From positions 1-64,000 of the forward strand of contig CAJNOJ010000376.1 of assembly GCA_905250025.1 (NCBI GenBank): a DNA stretch of 64,000 nt. Reading direction: 5' to 3'. The notes under the pieces are model-generated. The model made no database searches, was not told the DNA's origin, and worked only from the letters and a program-made list of their open reading frames with translations. Origin of the DNA: Adineta ricciae. Its lineage: Eukaryota; Rotifera; Eurotatoria; Adinetida; Adinetidae. The stretch's first letter is position 1. The number at the start of each line of letters is the position of its first letter. Positions 1 through 64,000 of the stretch are shown here, in pieces. A program made the translations under genes and the position numbers.

Positions 1-820
1 TTTGCTTGATTCACATATGCTAATGTGACTAAGGAATCAACACCATCTTGTTGTGTATAAACACGATCAACACTATTTAGCGTACGTGTTACTGTGTTTG
101 AACTATAAGGTGAAATCGCTTGAACTAATGTTGTATAACTGTCATTGAAAAAGATTTGGCCTGTATGTGATGTATGTCCACCCCAATAATAGACTGAGCC
201 ACTAGTAGTTTCCACACCACCAAAACGAACTTTAGCATGAATATGTGTTGCACGTCCACCATAATATCCAGGATAAACTGTATAAAATGTTGCTTGTCCA
301 TCCGTGTTTGTTAATTGTACACCTCGTAAATATGTTGTTGCACTGACAACACTTGTTTCAAAATGTGAATAAACACCAATAGAATTGCAATGCCATAGAT
401 CAACAGCAGCATTAACAATTGCAGAACAATTATTTGTATCGACTACAGTTACCATCAATGTAAACGGTATACCAGCTTGTGATTCTCTAAAATCAACAAA
501 GAGATTACATACAATCAACTCTGACAATAACAAAACACTATTCCTATAGAAGTTTTCTTTGATATTTACGTTATATTTTGTCGTACTAATGATCCATTGT
601 AATAGTACGGTCCTTCTTCGATTTCTGGTGTTAATGAACATCCTGAAACGACAGTTCGTTTATTCCGTAGTTGTTGCTGTACATTACCATCTAGAATATC
701 AGTTGTATTTAAAGTAAGTTATTATTCTTTCTAAACAAAATTTAGTCAGTACTTACTTGAAAAAGTTGTGACTACCAAAAGTGAAAAGATAGCCAGTGTA
801 GTAAATTTAATAGATAGCAT
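1..820 (-). CDS. Secreted intradiol ring-cleavage dioxygenase, copy A (partial, 3' end beyond window)
   Basis: Non-haem Fe(III) enzyme family that opens catechol-type aromatic rings between the two hydroxyls. Three exons read by eye: 820-757 (ATG, hydrophobic signal peptide MLSIKFTTLAIFSLL), 690-570 and 486-1; introns 756-691 and 569-487 are GT-AG and keep frame. Exon 2 carries the family N-terminal motif TPEIEEGPYY; exon 3 carries AAVDLWHCNSIGVYSHF and YPGYYGGRATHIH, supplying the expected Tyr/His iron ligands. The apparent ORF upstream of exon 3 is intron read-through. The C-terminus is lost at the window edge. About 97% like copy B at 48445-49410. Extracellular intradiol dioxygenases are typical of fungi and bacteria, so transfer into an animal is an inference. 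Substrate unknown. Confidence 0.88.
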
Positions 821-1510
821 GTTTTTGTTTTTTCTTCTTCTTTTGAATTCCTTCTGTTTCTTGTAAAATGTAATAAGACACAATTATTATGCTTTGAAAT
901 TTATCCATCTATATATATATACCTGAGAGTGTATGACAATCTAGCATGTACTTTTTTTATCGCTAACAGTATGCTTTTATCGTTTGTACAGCAATGAAAA
1001 TAATTTTCTTCGTCATACATGTTTATTTTTGTTTCTTCCTGTGAATATTGCAAGGACAAAGCAGAATATAATGAATCATGCTAGCTGTAATACACGTATG
1101 TACTTTTTTCAAGTGATGAACGGCGCATTTTTCTATAGACGTTAATGTACTATTTACTTGTGTGATCATATTTTGAATAATCTGCAAAAGTACATCAATG
1201 ATTACTCCATTAATCATCATTGTGGTAAGCAATTCTGTCAAAGGTGTAGATACAACTGAATATGTCATTAATCGTCATATAGGCTGCCGTCCAAAATGAA
1301 ACTTTAATCATCAGAGATCCCTGTAAATAATGCAACTTTAGAATTACCGAAAAAGGAATTGGTGCGCTTTCCGTGTGCTATTTCCCTTCTCCCTATTCAT
1401 TTTTAAATGTTGTACGGATAGGTTTAGCCTAGATGGTGTTAGAACACCACCCAATAAAGGAGACGTTGAACTTTTGTAGTGTTAGAGAGATTATTAGTAT
1501 TTCTCCGAAG
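1..1510. repeat. Direct segmental duplication, copy 1 (partner 48587-50096)
   Basis: The dioxygenase gene plus about 690 bp of upstream flank (AT-rich, with a TA run near 909-920) is repeated in the same orientation 48.6 kb away with scattered substitutions and small indels. The match stops at about 1510, directly before the CCCTCTACTGAAAGGAGGG motif that begins the repeat at 1513; in the partner the same point continues into unrelated sequence. The flank 821-1510 has no other recognisable gene. Confidence 0.9.
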
Positions 1511-1512
1511 TT

Positions 1513-2262
1513 CCCTCTACTGAAAGGAGGGCGTGCGCAGAATTTGAGTTAAAGTTTGTTCGTTTATCCGTTCAGCTACTTTACAGTAATAAAAAAACAA
1601 TCCATCCTACTGACACATAAAGGTTGACCGAAGGGTAATCGAGGTCGAGGATCACGAATCCGAGGTCAGTTTCTCTAAACTCTAATTAGCTAATTAACTA
1701 ATTAGACAAAAAATATTTTCGGTCTTCGAGTAAGAGTTGACCGAAAGGTAATCGGGGTCGAGGATCTCGAATCCGGTGTTAGTTTTTTCATAAACACTTT
1801 CTGGCCTGATTTTTTGCGACAAAGGATCAATTTTTCTAGACGATAATGTTTTAAGCGGCAATATGTACAACAAAATGTAATAGCTGACTGACGTCCGATA
1901 GCTGGATCTTCATAGTCATCAGCATATTAATGAGATCACACACTTTTATAAACTGCTATACTATACGAATATGATCTGACACCAGTCATTCAAAATAATG
2001 TTTCGTGTGTCAGGTGTTGTCTTCGACAGTCACAGTAGCACAAAGAGGGTGACTTTAAAGAAGGAATAGAAGAGAATGAATGGATCATTTTCAAAAGTGG
2101 CTCTAGACTAAATGGAAGAGTGAAAATGTACATGGAACGGCTAGCCGCGAGTGGCCGACCGGAGGGAGGTCGACGAGCGACTAGTCGGGGATTTGCAGAA
2201 TCATATTTTCAAGAGCAAATCTTGTGATTTTTATAGAACTTTAAGATTTCTTGGTCAGAAAT
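1513..2262. mobile_element. Truncated copy of the 1.8-kb TIR element (family E1)
   Basis: Begins with CCCTCTACTGAAAGGAGGG and is homologous, in inverse orientation, to 34270-35184. It shares the direct sub-repeats around 1620-1660 and 1735-1790 (GGTCGAGGATC core) and the GC-rich palindrome at 2137-2188. Homology fades near 2262 and no matching right-hand terminus was seen before 3000, so this copy looks truncated. No protein-coding capacity was recognised, so it is probably non-autonomous. Confidence 0.65.
2137..2188. repeat. GC-rich imperfect palindrome (module P, copy 1)
   Basis: About 50 bp that can fold back: an arm with GGCTAGCCGCGAG and GGCCGACC faces an arm with GGTCGACGAGCGACTAGTC. 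Related modules lie at 33513-33562, 34047-34095, 34364-34398 plus 34636-34650 (split), and 40483-40532. They stand out as GC-rich in an AT-rich background. Confidence 0.7.
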
Positions 2263-2969
2263 TAACATGCCATGGTAAATTCCAACTTCATGGAAACTCA
2301 GATAAAATAATATTGAAATAGATTTCCAGGAAATCCATATCAACCCATATTAATAATAGTTGCAGTCAGTCGCTAATGTTCAATATAAAAGTATTTAATA
2401 AGAGAGTGCGATTGTAGAGTTTGAATTGGGGTGGGTTGGGCTGGAAATTTATTTTTAGATGGAAATGGTATCACGGTTGTACTATAATATTCAATCATGG
2501 ATTGAATTGGCTTGAACTCGATTGATTACAGTGAAGATGACAGAATTTTATTTTGTATGCAACACAGTGACAGGAAGACGCAATATACGAGCGCTTTATG
2601 ACTTGAATTTGGCTTAATCTAGGTAAAACTAACGTGTTTCAAGAAATACATTTTTATTCAAAGGTAACATGGCGGTATACTCTTCCTTTCTCGTTGAAAT
2701 GAAATAAATCGAGATGAACTGAGGTCAAACTCCAAGCGGAATCCATTCCAATGCATAATATGAATAAAATCAAATGTGAAACTTTTGTGAACTATGAATT
2801 GAGTTACGGTTTGTGCTTTATATGATCAAGCAACACGTATTATTAGTACCAATCTGCGCTCACATAGCAAAATAATGATTTACACATTTCTCGTAACATC
2901 AGAGTAATGTGTGCTTTTGTACGTATTATATCAAAGAGCTTTTCATATTTGATGAAAGTAAAAATTTAT
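2263..2969. other. Intergenic, nothing recognised
   Basis: AT-rich sequence with no open frame of family character, no clear inverted repeat and no resemblance to other parts of this window that I could see. Confidence 0.5.
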
Positions 2970-4023
2970 TTAAAACCAAGTCTGAGATACGTCACAATTA
3001 TATATATGGAAAAATACGATAAGATTTAGGTAACTTTTTGGGTACGAATAACTAGACGAGTGCGTTTTGTATTGACTGATGATGGAGAACGTTTGCTCGG
3101 CTATCTGACTATTAATATAATCAAACATATTCTTATGAGACGGATGATCTGATCGCATTTCATTTTTGCACATGTGTGGAATGTGATTTCGTTGATGGAA
3201 AGAATCGAGTACGAAGTGAACATTGTGAAACAAATGGTCACTAATCGAAGTAGATTTAAAATACTCTGTTCCATATCGTGCTCCAATATATAGTTTTATC
3301 GAACACGCATTATCGTATATAATTCCCAACGGAGGTTTGCTGATTCGTGCTAAATGGACACGATTTATGAAGTAAAACATAGATATATGTATATAGTTTA
3401 CCGATTCTAATTAAATGTCTTAAAACACGACGCGGCGATTCGGATGGTATTGATTCATCAAAACCAGCTACGATACCACACGAGTAAAATGAAGCCAAAA
3501 ATCCATAAGCTGTTGATCGAGTTTGATTATCACCTAACTCATTTCGTTTGACATTACACGTTTCTTCTGTTACATCATCTGCTACATCGAATTCCATCAC
3601 ATGGGCACCATGATTCGCAACTAATTCGAAGTGCTTTTCGCAAAGAGCATTCGAATTAATTTCTAAAGAATTTTGAGAGCAGACAGTGTTTAGAACGAAA
3701 ATTGTGATTGAATTCGCACTTGGGTGTTTAGAAACCGACTTCGGACATCCAACAAGTACTGATCCGAGCTCTTCAATAGTGTTGTCATCGCAATTGTTGA
3801 ATTTACACGTTGTTCGAGCAGTTTTTTTATGTCCATCAACTATCAATATATCAGTGCAACCAATATTGCAGTTTGAAGATTTGTGCATTGCATGACTCGA
3901 CCAATATTTGACAAATGCTGAATAAAGTTGGCGTTTATGTCGATCAAAAAAGGCATTCGCTTCGTTTTTATCGTATAAAGAATATGGAACTTCAATGCCT
4001 TCTTCATCACTCCATTGAAACAA
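2970..4023 (-). pseudogene. KDZ-transposase / CxC-domain-like protein relic
   Basis: Two exons fit: 4023 down to about 3403, then, after an intron starting GTAAAC and ending TTTAG, about 3356 down to 2970. The first part holds a Cys/His-rich stretch with ILIVDGHKKTARTTC, resembling the CxC cysteine clusters associated with Kyakuja-Dileera-Zisupton (KDZ) transposases. The second holds IIYDNACSI and VLDSFHQRNHIPHMCK, like the aspartate-bearing core of KDZ-type proteins, and ends with the SQIAEQTFSII region. Full KDZ transposases are far longer, so this is a fragment or a shortened domesticated derivative; I cannot tell whether it is expressed. The family call rests on remembered motifs only. 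Confidence 0.5.
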
Positions 4024-4064
4024 TAATTTTAAAATACAATAAGTAATCCAATTAATTTGAAATT

Positions 4065-4083
4065 TGGGTGTGGGTGTGGGTGT
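4065..4083. repeat. Telomere-like TGTGGG tract
   Basis: Three near-perfect units (TGGGTGTGGGTGTGGGTGT). Bdelloid telomeric repeats are reported as TGTGGG (established knowledge, from memory). The tract sits at the edge of the repeat that follows; the related repeat at 22.1 kb carries a degenerate version at the same place. Confidence 0.55.
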
Positions 4084-4514
4084 ATTAATATGAAGCAGAT
4101 TAACTTAGAAATTCAAAATACAAATTAATATGCTGATGTTAACTCTTGCTGTTCAGCAATCGATCTTTAATACCAAATAATATCTTTAGAATTAATAGAT
4201 TTCTAATTAAAAATAAATGCAGAATTTGCTTCGCCGACACGTTTCGTGTACTTATTGAGAAGAATAAAAAACACTCATCAGGGTTCTACATTTATAAAAA
4301 AGTAAATGCGAAAACTTCGGACTTTATCCGAAAGCTATGTGTACTTCAAAAAGTGTATCAGATGGCACGCAAAAATCTGAGATTTTTTTGTAAGTTAGCA
4401 GTATTACAGTCGATCGAGCTCATCTTCGAACTCGTCTGCGACATTGACAATATACTGCTATGTACTAAATTTCATGACAATTGGATAATTCTTTCAGGAG
4501 TTATCGGATTAACG

Positions 4515-5645
4515 TAGTGGCGTAACCAGGAAAATGTGGGTGCTCGGGCGTCGCCCTGCACATTTTAGAAACTCCCTGACAATAGTAAAAATATATTCTA
4601 TGGCTCACTCAAATCTTCCATTCTCTGTTACCCTACAATTAAGACAGAGTCAAAGCAATATATTTTACTATTCTTTCAAATAAGGCCTAGCAAAAACAAG
4701 AAAGAGAAAAACTCGACAGTGCCTATTTCGGCATTATTCAACTGTTTCTATGTTATATAGAAAAAATATCAATAATCTTTTTCCTAATTGACACAAACAT
4801 CTTTTTCAGATGCAAATACTGATAAATCAGTAACTTTGAGCCTCCTGTCCAGCGTACTACTATCCAAAACACATCGGATTACCTTAATTCTCCTGAAAGT
4901 TCGTTCGGTTGTAGTAGACAATATTAGAATCGTCATAGCTTTAATAAGAAGTAATATAATAATTAGAAATGCATGTTGTACTGGAAATATTTCACGTTAC
5001 AAATTAATCATTTCTGTGAATTTTGATGGTTACAAGGTTGTCCTCGATTCACTACTTGTGGTTCAGTATTTACAGATAAATTTCACTTTTTAATTTTGTT
5101 CATGAAGTTTCCATTTCTTATCTTTCTAAAAATGTCGAGCTATTAGGTGATAATGATGAAATACAGTGAAGATTTTCACTATTTCTTCTGCAAAAGCGAT
5201 TATTCATCGCAAGTAGAATTCAGCCGATTATTAAATAGAAATCTGATAGATTAAATTTATTTCTATTATTAGTTTCTTCGCGTTGCTCGATAAAATATAA
5301 TCAGACTCTTAATTATCGTAATAGAAGTTTTTCCAGTCTCGCTTTTTTTCAATTCAGTATATAAATATAAATCAAGTTTATATTGACTAGAGAAATTGAT
5401 AATCTCATCATGTATCTTAGAAAGTTCCACTTCATGGCTATGTTCATTAGTCTGAGTAATTATAACATTAATCAAACTATGAGGATGTGTCAAAATTGAC
5501 ATATTTAGCTAGATTATACTGTAAATATCATTCATAAACTGTTTTTAAGAATGATTGAACATACGAAAAAGATCAACGCTTCAATACCAATTACTACTTG
5601 ATTATTCTCGGTGCCCGGGCTAGCCCGCCCCTGGTTACGCCACTA
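4515..5645. mobile_element. hAT-superfamily DNA transposon, 1131 bp, internally deleted
   Basis: Perfect 16-bp terminal inverted repeats: TAGTGGCGTAACCAGG at 4515-4530 and CCTGGTTACGCCACTA at 5630-5645. They are flanked by an exact 8-bp target-site duplication GATTAACG (4507-4514 and 5646-5653). An 8-bp TSD with such termini is diagnostic of hAT. The interior keeps only a degraded end of the transposase (next entry), so it cannot move on its own. Confidence 0.93.
4784..4960 (-). pseudogene. hAT transposase C-terminal dimerisation region, remnant
   Basis: Minus-strand translation ending at the stop at 4784-4786 reads ILSTTTERTFRRIKVIR followed by DRRLKVTDLSVFASEKD. This matches the hAT C-terminal pattern (Ser/Thr-rich, ERxFSxLxxIK, then RLxxLxLLS). 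The frame is broken upstream, where a further stretch (about 4961-5000) reads on in another frame. The catalytic core is missing. Confidence 0.75.
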
Positions 5646-5802
5646 GATTAACGCCCGGACGGACATACTGACCGATTCTATAGTGTACTCACTTTTTGAG
5701 TACACAAAGAACCTTTTTTGAAATCGAAAAAAGAAAAACAGTGAAAAGAAAATGAAATAAACGAGTAAAAGAGGTAGCTACTCTGAAAAAAAAGGTAGTC
5801 CA

Positions 5803-6235
5803 CCAAGCCATTCCGGTTTAGTGATGGCCCACGGAACTATTTTAAGTTTGGCACCATCAAAATGGTTCCGTAGCGTAAATATAGAACTTTTTTTACGTTT
5901 TGAGGACCAAAAAGGTTTCGTGCTGTTATTGCCAAACCATTGAAAGGTTCAGCAGCTCGTATACTGAACTTTTTTGGTTTCTTCTGTCTGGTACAAAACC
6001 TGTCATAGTTCCGTAGAGCACATAAAGGTTTCGGAACAGACTTACGAAACCATGTCGGGTTTCGTATTAGACATACCGAGCCTTTACGCACATCACTAGG
6101 CTGACTGAGATTTCGCATTTCGGATGCCGAACCTTCTTGAGTTCCGTGCCACACCTTCCGAACCATTAATTCCTAAACGAAGGCCTGAGGAGTTTCGTCC
6201 GATACCTCCCGAACCATCGAGTTTGAGTAGGCAGT
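5803..6235. repeat. TTCCG/GGAA-rich degenerate repeat
   Basis: A stretch with frequent TTCCG, GGTTTCG and CCGAACC words spaced every 20-40 bp, in the style of the GGAA-rich short elements at 26774-26967 and 34425-34637, though not alignable to them end to end by eye. A 109-aa minus-strand frame covers it but has compositional bias only, so it is not called as a gene. Confidence 0.4.
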
Positions 6236-6602
6236 CTTTTGTTTTATGCTGATATATGGCCCTGTTATGGCGTGTACTGTCCGGCTAATCATTCAAATGA
6301 CTTGGCTACATGGAGATCAATTAGATAGATAAGTATATACTTATTTCTTCCCATATATTATTCTTCGCTGTTTAGGTTATAGGTTGGGCGGAATGCGCGA
6401 ATGAAATATAACTACTTGTTCTCAGTGAATGCCTGTGTTTGTGCTTTAGAATTATTTCAGGTCGCCAGTAGTCTGTTAGTGATGGAGAAGCGCGATCAAG
6501 CGGACGAGAGAAAGGTAGAAATTTTCATTTTACATAGCTGTTTGAGTGAGTCTATGTTCAGCTGTGAGTAGTATAGGCAATTCTGTGAGCGGTGTAGGTA
6601 AG

Positions 6603-7146
6603 GCGTTCTTGTGAGTGAGTAATCCTTTTCCATGAGGATCTTCATCTGTCTGATCCTGTCCAGTACGATAAGACGCCAGCATAGTAGAGTATTTCGCCAG
6701 TTCTTCCTGTGAAAGTCATGTTTACACCATCAGACATCTGATCCTCGACGACCTAGAAGGTTTACACATAGATGAAATTGTTTTGAGTTCTATTCATGCA
6801 TGTCATATATGATATACACAAGAAACTGGAAAGTTACAAATGTTTCGAACTGCTTCAATTCAGTTCTCACGCTTACGTTTACTCAAGTAGCGCCTAGAAG
6901 CATTTATAACTTTCCGATTTCTTGTGTATATTATATATATGACATGCATGAATAGAACTCAAAACAATTTCATCTATGTGTAAACCTTCTAGGTCGCCGA
7001 GGATCAGATGTCTGATGGTGTAAATATGACTTTCACAGGAAGAACTGGCCTAATACTCTACTATGCTGGCATCTTATCGTACTGGGCAGGATCAGACAGA
7101 TGAAGATCCTCATGGAAAAGGATTACGCACTCACCAAGGGCGCTAG
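6603..7146. mobile_element. Foldback element with ~245-bp inverted arms
   Basis: The left arm 6603-6848 is repeated in inverse at about 6891-7146 with roughly 93% identity by eye, separated by about 40-50 bp. Matching landmarks include AATCCTTTTCCATGAGGATC near 6621 and its complement near 7105-7125. Such a structure would form a very stable cruciform or hairpin. No coding content; terminal target duplication not resolved. Confidence 0.85.
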
Positions 7147-7390
7147 TGGTGGGAAATTTTCCAGAGGTATTGCATATGGAAACCCTCAGAAAAAACCTTT
7201 TGAAAATATTTTTGAATCCACACATTCAATTCTTCATATCTTCCACGACAAAAAAAAAACAAATATATTTTGCATTCCCATTAACGTCTCTATCGTTCTA
7301 TCGATTTCGTTAAATATATTTAAATTTTTTTCAAACTTGATTACAACATTCGCCGTTCTTGCGTAGTGTAGAAATCGTTAACTCGATTCG

Positions 7391-7466
7391 ACTATTAAAC
7401 TTCTAACCTCGAGTTTTAACTATTCAACTTCTAACCTCGAGTTTTAACTATTCAACTTCTACCCTC
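7391..7466. repeat. 28-bp tandem repeat, about 2.7 units
   Basis: Unit TTTTAACTATTCAACTTCTA followed by ACCTCGAG, repeated nearly three times; the last unit runs into CCCTCACCCACACCCTC (7462-7478), a degenerate complement-strand TGTGGG tract. Confidence 0.75.
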
Positions 7467-8247
7467 ACCCACACCCTCAAATAGCATAGAAGGATAGAGC
7501 TTTTTTCGCTATCATCCTATACAGAAGAAAAATTATTTAAGCCTGCTGAACGATGTTAAACTATCACTGCTAGAGCTTTTGTCATGCCCTAAGTACTTCA
7601 TGCTGTGATTTTCGTCGTAAAATGAAATGTCTTTTTCCAATCAATAGGATCTGTGTCTGAACCTTTGAAATAAGGAATAGCATTAAAGGATGTCTTCTTC
7701 AAAAGAAACCTAACAATTTGACATTTTCTTCTATTTCTCTATCGTTTTCGACGTAGAATGAATGGCAATTTGCTACCGTGTGAACGTGTTTCAAAGAGAC
7801 ACTTAGCATTAATTGTTTCCACATATTTTGTAACATAATTTCTACGAAAAATATATCAGAGAGAAATAATGAGATTTTTTATATAAAAAGTTTTTGTAAT
7901 TTAAAGAAAAAAATAAAAAAGCTTAGTAAAGTATACTTCCATTGTATTAAAAACAATTCTTGAGCATAATTCATAGAAAAGATATATTGAGAAGTTCGAA
8001 TTATTTTTAAACGGAACGATCCTGACAATATTTATTAATGAGAAAACATCAACAAAATAGAAAAGCAATTTATTCATCGACACACAATGTAAATACTTCA
8101 TATAAAAACATGAAAATACGCACATAGAGAGAGAGAAAAAATTATGTCAAAATTCTAAGGCTTTTGTAATATTTAATTACGTTGTTTTATCGTAAACAAC
8201 ATTTATGGTACTTGCTGCGATAGGATTCGGCAATCTTTGATGTACCT
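7467..8247. other. Intergenic; left edge of duplicated block at ~8000
   Basis: No gene recognised in 7480-8247. From about 8000 onward the sequence is homologous to 17579 onward. Confidence 0.5.
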
Positions 8248-9330
8248 TTATTGATACGAATTTTTGTATAACTGTAATTTAATGAGTACGACATTGAGTC
8301 CTTTAAGAAGACAAGATTTGAGTTCACTACGAAATTTTCCACTTGCCAATGTGTAAATGTAAAATCCAGTAATAAGACTAGTATCGTAAAGATATCTCGT
8401 TATGATACTAGTTAATCGATAAATCATCAATTCTAATGGTGTAAAGTCATGTCCAAATATAATTATAGTTAATGTATAGTATGTGGTAGTAGCTACATAT
8501 GGAATTGAAATTAAAATAGTAATGAATATTTGAAATAGTAACATTCGTATCATATGACGATCATTAGAACGCAGACGTTCATTTTTTACATTGTTACCAT
8601 ATGGAACAACACGATTACGAGTACTTCGGACATTTCGTATGATCAACATACCGAAAATACACATCAAAACAATTGGTAAAATACACGCCATAAAAGGTTC
8701 AAAAACGTTATAGAATATATAATATTCATAGGACGATATACCACAAATATAATCATCAAAGTAAGGAACTTGTTCGAAAAATATGGGTATATGAGCATGA
8801 AGGAGAAGAAAAAATATATAAATACCTACGATTGCTCGTTTTCCTGTTGATAAACTACTTAACCGACGATATTCTACTTTTGATGAACTCGATAGAAATC
8901 TATCGATACTAGCAAGAACTGGAAACCATAAGCGAAGAGAGAATAAGATATAGCGAATAATACTGATTAATTTACACAAGAGTTGAGTATTTTGGGGTAT
9001 ATTCACGTTCCAAACATTGGAAAGATAATCAGTCAATAAAAAAAGATAAATAAACACAAAATTATTAATTGAACCGACTAGAAAATACATTGAACATGGA
9101 TTAATACGCAAACTAGGACGAGTGAAAAGAATAATATTAAAAACATTTCCTATCGTTCCAATAACTATTTGAATTGGTGGAATAATTTGAGCTATCCGAA
9201 CTGCAGCAAAAAAGATGCTCATTGGCAGATCATCCATCAAATTCGATATGGTAAACAATCTTTCTAAAGACGTAGATCTCAAACACTTATATATTGTATC
9301 AAAGAATTGACTTTCAGTTTTATATTCCAA
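8248..9330 (-). CDS. Divergent rhodopsin-type 7TM receptor, copy 1
   Basis: Intronless 360-aa frame with seven hydrophobic segments: TM1 about 55-75 (with GNVFNIILF), TM2 about 83-105, TM3 after LLCKLIS with the conserved Cys, then SIDRF in place of the DRY motif, EL2 Cys in DDYICGIS, TM5 around FMACILPIVLMCIFGMLII, TM6 around MLLFQIFITILIS, and a TM7 lacking a canonical NPxxY (TGFYIYTLASGKF), followed by a short basic tail. Typical of the large lineage-specific peptide-receptor-like families of bdelloids; the ligand cannot be inferred. About 94% identical to the copy at 17850-18908 but 8 residues longer at the C-terminus because that copy has an earlier stop. Plasma membrane. Confidence 0.85.
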   Translation of the reverse strand: MEYKTESQFFDTIYKCLRSTSLERLFTISNLMDDLPMSIFFAAVRIAQIIPPIQIVIGTIGNVFNIILFTRPSLRINPCSMYFLVGSINNFVFIYLFLLTDYLSNVWNVNIPQNTQLLCKLISIIRYILFSLRLWFPVLASIDRFLSSSSKVEYRRLSSLSTGKRAIVGIYIFFLLLHAHIPIFFEQVPYFDDYICGISSYEYYIFYNVFEPFMACILPIVLMCIFGMLIIRNVRSTRNRVVPYGNNVKNERLRSNDRHMIRMLLFQIFITILISIPYVATTTYYTLTIIIFGHDFTPLELMIYRLTSIITRYLYDTSLITGFYIYTLASGKFRSELKSCLLKGLNVVLIKLQLYKNSYQ

Positions 9331-10346
9331 AGTGCCCTTTTATATAAAAAAAAAACCTCTCTGAAAAACCAGTTCGTTGAAAATAATTAAAGCGCACACC
9401 ACTCTTTCATCGAAATTAGCTAACTGTGTATAAGATGTGCGTGTACAAGGATGAGGTTCAAACTACTTCATTCGAAGAAAACAGATAAAGTTATCAATGT
9501 TATCGTCAATAACTATGTCACGTTCGAATCCATTCTTAATAATGCATGACACAAGTAGATTAGATTTTAATTAATGGAAGAATACAAATGCTTGTTGACA
9601 TTTTGTTCAAATTTTCAAATGTACCAACGAGATTCCTGAAAACTATCATAGATTGTTAAGAATTTTACTGAAAATTTGAGTACCCGCTGATAACTCGATT
9701 TGTAGAGCAAAATTAATCTCATAAAATGCTGCCTAGGTCGACCAACCTCATACTCGGATCCGTTGTCGGATTGATGCACCTGGGTAATAGTCACTTTCTT
9801 TTCGTCATTGATTCTGTAGTTTCAAACTAAAATTTAGTATACTACCATGATTTCTAAAGAAATATTTGTTTTATAAAATGTTTACATTTTTCATAAAGTT
9901 TTACATGATATTGAAAACAAGAAAAATAAATAAACATTCAATTAAACGACTCCAATGACATTTAACGATCTACTCAAGAAATATGATTATCAAGCAATTC
10001 TTTATCGTATAAGCCTGATCAAAGACGTTTACAATGAATAGAATATATTTGTTATGAAACACGTTTTACTAGAAACTCTATATACTATGTATCTGCATAT
10101 TCAGCATCAATAAAAATAGTATTCCTCACATAAGAGAGAATTCTTTTCTATCTACAAAACCCGTCCTTGATCATATTCTCATGAACAAACTCTGAAACTT
10201 TTGTTCAAAAGTTTACATAAAATTTCATCATTACCATTCAACTCTTTCTCTCAGCTAGTTTCGTTATTGGTTACACTATGTATGGCTGATCGATACGTAC
10301 GTATGTCAAAGTTTCCCCCAAAGTGAAATAGGTATATGTAAATATT
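9331..10346. other. Intergenic flank inside the duplicated block
   Basis: AT-rich 5' flank of the receptor and 3' flank of the transferase fragment; recognisably shared with 18909-19862. No further gene seen. Confidence 0.5.
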
Positions 10347-10785
10347 CTAAATGAGTTTCTGTAATTTCGTATAAACAATAACATCTCGATTAGTTTTCTT
10401 CACAGTAAACAGATTTCCCTGGATAGACAGTACTTCTTTTTCATAATCATATTCTGAGACATCTGCAATGCCTATCACAGTAGGAAATTCAACTTTTATT
10501 TCAAGAACAAATAAAACTGCGATATGACCTTCTTCTTTTGAATGACCAGGAATAAATGAAAGAGCTAGGTCATTTTTTTTCATTTGTTGTTGCAAATGCT
10601 TTAAAAACAAGAACAACACGCGGTTGATGTTTAAGTGCTGTTTCATATAAAGATAATTCATCAGAACTGATAGTCGCACCGCAATATGCAAGTCTTTTAT
10701 AAGCACGTTTCTTTAGTTCATTATCACGAATATGAAATTCAATTACAAATCGGCCACATAAATGTGAACTCGTAATCAGGCTCAT
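10347..10785 (-). pseudogene. Arginine mono-ADP-ribosyltransferase-like fragment, copy 1
   Basis: C-terminal half of an ART-type fold, an NAD-dependent enzyme class that modifies arginine side chains. The family landmarks are degraded: the Tyr-Arg-Gly site reads YCG, the Ser-Thr-Ser strand reads FATTN, while the distal glutamate region EYDYEKEVLSI is kept. The frame breaks at an 8-A run (forward strand T run about 10573-10580); the sister copy breaks at the same run, which there has 6. The N-terminal half of the usual ~250-aa domain is absent and repetitive DNA starts just upstream (10826). Changed catalytic residues make this a dead copy rather than a sequencing artefact alone. Confidence 0.7.
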
Positions 10786-10825
10786 GAGGTGAATCTGCCA
10801 ATTGATGATCGAGTGATTTATATAA

Positions 10826-11058
10826 ATTATTCCCTCGGCTGAAAGGAGGGTTATATGGAAGAAGTAGTTTGTATGTATGTATATCTGTTTGTGTCAGAGC
10901 TAAAGGCCAAAAAAACATTTTTTCGCAAATGTCCAAAACCTCGTCCAACATTGTTTGGGAGAAATGTAGGGGCAGGGACGTGACAGAGATGAAGAAAGCA
11001 TTCCATCCGTGGCTGAGAGTAGGGCTACATAGAAAAAGTTGATTACGAAAAAATAAAA
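10826..11058. repeat. E1-terminus-like repeat with direct CTGAAAGGAGGG copies
   Basis: Starts CCCTCGGCTGAAAGGAGGG then TATATGGAAGAAGT. A related motif recurs near 11018 (GGCTGAGAGTAGGG then CTACATAGAAAAAG) in the same orientation about 190 bp on. The partner at 20347-20735 shows the same organisation with an extra copy next to an N gap, so the arrangement looks like a short array of 190-210 bp units. A GTATGTAT microsatellite lies at 10871-10882. Confidence 0.55.
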
Positions 11059-11346
11059 ACACACTTGGTTGACTGTCGCATATCAAAGGCCGGTAATTCA
11101 AAAATACAATCGTTCACAAGTTACATACTGGGAAGCAATCTTAAATGCTGAGCTTATCGATATGTCGAAAGTTGTTAAAAGCCTCCAAGCTTTTTAATAA
11201 GTAGATAATCTAGTCAGTTATCAAAGTATCAACAATCCGACACGTTCGAATGCGAAATATATACAGAGTCTCATTTGATCTTACCGAAAAAAATATCTTT
11301 CTTTTAGAAAAAGGAGGACATGTTTAAAAGTGCAAATCCATAATAG

Positions 11347-11679
11347 TCATTTATAGCGAACTTCTGCTTTCTGTGAAGAGTAATTGTCAGTCAGGAATAT
11401 ATAATAATTAAAAGCAACACAAGTAGTCCTTTGACTCTTTTNTTTCGATTGTCCGATGTCCAATGCAGACAAGTAAGGTGACCGCCAAATGGTGACATTG
11501 GTCTGAGTAGATTTCGTTGCATAGTAAAATCCATTCGTAGGATGTTTATAAACCCATGGATCAGCACCATCCTGAGAGAGAAAGGGATAGAATGTGTTCA
11601 CTGCAGCGTAGTTACTGATCGATTTCGAAAACCTCAAAGCTAAAGTCATCAAGTAGAAAAACAATAGTGCACGTGTCAT
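11347..11679 (-). pseudogene. GH43-type glycoside hydrolase, N-terminal fragment cut at a duplication breakpoint
   Basis: Starts at ATG 11679 with a hydrophobic signal peptide (TRALLFFYLMTLALRF). Then come GADPWVYKHPTNGFYYATKS and NVTIWRSPYLSALD, the first blade of the five-bladed propeller of family 43 (arabinofuranosidase/xylosidase type) including the catalytic-base Asp in ADPW. Homology ends at 11443; the remaining 31 codons of the frame lie in DNA that belongs to the duplicated block and have no GH43 character. An ambiguous base N at 11442 marks the junction. The family normally needs about 300 aa, so this is non-functional unless the assembly is wrong here. GH43 is mostly bacterial/fungal; transfer is inferred. 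Confidence 0.75.
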
Positions 11680-11966
11680 TCTTGTTGCAAAATTTCAGAT
11701 TCTGATCTTGGTATTTATCTTTTTTTACAATTCTCTCTTCGTCAACTGATAACATTGTTTCAAAAAATCGTAAAAGTCATCAAATACAGGATGAAAATGT
11801 AGATCTAATCCAAATATCGTCGTTTTCTTTTCATCAGAAGTGTGTGTTATATTCTCACACATGCATCGTGTGCAAATCTGTATCTTTCCAGTTCTTATCG
11901 GATTAAAACGAATATGTACGTCGTGAAAATGTCATATCAATTTTTTTTTCTTTCGTTTGCGACAGA

Positions 11967-14123
11967 ATGAGATCATCTACATTGAGTGTCTTTGATTATG
12001 TTGTTCTGATAATTCTATTACTGCTATCAGCTCTCATTGGTATCATCTTTGGTTTTGTTAAATCAAAGAAAGCATCGTCTGAAGAGTTTTTCTTAGGTAT
12101 ACACATACAGAACTACTTAAAAACAGAATAATTTCTATTGACATTCATTTCTAGCCGATGGAAAAATGCACATGTTTCCGACGGCACTGAGTATTACGGT
12201 GTCGTTTCTATCAGCTATTACTATACTTGGCACACCGAGTGAAGTATACATGTCAGGAACAATGTTTTGGTATCAAGGTAGATGAATGAAAAACAATAAT
12301 CGACGATGATTTCATCATGATAATGTTGGTTTTTTAGCTGCTGCATGGAGTATTGCATCGATGATAACAGCTTTTGTTTTCATGCCAAAGTTTCGCGAAA
12401 TGAAATTTACCAGCATTTATCAGTATTTAGAGAAGCGTTTTGGTCAATCAGTACGATCATGCACTTCTATTACTTTCACGGTCTATATGGTATCGAAAAA
12501 TTTTGCCTCATGTACATGCACGTACCACATAGTCTTATTGACTATTTAGTTTATCTACATGGCTTTAGTCCTGTACGCACCGGCCCTGGCACTGAGCCAA
12601 AGTATGCTCATGAATTAATATTGTATCATTATTTCTAAGACTAATGTAATTTAGCTACGGGTCTGAATAAATGGCTTTCGGTTGTTTCTATCAGTGCCGT
12701 TTGTATTTTTTATTCATCAGTGGTATGTGACCAATAGAGCAGGAGAAAGATATTGCTATATGCATCTATGTACAGGGAGGGATGAAGGCAATTATTTGGA
12801 CGGATGTCTTACAAGCATTGGTTATGTATGCGGGTGTTTTTATTGGTGTTATACAAGGCTTAATTTTAGTCGGTGGTTTCGAGCGAGCATTTTCAATTGC
12901 GCATCAGGGATATCGTATTGAGTTTGATAAGTACGACAAAGTCGTTCTGATTTACGAAAAAGAAGTCAAAAGATACAGAGTCTCGTCGAATTATTTTCTT
13001 TTCTAGTATAAGTTTTGATCCACGAACACGCCATACTGTTTGGTCACTTTTAATTGGTAATTCTTTCAATGCATTGTTAACATATGGCTTCAATCAAATG
13101 CAAGTACAACGGTATATGTGTGTTCAATCAACGCGAGAAGCACAAAAGGCTCTCCTTGTCAACATAGTTGGTGTCACTAGTCTCATTCTTCTTTCATGTT
13201 TAATGGGTGTTATCCTGTATGCCTACTATGTCGGCTGTGATCCGTACACAGCTGGTCGTATTCAAAATGTTGATCAACTTTTGCCCTATTTTATTATGGA
13301 AACAGTCGGACATAAGAAAGGTGTACCAGGTTTGTTCCTTGCTTGTGCATTTTCTGGTTCGCTTTCCACCATTTCATCGGGACTCAATAGTATGGCAGCA
13401 GTGATGATTGAAGATGTTTATAAAGGAGTTATGCGACGAAACTTGAACAGAGAGCATCAAGGTATTGTATCGAAAATCGTTTCCATGTTTATTGGCCTGG
13501 TCATCGTACTACTTACATACTTTGTGAGCCATCTGGGTTCTGTTATCAATGCTGCAATATCATTATCGAGTACCCTTTGTGGGCCAATCATGGGTGTCTT
13601 CTTTCTTGGATTTTTCTTTCCCAGGGCAAATCGATTGGGTGCACTGGTTGGATTTTTCGTTAGTTTAGTCTTCCAATTGTGGATCTTTATTGGTGTACAA
13701 GTAACAAAGCATCAATTGAGCAATCATCGATTACCATTATCAATACTCAATTGTACAGATATTGGTACATTACCTATGTTAAACAGGACTACATCAACAT
13801 CTGGACATGTAGAGTAGGTATTCAAATAAATGTATTCTTTACTCTAAAATAATCTACTATGTTCTAGATCTAATCTATTACTCAGTCTTTACTCTATCAG
13901 TCATATGTGGTACACACCTATTGCTGTCGGTACTGTAGTTATTGTTGGCATTATTGTATCCTATCTCTTTCATCCATTAAAATCAAATGAAATTGATTCA
14001 AAATTAATTATTCGGATACATGATATACGCGCGTATTGTCGTTGGTCCAACAAAGGACGAAAATCCAACAATTGTGTCGTTTTCAATGCTGCTGACGATA
14101 GACAAGATATATTACTGTCATAG
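11967..14123 (+). CDS. SLC5-family sodium-coupled monocarboxylate/multivitamin-type transporter
   Basis: Eight exons join in frame with GT-AG introns: 11967-12096, 12155-12277, 12338-12489, 12550-12601, 12655-12722, 12776-12930, 13007-13813, 13868-14123, giving 580 aa. Characteristic segments in order: [19 protein letters not shown] (TM1); then the ADGKM helix; [81 protein letters not shown] (Na-symporter signature-like); [19 protein letters not shown]; and a final [15 protein letters not shown] segment. Predicted plasma-membrane Na+-driven uptake of small acids or vitamins; substrate not determinable. Introns are 55-80 bp except where noted. It diverges from the GH43 fragment with 287 bp between, a possible shared promoter region. 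Confidence 0.9.
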
Positions 14124-15349
14124 TTTTAATAGTTCATCGATTCTGTAAATGTTTTACGCCCAAAGATAGGCACATGTCAAGGATAGAACGGAAAAAAAAG
14201 TTGTTTTTGTTCCATTCTCACTAACCATCTGCTTACAATCAGTGTTCAAGTTTGAGTTTGTTTCATGCTCAGAATAGAGATTGATTGAGGGCGAGGATGT
14301 TATTGCGATTCCGTGATGTGCAACATTATGGAATAAGATGATATATTCTTCATATCATCATTCTTATATAAAAGAGTATACGCACCGCTTCCCTTTATCA
14401 TCATTAACTTTTTCAAACTTGACTTTATTGCCGTTTGTAGCCACTCCTATGTTTCGCTAGATATAATTCAGTAACAGTTTTCTATCATTGGGTACCTTGA
14501 TAGAAATAATTTTTAGGACGAACTTTTACTTGTGAAATCATTATAAATTTAGCATGAAAATTGGATCCCAAAAACAATTCGATAGCACGCAACATGGCGA
14601 CGAGCTATCGTGTCATGAGACTACGTGCTGAGAAATGAGATGATGTTCGGCACAAACGTATACCAGACACTTGTTAGGTTATTTAACTTTCGCACACAGT
14701 GATACGTGAATCTGCTAGCCTCTGGAGTACCATTTACAACTAACTATTTCAACACTCATTTAGACTAAAATTACATTCTCCTAAGTTTCAGTCTTTACAT
14801 CTGGCTAGTAAATTTTCGGATGATTCGTACTGCATAGGATGATGCTCATGCTCTGGTGTGATAACTTACAACTATTGGCCAGCCGCCAACAAAAACATAC
14901 ATTTTAGTTGTCAGCATCAGTTGTCCTGGTTTTATGAGTATGTTTTAAATCATAAACCGTTTAACCAACACGACAGTTCATTATGATTTTGTTTTTCCTT
15001 CGTGTATTGTACACAAGCGTATTGTCGAACATGAGTGTTCGAAAAGCTCGCTCCTCTGTAAAAAAATCGTTTTAATAGTTCGTGGGTTCGGGCGTGTTAA
15101 TGTTTAGATCATATTTCGATTATCTCGTCCTCACACTAACATTGATATTCATCCAAAGTTTAGCGGAGAGTCACAGGTGGATCGCATCTACATACACAGT
15201 TGTGATAACTGTTTATAGAAGAAATGCCAGCGCATAGAATAACACTAGGAAGATTATATACATGTGTTTTGGCATGCTTATCAATTGTTTTCTTAAGAGA
15301 AATTGTATCAAACAGATTAATCTATTGAGACGGGTACGAGGCGAAAAGA
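14124..15349. other. Intergenic, nothing recognised
   Basis: AT-rich, with short hairpin-like words (for example near 14580-14615) but no gene, TIR pair or similarity to other parts of the window that I could support. An ORF starting at 15262 ends in a transposon and shows no family features. Confidence 0.45.
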
Positions 15350-16800
15350 TACCCCAGGACGATGATTTCGGAAGCAGTATTCCACTGATATCCGACGAAA
15401 GCCTGCAAGAAATCGATTATTTTTCCGTTGGGAACGCCCGGAAAATACTCAGAACCAAGCAGAAAAATCTTGTGATCGTATCCGGCTGCCGTTTATGGCA
15501 GGTTCTGGTCGGTTCCAGGCAGGGTTACCAACTTTACCCCATTTGGGGGTACAGCACCCCATTTCACTACTTTGCACCCCAAGAAAATCTGTACCTTTGG
15601 GGTACGCATTCTGTACCTCATTTCGATATTCTTCAATAGACTCTTATAAACAATACGTAGTGTAGCATCTTTTTATTAAAAACTAGAGCAGATTTTTTGC
15701 TACAACTTCTCTCCTGAATTTCGTGCAGATGAGAAATGTAAAACCACGTCGTCCAAATTGCTTAAAAGTTCACGATCTTGTCGTGGGCTTTGCTCCAATT
15801 TTTGAAGCGACGATTTCGCAAGTTATTTCCAGGATCGAGAAATTTCTGAAACTCTTTCAACAAGATGGTGACAGTTAACCGATCATATCACTTTAGTTAA
15901 ACAAACTGACCGTATTAAACTATTCTGTCTCATCAGTTAAAAAAGAGTCGATGGCTCTACTGCAAGTGAGTAATTAGACTAATGATAAAACTATGAATAT
16001 ATATGTTGCTAAAGCTGATAACTTTCATTGATTTTCACTACAAGATCGTGGTCGGTGTACGATTTTGACAATGAAAATACTGATTGTTGGTGATTATAGC
16101 AAAAAATTTAAAAAAGTAACCGTGATTCTCTGGCAGTATTGTCGTAGTTGTGACGATACGGGAATTTCATTATCTGATGAGTGAACTATATATAAATAAA
16201 GCATTATCGTTTGTCAATGACTAGCCTTCTTAGTTTACATTTCTCACGACGTCCTGGGAGTCACAGTGGATCTTGAATCGATTAAACTCCTTGCATTTGA
16301 GAAGTTTACATGCTGCTGTTCTAACTGGTTTGAAGAAAATCGAAAAATCATTGTGCATTCCAGTTTTTTCATTAAGAAACATATTGAAACTGGTTTTATT
16401 TATATGACTTTTTTGCCTGAAAACAAACATCTCACAATATATCTTACAGAGAGCAGATAAAATGATTTTCCGGTAATAATGAGTCTTTTGTGGACTTATT
16501 CGAATAGATCTGATATATTTCCGAAAATTTTGTACCTCATGTCTGTATCCTATTTGGAGGAAAGCTGTACCTCTCGTGCACCCCATTTCTCATCTCCGAT
16601 ACCCCATTTGAGACCTGAACAGTTGGTAACCCTGGTTCCAGGTGGAACTCGCTATATCCAGTCATCGGATTCTTCGACCTGGAACTTTTCTTCCAAATCG
16701 AGTCAATCATGTGTTCTAATTCGTCTCACAAAATTACTGATTACCTACGCTATAATTATATGGTGCGCCATAGCCGCATCTCATGCAATCGAAAGGTCTT
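15350..16800. repeat. GGAA/TTCC-rich repeat split by a hAT-type insertion
   Basis: 15350-15519 and 16643-16700 share the style of the GGAA-rich short elements (start ACCCCAGGACGATGATTTCGG resembles the ACCCAGGTCGATCATTCCGG end of 26774-26967, allowing mismatches). The 1115-bp hAT-type element sits inside it. Confidence 0.45.
15520..16634. mobile_element. Non-autonomous hAT-type element, 1115 bp
   Basis: Inverted ends CAGGGTTACCAACT (15520-15533) and AGTTGGTAACCCTG (16621-16634), perfect over 14 bp, flanked by an exact 8-bp duplication GTTCCAGG (15512-15519 and 16635-16642). Sub-terminal ACCCCATTT words occur several times near both ends. The interior is AT-rich with small frames (for example 16266-16460 plus) that I do not recognise as transposase. 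Termini differ from the element at 4515-5645, so it is a separate family. Confidence 0.9.
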
Positions 16801-17187
16801 GAACATCCGATTGGTAATGAGGGGTTTTCGTTTCGTCGCCGTACGAAGACGCTAGCTTTGCTTGAGGCCATTCCATATGATGGGAAAATAAATGAAGACG
16901 TGTGGCAGACATTGGATACTTAGTACAGTACTTAAAAAAGTACCGGTACTTGTACTTAGTGTACTTGTACTTGTCCAATCTCTGACGTGTGGTATGAAAG
17001 AAATCTGTATCGAGTCAATGCGTCAGTTGCCCCACCAAATATAGCAAAAACATTATCTGTTGAGGGAATACATTATGAAAAACCACTTGCTATTCATAGA
17101 ACCTTTATACCATGTACTATCCGTAAGCAGTTGTATGAGATGTGTCATGAATCCCGGATGATACCACATGCAGTAGCCTGCATCTAA
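16740..17187 (+). pseudogene. Unrecognised ORF interrupted by a 79-bp MITE
   Basis: Upstream of the micro-element the plus frame reads LALLEAIPYDGKINEDVW and, after removing the element and one TSD copy, continues in the same frame with YERNLYRVNASVAPPN and on to the stop at 17185-17187. With the element present the frame meets a TAG 9 codons after DVW. The codon use and continuity suggest a real former exon, but I do not recognise the family. Confidence 0.45.
16906..16984. mobile_element. 79-bp hAT-type micro-MITE
   Basis: Ends CAGACATTGGA and TCCAATCTCTG are inverted repeats with one mismatch, flanked by an exact 8-bp duplication ACGTGTGG (16898-16905 and 16985-16992). The interior is made of GTACTT/AAGTAC words around a central ACCGGT, itself nearly palindromic; arrays of AGTACTTG-type words are known from hAT termini. 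Confidence 0.88.
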
Positions 17188-17204
17188 ATGACAATGAAAT
17201 TGAA

Positions 17205-17553
17205 TCGGTGTGAAGGTAGCACCACGAAACTAAGGATTTTTCTGAAAATCAATTCCCGTCGATAAAACCTACTCTATTCGATGCAGAATTCAATTCTGAA
17301 TCGAATGGTGACATTACAGTTCATGGGAAAACGCTCGGAAAAAAGTTTTCTTTGATTTTTCTGTATCCTGTATACATGTATTTGTATCGTTTTTCGATAG
17401 TCTGCACGCCATATCTCTGCCCAGAACGAATTCCCGTGAATGAAAGTGGCACCATTAGATTCAGAATTGAATTCTGCATCGAATAGAGTAGGTTTTATCG
17501 ACGTGAATTTATTTTCAGAAAATCCTTAGTTTCGTGGTGCTACCTTCACGCCG
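17205..17553. mobile_element. Foldback/MITE with ~105-bp inverted arms
   Basis: 17205-17310 and 17448-17553 are inverted copies at about 95% by eye (AGGTAGCACCACGAAACTAA at one end, its complement at the other; internal GAATTCAATTCTGAATC palindrome). Spacer about 140 bp. It lies 26 bp from the left breakpoint of duplicated block copy 2. Confidence 0.8.
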
Positions 17554-17849
17554 ATAATTATTTTCTATACTAACTTTCATTATTTTTAAACGAAACGATT
17601 TTGACAATATTTATTAACGATAAAACATCAATAAAAAAGAGAAACAATTTATTCACCGACAGACAATGTAAATACTTTATATAAAAACATGAAAATACGC
17701 TCATAGAGAGAGAAAAAATGATGTCAAAATTCTAGGACTTTTGTCATATTTAATTGCGTTGTTTTATCGTAAACGACATTTATGGTACGTGCTGCGATAG
17801 GATTCGGCAATCTTTGATGTACCCCTTATTGATACGAATCTTTGTATAA

Positions 17850-18908
17850 CTATAATTTAATGAGTACGACATTGAGTCCTTTAAGAAGACAAGATTTGAG
17901 TTCACTACGAAATTTTCCACTTGCCAATGTGTAAATGTAAAATCCAGTAATAAGGCTAGTATCGTAAAGATATCTCGTTATGATACTAGTTAATCGATAA
18001 ATCATCAATTCTAATAATGTAAATTCATGTCCAAATATAATTATAGTTAATGTATAGTATGTGGTAGTAGCTACATATGGAATTGAAATTAAAATAGTAA
18101 TGAGTATTTGAAATAGTAACATTCGTATCATATGACGATCATTAGAACGCAGACGTTCCTTTCTTACATTGTTACCATATGGAACAACACGATTACGAGT
18201 ACTTCGGACATTTCGTATGATCAACATACCGAAAATACACATCAAAACAATTGGTAAAATGCACGCCATAAAAGGTTCAAAAACGTTATAGAATATATGA
18301 TATTCATAGGACGATATACTACAAATATAATCATCAAAATAAGGAGCTTGTTCGAAAAATATGGGTATATGAGCATGAAGCAGAAAAAAAAATACATAAA
18401 TACTTACGATTACTCGTTTTCCTATTGATAAACTACTTAACCGACGATATTCTACTTTTGATGAACTCGATAGAAATCTATCGATACTAGCAAGAACAGG
18501 AAACCATAAGCGAAGAGAGAATAAGATATAGCGAATAAAACTGATTAATTTACACAAGAGTTGAGTATTTTGGGGTATATTCACGTTCCAAACATTGGAA
18601 AGATAATCAGTCAATAAAAAAAGATAAATAAAAACAAAATTATTAATTGAACCGACTAGAAAATACATTGAACATGGATTAATACGCAAACTAGGACGAG
18701 TGAAAAGAATAATATTAAAAGCATTTCCTATCGTTCCAATAACTATTTGAATTGGTGGAATAATTTGAGTTATCCGAACTGCAGCAAAAAAGATGCTCAA
18801 TGCCAGATCATCCATCGAATTCGATATGGTAAGCAATCTTTCTGAAGACGTAGATCTCAAACACTTATATATTGTATCAAAGATTTGACTTTCAGTTTTA
18901 TATTCCAA
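17850..18908 (-). CDS. Divergent rhodopsin-type 7TM receptor, copy 2
   Basis: 352-aa intronless frame, about 22 substitutions from copy 1 counted by eye (about 94% identity). The key positions are conserved (LLCKLIS, SIDRF, DDYICSIS). An earlier TAA removes the last 8 residues of copy 1 while the downstream nucleotides still match. Changes are spread over loops and TM segments with no frameshift, so both copies look under coding constraint. Function as for copy 1: orphan plasma-membrane receptor. Confidence 0.85.
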   Translation of the reverse strand: MEYKTESQIFDTIYKCLRSTSSERLLTISNSMDDLALSIFFAAVRITQIIPPIQIVIGTIGNAFNIILFTRPSLRINPCSMYFLVGSINNFVFIYLFLLTDYLSNVWNVNIPQNTQLLCKLISFIRYILFSLRLWFPVLASIDRFLSSSSKVEYRRLSSLSIGKRVIVSIYVFFFLLHAHIPIFFEQAPYFDDYICSISSYEYHIFYNVFEPFMACILPIVLMCIFGMLIIRNVRSTRNRVVPYGNNVRKERLRSNDRHMIRMLLFQILITILISIPYVATTTYYTLTIIIFGHEFTLLELMIYRLTSIITRYLYDTSLITGFYIYTLASGKFRSELKSCLLKGLNVVLIKL

Positions 18909-19862
18909 AGTGTTCTTCTATATAAAAAAAACTTCTTATCTGAAAAACCAATTTCTTGAAAATAATTAAATAAAGGAAATTCTTTAATTAAAGTTGACAC
19001 TACTTTTTCATCGAAATTAGCTAACTTTGTGGAAGATGTGCGTGTACAAGCATGAGGTTCAAACTACTCCATTCGAGGAAAACAGATAAAGTTATCAGTA
19101 TTATCGTCAATAACAATGTCACGTTCGAATCCATTCTTAATAATGCATGACACAAGTAGATTATATTTTAATTAATACTAGAATATAAATGCTTGATGAG
19201 ATTTTCTTCAAATTTTCAAATGCATCAACGAGATTCCTAAAAACTAACATAGATTGTTAAAAATTTTACTGAAAATTTGAGTCCCCGTTGATAACTCGAT
19301 TTGTAGAGCAAAATTAATCTCATAAAACGCTGCCCCGGTCGACCAATCCCATACTCGGATTCGTTGTCGGATTGGTGCACCTGGGCAATAGTCACTTTCT
19401 TGTCCTCATTGATTATGTAGTTTCAAACTAAAACTTAGTACACTACCATGATTTCTAAAGAAATATTTTTTTAATAAAATGTACACACTTTCCATAAAGT
19501 TTGATACGCTATTGAAAACAAGAAAAATAAATAAACATTCAATTTAGAAACTCCAATGACAAGTATATTTGTTATCAAACAAGACTTACTATAAACTCTA
19601 TATACTATGTATATGCTTATTCAGCATCAATAAAAATAGTATTCCTCACATGAGAGAGAATTCTTTTCTATCTACAAAACCCGTCCTTAATCATATTCTC
19701 ATGAGCAAACTCTGAAACTTTTGTTCGAAAGTTTACATAAAGATTCATCATTATCGTTCAGTTCTTTCTCTCAGTTAGTTTCGTTGTTGGTTACACTATG
19801 CATAGCTGTTCGATAAGTATGTCGAAGTTTTCCCCAGAGTTAAACAGTTATATGCAAATATT
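18909..19862. other. Intergenic flank inside duplicated block copy 2
   Basis: Homologous to 9331-10346, minus about 85 bp. No separate gene recognised. Confidence 0.5.
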
Positions 19863-20299
19863 TTAAATGAATATCTGTAATTTCATATGAACAATAACAT
19901 CTCGATTAATTTTCTTCACAACAAATAGATTTCCCAGGATAGACAGTACTTCTTTTTCATAATCATATTCTGAGACATCTACAATGCCTACCACAGTCAG
20001 AGATTCAACTTTTATTTCAATAATAAATAAAACTGCACTATGACCTTCTTCTTTGGAATGACCAGAAATAAATGAAAGAGCAACGTCGTTTTTTCACTTG
20101 TTGATGTAAATGCTTTAAAAACACGAACACCATGCGGTTGATGTTTAAGTGCTGTTTCATATAAAGATAATTCATCAGAACTGATGGTCGCACCGCGATA
20201 TGAAAGTCTTTTATAAGCACGTTTCTTTAATTCATTACCACGAATATGAAATTCAATTATAAATCGGTCACATAAATGTGAACTCGTAATCAGGTTCAT
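19863..20299 (-). pseudogene. Arginine mono-ADP-ribosyltransferase-like fragment, copy 2
   Basis: Better preserved than copy 1: it keeps the YRG site (RLSYRGATIS), the Ser-Thr-Ser strand (KAFTSTSEK) and the distal ExE region (EYDYEKEVLSI), that is, the R-S-E triad expected of arginine-specific ARTs. The frame still breaks at a 6-A run (T run about 20090-20095) between the STS strand and the glutamates, and the N-terminal half of the domain is absent. Either a pseudogene or a gene with a homopolymer sequencing error; truncation favours the former. Confidence 0.7.
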
Positions 20300-20346
20300 G
20301 AGGTGAATCTGGCAATTAACGATCGGGTGATTTATATAAATTGTTT

Positions 20347-20740
20347 CCTCTACTGAAAGGGGAGGGGGGGGGGGGGGGGGATGATAGGGGAAAAAGAGTT
20401 TGTTTGAAGTTATGTAGGNNNNNNNNNNNNNNNNNNNNNNNNNNNNNNNNNNNNNNNNNNNNNNNNNNNNNNNNNNNNNNNNNNNNNNNNNNNNNNNNNN
20501 NNNNNNNNNNNNNNNNNNCTAGGGGGGGGAGGGATTATATGGGAAAAATAGTTTGTATGTATGTATGTATGTATGTATGTTTGTGTCAGAGTCAAAGGTC
20601 AAAAAAACATTTTTTCGAAAATGTCCAAAATCTCGTACAATATCGTTTGGGAGGAGTAAAGGGGCAGGGACGTCACAGAGATGAATAAAACATTTCATCC
20701 GCGACTGAGAGGAGGACTATATAGAAAAAGTTGATTACGA
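20347..20740. repeat. E1-terminus-like array with poly-G run and assembly gap
   Basis: CCTCTACTGAAAGGGGAGG runs into about 15 consecutive G (about 20366-20380), then 100 N (20419-20518), then GGGGGGGAGGGATTATATGGG, a GTATGTAT microsatellite, and a last GACTGAGAGGAGG near 20704. The gap and G run make length here unreliable; the frames spanning it are meaningless. Confidence 0.7.
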
Positions 20741-21602
20741 AAAAATAAAAACACACTTGGTTGACTGTCGCATATCAAAGGCCGGTAATTCAAAAATACA
20801 ATCGTTCACAAGTTACATACTGGGGAGCAATCTTAAATGCTGAGCTTCGATATATCGAAAGTTGTTAAAAGCCTCCAAGCTTTTTAATAAGTATATAACC
20901 TCAGACGTTCGGACGCTGATAATCTCATCTATGAGATGCTGATGGAATGTTAATCAATTTTCTATACTTTTTGGTAGCAACGCGGGCGATTATATGATAG
21001 ATAGGGACGGCTTTGAAGCTGCGCCTGGTAATCTAGTCAGTTACAAAAGTATAAACAATCCGACACGTTTGGGTTCGAAAGCTATACAGAGTATCATTTT
21101 ATCTTACTGAGTTCATCTTTCTTTTAGAAAAAGCATGACATGCTTAAAGATGCAAATCCATAATAGTAATTTGTAGCAAACTTCTACTTCCTGTGAACAG
21201 TGACCGTCAGTCAGGAATATCGAGTAATTAAAAGGATCACAAGTAGCCTTTGGTTCTTTTGACGCCTGTGAGGTGAATGAAGATCAGTCTCTGGAGATCC
21301 TTTCAATGATTATAAGTTAGAACTCGAAAACCTTCAACATTATACCTTATTTAAATTTTAATTGAATTTTCATTTGTCGCTAGTGTTGTTTCTTTTCGAA
21401 CTAATCAAATTAGCATTATATTTTTCCATTGGCCTTTACTATGATTGAAAGCAACAGAACGTAATTCATGTATATATTTTACGTGAGTTACAATGGAACA
21501 ATTTTATAAAGTTTTAAAACCTTTGGCAAATATTTATTCGATTGTTATCGATATGCTTTTTCACAATTTTGAATTTTTATCTTTGTTTAAAACCAGTTAA
21601 TG

Positions 21603-22023
21603 ACTATACGACAAGCGTTGGTTAAAAACAACACCGGCGATTCTTGATGCATTATTTTATAATACACCGGATGAAGGTTCTCAAACATTAACCGTTTTAC
21701 ACGTTGGTGGACGAAATGCTTATCGTTTAGCAAATTATTATGATTTTGTTCTTCCGATCATTCTATTTCTTTCCTTATCATTACCCAACACTGCTTTAGG
21801 AGAAAAATGTTACTGTCCTACCGCTCCATTTATTTACATGATATCAGATTATATTGAAAATATTGCTGAAAAATATATTTTAGAAATATATTCTAAACAA
21901 AATGACTCAATGATGACATTAGCTTGTTATGCTGGTTTAAGTAAATTCGGCTTTCTCTTTTTAAGTATATTGATAATAATTATCAATTTGTTCAAATGGA
22001 TTGCCAAAAAATACTTGAATTAA
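21603..22023 (+). pseudogene. C-terminal exon of an unrecognised membrane protein
   Basis: Open frame through LDALFYNTPDEGSQTLTVLH, a hydrophobic stretch (VLPIILFLSLSLP), a cysteine pair GEKCYCP, and a final TM segment FGFLFLSILIIIINLFKW ending KKYLN-stop at 22021-22023. Stops lie just upstream of 21603 and no clear acceptor was found, so it is either a last exon whose upstream exons are lost at the duplication breakpoint (21260) or a decayed gene. Confidence 0.4.
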
Positions 22024-22405
22024 CATCAAATAATAAATAACGCTCGTTTAGAGTCACTCGCATTACCCTCGACTGAAAAGGTGTGGGTGCGGGTGAGAGT
22101 GTATTAATATGAAACAGATTAACTTAGAAATTCAAAATACAAATTAATATGCTAATGCTAACCCTTGCTGTTCAGCAATCGATCTTTAATACCAAATAAT
22201 ATCTTTAGATTTAATAAATTTCTAATTAAAAATAAATGCAGAATTTGCTTCGTCGACACGTTTCGTGTAGTTATTGAAAAGAATTAAAAACATTCATCAG
22301 GGTTCTGCATTTATAAAAAAAAAAAACTTTTTTTCAAATCGAAAAAAGAAAAACAGTAAAAAATAAAATGAAATAAACGAGTAAAAAAAGGTAGTTTGGT
22401 TAACC
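22024..22405. repeat. Dispersed repeat, short copy, with E1-like end and degenerate TGTGGG tract
   Basis: ACCCTCGACTGAAAAGG (E1-like terminus) runs directly into GTGTGGGTGCGGGTG (22081-22095), then 22103-22405 matches 4084-4310 plus 5700-5795. The left junction is shared in style with 38262 (CGCTCGTTgAGA...CTCGACT). Confidence 0.65.
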
Positions 22406-23030
22406 CTTGTGCTCCCACCCTCCGTTTTCCACTTTTTATGCACATAAATAAACTATTCTACTATATTCAAATATGGTTGTTCATCTCATCTGAAAATCAC
22501 TCCTATAATTTGAAACATCCTAGTTTTCCAGCCTGAGGACTGCTATCTGGTATAGCTGCTTCACATCCATTCTCTGCATGACTCACAAACATCTTACGGT
22601 AGCCGGACTCATAGCAATACCGCCGATCTCATTTAAAAACTTTCTGTATAAAATACGAACCCAAAAACAAATTCCTGGCGTAGTTACATTTCCTACTATC
22701 TGAATCCAAAATGGTCCAGGTTGGGAGTATTAGAGTTAATAAATTTTGCAAAACTCATGCATATCTAGTTAAACTATTTCTAAAGTCATACGTAATAACA
22801 ATATATTCTCTTCGATATGATCAATTATATTTTGACATATAAGAAAACTTGTTAAGAAAACTCACCTGTAATAATACATGACTTTTAGAAATAATCAATA
22901 GAAAATTCTGGAAGATTAATTGAGCTTCTACGATATTAAACTATATAAAAGCTCTTATTAAATCTTTATAATATTTAAAAATATTTCATCGAAGAAAATG
23001 CATGTACACTGTCAGTTATTTTATTGAAAA
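22406..23030. other. Intergenic, nothing recognised (NHL gene upstream region)
   Basis: AT-rich sequence between the repeat and the predicted first exon of the NHL gene; no promoter element identified with confidence. Confidence 0.4.
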
Positions 23031-26000
23031 ATGCACAACATTTATGTTTTCTTTCTTATTTTCAATTATGAAACATCAGGTTTGCTATTTTAAAACGAAT
23101 TTCTCTTTTTCCTACATAGGAGAAAATATTTTCATTTACAGAAGCTAATTGCTTTTTGTAATAGATAATTAAAAGCAGGAGTTTATCAAGATCTCAACCT
23201 GCTCTGCAGAATCACATAAGATTATGAAATATTCAGATGATTATATTGAGTTCTTAGAAAAACTAAAGTTAACACGATTATTTCGTGTCTGGAACAAAAC
23301 AGATCGACTTCGTCTGTGGTATATCCCTAGTCCTTGAATGAGTTTCTGTCTAGAAAAAATATGTTTAGAAAGACAAAATTGCCATTTAACATTCTTTTAT
23401 ACACATAATTTAGCTGTTTCACTCAATCAACCAAATTTATCTTCAGTACCAACTTGGGAACGTAATGGAATAACATTTGTTAACGAATCGATTGTTGGTG
23501 TGAAGAACACAGATGTTTTTATTGATAGAAAAAACTCAATTTATATCCTTAGTGACGACAAGAAACAAATTATAGTATGGCATAACAATAGTATCAATCC
23601 AACACAAACGATTTCAGCCGACTTCTTATCTTTTTCGTCTATATTCGTAACACCGAATGGCGATATATATATTAGTTCAGAATTTCCCTCATTTCATATA
23701 ACGAGATGGATTTCGAAAACAAAAATTTTTACCAAAGTCATGAATACATCACACCATTGTTATGATATCTTTATCGATATCAACGATAGTTTATATTGCT
23801 CAATGAGCATGAACAATCAGGTATCAAAAGTAAACTTGAAAAGTTCTTCAATGAACACGATAGTTGTTGCTGGAACAAATAGTCACGGATCTAATCCGAA
23901 TGAGCTTCATCATCCTTGCGGAATCTTTGTTGATGTTAACTTTGATTTGTTTGTAGCAGATACTGAGAATAATCGAATTCAATTATTTCCATTTGGAGAA
24001 ACAAATGCCATCACTGTTGCTGGTTGGCAATCGGCACGTCCAACTATTAACCTCAATGGGCCCGTCGGAGTTACATTGGATGCGAAGAAATATTTATTTA
24101 TTGTAGAATTACAAGGTCAACGAATTATTGCAGAAGGACCATATGGTTTTCGATGTATAATTGGATGTTACGGGGACGTTGCTCGATCTAGGGAATCATT
24201 TCCATCTTCAATGAGTTTTGATATCCTTGGAAATATATTTGTTGTTGATACCGAAAACAGGCGCATCATGAAATTTCAACTGACGAACATCTCTTCTGGT
24301 GAGTAGAACAAAAATAATAACAGTTAAATAGAGAAAAATTCACCAGTAAATGAAATGTAAAATAAGTCCTTGTCAAGACATATCATAGTTTGATAATATT
24401 CATAAATCATTGTTGAAAAAAGTAAGGAAAAATTGATATCGATTTATTTGTGTCTCATAACAATATTCAAGAAGAAATCAATACAAAGCTAGCACCAAGA
24501 ATTTAGGCAAACTAACATCTGAATGAGACGTTGTCGGAATTAAAGAATTCGTTTTGATACTTTCACAGATATTCGCTAGGATGTAACATCTTGTGCGATC
24601 TCAGACAACGTACTAATCATGAGATGGAACATATTTAAGTTCTTAATGCTAGCTTTGCATCGACAACATATCCTAACATGCATATCTAAGATAGAATGAC
24701 GTATACTATGTACCAATTCTAATCCACTCGTTTTCCTACATTTCCTAATGGGAAACATTTTTCTATTATTGCTACTAAAAAAGCCTCAGTAAAGTGCACA
24801 TTGAGCCACTTTTGCATAATTTAAATAATACAGAGTAAGGTCCAAACGGCATAGCGAAAAAATAACGAATCTGCATTTGAAATGCAAATATTTTTACTTG
24901 AATGGTAAATAATAGAAATTTGAACAGACTGATAATATTTTTCTATGTTCGATAACTCTAATACTCTCTACATTTCTAATACTTCTATAGGTCATACGGC
25001 TACAATAATCGTTGCAGTGCCTGCACCCTGTGACCCCGTAGCGGCTAACCTGTATAGCTGAAATAGCGGCTTGTGGCCCGTGGGGGGAGAGGGAGGTTCA
25101 AAGATCCTGGATGTAGAACTTACACTCACTATTTTTCTTCGAAAAATAATGTGAGTTCCACAAAATATACGTTTCTTCTTTTAGATCACATTTCAAGCCT
25201 TAGGCCCCTGATTAAGGTTACATCTATTGCGAATATATGCACGTTATAACGATAAAGTTCAAGAGTTCAGGGTGTATTGTATCACAGTGAGTATTCCACT
25301 TGGATGAAGTTTCGTCCAAGCAGGCTGTTCTAACTTCTGGTATATTTCGTCAACCATCTTTCACTCTGCCACTGGGCCCAGGAAACTACCATAGAAACTA
25401 GATAAGGAGTATAAGTTAGTACGACTGAAAATTCATCCAGTACCCTCGAGATGTGCCTCTCGAAAGTTCCTGTCATCATTTGGTGGTAGTGTAAAAATTG
25501 AGAGCAAATTTTTTCATCCATTTCTCTATATAAAATGAGAATTATCAAAGTAGGTCTTTTACTCCATTTTAAAAATCCTCGAATCATCTTTTTGTCAATT
25601 GAAAAATAAAAATAAATGTTCTAAACGAACTTTCATCTCGATAATGATCATCAATCAGTTAAATAAAAAATAATTCTGTTTTAACATACGTGTTTTAATT
25701 ATTACAACTGTTACGGTACATTGAAAAACTCTTTTCTTATTATATGTTCTAGCTGTTTCACTCAATCTGCCGGAATTTTGTCATACACCAACTTGGGATC
25801 ACAATGGAGCACCGTTTGCTCAGAAATCGATTAGTCCTAACTATCCCTATGATGTTTTTATCGATACAAATAATTCAATTTATGTCGTTCTTACCTCCAA
25901 GGTAATTTTAGTATGGCATAACAATAGTATCAATCCAACACAAACGATTTCAGCCGACTTCTTATCTTTTTCGTCTATATTCGTAACACCGAATGGCGAT

Positions 26001-29000
26001 ATATATATTAGTTCAGAATTTCCCTCATTTCATATAACGAGATGGATTTCGAAAACAAAAATTTTTACCAAAGTCATGAATACATCACACCATTGTTATG
26101 ATATCTTTATCGATATCAACGATAGTTTATATTGCTCAATGAGCATGAACAATCAGGTATCAAAAGTAAACTTGAAAAGTTCTTCAATGAACACGATAGT
26201 TGTTGCTGGAACAAATAGTCACGGATCTAATCCGAATGAGCTTCATCATCCTTGCGGAATCTTTGTTGATGTTAACTTTGATTTGTTTGTAGCAGATACT
26301 GAGAATAATCGAATTCAATTATTTCCATTTGGAGAAACAAATGCCATCACTGTTGCTGGTTGGCAATCGGCACGTCCAACTATTAACCTCAATGGGCCTG
26401 TCGGAGTTACATTGGATGCGAAGAAATATTTATTTATCGTAGAATTAGAAGGTCAACAAATTATTGCAGAAGGACCATATGGTTTTCGATGTATAACTGG
26501 ATGTTACGGGGATGGATATCAATCTATTGGAATCTCTTTTCCATCTTCCATAAGCTTTGATAGTTTTGGAAATATATTTATTGCTGATTTCATAAATCAA
26601 CGCATTCGAAAATTTCAATTAGAAAACCTTTGTGGTAAGTTATATTAGAAGTTCAACCATGAAATACTTAACTTGGTAATGAAAACCAGTATTCTGAAAG
26701 TATGCATAAGAGAAAGAGATAAAGAATTATAATCGAAGTGTTCAAAATTCATTATATTGATGAGAATTCGTTCACCCAGGTCGATCATTCCGGCGGCTGG
26801 ATCCGTTGAAATCTGAGTCGGTTCCAGTACAGCTCTTCTCGTTTCCAGCCGGAATTGCACAGGAAGTATCCGATCAGTTTCTGACCGTTTCCAGCTCGAA
26901 GTTTGCAGGAAATGGTCGAAAAACGAACCTAACCGGCCGGAACCGTCCGTATCATAATAACCTGGGTCCTTGTCAGGACTTTATCGAACTTTTTTCAGTT
27001 TAATTAAATGTAAAGAAAAGTTGAGTGATGAATAAACTGAAAAAATCAAAATTATATGTTGATTTCATTCATTGTATTGAAAAGGAAAAATACTAGTTGA
27101 GATTATATTTTATTAGTAGTGAAAACACGAACAAGATAAATATGAACCTTTATGTTACTGATTTTTCTCTTCTGCGTTTCACAACAAGGATATCAAAAGA
27201 GAAATATTCTACATTTTATTTTTAAGTGCAAAGATACGAATTCAAGAACAAATAATTGATCGGAGCTTTACGACAAGAATGCTCGTGACGGTGCAATAGA
27301 TGTTATAAATCGTTTCGTTTTTTTTGAAAAGTCGTGAATTTTAGACATTATTTTGATAGTATAGAACATATTCTCAAGCTCGAGGTATATTTCGGATTTT
27401 CAACGAATAGAAAAGTATTCGTCTAATTTTGTCATCAGATATGTCTATGTAAGAATTATTTCGTCTTATCTATACAGGTTTTCCATTAAATATACCAAGA
27501 TTTTGTTCAAAACCAGTTTGGAATCGAAATGGAATCACTTTTACTGATCAGTCAATAATTGGTTTAAATCCTTCAAGTATTTTTATAGATCAAAAAAATT
27601 CAATTTATTCTCTCAATCAAGAGAAAAAACAAATCTTAATTTGGAATGAATCTAATATTGAATCAACTAGAATTAATCTTTCTGATTTCTCTTATTCATA
27701 TTCTCTATTTGTTGCTTTAAATGGTGATATTTACATTGATGATGGAATCAATCATCGAATAAAGAAATGGACCTTGAATACAAAAAATTTTACCAATGAA
27801 ATGGATGTCTTTTCATCTTGTTTTGGATTATTTATCGATAGATATAATCATCTATACTGCTCAATGCCTGAACATCATCAAGTGATTAAACGAAATTTCA
27901 GTGAAGGTATTCCAGCAATTATTATCGTAGCTGGTACAGGTAATCAAGGATCAACTTCAACTATGTTAACTAGTCCACATGGAATTTATGTTGATACAGA
28001 GTTCAACACATTTGTAGCAGATTGTGGAAATAATCGAATACAAAGATTTGAATTGGAAGTAAAAGTTGGTATAACAGAAGTAGGAGATTCATCAACAGCA
28101 CAACATCAATATTCACTTTCATGTCCAACTGGTATTGCATTAGATTCTCAACGGTTTTTATTTATTGTTGATTCAAATAATCATCGTATTCTTCGATCAG
28201 GGACAAATGGTGTTCATTGTGTTATTGGGTGTAATGGGATTAGTATCAAATCTACTAAACTATACTCTCCATCTAATCTTGCTTTTGATAATTTTGGAAA
28301 TATGTTTGTTGTTGATTCCGGAAATAATCGAATACAAAAATTTCAATATTCAAAAAATTCTTGTGGTAAGTTTTTATGAGAATAATAGAATAGATGATAT
28401 CATCCGTAATTAAATTGAAGTACTAGTGCGCTATTGTAGTAATCGGTATTTAAATAAATTGTTTAAATTTTAAACTATAGAATAGTGAATAAACGATATT
28501 TCACAATTCAGTTTCTATACACAATTAATCTAAAGAAATATTTTTAATTTAATAGATATGTCATCAATTATTCAATGGACGCATTCATTAACATTAACAA
28601 AAGATAGTCAATTATATTCTCAAGATTGTAATGAAGAAAATCATTATTATGAATCATTTCAAATTGAGGTACCTGAAAATCGTTATTATTCAATATGGAG
28701 TAGCGCAGATTTTGATACATCTGCTTTTATCTATGAAAAATCATTTGATTCACTTCATCCAAATGAAAATCTTCTTACGAAAGATGATGATGAAGCATTT
28801 GATAATCAATTCAAATTAGAACTCCCTCTTTATAATAATATTATATACGTATTGGTTGTCACAACACGTTATCCAATGAAAACTGGTAACATTACAATTC
28901 ATATGTCGTCTTTAAAGAATGTTAATGTGACACGTCTTTGTAAGTATGATTTCATCAATAGATAATGTCTGAAGAGAAATTAAAGATAAAGTTGACTATT

Positions 29001-29678
29001 CTACAGAGATTTATAACACCATTTGTTATTTTTATTTTTAATTATCAAAAAAATCCTCTTTTTAATTAAATAGCTACATTAGTCAATATTCAATCGAATT
29101 ATTCATCTCAATTGACGACAAATAATCCAAAATATTGTCAAGATTATAAAAATTTGAGTCATTATTATCAAGCACTCCAAATCTATGTGAAGAAAACAGG
29201 TTTATATATTATTTGGAGTAAAAGTGAAATAGATACTTATGGTTTCATTTATAAAGATAATTTTGATCCATTAAAACCATTGCACAATTTAATAGTTTAC
29301 CATAATGGAGCATGTAATCAGAATCAATTGAAACTTTTTATTAATCTTCAAGAAAATACGAAATATATATTCGTTATAACAACAAACTATCCAAATACAA
29401 CAGGAAATTATACTATTTTTATATCTGGTGAAAATCATGTTACTATTAGTCATTTTTTCGATTCTAAACAACATAATTATTCAGCTGAAGTTCAATGTCA
29501 ATTTTATTCAACAACAGCTGGTTTATCGTCTGATAGTGGAAATCAATTTTATTCAACAACAACAACTGGTTTATCATCTGATAGTGAAAATCAATTTTAT
29601 TCAATTCAAATAAGTTCTGTTCTAATAATTCTCATGTTTATTGAAGGATTAATCAATAATCTTTTTATCTTATTTTGA
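23031..29678 (+). CDS. NHL-repeat extracellular/membrane-anchored protein, six exons (~1230 aa)
   Basis: Exons 23031-23079, 23414-24298, 25753-26634, 27478-28365, 28556-28939 and 29074-29678 join in one frame; every internal junction is phase 1, so exons 2-5 are symmetric modules. Exon 1 encodes a signal peptide (MHNIYVFFLIFNYETS). Exons 2, 3 and 4 each encode an NHL beta-propeller-like unit opening with PTWxxNGxxF and closing with NIFVVDTENRRIMKF-type blades (VADTENNRIQLFPF, GIALDSQRFLFIVDS). Exons 5 and 6 encode two related beta domains (YYSIWSSADFDTSAFIYEKS; LYIIWSKSEIDTYGFIYKD), then a QFYSTTTTGLSSDS tandem repeat and a hydrophobic C-terminal anchor. NHL propellers bind proteins or ligands; partner unknown. 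Exons 2 and 3 share a near-identical internal tract (see findings). Exon 1 is the least certain part. Confidence 0.8.
24299..25752. other. Intron 2 of the NHL gene, 1454 bp
   Basis: Much longer than the other introns here. Contains a GC-richer patch at about 25005-25110 (TAGCGGCTAACC / TAGCGGCTTGTGG repeat words and a CCCGTGGGGGGAGAGGG run), probably a short inserted element; the rest is featureless. A 60-aa minus frame at 24576-24758 is not supported as a gene. Confidence 0.5.
26774..26967. mobile_element. 194-bp GGAA-rich MITE-like element in NHL intron 3
   Basis: Ends ACCCAGGT and ACCTGGGT are 8-bp inverted repeats. The whole body aligns, inverted, with 34425-34637 at high identity (TCAACGGATCC and AACTTCGAGCTGGAAACG landmarks). 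The body is built of GGAAnnG words every 10-20 bp. No coding capacity. Confidence 0.75.
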
Positions 29679-29838
29679 CATTACAAAATAAAAAAGTAAA
29701 ACAAGTTGGATGTGGATTATATCTTTTGACATCATCAATCACTTCTCTTCTGACAATTTTTATGCTTTTCGTCTATTTTTGATTTGCTATTCTTCATGTT
29801 CGCTGTATCATTATTGAACCAATCTTAAAGCTTTTTCT

Positions 29839-29990
29839 GTAAACCCCTCCTCGCAATAGAAGGCCTCTCAGAGGTGATATTTTGACGAAATCCTCCTATC
29901 CTCCTGTAGGGGGATTTTTCAACAAAAAAGATGCGATGTGCTGGACTATAATAGAAGGACCGGGGCCTTTTATTTTGAGAGGGGGTTTAT
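29839..29990. mobile_element. ~150-bp MITE with imperfect TIRs
   Basis: TAAACCCCTCCTCGCAATAG with AAGGCCTC just inside faces GGGGCCTTTTATTTTGAGAG with GGGGTTTAT at the other end as an imperfect inverted repeat. Located 160 bp after the NHL gene stop. 29991-30352 beyond it holds nothing recognisable. Confidence 0.5.
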
Positions 29991-30352
29991 TATAATAATT
30001 GCTTGAATATTTGCGTAACTATTAAACGTGCCATAAAAGTTTTCAAAGATATTAAAGAAGGTGTGATGGTTTCACTATATCTCCTTTCACAAAATTTTAA
30101 GCGGATTTCAACGGAATATTGATTAAGTAGTTGTTCTATATATGTTTTGCGGGTTCAAACATAGGAAAGTTTATTTTCATTTTTCCATTCCCTGGGATAC
30201 TCCTAGAGATAAGGAAAAACTTTTTTCTCTGATTTTCTTTGAACACCCTAATGCGGCCGAGCTGATGAGGGAAGTCGGTTTTTTACTGAAATTTCGTTGG
30301 AAAATAACAAAATTGGTCTATAAATATGTCATTCTACGACATCTATATAATA

Positions 30353-31537
30353 TTGGGTTATTAACAAAGTTCTTGCGTTTCTTTTTTGGAAAATGTTCTG
30401 AAACATTCTACAAAGTCCTAGAAGTTTTCCATACGCAGGATATATAAAGGGAGTGTGAATATCTTCCTAAAGATAATAAAGTCATCGATATGGGCGCTGA
30501 TCGTGAACTGGAAACGGATCGTCCTCGTAGAGAGAATCGAGTGTTTTTACTTCATGAATTTCGTTTGGGCCACAAAGCAACAGAAGCAACCAACAACATA
30601 TGCAGTATGATGGGTGAGAATGTACTCTATACTCGTACGGCACAACATCGGTTTAATCGCCTTAAGAACGGCAACTTAGAACTTGACGATTTACTTCAGT
30701 TCCATTGACCAGTGGAAGTAAATGTGGATCTTTTAAAGCAGCTCAGCGAACAAGATCCTCGATTGACTTTACGGTGCTTAGCAGAGTAGCTTGGGCGCTC
30801 TTCTGTTGCAGTAGGAAAACATCTGAACGAATTAGGGAAGGCATGGAAATATGGAGTTTGGATAATCCACGAGTTATCACCACATCAGCTACAACACCGG
30901 GCTGATGCTTTCTCCGCAACCTTATCACTGGTGATAAGAAGTCGGGGTTGTATATTAACTACACGCACAGATGCCAGTGGCTTAGTGCTAGTCAGACAGA
31001 TGTAGCAACACCTAAGACTGATCTCCATCCCAAGAAGGTGATGCTGACCGTTTGATGGGGCTTCAATGGAATTATTCACTGGAGAGTTCTTCCAAACGGT
31101 TGTACCATCACTGCTGATCTCTGTTGTTAACAGTCGAACCGGGTTGCCGAAAAACTCAAGGGACAGCTGGATCGAATTTACTATTTGCATGATAATGCCC
31201 GACCCCATGTTCCAAAGTCGACCTGCGAAAAATTACTGAAGCTCGGTTGGATTAACGTTCCTCATCCACCTTATTCTTCTGACTTAGTACCAACGGACTA
31301 CCATTTGGCTGAGAGAAAGTTCGACGACGTCAACGACTTTAAAATGGATATCGCCAACTTCTTTGGTCAAAAGTCAAAGGACTTCTACGAACGCGGTATC
31401 CTATCTCTGCCAGACCGATGGCGACAACTCATAGAAAGTAGTAGCGTATATATAACCGAAAGCTAGTTGTATTGTTGAAGTTAAAAGATAAAAATAAAAT
31501 TTTGGAAAAAAACGCAAAAACGTTGTTAACAACCTAA
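30353..31537 (+). mobile_element. Tc1/mariner-superfamily element (mariner type), 1185 bp, dead
   Basis: Left end TTGGGTTATTAACAAAGTTC and right end (complement) TTAGGTTGTTAACAACGTTT are related inverted repeats, bounded by TA on both sides (30351-30352, 31538-31539), as expected for mariner. It contains one degraded transposase frame (next entry). Confidence 0.88.
30490..31466 (+). pseudogene. Mariner transposase, frameshifted
   Basis: N-terminal helix-turn-helix (HEFRLGHKATEATNNI, RTAQHRFNRLKNGNLELDD) reads to a stop at 30708. The second HTH and linker (LRCLAE, VGKHLNELGK) follow in another frame. The three catalytic aspartates are still visible in their motifs: ITGDKKS near 30925, LHDNARPHVPKS near 31185, and SSDLVPTDYHL near 31290. 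The conserved end reads DFYERGILSLPDRWRQLIES. Several frameshifts and stops mean no active enzyme. The recognisable order and spacing fit a single vertical decay of one insertion. Confidence 0.9.
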
Positions 31538-31539
31538 TA

Positions 31540-33363
31540 ACATCAAATATACAATACCAATCGTATTTTATATAAATTACTATTTGTTTTAGGTTCATTT
31601 GCATCGCTGCTTCGAATTTTAGTTCTATTGTTTAGATTTATGGTTCTACGATCATTTCTGCAAAACATATTTTGGCAAAAAACCATTATTAAAACTAATC
31701 TTCTTATTAATAAAAACAAATGAAGATAGCAACGTTCCAACTATTTTCAATCGAGCTTCATCCGTCGTGATATGATATTTTTTGATCGATTTTAAATTTT
31801 GGTAAACTACTGTGCTATTTTCTCTACTATTCTCAGAGAAAAGCAAGATTAATACATCTTTTTGTAACTTTCTCCTTGACAAGTCGTAGATATCACGTGA
31901 CAAAACAAGACTTTTTCAACCTCGATATGCGACATAAAACCTTTTAATCTTCATCTTCTACTGTTTCACGATTCTCTCCAACGATCAATGCATTCATAGC
32001 CGATTATTTAGATTCGTTCAAGCTCAATAAATACTGAACTAGATTGAATCTAAAGTTCTATTGGTTAATATAGGTCATACGCTGCATGATGATATATATG
32101 CATCTACAGACCTCGCAAACTGTTATAAATAGCTGAAATCAATTACAAATGCATTCATCTCACTAAGATTAATCACAATATTGCCATTGTGATGAAACCA
32201 CATGCTCAATTCGAATAAGATTTTCCCCTCGATCGATTTCGAGAAAAAAAGAATAAGAAGTTGACAGCCGATATACCTGATTTTCACAGAGAAGCTTCAA
32301 AGCTCGAAATTTCACGTGCCATATAATGACGGGGCGTCCAGCGGTAGAGATCGCTTAATCCATTCTTCTCCGTCGCTATTGTAACTTGTACAATTATTTC
32401 TAACTGAAACGCTAGAACTGATCCAGTATAGGATTCGAAATCCAGCGAACTTTTGCTAGCTCACACTGCCAGAATTTTCCGTCACGCTCTCGCGTAGAGT
32501 ATATTTTTTTAACTAATCACTATCAGCGATACCATTCCTCTCCAAACCTCCGTCATCAACCAATAACAATTACCTGCATAGTCATTGCACAGCTGTGAGC
32601 GCTCAGACGATCTTCGACGCTTTCTCTAATCACTTTTCTCGTGTTCGATTATGCTACAAGTCGCATACACACATTCATCCTTTGATGATACCTCATATAC
32701 TCCTTCCCTATGCATCAACGAAGATGCTATCACAAACACCCACACTTACGCAGTAGTGTCAAACTCCAAAGCGAAATTCAGTTATTCAACTGATGCTTCA
32801 ATTATTTCGGTATTCCATTTCTTCAATATTTTCTCTACTAATCCTTTTGTGCAAACCACAAGCATATCAAATTGGCGACTACCCGGTCGGCCACTTACAG
32901 ATAGTCGTCAACATACACACTCAATTTGCAATTTTTCTGTCAACCAGATCATACGCGAATCATCCGCCCTCACACAGCCCCGACCCGAATACCTGAATAA
33001 CTAAAATACTGAAAACTTGAATACTCGATTAATTGAACTAATAGTTGAATTCAAGTTTCGAGTTTAACACGTATGTTATTTTATGTATAAGATGTCAGTT
33101 GAGACTTTTTTGTGCTTTTTAAAATGGAGAAATGCTTTGTTTTAGAAGAAATAAAATGGAACTTGTTCTCATAAGTGTTTTTGTGAAGGTAAACAAATTC
33201 TTAAAGAAATTTTTCAGACAGATTTCGATCCTCTGTTATAATGGTGAAAAATGCATTAAGTGTTTTTCTTTCACATGGTTTTTCTCCATTCTTAACATAC
33301 AAAGAAATCTCAACAAAACTTTGCTCACTGTAGCACGAGTAACGCGGCCTAGTAGCCGCTAAA
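31540..33363. other. Intergenic; possible tRNA-derived stretch, otherwise nothing
   Basis: At about 32331-32420 an A-box-like GTCCAGCGGTAGAGATCGC and, 85 bp on, a B-box-like GGATTCGAAATCC suggest a tRNA pseudogene or SINE head, but no cloverleaf can be folded by eye. The frames at 31543-31903 and 32651-33004 have no family features. Confidence 0.3.
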
Positions 33364-35184
33364 CCCTCTACTGAAAGGATAGTATTAGAGCGCCACTATT
33401 CATCCAAAGAGAGAAAAATGTTATTTCAGTTGAACGATCTGATCATTTGATAATTTGTCAGAATGTTTTACCTAGACCAATTTCGCTTCCTGAAATCTTC
33501 TGAGATTATAACGCCTAGTCGTTTGTCGGCCTCTCTCCGGTCAACCACTCACCGCTAGCCGTTGGTGCCTAATAAGTGTTTAATGATATTTTCATATTAA
33601 AAAGTATCTCGTTCTTGTTGAGTCCGTCTCTAGCAAGGTTGCCGAAATTCTTCACAACTTCGTGACCTACAGTATATCCTTTATCATGATTTTTAGTTGA
33701 ATGAGTTGGTGATTGTAACGATAATGATATCGTTCATTTCTTTCTGTTCTTTATCCTCTCACCTCTATATCATACTATCTCCGGGTCATATCTCTTTTTC
33801 CTCTTCTCTATATAAGCGCGTGTCTTATTGTGAAAAAGATACATTCTGGTCATGTAGAGTAGTCAATAAACATCGATACCGTGAGAAGCGGTCAGCTACT
33901 CAACCAGTTTGTCGTTACAGTGATCTACATATTTTTTCTCGCAGCTCGAAAAGACGTTATATATATACTATATACCTTAGAAAAATTATGGTCACTATGG
34001 GACAGTTTTATAAATCTCACTTTTCAACTAATTTTCAAAAGAAACAACTAGTCGTTCGTCGGCCTCCCTTCAGTCGGCCACTCACGGCTAGCTGTTCCCA
34101 TGCGTGCTCATTTTACTATCTTAACTTCATTCGGACTAAGACGCGTTCTGCAAATGAGCACATTTCGGAAAATCAAAAACTTAGAAGCTGTACATAGCTA
34201 TATGATTCTCTGGAAAAGGTTTCAATCTTCTCTCCACCAAGAGGAACCTTAAATAGCTGCCACCTATGTTCGTGCAGAGCAACGATTAATTTCTGACCAA
34301 GAAATCTTAAAGCTCTATAAAAATCACAAAGTTTGTTCTTAAAAATATTATTCTGCAAATCGACGACTAGTCGCTCGTCGGCCTCCCTCCGGTCGGCTTC
34401 GGCCGGAAGTTCAAACGTAGGTTTCAATCATTTCCCGGCCGTTTCCTGCAAACTTCGAGCTGGAAACGATCAGGAACTGATCGGATATTTCCTGTGCAAT
34501 TCCAGCCGGAATCCGACGGCAAGGAACCTGCAGGAACTTGCTGGAATCGGCGAAAACTGTGTCGGAATCGATAAGAGCTGTGCCGGAACCGACTCAGATT
34601 TCAACGGATCCAGTCGCCGGAATGATTGACCTGGGCCGCGGCTAGCCGTTACATGTACATTTTCACTCTTCCAGTTAGTCTAGAGTCACTTTTGAAACTA
34701 ATTCATTTCACTCTCCTCTATTCCTTCTTTAAAAGTTACCCTCTTTGTGCTACTGTGACTCGCGAAGACAACACCTGACAAGCGAAACAGTATCTTGAAT
34801 GACTGGCATCAGATGATATTCGTATACTATAGATGTTTATAAAAGTGTGTGATCTCATTAATATGCTGATGACTATGGAGATCCAGCGATCGGACGTCAG
34901 TCAGCTATTGCATTTTTTGTTCTACATATTGCCGCTTAAAACATTATCGTCTAAGAATTGATGCTTTGTCGCAAAAAAAAACGGGCCAGAAAGTGTTCAT
35001 GAAAAAACTAACACTGGATTCGTGATCCTCGACCCCGATGACCCTTCGGTCAACCCTTATATGTCAGCAGTACAGATTGCTTTTTCATTGGTGTGAAGTA
35101 TCTGAACGGACGAACGAACGGCCAAACGGCCAAGCGAACGAATTTTAACTCAAATTCTGCGTATACCCTCCTTTCAGTAGAGGG
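33364..35184. mobile_element. TIR element E1, complete copy, 1821 bp, non-autonomous
   Basis: CCCTCTACTGAAAGGA at 33364-33379 and TCCTTTCAGTAGAGGG at 35169-35184 are a perfect 16-bp inverted repeat. The right two-thirds match the truncated copy 1513-2262 in inverse orientation. The body contains three GC-rich palindromic modules, one split by a nested GGAA-rich element, and direct sub-repeats with a GGTCGAGGATC-type core. No transposase is recognisable in any frame. Flanking target duplication is at most AA and so undecided. Confidence 0.75.
34425..34637. mobile_element. GGAA-rich MITE-like element nested inside E1
   Basis: Inverted homolog of 26774-26967 (shared GGAATGAT-GACCTGGG end and CAAACTTCGAGCTGGAAACG). 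Comparison with 2137-2188 shows it interrupts a palindromic module: the left half ends at 34398 and the right half resumes at 34636. Its left terminus is unclear. Confidence 0.7.
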
Positions 35185-35288
35185 AACAAATATTATTCTC
35201 GAGATTTACTATATTACAATTTAATTCATCGATGTTAATAGTATATTGATACAATATTATTAACAATTATATTTGGATAGTTAACCTA

Positions 35289-35702
35289 TGGGTGAATTCG
35301 GGAGAAGCCGCCCCCTTTTTGCAAAAATTTTATTCTCGAATACAATCTTTGAAAAAATCTTTTTTTTCCACGATTTTTTAGCGTCTCAGACTGATCTTCG
35401 ATGAAAAATAGCTAGGAAATCATTGTCAGCTTTCTTATAACCGGAAATCACAAACATATACAATATTTATTCGGAATATCCATGTTTTTTTTATCAACTA
35501 CTATGAAATTATCCTGAAAATATTTGATCAGATGACATGAGAACTAGCCACATATGTGCCGAAAGATTACTATCGATGTAGGCAATTTTCGTTTGTACGA
35601 AGGTTAAAACTCACTCTATAGCTATTTTTCACCGAGGATTCACCTGATACGCTAAAAACCTTAGAAAACATTTTCCCAAAAAAGTGCATGGCTTCACCCA
35701 TC
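35289..35702. mobile_element. ~415-bp foldback MITE with imperfect arms
   Basis: ATGGGTGAATTCGGGAGAAG at the left faces the complement of the right end (ATGGGTGAAGCCATGC). An internal pair 35373-35413 and 35621-35658 matches well in inverse (TTTTTTAGCGT, GATGAAAAATAGCT). No coding content. Confidence 0.6.
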
Positions 35703-36491
35703 AATATGATTTTCATAATGGAACCATTTCTTATCTGTTTTTCACACAATATATCCTAATTTCACTATAAAAAAAGTGATTTAGAATTTCGAATTATTAT
35801 CATTTTGAAAAAAAAGAACATAAAAATCAGAAAGAGTTGTCAAACTTTGTACACGATAATGAAGCGTTTGATTGAACAAACAAGCCTCTAAGTATTCGTC
35901 ATTGGTTCGCATATAAATTAACTACAAACTATCCAAAAAAGACATTCACTGAAGTATTTAGTGCGAAAAAAAATGAACTAGTTTTATATAGTTTTGTTCA
36001 CATTTTGCATAAGAAATTAGTTATTGGATTTTAGGAATTCTTGTGTAATAAACTATATCATATTCGAACATCTTTGTCAAATTGTGAAGCAATACTATTA
36101 CATTGATGTGAAGTACGTTGAAGAAATTTCTTTATTTTGTTATGCTTTTCTAGACTTCGATCCTAAGTTTTCATTTCTTTCAATATTTCAGTATGTGTGA
36201 ATATATATAATGCTTCTGTGTGTAGTTTAAAAATAAATAAATAGATTTTAGCCTTTTTACACCACCTGGTACTGTTTATTATGCGTCTTCTTTTTTTTTA
36301 TTAAATATAAAGAAGAAAAAAATAGAATAAAAGAGGAAAAAAGCCTTTCATCCACAATCTATAATCTCATTTTGAAGAAATATTTCAAATAGATGTCATA
36401 CGTCGATATAGTTCACTAAAAATGTATTGAAATATTCTACTGAATTCAATTTTTAAATTATAATAACAATCTTTAATTGGCTATTATAATA
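35703..36491. other. Intergenic, nothing recognised
   Basis: AT-rich sequence upstream of the first two-TM paralog; homopolymer and AT runs only. Confidence 0.4.
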
Positions 36492-39400
36492 ATGAACTTG
36501 AAAATCCTATTCAGTTGGTTTTATCAATACATATGTACTTATAATCTGTTTATTCCCGACGAAAATGATTATGATGAATTAGAAGAACAACAGTTAGAAA
36601 TTATTTTTAAATATCAAAAATATACGACTTGGTTATATATTCTATTTCTCATAAGTAAATTAATATATCGATAAAGTAATATAAGTATTTTTTTTTCATA
36701 TAATTTTAGTATCTCTTTATATACTTTTTTCAATGTCTTTAATGAAATTAGAAAGTCGAACAATTATTATTACAAATATAACGTTCAATAAATATCATGA
36801 AATATACGTTAAATATAATAAAAGTCTTTTATGTTATTGTTCAAATAATTCGATTCCATATAAGACCTTTCTTTCTAATTATATTAAAATTCATCCTATT
36901 TGTTCAAGTATTTTTATTGGTCAATCATGGATTAAATCAATACATTTATCTAATGCAAGTAGATATGGTGTAACAGATTTTCGAACAACTGCTCATTCTC
37001 AAGTGAGTTAACATTTGTTTCTTTCGAACATATCCTCTTTTCAATATGAAATATATTCTATTTTATTAAAAAATGGTGAAAAATTTATATTCAATAAGTT
37101 ATTAGACAGAAGAAAAATTCATGGATTTCTAACGTTCCTTTCCTATACATAGATTTAGAAAAAAATAAAGTACAAATATTTGCAGCCGGATAACTCATTT
37201 CAGTATTCAACATTTAGTAAATGATAACATTCACTTGGTAGATTTTATCATGCTGTGTAGTTAGTAAAGATTACAAAGACTTCGACAGTATGATTTTATT
37301 TCTATTTTCAAATCAGTTACACTATTAACATAAATATATTGAATAGACAATAAAGAATTTTTGATTAATCATTATATATATCCATGTCGAAAAGTACGGG
37401 CTGAATTCGGAAGAAAGAAAGCGGAAATCAACGGAAAGGGAAAGCAGGAATCCTTCGGTTCTCTCCCGAACTGAAAGGAAACGGGCAAAACCGCTCGTAT
37501 GATCCGGTTAAAATATTCCTGCTTCTATTTTCCGTTGATTTTCGGTGTCTTCCTGCAGTAATTGCACGGATCCTCGAGTCGAAATCATTGTCCAGGGTGT
37601 ACACTTGATATTTTATTTTAAAAACGTTCAAAAATAGATATTTCCTTTATTTAGTTTCAATTACTATCCGATCTTTGTTCCCTTTCACAAAAGACAATTT
37701 TATATAATGCAATAAATTTAAATAATACAGAATATATATCAATATACTTTTTACCTGAAACACAATTTTATCGGGAAGTAAATTCTACGATTCAATTTTT
37801 AAATCTTTATGAATCTAATCGAATATTATCAGCATTATATTATATTAATACAACAATTCTATCAAATTATTTTGTTTCATCTCTTAATACAAATCTAATA
37901 TTTTTAATAAGATATGATAAAAATAACTATACTATTCATCCAATGACAACAATGCTTTGTAAAATTATTGATAATAATACTTTAGAAAAACATTGTAAAA
38001 CTTGTGGAAGAGAAGATCCAATCAGTGAAGCCGGATTTTTTTCGATTTCAAATAACTTAAATCATTTACTGCATGTTGAATGGAGTTTACCCCAATTAAA
38101 TTCAACATTAATTAAAGGCTTTTTTGGAGGATGTACTCCTTTTCAAGCATTACTTCATAGCACATTAGATTGTTTATATGATATTGAATGTATTCATTTA
38201 TTAATTAAATATTTTCCAAATCTTAATCGGGTATGTACACACACACATATATATATATATATAGCGCTCGTTGAGACTGACTCGCATCATCCTCGACTAA
38301 AATAGTAGCTCAACGTACGATATTCTTCATTCATGTCTCACACCAAAAACGCAGAAATATCTCATTAAGTTTAACTTCTCGAGTACGATCCTCCTTTATC
38401 GAAAACTTTATGAGCTGATTCCAAGATCATTACCTTTCTATTTGTTCAGCATGCATTTCTAACTGAAGATCGCGGTGAAAACGAAATGGTAACTTCATTA
38501 GAGCGGATAACCTGAACTTTTCACCTCTAAGCACATCTCCGTTACTTAACAAAACGATGCATATTATAAAATAAGATATGAGTGCCTATAAATATCAGAA
38601 TCCAACTGGGATGACTTTTCTCATTCGTACAACAAAATATGTTAATGTGATTCTGGGAAGGCAACTGTTGACAAGTGATGTTATTTTCTGAGTCACTATA
38701 ATTCGAAGAGGTTATTCATGTCTAGCTGAATTCAATAGTAGAACGACAAACAGTCATTTAGTTCTTCTCCGTGTATATCTATTCAAAATTCTATCCGATA
38801 ATCTAACGTATAGTAGTCAGTGATACAAAAACTCTTAGACACTGTTGGCATAAGGTTCACATTTATTCTATAGTTTATCTGAACTTCGATTTTTTAAAGC
38901 AATTTATTACTTTTAAGGCCATTGCTATCGACAAATATTGATCAAACTCGAACAAACGCTCGTACAATCTCAGCTTCTTGATGGAAAGACGAGGGTCAAC
39001 ATAAGTCGTAGACAATGGTTCAAATAAAAGCTAACACCGGATTCTAGATCCTCGACGTTAATTACCTCTTGGTCCACTTTTTCGCATTAAGCGAATACTG
39101 AATTTTCATTGGATAGATGGTTCAGCATTAACATGTGGTTCGTGGCGCGAAGTTATAAGGATACCTTAAAGAGTATTTTCATTCCTCATATTCTATTGTT
39201 TATATCGATAGTATGAAGATTCTTGATGCAAGAGATGTATAGATACTGATAGAAGCAGGTTTTTATTTATTTCTTCCTCTAGGATCACATCGTCTTCATA
39301 CAAAACACACCTTTACATATTTGTCCACTGATTAAAAAGTCGAAGGAACGACAATGCTAAAGTGCATTAAAATCGAATGAAGTAAGGCCACATAGCATGC

Positions 39401-41484
39401 GTACAGCGCATGTACGCGAGACTATTATAGAAAGAGATTCAGAAACATATCTTCATTTTCATCATGTGATATTGCTTACCTTGAAGAATATCGATAATCA
39501 ATTATTAATTGTGAAGGAAACTTGTGACGCAAGAAGATCCTTATGCCATGACTCCCTCTGCTCATTTCGCAAAATACTCTTACGGAAAAAGTACATAATT
39601 ACAATCCAGTAAATCATAAACCACATACAAGCTGCAACAATACGCGAGTCTGACAGAGATATAGAAGCACAAGAACTAACAGATCTCTGAATTCAAGAGA
39701 GATCTAATCTGCTTCTAGACTTTCTTTAACATGAAATACGACAGTTAAAGACACACACCATTCTGCTCAATATACCCATTCAATAAGATACTTTTAGTAA
39801 TAACGAGACCATTTTTTAATCAATTGACTTGGCACTTTCTGACATAGAAGCCAAAAGTACTATTTAGCGTAAGACTTTAAAGCTTATATGTATCGTCCAA
39901 CAAAGATCGTCAGGGCACTAGAACAGCTCCTTAACCCTTTCACGGCGGTATTATTTTTTCGATAATATATCATGTGAAGAGCAAAATCCGACAATATATA
40001 GATTGCTCTACTTCATTATGTTTTGTATTTGTTACTATCAAAACTATATAATCTTAAAGGCATATCATTATCGCAATTATATTAATACACATACCCAAGT
40101 GTATCTGATTCTTGGCGAAAAAAGTTCCTTCTTCCATAAAAAAAAACCAGCGGTCATTATAGCAACCGCCCGCCTTGAAAGAGTTAAAGCAGGATACAAG
40201 CGTCCAAATAACCTGCACTGTTTGAGGTCCATATTTCATTAGCGCTAACGAAGAAACTGTTTTTTTTAATCAACTACAAATCGCCTTCTCTAAAGAATCA
40301 AAGGATCTCCGTGGTATAAGACTTGACGACTTAACAGTACTATCATAGCCTGTAGTATGGCCTACAATATAAAACCACCGACCGACACACAAACGTGTAT
40401 TAGATTTTTTGTCACTTTTTTTAATAGGGCCCTCTCCTCAGTTGAAGCAGTTGATCCATATGTGATAAAACTGTACCAAGAGTGGCTAGTCGTTCATCGA
40501 CACCCTTTCCAGGTGTCACTCATGACTAGCTGCACGCATCGTCCCGACGTATATAGATCAGCTACTGATCTGATCAAGCAAAATCCCTAATTGATCATAG
40601 TTCCTTGACTCGTGCGTTTGCAGACAAGTCAGAAGGAAAAAGAATAGCTATTTTGTTTCATTATCATATCTTATCCTCAAGTCTTGAGTTCGTTAGAATT
40701 TCAACTATAGATTGTTATCCAAATCTCCTAGATCAATTTATAAATCTTGTAGCGTATAAACAAGGGTTCTTGGACACTTCATTGAAGGCTGAGAGCAGAC
40801 GCACCCGATTTGAGTCGAGGGCACTGGCAAGAAGTCAAGGTATGAATAGTACATTATCGCCTCTCTATCATAGTTCTAGGGAGATTGGAGGAACTCGTGT
40901 AATGTGGCGCCTCTACAAAGTTTAAGTAATATATATAATACCTCCCAAATGATACAACTGTATTTTCCAAAGAATTTCGAACAATGTTTTTTGACCTTTT
41001 GCCCGCGATAAACATGCATACAAACAGATTTAAGTTTTTTTACCACTTTTTCCAACATGACTCTCCTCTCAGTCGAGGGAATAAGAATATGATTATATAT
41101 ATTTATTAGATGAATTACAATTGGTCTGAATATATTTTGCCTACAGAATTACCAAATAAATCAATAAATGAACTTTTACATAATTTATTTATTAGTGAAC
41201 GATCAATAAAAATAAATTATTTAAAATATTTCACTGAATGTTCTCCTTCATATTGTACATATATTAAAATAAATCAAATAAATTTATACTATTCAATAAC
41301 TCTTTTTATTAGCTTATATGGTGGTCTTATTATTATTTTTCGATCAATTTCATTATTTTTAATTAAAATTTTATTCATATACCAATCACAATGTATAAAC
41401 ATGAATTCTTGTAATTACGAAATAAAACACCTTATATACGTATATATATATATATATATATATATATGTGCCTTTTCTTTTTAG
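36492..41484 (+). CDS. Two-TM cysteine-rich extracellular protein, paralog 1 (four exons, 468 aa)
   Basis: Exons 36492-36654, 36710-37002, 37655-38230 and 41110-41484 join in frame. The first intron splits the N-terminal TM helix (WLYILFLI | SLYILFSMSL). A long Cys-bearing ectodomain follows: LLCYCSNNSIPYKTF, then FQLLSDLCSLSQKT, GFFGGCTPFQALLHSTLDC, then ECSPSYCTYIKI immediately before the second TM with a GG pair (LYGGLIIIF). The layout (TM, Cys-rich ectodomain, Cys pair, TM with GG) loosely recalls DEG/ENaC channels, but I see no firm signature, so function is unassigned. The last ~16 codons run into a TA microsatellite and may not be the true end. Intron 3 (38231-41109) is 2.9 kb of repeats although the reading frame survives. 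Confidence 0.65.
37385..37600. repeat. GGAA-rich stretch in intron 2 of paralog 1
   Basis: GGAAATC, GGAAAGGG, GGAATCC and GAAAGGAAACGGG words in the first half and their TTCC complements in the second half (TATTTTCCGTTGATTTTC faces GGAAATCAACGGAAAG). The style is that of the GGAA-rich elements, but ends do not clearly match. Confidence 0.5.
38262..41085. mobile_element. E1-related insertion complex filling intron 3 of paralog 1
   Basis: Left edge CATCCTCGACTAAAATAG and right edge CTCCTCTCAGTCGAGGG (41060-41082) are an imperfect inverted pair of the E1-terminus type. Inside, near 39025-39080, lie E1 sub-repeat words (CTAACACCGGATTCTAGATC with TCGACG), and at 40483-40532 a diverged palindromic module. 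Other frames (39397, 40003, 40605) show no recognisable protein. Probably a large diverged E1 relative, perhaps with nested insertions. Confidence 0.5.
41440..41467. repeat. (TA)n microsatellite
   Basis: About 14 TA units between the end of paralog 1 and the start of paralog 2; it is translated as YIYIYIYI in the paralog 1 frame. Confidence 0.9.
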
Positions 41485-42987
41485 TGATTAGTAGAAATAC
41501 TATATATCAATTTAGTCAATGGTTACGAAAATTAAATTTATTCCAAATGAATAATAAACGAACAGAAAATGATATCAAACAACAAAAAATTATGACACGT
41601 ATTTATTTAATTTTATTAACAGGTAATCTTTTTTCAAATATTAGTGCAATTCAAAATTGTCATTGCTCTATTTTTGGTTTATTCTTATAGTTTCATTTCT
41701 AATTTTAATATTATTAACATCACTTGAGAGTGAAACAACATTAATAAATGAATCAAATCCATCATTAATAACTTATAATAATTTACAAAAATCTTATCTA
41801 AGCTCACTTCAGTGTCCTTGTTCGAAAACAATAATATCTTATAAAAAATTTCTCTCATTGTCGCCAATATTTCATGATATATGCTCAAGTTATTTGATTG
41901 AAAATGAATGGGTTGATATTATGCGATCACTTTCATTTACATGGAAATCTAAAGATTGGCGTAGAAAACTTTATTCATACTTTCAATTATTATCGAATCT
42001 TTGTCAATTATCAAGAAAGACAACTGATGAATCTATTCAACGTTTTCTTTCTCAATCTTTTGTTCTATCAAATATAATTAATGAAAATGATTTTAATAAA
42101 CAATTTGATACGATTCTTGATCAATTTTGTCAATCAACAATAATTTATTTTAATCTTATTATTGATGCAATTCAACTTCTTATACAAGTTGATCAACCAT
42201 ATACTGAATCAGCAGAACATTCTGTTGAAAATGATTTTCTGACAAATTTACATATTAATATAATGAAACCAAATAACAAAACAGTCTTTCAGGTATGTTT
42301 TTTAAATTAAAATATGAAAAAAAGAATATAATTTTATTTATATATTAAAAAAATATTTAGGTGAAATTTATTTTAAATGAAATTAATGATTTTAATTCAA
42401 CATTTATCAAATGTATTTGTGCTATCAATCCATACTGTAAGAGTTTAAATATGATTAATATATCTGAATTAATCATAGGTGAAAATAATCCATATAATGA
42501 TATTTATTTATCGTCAGGCTTAGTTTCAGCTTGTTCTACAATGGATTCTATTTTGTATTCAACATTTGAATGCTTTTATTCGAAGTCTAATTGTTTAAAA
42601 TTTTTTTTAAAGTATGCGTTACAACAAATTCCTATTGAGTATCATTCTATATGGGAATCAAAAATTCATCCTTTTATTTATGATTCATCATCAAATCGTT
42701 TTTCTCCAAATATTTCAATAGGAATTATTATTAAAAATTTAATGATTGAAAATTGGAATGCAACTCTATTTTATACGCATTTTTATCAATCATGTGCACC
42801 AAATTATTGTACTTATCTAGAAAAACGTCGTGTTAAAACATTTATCGAAGTATTAATAACATTCGTATCTATGATTGGGGGCTTAACTGCTTCTTTACAT
42901 TTAATTACACCTTATCTTTTGAACATTATATTGAATTTACTTCAATGGATAAAACAAAAACAACAGCAATCACAGAGGGGTAATTAG
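41466..42987 (+). CDS. Two-TM cysteine-rich extracellular protein, paralog 2 (three exons, ~461 aa)
   Basis: Exons 41466-41622, 41691-42292 and 42361-42987 join in frame. The first intron splits the N-terminal TM at the same phase-1 position as in paralog 1 (RIYLILLT | VSFLILILLTSL). The ectodomain has LQCPCSKTIISYKKF, SPIFHDICSSYLIENEW, FQLLSNLCQLSRKT, CICAINPYCKS and SACSTMDSILYSTFEC. The end carries SCAPNYCTYLEKRR, then a TM with MIGGLTASLHLITPYL and a polar tail. The ATG at 41466 overlaps the end of paralog 1, so the true start may be elsewhere. Same unassigned family; probable cell-surface protein. Confidence 0.7.
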
Positions 42988-43970
42988 GGACTTCCATCAT
43001 TGGGGAAAAGGAGACGAAGATTCATTGAATTATATAATTACAAGTATTTCTAATGCTTTTCCTCTCGCATTGATGCATATCATGAAATTGATATCAATCA
43101 GCTCCCCAATTTATCTTTCTAATTTGAATCAATGAAAGATAAAAGCATTTCACTGCACACTATCATTTTGTTTTTCTAATCATATTCATATAAAAACATG
43201 TTCTAAAACATCGATGATATATAGTTCGATGAATGTTCATCTCTTCATGAGCTATAAGGAATATATCCATGAACATTGTTTCCTGTGGCGCAGATAATAT
43301 ATTGCTTGAGGGTATTATCCTTTACCCCCAATTCTGGTCCCCGGATTCATCCCCACTCGGAGTAGATAATCAAAAAATCTCAGAACTGGTCATCAGTTGA
43401 GGATTATTATGTGAAAATATCTTTAATTGGGTACTTATAAGAAAAATTAGAAACAGTAAAATGTATTATATAGTTAATACTTTACTATTAAAGCGATGAT
43501 AGTAAATTTTTTTATCAATTAGGAACAATGTGAAGTTTTCTTCGTTTTATCTTTTATAATGACTTATCTTGTGTTTGAAAAACAAGTGACTCGACACTGG
43601 TTAAAAAATTAGAATTTATAATTAACTCTTTTTAATTTTCTAGATCTCGTCACCAGTTGTTTAGAAAAAAGTCTATCAAAGATCTAACTCCTAATTTAGT
43701 TCACCTTAAAGTATACCATGAAGTAACTCGGTACTGTTTAAAGTCTCGATGCATTTTGAATCTGAAACGGTTTTAATTAGTCGCCAGAATTACTAATAGT
43801 TTCAAAGACTTACAATCGGATAAATGAAAAGGAAACTAATTAAAGTATCTGTACATACGACATAAATATGGCAAAACGAATCTCAGTTAAATAAATTCCT
43901 AAATAAAAACCCTTAACTCGTGGCCAGTTTTGAGATTTTTTTATTATTTACTCGAAGCGGGGATAGAATT
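42988..43970. other. Intergenic between paralogs 2 and 3
   Basis: No gene recognised. A GC-richer patch at 43310-43375 (TACCCCCAATTCTGGTCCCC, then CATCCCCACTCGGAG) may be a short repeat relic. Confidence 0.4.
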
Positions 43971-43971
43971 T

Positions 43972-45408
43972 GGAGAAAAAAAAGTCAACCTATTGTTTGT
44001 TCTGTTATATAGTTCATCCAAAATATTCCGATCGATTAAAATTCTTGATTCGGAATTTGAACACACTCTTCCATAGTACTATAATAAATTTAAATATATT
44101 TCGTCGACGAGATTTCAGTAGTAATCTTGACCAAATTAGAGCAAAATATCTTGGTCAATGGGCAACTCGTCTTTATATTGTTTTGTTGGTTATTGGTATT
44201 ACTATCGTTATTCTTTTTACTATAACCCAACCTCGAACAATAACAGAAACTTTTGATAAACCATCAATTGATGAATATAATCATCTATTAACGATTTATG
44301 GAAATAAACTCGAATGTTCCTGTTCATTTATTTCATCTTCATATAATAAATTTGTTAAAATTGAACCAAAATTTCATGAGGTAAGAAAAATAATGAATTT
44401 CAAATAAAAGAAATAAATTTCAAATCAAAATAGATTTGTTTAAGTACATTTATATCTGATCAATGGCGAATTAATATGACATTAGCTCTTGTTAAAAATT
44501 TCTCAATTTATGAACAAAATGATTATCGTCGTTTTCTTTCTGCTCATTTACAATTGCTTCAAGGTTTATGTCATCTTTCTATAAAATTAGTCAATAATTC
44601 AATCAATCAAACGCTTCATTCCTTATTTACTACTTTACAACTTCTTTCAAACAAAAATTTTCAAACTCGTATTAGTTCATTAATTGAACGCAGTAAATCA
44701 GATGCTGTGAAAATCTTTTCTGATCTTTTCTTCTTAATCCGAAGTATTAATCATGGAAATAATATTATGTCAACATATGGAACTAATTTTCAATATATAA
44801 TACCTTGGACAAGTTTTCAAGGATCTTATATACCTACTCAAGCATTATTCTATGATAATCAATGTTCTTGTTCTTCACAACCAAATTGTAGCACTCAAGC
44901 AAATTTTTTTATAGAAAATTCGAATAAAAATATTTCTATCAAAGGTTTAAAAATTGGTTGTACACCAAGTGAATCATTTCTTTCTTCGAGTCTTGAATGT
45001 TTTTATGATTTATCATGTATTTATCTTCTTCATCAATATACTAATTCAACATATTCTTCTATTTATTTATCTGCTAAAATGAAACGATCATCAATCAATA
45101 CGACAATAAATGAACTTACTGATAATTTATTTGTGGATGAATGGATAACTAAAATGAATTATATATCTTATTTCAAACAATGTTCACCTTCATTATGTTC
45201 GTATACTTATATTCAACAGTTTCATCTATTATATACAATAAATTTTTTATTTGCTTTTCAAGGTGGTCTTACAATTATTCTAAAATGGATATGTCCTCTA
45301 TTAGTTGCAATTATTGATAAAATACATCAATATCAAACTAGACGAACAAATATTATTCAACCTATTCAATCGTCTCAAGAAATCTCATCTGTTGAAACTA
45401 TTCAATGA
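43972..45408 (+). CDS. Two-TM cysteine-rich extracellular protein, paralog 3 (start unresolved)
   Basis: Open frame 43972-44380, GT-AG intron, then 44434-45408. N-terminal basic stretch IFRRRDFSSNLDQIRAKYLG precedes TM1 (LYIVLLVIGITIVILFTI, not split by an intron here, unlike paralogs 1 and 2). Then LECSCSFISSSYNKFVKIEP, FHE | ICLSTFISDQWR, LQLLQGLCHLSIK, QCSCSSQPNCSTQ, GLKIGCTPSESFLSSSLECF, KQCSPSLCSYTYI and a C-terminal TM (FAFQGGLTIILKWICPLL). No in-frame ATG exists upstream of TM1, so a first exon is missing from view or the start is lost. Family as above. Confidence 0.65.
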
Positions 45409-46415
45409 AATATTAACAGCTAATCGAAAGATTACTACTTTTATACATAAAATAAAATATTTTCTTAATATCAAAAATGTCGTAAATACTACCGATGTTG
45501 CGGTTATGTAAGATAATTTTAATAACAATAAAAAGCATTCATAAAATAAAAAATAAACATGTGGAAATATTTGAATGTATTGAAATTGCTTAATTACATA
45601 ATGATCATTTATTCTATCTTGTTCACTATTGAAAAGATGCTATTGATATATTATCCATTAAAAAAGATGGATGAATCCATGACGGCCCATCAACTATTTG
45701 GAAGGCTTTTTTACGATTTTTTCAGCTTAAAATATTGATCTCGACTAGAAAACACTTCTGTTTAAAACATTAAATATTCTCTATTAAGAACCCGAGTTTT
45801 CGAGTTGTTTTTCAGAACACTTATGGTATATTTTTATACATAGAAAAAATATCGAGAAAAAGTGTGGAACTTCTTTAGCAGCAATTTTTGGTTTTCAGAA
45901 ATGTAAACGGAGTCCAGAAACATATTTCTCTTGAAACATCAGACCAGTTCTGTTGAAGGTTTTGAAGGGTCAGAATTTATGTATTCATGAACCTAAGACT
46001 ACAGGAATCTAGTACAAGGTGGTAATGAAGAGAGCTGTTCAATCTATTTGAGTAATGAGTATCATTGTCAAGTCTGGTTTTAAGAAGTCAGATTGACTAA
46101 AAAGGATAGAAAAAGAATTTCTATGTAAATGTAAATGTTCTGGTCTTTGTTGAACGAGATGTCAAACTATATTGAACCATTGAGTTGCTAATTGGTTTGA
46201 ATTCATACATACCTCGAAATCCTTGTTTTGTACCTAAATTAATGCAGACATAAAGGAACAAAAATAAAAGCTTTTGCTCACCTGTTGTTCAAAGTTTTTC
46301 GCTTCTGACTTTCAAAAAAACTGTTCTTCGCTTCTTCTACTTCATCTGATTCAAGAGAGACGATCGTGAATACCAGGATTATCTTTGTTAGATCTTCTTG
46401 CCGTTCCAAGTTATT
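45409..46415. other. Intergenic, nothing recognised
   Basis: AT-rich sequence after paralog 3 with no supported gene or repeat. Confidence 0.4.
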
Positions 46416-46557
46416 TCTTTTGTGTAAATTCGTACCTGTCTTTTGTATTTGACGGGAGAATGCTTTTGGGAAGTGTAGCATGTCTAGCGACCGACTTCAT
46501 TACGGCAGCTATATCGTCTCCAGTACTTTTACCATGACCTGTAGCTGTGAACGTCCA
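46416..46557 (-). pseudogene. Transposon-associated protein relic, HGK motif part
   Basis: The minus strand translates WTFTATGHGKSTGDDIAAVM followed by KSVARHATLPK. This resembles the W(N/T)F-A(T/S)-HGKG-x-DG-IGG-x-(V/M)KR block of a recurrent transposon-associated protein family with an RNase-H-like context (recalled pattern, family name uncertain). Only this block remains in this orientation. Confidence 0.5.
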
Positions 46558-47258
46558 TGTTAGCTTTTCCTTACAGACCAAAGACTTCTGCCCACTAGAC
46601 GTTAATATACGGGACGGAAACTAATAGAAAGCTAGAATCTGTATCGGTTCAGTTAGTGTGTGTGGTTATCCCATTTCGGTGTTGAATGAATGAACGTTTT
46701 TGTTCAATACTTTCATATTTTTTCAATTAAATTTTACTAAAATCTTTTTTCCACTTATCAGGTTTGAATCAAAAGCTAAACAGGCTTGACGCTCATTTGT
46801 CCTTCGAAAAAACAAAGGTATACTAGCTTATCCATAAAGTCTACGAGGAAACGTGTCTTCATCTGACTCAATAGTTGACACTGTGGTACAGTTTTATAAT
46901 GAAGATGGTATTAGTCCAAACTCGTCCAATTCTAAATATACAATTACAATCAACGAGCAACCTGTAGCAGTTCGGTTTTTAGAGATGACTGTCTTCGACG
47001 CGTAACATATATTCGAAGAACGAAATCCCGGACTTGTTGTACGATAAATGTTCAATACTCTTCGACCACGAGAAGTGACGATTGCAACATCACACGATAC
47101 GTGCATTTGCATAATTCATGAGAATATTGATTTGTTTCTCAAGGTTTGTAGCGTTTGCATGTTGGCTCGAACTTAAAATAACTTCATTATAGGCCTGGAA
47201 TAACTATTATTGGAAATGTGCTGGTGCAGCTGCTTTATAGGTCACCAACCAGATTACT

Positions 47259-47662
47259 ATGAAAGATCTAATTAATCAAATGGTGTGCACAGACTCGGGT
47301 GAAAAGTGTTTCAGTGGTAAATGCAAAAAAAATCGCTCATCGAAGAACATCACACTCATTCTGACTAGCAGCAACATGATGGATTCGGATGATGAATGCT
47401 CATCGACTCTGTCGAAGAAAGTTAACAATAAGTTCGACCTTTAACAGATGTTTCGCTCAGTTGAATGTCTATTATGGGAAATTGAAGAAAGATGGTCATT
47501 ATCATTGCTTCACACACATACAAACAGAGTACAATGTGAATACATCAATGACTTGTGCAGTAAATCAACGAACGACTTGTTTGCGATGGCGCAAATAGAT
47601 TTTTCAATGAATTATACACTGATAAGTCAGCTTATTTACAATCCATCGTACCATGGGAAATG
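47259..47662 (+). pseudogene. Transposon-associated protein relic, Cys-rich and DFSxNY part
   Basis: Plus-strand pieces in two overlapping frames: DLINQMVCTDSGEKCFSGKC, then, shifted, VECLLWEIEERW, HTHTNRVQCEYIND and MAQIDFSMNYTLISQ. Together they resemble the Cys cluster and the VQIDFxENYxxxxQ block that normally precede the HGKG block in the same family. Being on the opposite strand from 46416-46557, the element has been broken and inverted. Confidence 0.5.
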
Positions 47663-48444
47663 AACAGAGAAATATAGCGACCATCAGTAATTATATGGAG
47701 CATTCGTGCACTGTGTTAAAAAAATTCTCGTTGAATTCATCAAGAACCACTTTCCATTCATAAAAAAGATCAATTATGTTAGGTAAATCGTGTTTTTCAT
47801 GTACCTTGTGTGGTATGTTGACTCTCTTCTTCCGTTTAGTGATAGAGCATGTGCCCATTTCCAGAATAACGCTAGTATCTTGAAACTGATTCATCACAAG
47901 TGGAATTTTGGTTCAAATGATTCATGACGTAGGATACCTTCGGGCAGGATTCGACATTTTCTTGAGCCGATTCGTTTCAGCGTAGGTTCCAATCAAACCA
48001 ACACTAGTTCGAAATACAACTTGATGAGGTCTATCGGTTCCAAAAATAAAATTTCCAAAAAAGTTCTTTTCACACCCTCAAAAATTGGATGAGTTCGCAT
48101 GGATGCACCTAAAGGATGGCTGCCAGTAAGTGGTTCGAATTGTCAGTGAGCAATTGAAACGAATCGAAGACTTTTTGATGGATATGACAATATTTTATTG
48201 AGAGAAGACAAACACAACCTATTGAATATTCATCATCCTTTATACAGGATTCGGAATATACAATGAGACACACAAAACGCACGATACAGTCCTTTTGGAT
48301 TATCAGAATAAATGTAAGAGGTGAGGAGAGAGTACATATATATATGATAGATGAGGACATATCAGAGTACAAATACATAAGAATAAGAGAAGGTATGGCG
48401 TATCATCACAATTACCACTGCTGTTACTGCTACTAATATAGCCC

Positions 48445-49410
48445 CTAGTGTTGCCGGCGCTTGGTGCTGCTGCGTGTGGTGATGGTGCTTGTATTCTTTG
48501 TGCTGCTGCTACTGCTGCTGCTGCTGACACCAACAGTTGAATCTACTTTCAAAGTTACAGTTCCTATCAATCCACCACTGATACCTTTTGCTTGATTCAC
48601 ATATGCTAATGTGACTAAGGAATCAACACCATCTTGTTGTGTATAAACACGATCAACACTATTTAGCGTACGTGTTACTGTGTTTGAACTATAAGGTGAA
48701 ATCGCTTGAACTAATGTTGTATAACTGTCATTGAAAAAGATTTGGCCTGTATGTGATGTATGTCCACCCCAATAATAGACTGAGCCACTAGTAGTTTCCA
48801 CACCACCAGAACGAACTTTAGCATGAATATGTGTTGCACGTCCACCATAATATCCAGGATAAACTGTATAAAATGTTGCTTGTCCATTCGTGTTTGTTAA
48901 TTGGACACCTCGCAAATATGTTGTTGTACTGACAACACTTGTTTCAAAATGTGAATAAACACCAATAGAATTACAATGCCATAGATCAACAGCAGCATTA
49001 ACAATTGCAGAACAATTATTTGTATCGACTACAGTTACTATCAATGTAAACGGTATGCCAGCTTGTGATTCTCTAAAATCAACAAAGAGATTACATATAA
49101 TCAACTCTGACAATAACAAAACACTATTCCTATACGTAGAAGTTTTCTTTGATATTTACGTTATATTTTGTCGTACTAATGATCCATTGTAATAGTACGG
49201 TCCTTCTTCGATTTCTGGTGTTAATGAACATCCTGAAACGACAGCTCGTTTATTCCGTAGTTGTCCTTGTACATTACCATCTAGAATATCAGTTATATTG
49301 AAAGTAAGTTATTATTCTTTCTAAACGAGATTTAGTCAGTACTTACTTGAAAAAGTTGTGAGTACCAAAAGTAAAAAGATAGCTGGTGTAGTAAATTTAA
49401 TAGATAGCAT
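48445..49410 (-). CDS. Secreted intradiol ring-cleavage dioxygenase, copy B (complete, 270 aa)
   Basis: Exons 49410-49347 (signal peptide MLSIKFTTPAIFLLLVLT), 49280-49160 and 49072-48445, with GT-AG introns of 66 and 87 bp and the same phases as copy A. The core has TPEIEEGPYYYNGSLVRQNI, AAVDLWHCNSIGVYSHF, YPGYYGGRATHIHAKV and the FFNDSY region, then a Ser-rich tail encoded by a GCT/GCC repeat (48500-48530) and a basic end (TKRRQH). The Tyr-Tyr-His-His iron set appears intact. Predicted secreted enzyme acting on dihydroxylated aromatics; actual substrate unknown. The family is common in fungi and bacteria; a horizontally acquired, since-introned gene is my inference. Confidence 0.92.
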
Positions 49411-50096
49411 GTTTTTGTTTTTTCTTCTTCTTTTGAATTCCTTCTGTTTCTTGTAAAATTTAATAAGACACGATTATTATGCTTTGAAATTTACCCACCT
49501 ATATATATACCTGAGAGTGTATGACAATCTAGCATGTACTTTTTTTATCGCTAACAGTATGCTTCTATCGTTTGTACAGCAATGAAAATAATTTTCTTCG
49601 TCATACATGTTTATTTTTGTTTCTTCCTGCGAATATTGCAAGGAAAAAGCAGAATATAATGAATCATGAAAGCCGTAGTACTCATATGTACTTTTTGAAG
49701 TGATGAACGGCGTATTTTTCTATAGACGTTAATGTACTATTTACTTAGTGTAATCATATTTTGAATAATCTGCAAAAGTACATCAATGATTACTCCATGA
49801 ATCATCATTGTGGTAGGCGACTCTGTCGAAGGTATAGATACAACTGAATATGTCATTAATCGTCATATAGGCTGCCGTCCAGAATGAAATTTTAATCATC
49901 AGAGACTTCTGTAAATAATGTAACTTTAGAATTACCGAAAAATGAATTGGCGCGTTTTCCATGTGTTATTTCCCTTCTCCCTATTCATTTTTAAATGTTG
50001 TACGGATAGGTTTAGCCTAGATGGTGTTAGAACATCACCCAATAAAGGAGACGTTGAACTTTTGTAGTATTAGAGAGATTATTAGTATTTCTCCGA
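48587..50096. repeat. Direct segmental duplication, copy 2 (partner 1-1510)
   Basis: Includes most of dioxygenase copy B and about 690 bp of its upstream region. Only a few per cent divergence, plus a 4-bp insertion in intron 2 (about 49135-49138). Homology ends at TTTCTCCGAAGT. Confidence 0.9.
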
Positions 50097-50528
50097 AGTA
50101 TTTATTGTGAAGAATACGGCTTTTTTTCGTCGTAGATTTACATACATGAAAATATAAAATTTTTATAACACATCTAAAGAAAATTTTCCACAAAATGACA
50201 GAAGAGTTATCTGATTAAGTATTAATGAATTTATGTTGCTCGCTATAGTGGCTATATTCTTGAGAAATTGTATATTTTCGTTAAACTTTGACTATTATCT
50301 AGTATATCATTAGTTCATTAGAACAGATGTGCGCATCTTTCATGAATCATTCAGAGCAGTAGGAGATTTCGGTATAGCAAAAATGAATGAAGGTTCTTCG
50401 ATATGAAAATAATATCAGCGTGTCGATATATTCATTACACATTTAAAAGCGAATATCAAGAAACAAATATAAAAACATATTATGATCAAAAATAAAGTTA
50501 TACATTAAAAACTACAGATAGGCATTAC
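50097..50528. other. Intergenic, nothing recognised
   Basis: Unique AT-rich sequence past the end of the dioxygenase duplication. Confidence 0.4.
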
Positions 50529-50756
50529 CTACATCTGTCTCACTGTCGGCTTTTGTTATATTATTAACATTTGACAGACTCTCTCCTTCACAATATAGAC
50601 ATATCCATTTGTCAATATTGCCTTCAATTTCTTCGCGAGTTTGACCAATACATTCAGGATGATATAATTCGAAACCGACAGAACATTGGGCTATCGAGTG
50701 TTCTTCTTTACACGGTTCACTGCAAACACAACGGGCTTCATTACATGATGAACATT
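50529..50756 (-). CDS. PHD-finger exon (gene fragment)
   Basis: The minus strand reads CSSCNEARCVCSEPCKEEHS, then IAQCSVGFELYHPECIG and WICLYCEGES. The Cys/His spacing and the WICxYC end fit a PHD zinc finger (chromatin-reader type). The exon ends at a GTAATG donor (50528) and may begin after an AG at about 50757; the frame is closed by a stop just upstream. A further minus-strand stretch with YKEHPQDTELYCFCKRGACT at 50850-50960 could be a preceding exon of the same gene. No complete gene could be assembled; it may be a transposon or chromatin gene remnant. Confidence 0.6.
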
Positions 50757-52649
50757 CTTATAGCTGTCGATAATATTATCAATTATGTTTTGTTTTAAAC
50801 AGATCATTATAATCACGAGTAGATTTTGTTGTGGTTGAATAGTCCGTATTAATATAATATTATATAAAATCTGTGCATATCGACTGGTTGTGCATGCGCC
50901 TCTTTTACAAAAACAATAAAGTTCTGTATCTTGCGGATGTTCTTTATAAAATTCAACTATTAATGAATGTTTCTTGAATGAAGTAAACCGTGACAATATA
51001 CGACAATCTTGATACCGTTTTCCTTAGATTTATGCTGAGTGATTTTTATCTGATCGACTGAATTGGTCAAGTATCGTTCAGTTAATTTTAATGTATAGCA
51101 ATCTATCGACATCATTTCGATGTCGAATATTGTAAATCCTGGTGCATGTTGTCATGGCATTCTGCCATGATTATGTGAATATGGTCAGGATGATTGAGTC
51201 ATATACACAGTATATACACATGAGTGAGCGTTTGTGCTGATATCTGTCGTCCCCGGTCATTCTCTTACGTTATTCCTTGTTGTTCTCTCACCGAAAAACT
51301 TCCCACATATTTTGCATGCTTTATGTAGCAGATGACGATAATTAGGTTTCCGGCTACTAGTCTACAGAAACTCTTATTATTTTTCGCAATTAATACTTTT
51401 AATTCAATTCCATCATCATTAATATGTCGTAAGATTCTTGTAATGTTTATCTTTATTTGATGAATCTTTGGACAAAGGCACATCAAACTTGTTGATAGGA
51501 AATACTAATATAGACGTAATTTAATTGAAATTCGACAGATACTCATACAGAAGCTTCTTTAGTAATGTTTTCATGATTTCAAACGACCAATCGTAGATTC
51601 AATAACATTTCTGTGAACTTTAATGAGCGTAAGCAAAAATATTCAAAAACAGGGGAGATAATTATTGTTATGCAAGAAATTTAATACGAGCGAAACCTAC
51701 ATGCCAGAATTCTGGACTCTTCGGCTTCTTAATTTGTTAATTCAGTTTCTCCTTTGTATCTTGATTTCACGATTTTTATTTGGTAGTTTCTTTTTCTCAT
51801 TCCTGTATAACCTCGATTGAATACGGGAATATCATTACATTTCAAAGTATTTTCGAAGAAAAATGTTACATTTATATGATTATACGTGAACGGCAATTTG
51901 TCAGAGTTGATTAATCGTAATAAGATTACGAAAATATACAGGTAGATGAAGAGAGATATACGTCTCCTGAAAACAACTATGTTCGTAAACAATTAGCAAA
52001 ATCCGGTCTGACAAATTTAACGTGCATTATGTCAAGGAAATCTGCACATCCTTGAGTAGTGTAGTATTTATGATTAGGTTTTCATTTGAGGCGCTTTACG
52101 TACAGAATTTCTAAGACTTAATAGACTCAAAAGGTGATTTATCGGAGATATGATGCTTGGGAGCTGATCTCGATTTCATAAGAATAACTTCTCTAGTTGC
52201 ATGAACAAAAGCCAACACATTTCAAAACAAAGAAATGAATATTTAGCAAATAAACTATTACAAAACACATGAACGTCTTCGCGGATTATTTTCTCATTGT
52301 CTGAGACTAGATTGACTTCTGTGTGATCTATCATACTGAAAACCATTTAGTAGGCTAAAGAGAAGCAAACGTTGCTTGATGCTCGATAAAATAAATTTTT
52401 ATTTGTGAAGACTTTCGAACACGTTCTTTGGAGTTTAAACTCTGTCTTACTTTTTGACACTTTGATAAGATATTATCTTATATCTTTTCAAATTGGTTCG
52501 ATTTTTTTTGTTGAAAATACCATCAAAATGCTGCGTTTCACTCAACATCACCAAAAGGATTTTTAACGGATGTGCAGTTTTCGTATTAATTGTAGTATAC
52601 ATGTGCGACGAATTTGAATTGTCCGTGTTCCATGATTATATGTAGTATA
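50757..52649. other. Mostly intergenic; weak secreted-protein-like ORF at 51729-51992
   Basis: The 87-codon minus frame 51992-51729 begins with a basic then hydrophobic stretch (FRRRISLFIYLYIFVILLRL) like a signal anchor, followed by polar residues with an NVT sequon. It could be a first exon but has no family match. Nothing else recognised. Confidence 0.25.
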
Positions 52650-53125
52650 CACGGACAGCACAAGCTCCATCTTGAAGGGAAAGCAATAAAACTTTTAAAT
52701 CTATACTAGCGACTGTTGTGACAGTACAAGAGAAAGCTATAGTTTTTCAATTACTTTTTGGATTATTTTGAAAACTCATGTGAAATTTTGTGAAAAATTT
52801 TAAAATATTTCTGAGCACTTACGGTAGTTTCCGAGACGCCTCGACGAAGATTTCCAAAAATAATCGAAAAATCGGATAAGTCATTCAAAAAAGTCTTTAG
52901 CTTTCCAGATTTATTATTTAAAAATATCTCGATAAAGTTTTCAATTTTCGACATTCTTTCTTCCATAACAAAGTTTTTGGAAGAGAGAAAGGGAGATTCA
53001 ATACTCGTAGAATAACTTTCAAAAGATGAAAATATTAATAGAGGCAATAACTTTCTATTGCCTCCCCAAATATTTTTTAGGGGAGGCAATTGCTTCCCTT
53101 CGCCTATTAGGTGCGCCGTCTATGA
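52650..53125. mobile_element. Possible TIR element (hAT-like ends, no TSD found)
   Basis: Left text ACGGACAGCAC ... GAAGGGAAAGCAAT faces the complement of the right text ACGGCGCACC ... GAAGGGAAGCAAT. Frames inside (52763-53089 minus) show no transposase signature. Target duplication not visible. Confidence 0.35.
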
Positions 53126-53227
53126 TAATATCTGTTACTAATATTACTTTCACTAGCAGCTATATAAACATTACAAATGAATGAATTTCAACTTGATTTT
53201 ATTAAAAAACAACGGAAAAAAGACAAA

Positions 53228-54880
53228 TTATTTATCCTTCTTGTTGATCAATGTTGTGATAAAATCTGGCGCTCTAGTTAGTCCACCGCCTGCAGCACCG
53301 TATTGAACAAAAATATTTTTCAACGGCTCAATCCAATTCAGTTGTCCATATCGGCTAACTTGTCGATTACAACCGTAAACATGAATTGGTTTCACTTGAC
53401 ATTCTCGTCCCAACGATTTTCTCACCGACGTAATTAAGCCGAGTGCAATACTTTCATCATAGAACGCTGTACGCTTATCCGAAACATTGGGTGTTACACA
53501 AGCACCTGCCGTAAATCTCATTAAATACAAATCTTCTTTGTCATTGACGGATATGGGTTGCGTTGATAGCTTCGTCGCATGATTAGTACCACCACAGACA
53601 AGAACAGGTGGAAGTTGATAACCTTTCGGAATGTAAACATGTGCTAACATCGACACACCACGTGCTGAAACCACATCATATAATCGTTTATTATTCTTAG
53701 TGAAAATTTCTTGACTTCCCAATGATAGAATCAAACGAGAGAATTTGATTGATTTCTCTTCACCCATTTGATTTTGGAAACGAATAATACCACCTCCTTG
53801 ACTGTCCGCACTGTCATCATAGTAAATCGTTTTTAATGTTCCGTCGATAACAGTTCTACCTTGCTTCACTAAATATTCGCACAAGATTTTCATGAAATTA
53901 GCGACCAAAACACGATCATGAATCTTTTCACCAAAAACTAAACCGTTTGGAATAAATCCATAACGATTCAAGATGGTTTTCTTCGATAAAATGTCAACAT
54001 TTCGTCCTTCCTTCAACAAACTCTTCTTCAAATCATCCAAATCATTGATTTCTTGTTTGTTTCGAGCGATGATAATTGATCCGTATCCATCTAGCAGAAG
54101 TTTCTTATTCAAACTAATATCTAATTGATCAAAGAATTTCTCATTAATAAAACATTGCTTTGCAACGTCATTTAACAGGTTCGTTCGATCATGAAACATT
54201 GTGAAGATTTGGAATTGAGCTAAAAGTTTAAAACCGCGATACCAGTGATTCGGATGCGAGATCCATCCTAACCAATCGATTGTTCGCCATGGAAATTCAC
54301 CCGTTGTACTAATTTCTTTCAATGAAATATTGTCAATGAACAGACGTTTCAATTGATCACGAAGGAATTTTGTTGGCTTATAACTTGTTGGTGCTTCGGT
54401 ATGAGCATCTTGTTCTAAATGCCATGCTGAACCATTGGCGATCGGTATGCGTTGAAAATTATTCAAATAGATTAAGTTTTCATTTTTATCTTGAATTAAA
54501 TGTACCGCACTGATTAATGCTGGTGGACCACCGACAACTAGGGTGTCGACGGTATGATCGATTCTTCCGTGATGGTAATCTTTCATCGATTGAATGTAGA
54601 CAGGAGTTTTTAGTGCATGCTTTTCTTTGATTTCGTCGAGATTATTTCCAATTAGAAATTCGTATCGAGCGAAATGTTTGTGAAACAAAGCCAATTGTTG
54701 AATGTCATTTGTCAGAAAAGGATGATGCATTCCTGAAATGAAATACTTTTTATGTTGTTCATTCGTATGAATACTAAATTCATCATGTTCTTCTATTGTA
54801 TCGTTGTATCGCGAATGTAATTTTGCTATTGTTACCGTTGTTATTCCAAATACACCGAGATAACCTAGTCGACGATACAT
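53228..54880 (-). CDS. DAO-type FAD-dependent oxidoreductase with N-terminal membrane anchor
   Basis: Intronless. The open frame reaches 55000, but the ATG at 54880 starts directly with MYRRLGYLGVFGITTVTIAK, a basic plus hydrophobic signal-anchor, so it is preferred (550 aa). A Rossmann dinucleotide fold is suggested by DTLVVGGPPALISAVHLIQ, though the canonical GxGxxG is altered to GGPPAL. A second strand follows (NLIYLNNFQRIP). Later come SRLILSLGSQEIF, the conserved Cys/Gly-rich region VCGGTNHATKL, LMRFTAGACVT and a DAO-like end NIFVQYGAAGGGLTRAPDF. Substrate unknown; members of this superfamily oxidise amines or amino acids. Co-oriented with, and about 70-190 bp from, the upstream F-box ORF. 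Lack of introns is compatible with transfer. Confidence 0.65.
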   Translation of the reverse strand: MYRRLGYLGVFGITTVTIAKLHSRYNDTIEEHDEFSIHTNEQHKKYFISGMHHPFLTNDIQQLALFHKHFARYEFLIGNNLDEIKEKHALKTPVYIQSMKDYHHGRIDHTVDTLVVGGPPALISAVHLIQDKNENLIYLNNFQRIPIANGSAWHLEQDAHTEAPTSYKPTKFLRDQLKRLFIDNISLKEISTTGEFPWRTIDWLGWISHPNHWYRGFKLLAQFQIFTMFHDRTNLLNDVAKQCFINEKFFDQLDISLNKKLLLDGYGSIIIARNKQEINDLDDLKKSLLKEGRNVDILSKKTILNRYGFIPNGLVFGEKIHDRVLVANFMKILCEYLVKQGRTVIDGTLKTIYYDDSADSQGGGIIRFQNQMGEEKSIKFSRLILSLGSQEIFTKNNKRLYDVVSARGVSMLAHVYIPKGYQLPPVLVCGGTNHATKLSTQPISVNDKEDLYLMRFTAGACVTPNVSDKRTAFYDESIALGLITSVRKSLGRECQVKPIHVYGCNRQVSRYGQLNWIEPLKNIFVQYGAAGGGLTRAPDFITTLINKKDK

Positions 54881-55071
54881 ATTACACCGATGGTGAGGGT
54901 GAGAAATTCGGAATGAATGTTTTATCTTTAGTGTTTCATCTTCGGTTACTGATAAGCATAAAAGCGAAAACGTGCTTTTATCTTTAATAGAAAGAAACAA
55001 ATGGATGGTATCTTTTTCCTTTACTACTCAGGGTTATTTAAAAAAAAAAGAACAAAAGAAAAACTATTAAA

Positions 55072-56799
55072 TCAATCGAACCATATAAAATCAACACTGT
55101 TCACACGTTTATGCACAAATCTTCTCCATTGGCTTCCACTTTCCATTAATTTGTTTATATCGTCACCCTGGTATATTTTTAAAAATAACAACTTCGTAAA
55201 ACTATCAATTATATACTGCAACCTTGCCACTGACCTTGTTAGATCTATTTCTAGCGCTTCTAGTTTTGAAAAATTCGCGCATGACTTAAGAGCTTCCTCA
55301 TTATATCCAGAACACTGTATTAATTTGAATGACTTGATTTTTTCCAGATAAGCCAACCGGTCAGCACTTAGCTGCTTTTTACTAACTCCATATGATATGC
55401 CTAAAACTTCACGAAAGCTCTGTGCACACATTCGGATCGATAGTTGAGTCGGATGATATTTTAATATATCAAAGAATAAATCCGGGTTGATGTAATCAAG
55501 AAATATCAAATGTTCGACAGATGAAATATTTATCAATCTACGCAATTGTTCATAGGTCATGTTACGGTCTGTTTGATATATAGACAACGATCGAACACGA
55601 TCGAAGTGTAAATTGGACGGAAGATGATTTGTGTTAATCGAGTCTAAATGTAGAACCGGAACGCTGATTGCTGACGATGAACTTGTCGATGTTCGTTCAT
55701 ATGGTACAAGATAGTTTAATTCTGATTTGATGCATGGTAGGGTATAAATAAATACTCGATGGCCCGTTAAGTAATCGCAGTTGACAAACCATTTTTTGTC
55801 TCGTAGCCAAAAGTCAGTTTTGTATGACTCGATGATGTCATTATGAGGTCGGGAAACGATTCCGTCGTTAATAAAGAAAAAGAATCGAAAACGTTTTATG
55901 TGAGGAATGTAATTTTCAATCAGGTATCTCCAGTGATTACCGTCGATGTGTGATTCTTTAAATAGTTCACCTTCTAGTTCTAAATGATTCAATTGAGGTA
56001 AATATAGACACTGTTTGAATAGTTGGTGAATATTCATCGACTCGGGAATGTCATGGAGCTTGAGAGTGATTAACGTTGCGATTGTTAGTCCACAAACTTT
56101 ACCAAAATCACAAGTAAACTTATGTATACTAAGTGACTTCATATTTGTTGTGTACAGTTGCAACCAAGTTAGATCATCAAAACTCATTCCATAAAATTCA
56201 TAAAATTCAATAGTTGATTTTTCATTCGACAACGTCATATATTTTCCACTGAAAAAATCCAAGCCAACATTCCATGATAAAAACGTCAGTGTCTTGATTT
56301 TAAACAGTAGAATGAAACGAAGCAGATTTAGACGTGAATCGGACATACTGTAGGAATAATCATATTTTCGATAGAGGATTAATGATAAATGTTTTAGACG
56401 CTGAAAGTTGGATAATTTGAAAACAAACGATTCCAGTTGGTCAACATTAGTACCTGCCTATGAGAGTAATCCAAGGGTTGAATAATATAAATTGAGTGGA
56501 TATAAGGTCAAATATTGGTTCGTGTCAATGAAGAGGTCTTCCCTAGAAGTCAATCTTAAAGATTTGACTTGTTGAATATATTTTGGTAATTGTTGAATTA
56601 CTTCAAAGTGCCATAATCTTCTTAGAACGGATAAGTCCAGGTAATATTGCTGGTATGTTTGTGTTAACGATTGAAAATATGAATTAAGTTGTCGAAATGC
56701 ATTGATGATTTCATGAAAATATAGATGATCGAAAACGACGAAGATTATTTCAGTCGGCAGATCTTCTATTCGTGAATTCAAAGTACGTCGAAGTGACAT
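55072..56799 (-). pseudogene. F-box / LRR-like protein with one in-frame TAG
   Basis: ATG at 56799; F-box at residues 10-50 (IEDLPTEIIFVVFDHLYFHE, FRQLNSYFQSLTQ). After 113 codons the frame meets TAG (56460-56458) in the context CTC TCA TAG GCA GGT ACT, and the same frame then runs uninterrupted for 461 codons to 55072 with repeated leucine-rich units (LKHLSLILYRK, LPQLNHLELEGEL, VLHLDSIN, HLIFLDYIN, LEALEIDLT). F-box proteins recruit substrates to SCF ubiquitin ligases and LRR-like repeats bind the substrate. The fit across the stop is seamless, so this is a single nonsense change, a sequencing error, or less likely a missed intron. Confidence 0.7.
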
Positions 56800-58188
56800 C
56801 GCATGTAATAAGCAGCAATAATATGTGGAAAATGCCGTTTGTTTTCGGTTTATATAAGTTTGGCATGACTCAATGTGTGAAATTTGGCTTAACTGTTAAA
56901 AGAAAAGGCTTATCTATTACCAACTAAAAGCAGAAAGAAAAAAAACTGATAAAAATAAATTTCTTTTTAAAAGAAAAGAAAATACATTCAAATATACACT
57001 TAAGATTTCTTTGGTCGTTCAGTCATCTTTCGTTAATATCTGTGCGCTGTTAGATGAGGGCGTGGATGATGTTAAAAAGTTATGATTGGAATTGATGGAG
57101 CGTATTAAGTTTTATTTGGAGCCAGTGTGATTAGTGTATCTGGTAGCCGAAAGCCAATGTGACGCGCAGGAAAAATAGCACATCTTGTAGAACATATTTT
57201 TCTCTATCGATCTGCCTGTATAACGAAATAGACTATTGATTTTATTTTTTGGAAGTGATAAGTCCTCATGCAGTATGCCATGAGGATTCCGACTATCCCA
57301 TGGTGAAATATCGATGGTTTTTCGATAGACAGTCGACTTTTCGTTTTCAGCAAAATTCGAAAAACGAAAATTGGTGCTCTTATTACTTGACCTATATCTT
57401 CTCGAAAGAAAACCCAAAACGAAAAAATTTTACAGCAAAATGCTCAGCGTAAAAAGCTCTACACACCCTGCAAGTCTCATGAAAGTCGGAGAAGGTCGTC
57501 GAATCCGCTCGTGGTTTCTCATGGGCGTGCCCTGAAGTTAGATGACGAAAAGGAGACCTGTTAAAGGCGATCTACTCCAGAAGAATCGATTAAAATCAGA
57601 TTTATCTTTTCTTTACATGGGTGTTCGATGCTTCATCATTTGATCGCATTTATTAACTTTGAATGCAAATCCATTGATGAATATGATTTGATTTGGTTCC
57701 AGGAACATAGAAATTATACAAGATATCCATGAAACTTTTGCCACTAGAACAAGTATTCGTAAGCATTTATACTTGTGTACAAATAGAAACAGACGAGAGA
57801 ATTCATTTGTAACACACCAGAATAGTGCATGTATCCATTTAAATATAAAATGAGCTTAGAATGCGGGTAAAATCGGGTATTTCAGGCTCGTCACATAAGA
57901 ATAAATGAAGAATAGCATCCATCATTGTTCTGATGAAGGTTTGTTATGATAAAAGTGAAAAGCATTGAAATTATATCGCATAAATTTTTATCTGCTTTTC
58001 TGATGATGCAAGAATAGCTACTTCCTTCGTTGTTATGACAAATAATATTTACACTTGTAAATGTTCTCATTCTGCGAAATGTTTCCAGCCAGTAAAATGA
58101 GTCATATGCGTCATGTTGGTTTTTTCTCGTCCACAGAAACTCTCTATAAAATGTGGCACCCTGCTCTACTTCACACCATTCGATACAA
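56800..58188. other. Intergenic, nothing recognised
   Basis: Separates the minus-strand F-box ORF from the plus-strand oxygenase. Contains no supported gene; frames at 57112-57452 and 58061-58267 lack family features. Confidence 0.45.
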
Positions 58189-58962
58189 ATGGAAAACGAT
58201 TCGTGTTACATTGTCGACTGTTCCAATGAGAATAGCTCACTTTTTGCTGAATTACGAGACGAATTAATCAAGAATGGGTATGTGAAAGTGAAATGTGAAA
58301 ATCTGCCGGACGGTGACTGCGACAAGGCTTGTCTGAATACAATTGCGGCCGTGGGTGGTGTATGTTGTCCATATGACGATGATTCCGAGTCATTCATCTG
58401 GCCCGTGAAAGTACTCGAACTCGATTCGCCTGAATCGCATTTGCAAGCTTCGCAACTTGACCGAGAACTAGTCCTTCACACAGACTGTTCTTATGAGCAC
58501 GATGCACCCCATTTCGTTGCTCTCTATGTCGTTCAATGTGATCGCAGCGAACGTGGCGGCAAATTTCAGATGGTACGCACACAAGAAATTATCGATAAAT
58601 TATCGCCGGAAACTAAACGTCTGTTACGTGATGAAACATACAAGATTAATGTTCCACCAGATTTTCGTAAAGGCAACACCGAATATATACGTGGTTCGAT
58701 TTTATTGAACGGCGAGAAACACATTCGATATCGCCGTGATATTATCGATAAAAGTCGTTTGAAAGAAGAATCAGCAGAGAAACAAGCAGCAATAGCTGAA
58801 CTCAACTCAATTATTCTCTCTGAAAACCAGCTGCACGTGTTTCAGCCCAAGTTAGAAAATAACATGATGGTTCTCTTCGATAATCGTCGTTTTCTACATG
58901 GCCGAACGAAAATTCAAGATCTTGAACGATATCTGCTGCGTGTTCGTTTTAATTTAAGTTAA
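58189..58962 (+). CDS. TauD/TfdA (clavaminate-synthase-like) Fe(II)/2-oxoglutarate dioxygenase
   Basis: ATG at 58189 (MENDSCYIVD) gives 257 aa in one exon. An in-frame GTG upstream is not used in eukaryotes. The facial triad is visible: H97 and D99 in LVLHTDCSYEHD, and H237 in RRFLHGRTKIQD, with the 2-oxoglutarate-binding arginine in YLLRVRF. Other landmarks: YVKVKCENLPDGDC near the N-terminus, PHFVALYVVQCDRSERGGKF, and HIRYRRDIID. The enzyme would couple 2-oxoglutarate decarboxylation to hydroxylation of a small substrate; substrate unknown. The closest style is bacterial clavaminate-synthase-like proteins, hence possible transfer. Followed 157 bp later by the DUF3431-like gene in the same direction. 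Confidence 0.8.
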   Translation: MENDSCYIVDCSNENSSLFAELRDELIKNGYVKVKCENLPDGDCDKACLNTIAAVGGVCCPYDDDSESFIWPVKVLELDSPESHLQASQLDRELVLHTDCSYEHDAPHFVALYVVQCDRSERGGKFQMVRTQEIIDKLSPETKRLLRDETYKINVPPDFRKGNTEYIRGSILLNGEKHIRYRRDIIDKSRLKEESAEKQAAIAELNSIILSENQLHVFQPKLENNMMVLFDNRRFLHGRTKIQDLERYLLRVRFNLS

Positions 58963-59119
58963 CTTTTTTGCACGTACAAACTAGTTATGACTACTGAAAA
59001 TCAATAAACATTTCTTTTCTGTTTGCTCTGGTAATAAACAATAACGTGAATGCAAAGAACGAAAAAAAATCCTTCGACGCGTCGTAGGTTGAGAAAAAAA
59101 TTTGTTCTATCAAAACTAA

Positions 59120-60171
59120 ATGATTGGATTGAAAACTCGGTGGGTTGAATTCTAAATTGCTCACGTGTCTCACTTTAACCAACTTTGCTTATATTTAGTA
59201 AAATCAGACTCTTCATCTTTTTCGCTGTATGTATCGGTATTTTCCTAGTTACATTTGTCATCACAAAGAACTCTAAAAGATTGCTTTGTAACGTCGTTGA
59301 AAATTCAATTTCAAATGCAAGTCAAACCAAATGGAAGAAGAATAGACTCGTTATCGTTCCAGCGATATTCTTAGAAATCGATTGGGGAAGGCCACTGACT
59401 TGGCCTCCTTGGTTAATCGATGGTCTTGATTTATTTAATAAGAATCATTCACGACCGTATGACATTTATTTATATCAACGCATCGATTCAAGTTCCAGAG
59501 CACCTTTCAATTGGCCCTATTGTCGAAATGTCCATGAAGAAACAGGTGTTTATTTAAAGTTTATCTACGACTTTTATCATGATTTACCTGATAAGATGTT
59601 ATTTGTACACGGCGAACCGGAGCGGCATTCTGTTTCTCCGATTCAAGCAGCGCATTGTGTTCGTGACGACGTCTTTTACACAAGCGTGAATACAGTTTGG
59701 TGGGGAAAACGACATTGGACGGCGCCAAATCCTGATCCTATTGATAATATAACGCTACTATATAAGTGTGCAAAGCGCCTCTTGAGATTGTTTGGCTTTG
59801 ACAGTGAAGCTCAATTAAATCCGACAAACAAGAAGCCGGAGGATTCGAGTATTTATTCAACCATGTGTTGTGCACAATTTTACGTCAGAAAAGAACGTAT
59901 CCATCATTACACATACGAACAATGGTCCGCAGCTTACAATGCCAGTCTGGAACCTTACTGTACGTCGCCACTCGATCGTCAAATTCCAAGAAAACCTGGA
60001 GTGAAATCGTTTGGAAGTAGTTTCGAATTTCTTTGGCACATCATTCTTGGACTTGAATCATCCGATATGCCCGAACCGAAAGCAAAGACAACTTCCGATC
60101 TGTGTCATCTATTTCGTTCGTCATGTGCTGGAACTCTATGTAACACCGCGTTCACTAGAAATATATTCTAG
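59120..60171 (+). CDS. DUF3431-like type II membrane protein (330 aa)
   Basis: A 20-bp first exon 59120-59139 (MIGLKT) and a 59-bp GT-AG intron lead to exon 59199-60171; the joined codon gives Arg and a classic type II anchor: basic MIGLKTRKIR, then LFIFFAVCIGIFLVTFVI. The lumenal part has IVPAIFLEIDWG, NVHEETGVYLKFIYDFYHD, LPDKMLFVHGEPERHS, FYTSVNTVWWGK and MCCAQFYVRKERIHHYTYE, the order seen in DUF3431 proteins of fungi (glycosyltransferase-like, function undetermined). Predicted Golgi/ER resident. Exon 1 is inferred from phase and anchor logic. Confidence 0.6.
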
Positions 60172-60504
60172 TATTATGTATTGTATGGCTGAGAGTGTTT
60201 TTTTTTTAATTTTTATTTTGTTAATCATTTTTTGACAAAAAAGATCGGCACTGCTTACCATTGTTGCTTTCTCTTTGTTATCGACAAAATCCTCATATCA
60301 GTAACTGTTGTTGCATCTCGATCAAAAAAAAGAACATTTGCTGCGATAGGAAAAAGGCAACGAATCTAGCTAATAATACCAAATGTCTATGCCATATGTT
60401 GAATCAGCACGGAAATGCTGAAATGAATTTTATACTGATTACATGAAAGTCATTCCTTTTCAGTGCAATTTGAAAAAAGCCTATTCACACATACCCTGAA
60501 AGGT
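60172..60504. other. Short intergenic region
   Basis: Upstream of the LDLa/EGF gene; T-rich run at 60197-60230. Nothing else recognised. Confidence 0.4.
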
Positions 60505-63500
60505 ATGGAGATTCTGCATCTTTTGATATTTTTTACATTATTCAAGGGATCTATTGCGCAACAATCGATATATCATTCTCATCAACCCGTATTATCCACT
60601 TTCGGATTCCATTGTCTTTATGCTTATTTGATTGATGATGAACAGTATCGTGGTACCACTACCGACATAACTTATCATCTCATTCCGTACTGTCGACGAC
60701 CAGCTGACGACGAAGAATTGAAATCCGAGTTCTCCGCGATTTCATCCAGCAATATGTATAACAGCATAACGTTTCATGATTTATACAAGAGTAATGTCAC
60801 CGTGGAACAATTACTTCATTGGAAAGCACCGATCGATCTAATTGAACATTATCTAGCGAAAAGTACAGACTCAACGACCGTGTTTTACAACTGTTCTTTG
60901 CCATGGTTTGGTTCTAGATGTCAATACAGGTTTGCAAACGAATCAGCGTCATCATTTAGTGACATTGTTCGACTAAATTTCTTGACGCGATTACCCATTT
61001 TCGACGGAGCTCCAACTGATTTCGACGTTGGCACATGCTATCCGTTTTTACCGAAATGTTTTCCTAAACCTATACCGGTCTGTCTCGATTGGCGTCAGAT
61101 TTGTGATGGAAACGTTGATTGTGCTAACGGTGACGATGAACAATATTGTGAAGCACTAGAAACGAATGAATGCCCCAACGACAGTTATAGATGTCACTAT
61201 AGTGGTGAATGTGTGTCCTTCACATTCGTACAAGATGAACGCAATAATGCTGAGTGTCTTGATGGAACTGATGAAACAGAAATCTATACGGATGCTAGTG
61301 ATAGTCTTGGAATTTTATGTTATACGGTCCCAACGTTTCGGTGTGAGGAACGTACTAGTCGCTTTCCACATTCTTTTCAATGTGGCGACGGCCAATATAT
61401 TCCCTTTCATCGGATTGATTCATTACTAACTACCGAATGTCGTAATGGTCGACATATACGATTCACACGACATGGCGGCGATGTATCTTTGAGTATTCTG
61501 AATGAAGTTCTGAAGCAGTTTTATAACTCTACATTGAGCTCAATGATGCTCATTCTCAATCAAACGCTGACAGATCCGCACGCAGTGTATTCGATCATTG
61601 CGTGTCCATCTCCTGGTAGCAAATGTTTATCAAAATGGTTTTTCAAAGCTCTATTACCCCCAATATTTTCTACATTCTACTTTCTCTACCTACCCGATCG
61701 ATTATTTCAAGATTTCTATTATGTTGTTGATCCAGACTTCATTTGTGTTCGCACAGAAAAGTGTCCTGGATTGATCAGACATGCTACAGATATTGGGTTA
61801 AATAGCGTTGGACTCGCTTGTAGCTCTATCGATCAGCTGCTGAACGAGTCGTTAATCAGTACAGGAATAGTACACATAGCTTTGCGTGAACTATTGAGTT
61901 ATTGTTCAACAGCTGCAAACGAGCAAACATGCTCTCATTCTTCACTCTTTTACTGTCCATTATCAAAGAAATGTATTTCAAAACACCGCCTTGCTGACGG
62001 TATCTCCGATTGCTTTTTCAATGAGGATGAAACATATTCAGCGTGTCAATTTAATGACTTACAACGATTTATTTGTACATCTGAACCAAACAAATGCTTG
62101 TCACCAATAGCATTATTTAACGGTAGAAAGGAGTGCAGAGATGGAGAAGATGAGTTGAATGAACATCAACGAGATGTTCTCAATGGATACGTGCCAGTTA
62201 GTCTTGTATGTGATAATAAACTTCATCCATTGTTACAAAGCGCAAACGAAACCGATGAAACCAATTGTGAACTTTGGCCATGTAGTAATCCTTATACGCA
62301 GTGTGATGGTTATCAACATTGTCGGAATCTTTCGGATGAATACAACTGTCCTCGAATGCAATATACCATAAGTGAAGACAAATGTTCTAAAACAATACTT
62401 ACAGGTCTATTTTGTAAGCGAATACTAAATTTAATGGAAGAAAAATTCAATGCCGAAATAATCTATACTGAACATAACGACTCTCTGCAAAATATTACAA
62501 ATAAGAACGTCACAAAGTGTCCTCCACTACCTACATGTTTCACTCTGCATACAATATGTAACTTCTATTCACCATCGACGTCAACTATCAATCCATGTAT
62601 GACAACAGATACACTCTTCTGTTTCTGGGAGCATTTATACTGGGGATCAATATTTAAAACACATATTTGTCCTTTCAGTTTGTCCAGTGTTAATACTAAA
62701 GCACAGAAAGAATCGTTCTTCACGCCATCACGCATGGGTAATTTTCCATCACTATCGACAACAACAACGTCCAAGAAAAATCGCTCGAATATCGAATCGC
62801 CAACTAAGATTTCACCACCAAACAGAAACTTTGAAAACTGGTACTGTAATCGAGGGATTCTCGTTTGGTTCAATCATAGTCAATCCAGAAAGTGTTTCTG
62901 CTCGCCAAGCTACTTCGGTGATCGATGCCAATGGCAAAATCAACGTGTGAGTTTAACGTTACAACTAGAATATCGCACCGATGCTTTTATCAACATTGTG
63001 TTTCAACTTGTTATCATGCTTCTCGACGAACAACGACGAATTACATCGTATCACGAACAGATCCTCTATATTCCAAAGCAAGACTGTGGCAGAAAATATA
63101 ATATTTATTTACTCTATCCAACGAAACCAAAGAACCTTTCTGCAAACTACTTTATACATATCGATGTGTTCAACAAAATCACATTGACATATTTAGCCAG
63201 TTGGCATTTACCTATTCCTTTTCCATTTCTACCAGTCAATCGAATTGCAAGTCGCTTCTTCATACCAACTGCATCGATCATTTCTAAACCGTGTCCTTTA
63301 GTCTGTGGTGAACATGGTCAATGCGTTCAATATGCGAATGGAAATCGCTTGTACTTTTGTCAATGCGAACAAGGATATTCTGGTTTATCATGTGATATAA
63401 AGCATCAGTGCACTTGTTCATCTAACTCTATTTGTCTTTCTTCATCGATTTGTGTTTGTCCAGTGACTCAATTCGGTCCAAGATGTTATCTCAATCGTTC

Positions 63501-64000
63501 CATCTGTCGAACAAATCCATGTCAAAATCATGGCGAGTGTGTGCCTGTTGACGATCGAATTGAATTCAACAAGTTTATCTGTTTATGCAAACAGAATTTC
63601 TACGGACCGGTATGTGAATATCACAAAAATCGAATTGATATTCAATTTGACAACAACAAACTCAATCTCATGCCATTTATCTACATCCATTTCATCACCG
63701 CTTCTGAATTTCAGCCTCATCAACAAACAACACAATTGAAAAAGATAAATATTGCACAGAATTTTGTCACAGTTTATGCCAGCTACTCATTTCATCTCGC
63801 ATTCATCGAATTGCCTGATCGTACATATTACTTAATCATATCGAAAGAGAAATCCATCGATGCCGAACATATTCAAACAAATGTAGTGATGAATCATCGA
63901 TGTCCGAATCTCACTCAATTAACAAATTCAACTTTTGCCAATGACTTATTTCTTCATCGTGTAAAGTTTTACCCTCTATTATGTCAACAGAATCAAAATC
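60505..64000 (+). CDS. Large LDLa/EGF receptor ectodomain (partial, runs off window)
   Basis: ATG at 60505 with signal peptide MEILHLLIFFTLFKGSIAQQ; the frame stays open for over 1160 codons to the window end without an intron. An LDL-receptor class A module at about residues 178-215 (VCLDWRQICDGNVDCANGDD) is followed by degenerate LDLa-like Cys units (CPNDSYRCHYSGECV; FYCPLSKKCISKHRLADGIS; WPCSNPYTQCDGYQHCRNLS). EGF modules lie at about 925-1040 (CGEHGQCVQYANGN, FCQCEQGYSGLSCD, CRTNPCQNHGECV, FICLCKQNFYGPVCE), then a beta-rich region. In bdelloids such ectodomains often end in a 7TM domain, which would lie beyond the window (inference). Probable cell-surface adhesion or signalling receptor. 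Confidence 0.88.
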   Translation, partial: MEILHLLIFFTLFKGSIAQQSIYHSHQPVLSTFGFHCLYAYLIDDEQYRGTTTDITYHLIPYCRRPADDEELKSEFSAISSSNMYNSITFHDLYKSNVTVEQLLHWKAPIDLIEHYLAKSTDSTTVFYNCSLPWFGSRCQYRFANESASSFSDIVRLNFLTRLPIFDGAPTDFDVGTCYPFLPKCFPKPIPVCLDWRQICDGNVDCANGDDEQYCEALETNECPNDSYRCHYSGECVSFTFVQDERNNAECLDGTDETEIYTDASDSLGILCYTVPTFRCEERTSRFPHSFQCGDGQYIPFHRIDSLLTTECRNGRHIRFTRHGGDVSLSILNEVLKQFYNSTLSSMMLILNQTLTDPHAVYSIIACPSPGSKCLSKWFFKALLPPIFSTFYFLYLPDRLFQDFYYVVDPDFICVRTEKCPGLIRHATDIGLNSVGLACSSIDQLLNESLISTGIVHIALRELLSYCSTAANEQTCSHSSLFYCPLSKKCISKHRLADGISDCFFNEDETYSACQFNDLQRFICTSEPNKCLSPIALFNGRKECRDGEDELNEHQRDVLNGYVPVSLVCDNKLHPLLQSANETDETNCELWPCSNPYTQCDGYQHCRNLSDEYNCPRMQYTISEDKCSKTILTGLFCKRILNLMEEKFNAEIIYTEHNDSLQNITNKNVTKCPPLPTCFTLHTICNFYSPSTSTINPCMTTDTLFCFWEHLYWGSIFKTHICPFSLSSVNTKAQKESFFTPSRMGNFPSLSTTTTSKKNRSNIESPTKISPPNRNFENWYCNRGILVWFNHSQSRKCFCSPSYFGDRCQWQNQRVSLTLQLEYRTDAFINIVFQLVIMLLDEQRRITSYHEQILYIPKQDCGRKYNIYLLYPTKPKNLSANYFIHIDVFNKITLTYLASWHLPIPFPFLPVNRIASRFFIPTASIISKPCPLVCGEHGQCVQYANGNRLYFCQCEQGYSGLSCDIKHQCTCSSNSICLSSSICVCPVTQFGPRCYLNRSICRTNPCQNHGECVPVDDRIEFNKFICLCKQNFYGPVCEYHKNRIDIQFDNNKLNLMPFIYIHFITASEFQPHQQTTQLKKINIAQNFVTVYASYSFHLAFIELPDRTYYLIISKEKSIDAEHIQTNVVMNHRCPNLTQLTNSTFANDLFLHRVKFYPLLCQQNQN

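Follow-up and report, generated by a model that had tools for sequence, protein, structure and literature searches.

Probable recurrent gene conversion between two NHL-propeller exons of a multigene family in the bdelloid rotifer Adineta ricciae

We have analysed a window of 64,000 nucleotides from Adineta ricciae (positions 1 to 64,000 of contig CAJNOJ010000376.1, assembly GCA_905250025.1), and observed that two exons of one gene, each encoding a predicted NHL-type beta-propeller, carry a near-identical central tract. Gene conversion is a well supported explanation, on the nucleotide evidence, for this combination of an identical island, introns that do not match and exon ends that are specific to their position. 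As judged from comparisons with paralogous genes, conversion is recurrent, and has occurred separately in at least three genes, that of the window included. Below, we show that the segment exchanged overlaps a predicted propeller face that shows signs of diversifying selection.

Structure of the gene

The features of the gene are collected in Table 1. The six proposed exons join into a single open frame of 1230 codons that ends with a stop, and we infer that they form one transcript. Exons 2, 3 and 4, which we refer to as modules A, B and C, all have AG/GT borders and lengths divisible by 3, and all are phase 1-1, as the sequence-only reading had described. The product is probably secreted or anchored in a membrane, and would contain three NHL beta-propellers, each of these phase 1-1 exons encoding a complete one. 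The ATG of exon 1, the peptide that follows and the next GT are conserved in 4 of 4 aligned loci, and the junction of exon 1 with exon 2 is in frame; the putative signal peptide is read from the sequence itself. The last exon, which gave no match in a Pfam scan, encodes a hydrophobic C-terminal stretch that may serve as a membrane anchor. The Pfam NHL model scored 33.1, 35.2 and 62.2 bits in modules A, B and C, respectively (cut-off 20), and the Teneurin TEN_NHL model scored 34.7 bits in module C (cut-off 27.1) and 25.1 bits in module B, with no match in module A at E 0.001. No NACHT or HET match was obtained in exons 2, 3, 4 and the last exon, to which the scan was confined.

Table 1. Features of the three-propeller gene (positions in the window)
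Feature	Position	Strand	Remarks
Probable exon 1	23031..23079	+	ATG, then hydrophobic signal-peptide-like stretch MHNIYVFFLIFNYETS; exits in phase 1
Exon 2, module A, whole six-bladed NHL propeller	23414..24298	+	885 bp; AG/GT borders; phase 1-1
Putative conversion tract, core, module A copy	23573..24062	+	490/490 identical to 25909-26398; residues 54-217, end of blade 1 and blades 2-4
Putative conversion tract, right shoulder, module A copy	24063..24176	+	5 mismatches/114; to residue 255 (blade 5); older or partly overwritten
Intron between modules A and B	24299..25752	+	unduplicated; no intron self-match for exon pair
Exon 3, module B, second NHL propeller	25753..26634	+	882 bp; AG/GT borders; phase 1-1
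Putative conversion tract, core, module B copy	25909..26398	+	identical to 23573-24062
Putative conversion tract, right shoulder, module B copy	26399..26512	+	5 mismatches/114
Exon 4, module C, third NHL propeller	27478..28365	+	888 bp; AG/GT borders; phase 1-1; outside conversion
Probable exon 5	28556..28939	+	384 bp; phase 1-1; AG/GT borders; open frame
Probable last exon	29074..29678	+	AG before; in-frame TGA at end

The tract shared by exons 2 and 3

At an offset of 2336, the two cores agree at every position, and the two shoulders differ at 24063, 24102, 24112, 24122 and 24161 (numbered on the module A copy), so that core and shoulder together are 99.2% identical (599/604). Identity is 67.5% in the upstream part of the exons (first 163 alignment columns), 73.3% in the downstream part (columns 761-880) and 60% over the final 38 columns. 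Given an overall identity of 0.89 for the A/B pair, the expected count of identical runs this long is ~1e-23. Module C is 58-60% identical to A and B and has no such island. The exact 100% core is read from one assembly, and could mask a few differences lost in assembly.

The sequence-only reading had placed the tract at about 23576-24180 and 25912-26515, which is correct to within about 4 bp, and had described strongly different exon ends, as is borne out by flanks that go down to about 67-73%. Its description of a sharp-edged island holds for the left edge, which is sharp, and not for the right edge, which is graded through a shoulder of 96% identity. It had also claimed that the intron between the exons is unduplicated, and had named equal identity of the introns as evidence against conversion. 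When the window was compared with itself by BLAST (E-value limit 1e-10, minimum length 80 bp), the exon pair appeared as one match, 23512-24249 against 25851-26588, and no match was found for the introns of the pair.

The value of dS between A and B is 0 over ~46 synonymous sites (codons 55-135) and 0.018 over ~56 synonymous sites (codons 136-218), as compared with 0.13-0.56 between loci in the same codon regions. The A/B event is therefore recent relative to the divergence of the loci, and the earlier claim of a recent intragenic conversion is supported.

A genome search, in which 40 of 77 candidates were scored, revealed no donor outside the gene: the best other long match among those scored was 81%, and one 40-bp piece elsewhere was 85% identical to the tract. 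Since nothing long exceeded 81% outside exons 2 and 3 in these candidates, the donor most simply lies within the gene. The sequences give no donor direction, the core being the same in A and B and the sister genes having been converted as well. The sole hint among the 5 shoulder differences is at 24161, where the module B base is shared with module B of C518 (by eye) and looks like a retained B state.

Probable conversion in paralogous genes

The same pair of exons is present in two paralogues, on contigs C518 and C899; within each of these genes the centre is homogenised, while the ends group by position. Over the centre (columns 164-600), A/B identity was 100% in the window gene (W), 94.7% in C518, and 89.4% and 94.7% in the two pieces of C899; between genes it was 76-81%. 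Over the last 38 columns, in contrast, A modules are 79-92% identical to the A modules of other genes, against 60% for A and B within W. The centre gave a tree in which W_A joined W_B (100/100), 518_A joined 518_B (97.1/96) and 899_A joined 899_B (99.9/100). The flank tree grouped the three B modules (97.5/76); the right flank alone did not resolve the trees. In the AU test, the flank tree failed when judged on the centre alignment (p=4e-59), as did the centre tree on that of the flanks (p=0.001).

The borders are less sharp in C518, where the 5' flanks of A and B are also rather alike (84%), and its A and B centres differ at 23 of 434 compared columns, in several patches. Module B of C899 is broken in the tract region, with one N and ~200 bp present on both sides, and C1001 is represented without a module B. 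In both paralogues A and B are separate types with type-specific ends and introns, and the exon pair is therefore older than the identical tract.

We surveyed 18 genes with at least two modules, C389 and C459 being counted as two gene copies each, in a sample that is biased in that the loci were chosen by similarity to the tract. Two short module pieces (C763 and C89) were dropped before this count, and modules C336_33300 and C89_346447 were retained with their one in-frame stop each read as X. Measured as within-gene identity above the best match in other genes of the set, strong islands were observed in W (0.28), C518 (0.25) and C899 (0.24). C389 shows an island (+0.21 and +0.15 for its two copies) only if both copies are counted as one locus; weaker islands are present in C625 (+0.15) and C73 (+0.11), and in the remaining genes the islands are either slight, at about +0.11 or below, or absent. 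Two protein queries of the genome gave 1357 and 1327 candidates at first look, and scores were obtained for 133 and 132 of these, respectively; when the lists were merged by eye, with one partial C899 match left out, they contained 197 propeller-exon places.

Predicted fold and signs of selection on one face

For module A, the only module modelled, AlphaFold2 predicted a complete six-bladed NHL propeller (pLDDT 89.5, pTM 0.90). Foldseek matched the model to Pizza6, PknD, Thin and Brat at probability 1.00, and the closest solved folds are NHL-type propellers. On the predicted fold, the tract falls on blades 2-4 of the six and its shoulder on blade 5, which fits the earlier proposal that copying can swap propeller surfaces.

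When the A modules from 4 loci are compared, 59 positions carry 3-4 different residues. Forty-one of these lie in the BC+DA loops (82 residues) and only 2 in the AB+CD loops (58 residues), the loop classes having been taken from DSSP and named after the pattern of variation was already seen; none of 294 label rotations (0/294) matched this contrast. On the model, variation between genes is concentrated on one propeller face, that of the BC+DA loops. Brat-type NHL domains usually bind their ligands on the BC/DA face, and in the present family the BC+DA face would be the surface for ligand recognition.

IQ-TREE codon runs gave likelihoods without omega, and a small GY94 maximum-likelihood fit of our own was used for omega. 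With A modules from 4 loci and B modules from 3, which are not independent of each other, and with one tree assumed although conversion breaks that assumption, the BC+DA top loops gave omega values of 2.23 in module A (p=0.0018) and 6.06 in module B (p=3.8e-6), and the other blade residues 0.51 and 0.50, respectively. In the same genes, module C gave 0.44 for the top loops by GY94 (1.05 by counting methods, with a wide interval of 0.49-2.43) and 0.42 between loci. Constraint on the AB+CD loops is seen in A (0.44) and not in B (0.96, p=0.94). By IQ-TREE, the A and B top loops depart from an omega of 1 (2dlnL 12.5 and 25.4, statistics that do not give direction); when the distant C604 and C73 modules were added, in a set run with IQ-TREE only, the top loops did not differ from an omega of 1 (2dlnL 0.03). 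In the gene pair of C459, these loops evolve under purifying selection (0.17), and diversification is therefore not general in the family. In statistical terms, and for few sequences, the BC+DA loops of A and B show an excess of amino-acid change between genes that is not seen in C. The swapped face thus bears signs of diversifying selection in A and B. Neither this nor the separate homogenisation in paralogues formed part of the sequence-only reading.

Alternative explanations

If the tract were an artefact, the two centres would truly differ and an assembler or gap filler would have given both exons one and the same sequence. The contig is indeed scaffolded, with 100 N at 20419-20518, and module B of C899 is visibly misjoined in the tract region. 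However, the shoulder 24063-24176 holds 5 copy-specific differences, and C518 is homogenised likewise with its 23 differences in patches, which a gap filler would not produce; also, no orphan second centre was seen, nothing long above 81% occurring elsewhere in the genome among the 40 of 77 candidates scored. We regard an artefact as improbable. Two near-identical stretches that adjoin within one gene would also result from a simple recent tandem duplication of an exon. This we consider very unlikely, and rejected, since neither the introns nor the exon ends are duplicated and the sister genes are built with the same two exons; the distinct A and B types of C518 and C899, each with its own ends and introns, show that the pair predates the tract. 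Purifying or convergent selection that kept the centres alike without conversion would be consistent with the conservation of some blade motifs across 30 aligned modules, but the A/B centres are alike at synonymous sites too, at the dS values given above, and this explanation, for which we see almost no chance, was rejected on that ground.

A further alternative accepts the homogenisation as real and disputes only its functional part: conversion would be neutral, and the variable face relaxed rather than selected. In favour of this, conversion needs no more than similar sequences that lie close together, hypervariability is not seen in the C459 modules, the top-loop signal is lost once C604 and C73 are added, and the AB+CD loops of module B are unconstrained too (omega 0.96). 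Yet relaxation would be expected to bring omega near to 1, not above it, and to show no preference for one face, whereas top-loop omega exceeds 1 in both modules (p=0.0018 for A, p=4e-6 for B), the remaining blade residues are, as a group, under constraint, and omega is not raised in module C. We think neutrality rather unlikely, while granting it appreciable weight.

Discussion

The sequences indicate that there is repeated exchange of central segments between modules A and B, through intragenic (ectopic) gene conversion. In the window gene, the last event would have taken in 490 bp or more (blades 2-4), and an older event would have reached over blade 5; the C518 and C899 paralogues would each have been converted separately in this region. 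Point mutation and selection would diversify the BC/DA face between genes, and conversion would carry a new face into the two propellers of one gene, keeping a matched, bivalent pair. Alternatively, conversion may reshuffle blades into new combinations. Taken as a whole, this explanation, in which a three-propeller protein with recurrent A/B conversion carries a selected, putative recognition face, appears to us quite probable.

The predicted six-bladed NHL fold resembles those of Thin, TRIM71/LIN-41, Brat, the PknD sensor domain and the Pizza6 designs. To our knowledge, these propellers are single conserved domains. The window gene, in contrast, would encode three tandem propellers, each in an exon of its own, and two of these are hypervariable on one face.

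In PMC1805685 and PMC2873952, the WD-repeat genes of the Podospora anserina HNWD family (het-d, het-e and het-r) are described as undergoing concerted evolution within and between family members, with positively selected residues on the protein-interaction face of the propeller. The genes W, C518 and C899 resemble HNWD in having a beta-propeller domain with concerted evolution of units within the gene. Signs of a comparable selection on one face were observed in A (4 loci) and B (3 loci), and were not seen when C604 and C73 were added or in the C459 pair. In HNWD, the units exchanged are single WD40 repeats of a fungal NACHT-type (STAND) protein (PMC1805685, PMC2873952), whereas in the window gene a tract of three to four blades would be exchanged between whole NHL propeller exons ~2.3 kb apart, across an intron; its product is apparently secreted, and within-gene exchange dominates in the genes compared. 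The window gene is not a member of HNWD, its repeats being NHL and not WD40, with neither NACHT nor HET in exons 2, 3, 4 and the last exon. For Adineta vaga, PMC3846280 names NHL as one of the multigene families that are expanded, and states that gene conversion reaches high levels; the portions of that paper and of PMC5916493 considered here do not describe exon-to-exon conversion within a gene or one-faced selection for bdelloid rotifers. A search of the genome for arrays of TGTGGG, the bdelloid telomere repeat, gave 28 overlapping matches on 6 contigs, at least one of them (on C164) distant from any contig end; the reversed control pattern, which is this repeat read in a different phase, gave a similar number (30), so that the arrays carry no weight as evidence for a bdelloid genome.

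Intragenic conversion is ordinary. What is unusual here is its recurrence in the same blade block of several paralogues, and its overlap with signs of positive selection on one face, seen in precisely the pair of exons between which the exchange takes place. These observations suggest a rapidly diversifying family of recognition proteins. More tentatively, and as a reading that we hold to be less likely than not, it may represent a large animal repertoire of secreted NHL-propeller recognition proteins, in which diversifying selection on one face is coupled to within-gene conversion of blade blocks between twin exons, both arms keeping the same fast-changing face; this would be an animal counterpart of fungal HNWD, with another fold family and another unit of exchange. 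If the proposed explanation is true, this genome, in which the NHL-propeller family is very large, would contain a candidate diversified recognition family, and modules A and B, set against module C of the same gene, would provide a clean test of whether conversion spreads or shuffles recognition faces.

Results

Exon structure of the NHL gene

The window comprises the first 64 kb of the 82-kb contig C376, in an assembly of 130.5 Mb and 1033 contigs. Positions 23031-29678 of its + strand probably constitute one gene of six exons. Exon 1 is short, has a signal-peptide-like start and is conserved across four loci; three large exons, modules A, B and C, follow, and to the 3' side of module C are two more, the last of which encodes a hydrophobic C-terminus. 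When spliced in silico, the six proposed exons read through as a single open frame, 1230 codons long and closed by a stop.

Large exons of the gene; all Pfam matches are above cut-off
Feature	Position	Strand	Length	Boundaries	Phase	Pfam match
Module A	23414-24298	+	885 bp	AG/GT	1-1	NHL
Module B	25753-26634	+	882 bp	AG/GT	1-1	NHL
Module C	27478-28365	+	888 bp	AG/GT	1-1	NHL

Modules A and B share an identical tract

We observed that 23573-24062 in module A and 25909-26398 in module B (the core) are identical at 490/490 bases. With the overall A/B identity of 0.89, identical runs of this length are expected by chance at ~1e-23. The 114 bp directly following the core (the shoulder) contain 5 differences, after which identity falls to ~73% and at last to 60%; upstream of the core it is 67.5%. 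Core and shoulder together agree to within ~4 bp with the tract on which the sequence-only reading had based its proposal of intragenic gene conversion. In a self-BLAST of the window, the A/B match appeared as one hit restricted to the exon pair.

The pattern recurs in related genes

The next best genome matches to the tract (79-81%) were in genes on contigs C518 and C899 and in a lone module on C1001. The C518 and C899 genes have the same build as the window gene, retain the module order A, B, C and carry the same type-specific exon ends; stretches of their introns align with the window introns at ~82-88%, and other intron parts align poorly. The A and B centres were 94.7% identical in C518, and 89.4% (left piece) and 94.7% (right piece) in C899, far above the values for A or B centres taken from different genes (76-81%).

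In a tree of the centres, A and B of the same gene were joined with strong support in all three cases, whereas in the flank tree the B modules clustered (97.5/76); centre and flank data rejected each other's tree in AU tests (p=4e-59 and 0.001). The right flank by itself gave a tree without resolution. In an island test, the within-gene advantage was 0.28 for the window gene, 0.25 for C518 and 0.24 for C899, and no island was found in any pair involving module C of these genes. The comparison took in 18 genes that have at least two modules; weaker islands were seen in C389, C625 and C73, and slight ones or none in the others. These comparisons demonstrate, at the level of sequence, that the A/B central segments have been homogenised within genes repeatedly, with ends and introns spared.

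The homogenised extent differs from gene to gene, covering residues ~54-255 in the window gene, a broad region in C518 (23 differences in 434 alignment columns, patchy, mainly near columns 377-417 and 553-558) and mainly columns 401-550 in C899; the events are therefore most simply regarded as separate. The window gene and module A of C518 are 92-94% identical in columns 501-625 (window 23910-24034, around blade 4) and 74-82% in adjoining 50-column windows, which possibly reflects exchange between genes besides that within them.

Could the near-identity of the A/B centres be purely an artefact of assembly? Contig C376 contains a 100-N gap at 20419-20518, and in C899 module B (4026-5083 of L010) a single N interrupts the exon inside the homogenised centre, with ~200 bp present on both sides of it (214 aligned columns, 1 mismatch), so that regions of this kind do trouble assembly. 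Yet the shoulder differences in the window are copy-specific, the C518 modules differ from each other as described, and no orphan second centre figures in the listed matches of the genome search with the tract. A pure artefact is thus unlikely, although assembly could have erased a few true differences within the 490-bp core.

Variable residues lie mostly on one face of the predicted propeller

AlphaFold2, with 30 modules as input, predicted module A to be a six-bladed propeller closed by its N-terminal strand (pLDDT 89.5, pTM 0.90), and Foldseek matched this model to the NHL propellers Pizza6, PknD, Thin and Brat. With blades assigned by hand from the strand list, the core (residues 54-217) covers the third strand of blade 1, blades 2, 3 and 4 and the first residue of blade 5, and the shoulder spans blade 5. 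Loops were classed from DSSP strands. Across the A modules of four loci, 59 positions showed three or four alternative amino acids; most fell in the BC+DA (top) loops (41/59, in 82 residues), with 2/59 in the AB+CD loops (58 residues), 15/59 in strands and 1/59 in a terminus; the observed loop contrast was reached in 0/294 label rotations. The core, 164 of the 295 residues, held 42 of the 59. BC and DA loops lie on one face of the propeller, which in NHL domains such as Brat is the ligand face.

In a purpose-written GY94 fit, which rests on few sequences, on A and B modules that are non-independent since they convert, and on a single-tree assumption broken by conversion, omega for the top loops was 2.23 in A modules (4 loci, p=0.0018) and 6.06 in B modules (3 loci, p=3.8e-6), against 0.51 (A) and 0.50 (B) for other blade residues. 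AB+CD loops alone were constrained in A (0.44, p=0.035) and unconstrained in B (0.96, p=0.94). In module C of these genes, overall omega was 0.42 and that of the top loops 0.44 (p=0.051 against 1). Counting methods agreed for the A and B top loops, at 1.68 (1.16-2.54) and 3.23 (1.91-5.95), and gave 1.05 for those of module C, with a wide interval (0.49-2.43). For other pairs they gave 1.06 (C389), 1.76 (C336, 0.89-5.59) and 0.17 (C459), the last indicating purifying selection, contrary to a reading of diversification. Likewise counter to that reading, with the C604 and C73 modules added the top loops no longer differed from omega 1.

Two contigs carry NHL genes in two copies: C389 (L014/L015, three and two modules found) and C459 (L019/L020, three and three), with whole-module omega between copies of 0.57 and 1.09, and of 0.18-0.24, respectively.

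Other features of the window

A diverged direct duplication (8000-11441 and 17579-21260, 83-93% identity in pieces), the second copy of which spans the N gap, carries two 7TM receptor-like open frames on the - strand, 8248-9339 and 17850-18917; a Pfam scan covering the first copy matched 7tm_1 in the former. A 1.5-kb direct repeat (1-1511 and 48587-50099, 95.8%) overlaps, in its second copy, a - strand open frame (48445-49155) with a Pfam Dioxygenase_C match. An imperfect palindrome of 531 bp (6608-7138) is 89% self-complementary. Open frames 58150-58962 and 59179-60171 match Pfam TauD and DUF3431, domains frequent in bacteria and fungi, and are possible candidates for horizontal acquisition.

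Discussion

The nearest known analogue is the HNWD family of Podospora anserina, in which WD40 repeats evolve in concert and the residues under positive selection sit on the propeller interaction face (PMC1805685, PMC2873952). The window gene would work alike in logic, but it belongs to the NHL rather than the WD40 family, its propellers are whole exons, it is apparently secreted, and exchange is mostly within the gene. The bdelloid Adineta vaga is described as having an expanded NHL family and high levels of gene conversion (PMC3846280), and gene conversion is discussed for bdelloids generally in PMC5916493. The NHL expansion and gene content of the present genome would fit a bdelloid. In the open-licence literature, we found no description of a within-gene conversion pattern of the A/B type in NHL genes.

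We infer that homogenisation proceeded by ectopic gene conversion, for example when a break in one exon is repaired with the neighbouring exon 2.3 kb away as template, rather than by crossing-over, because the latter would delete or duplicate an exon. New variants of the face would arise by mutation and then be selected. Conversion may mix blocks of blades, or it may copy a selected face to the twin propeller, which would give one protein two matched faces.
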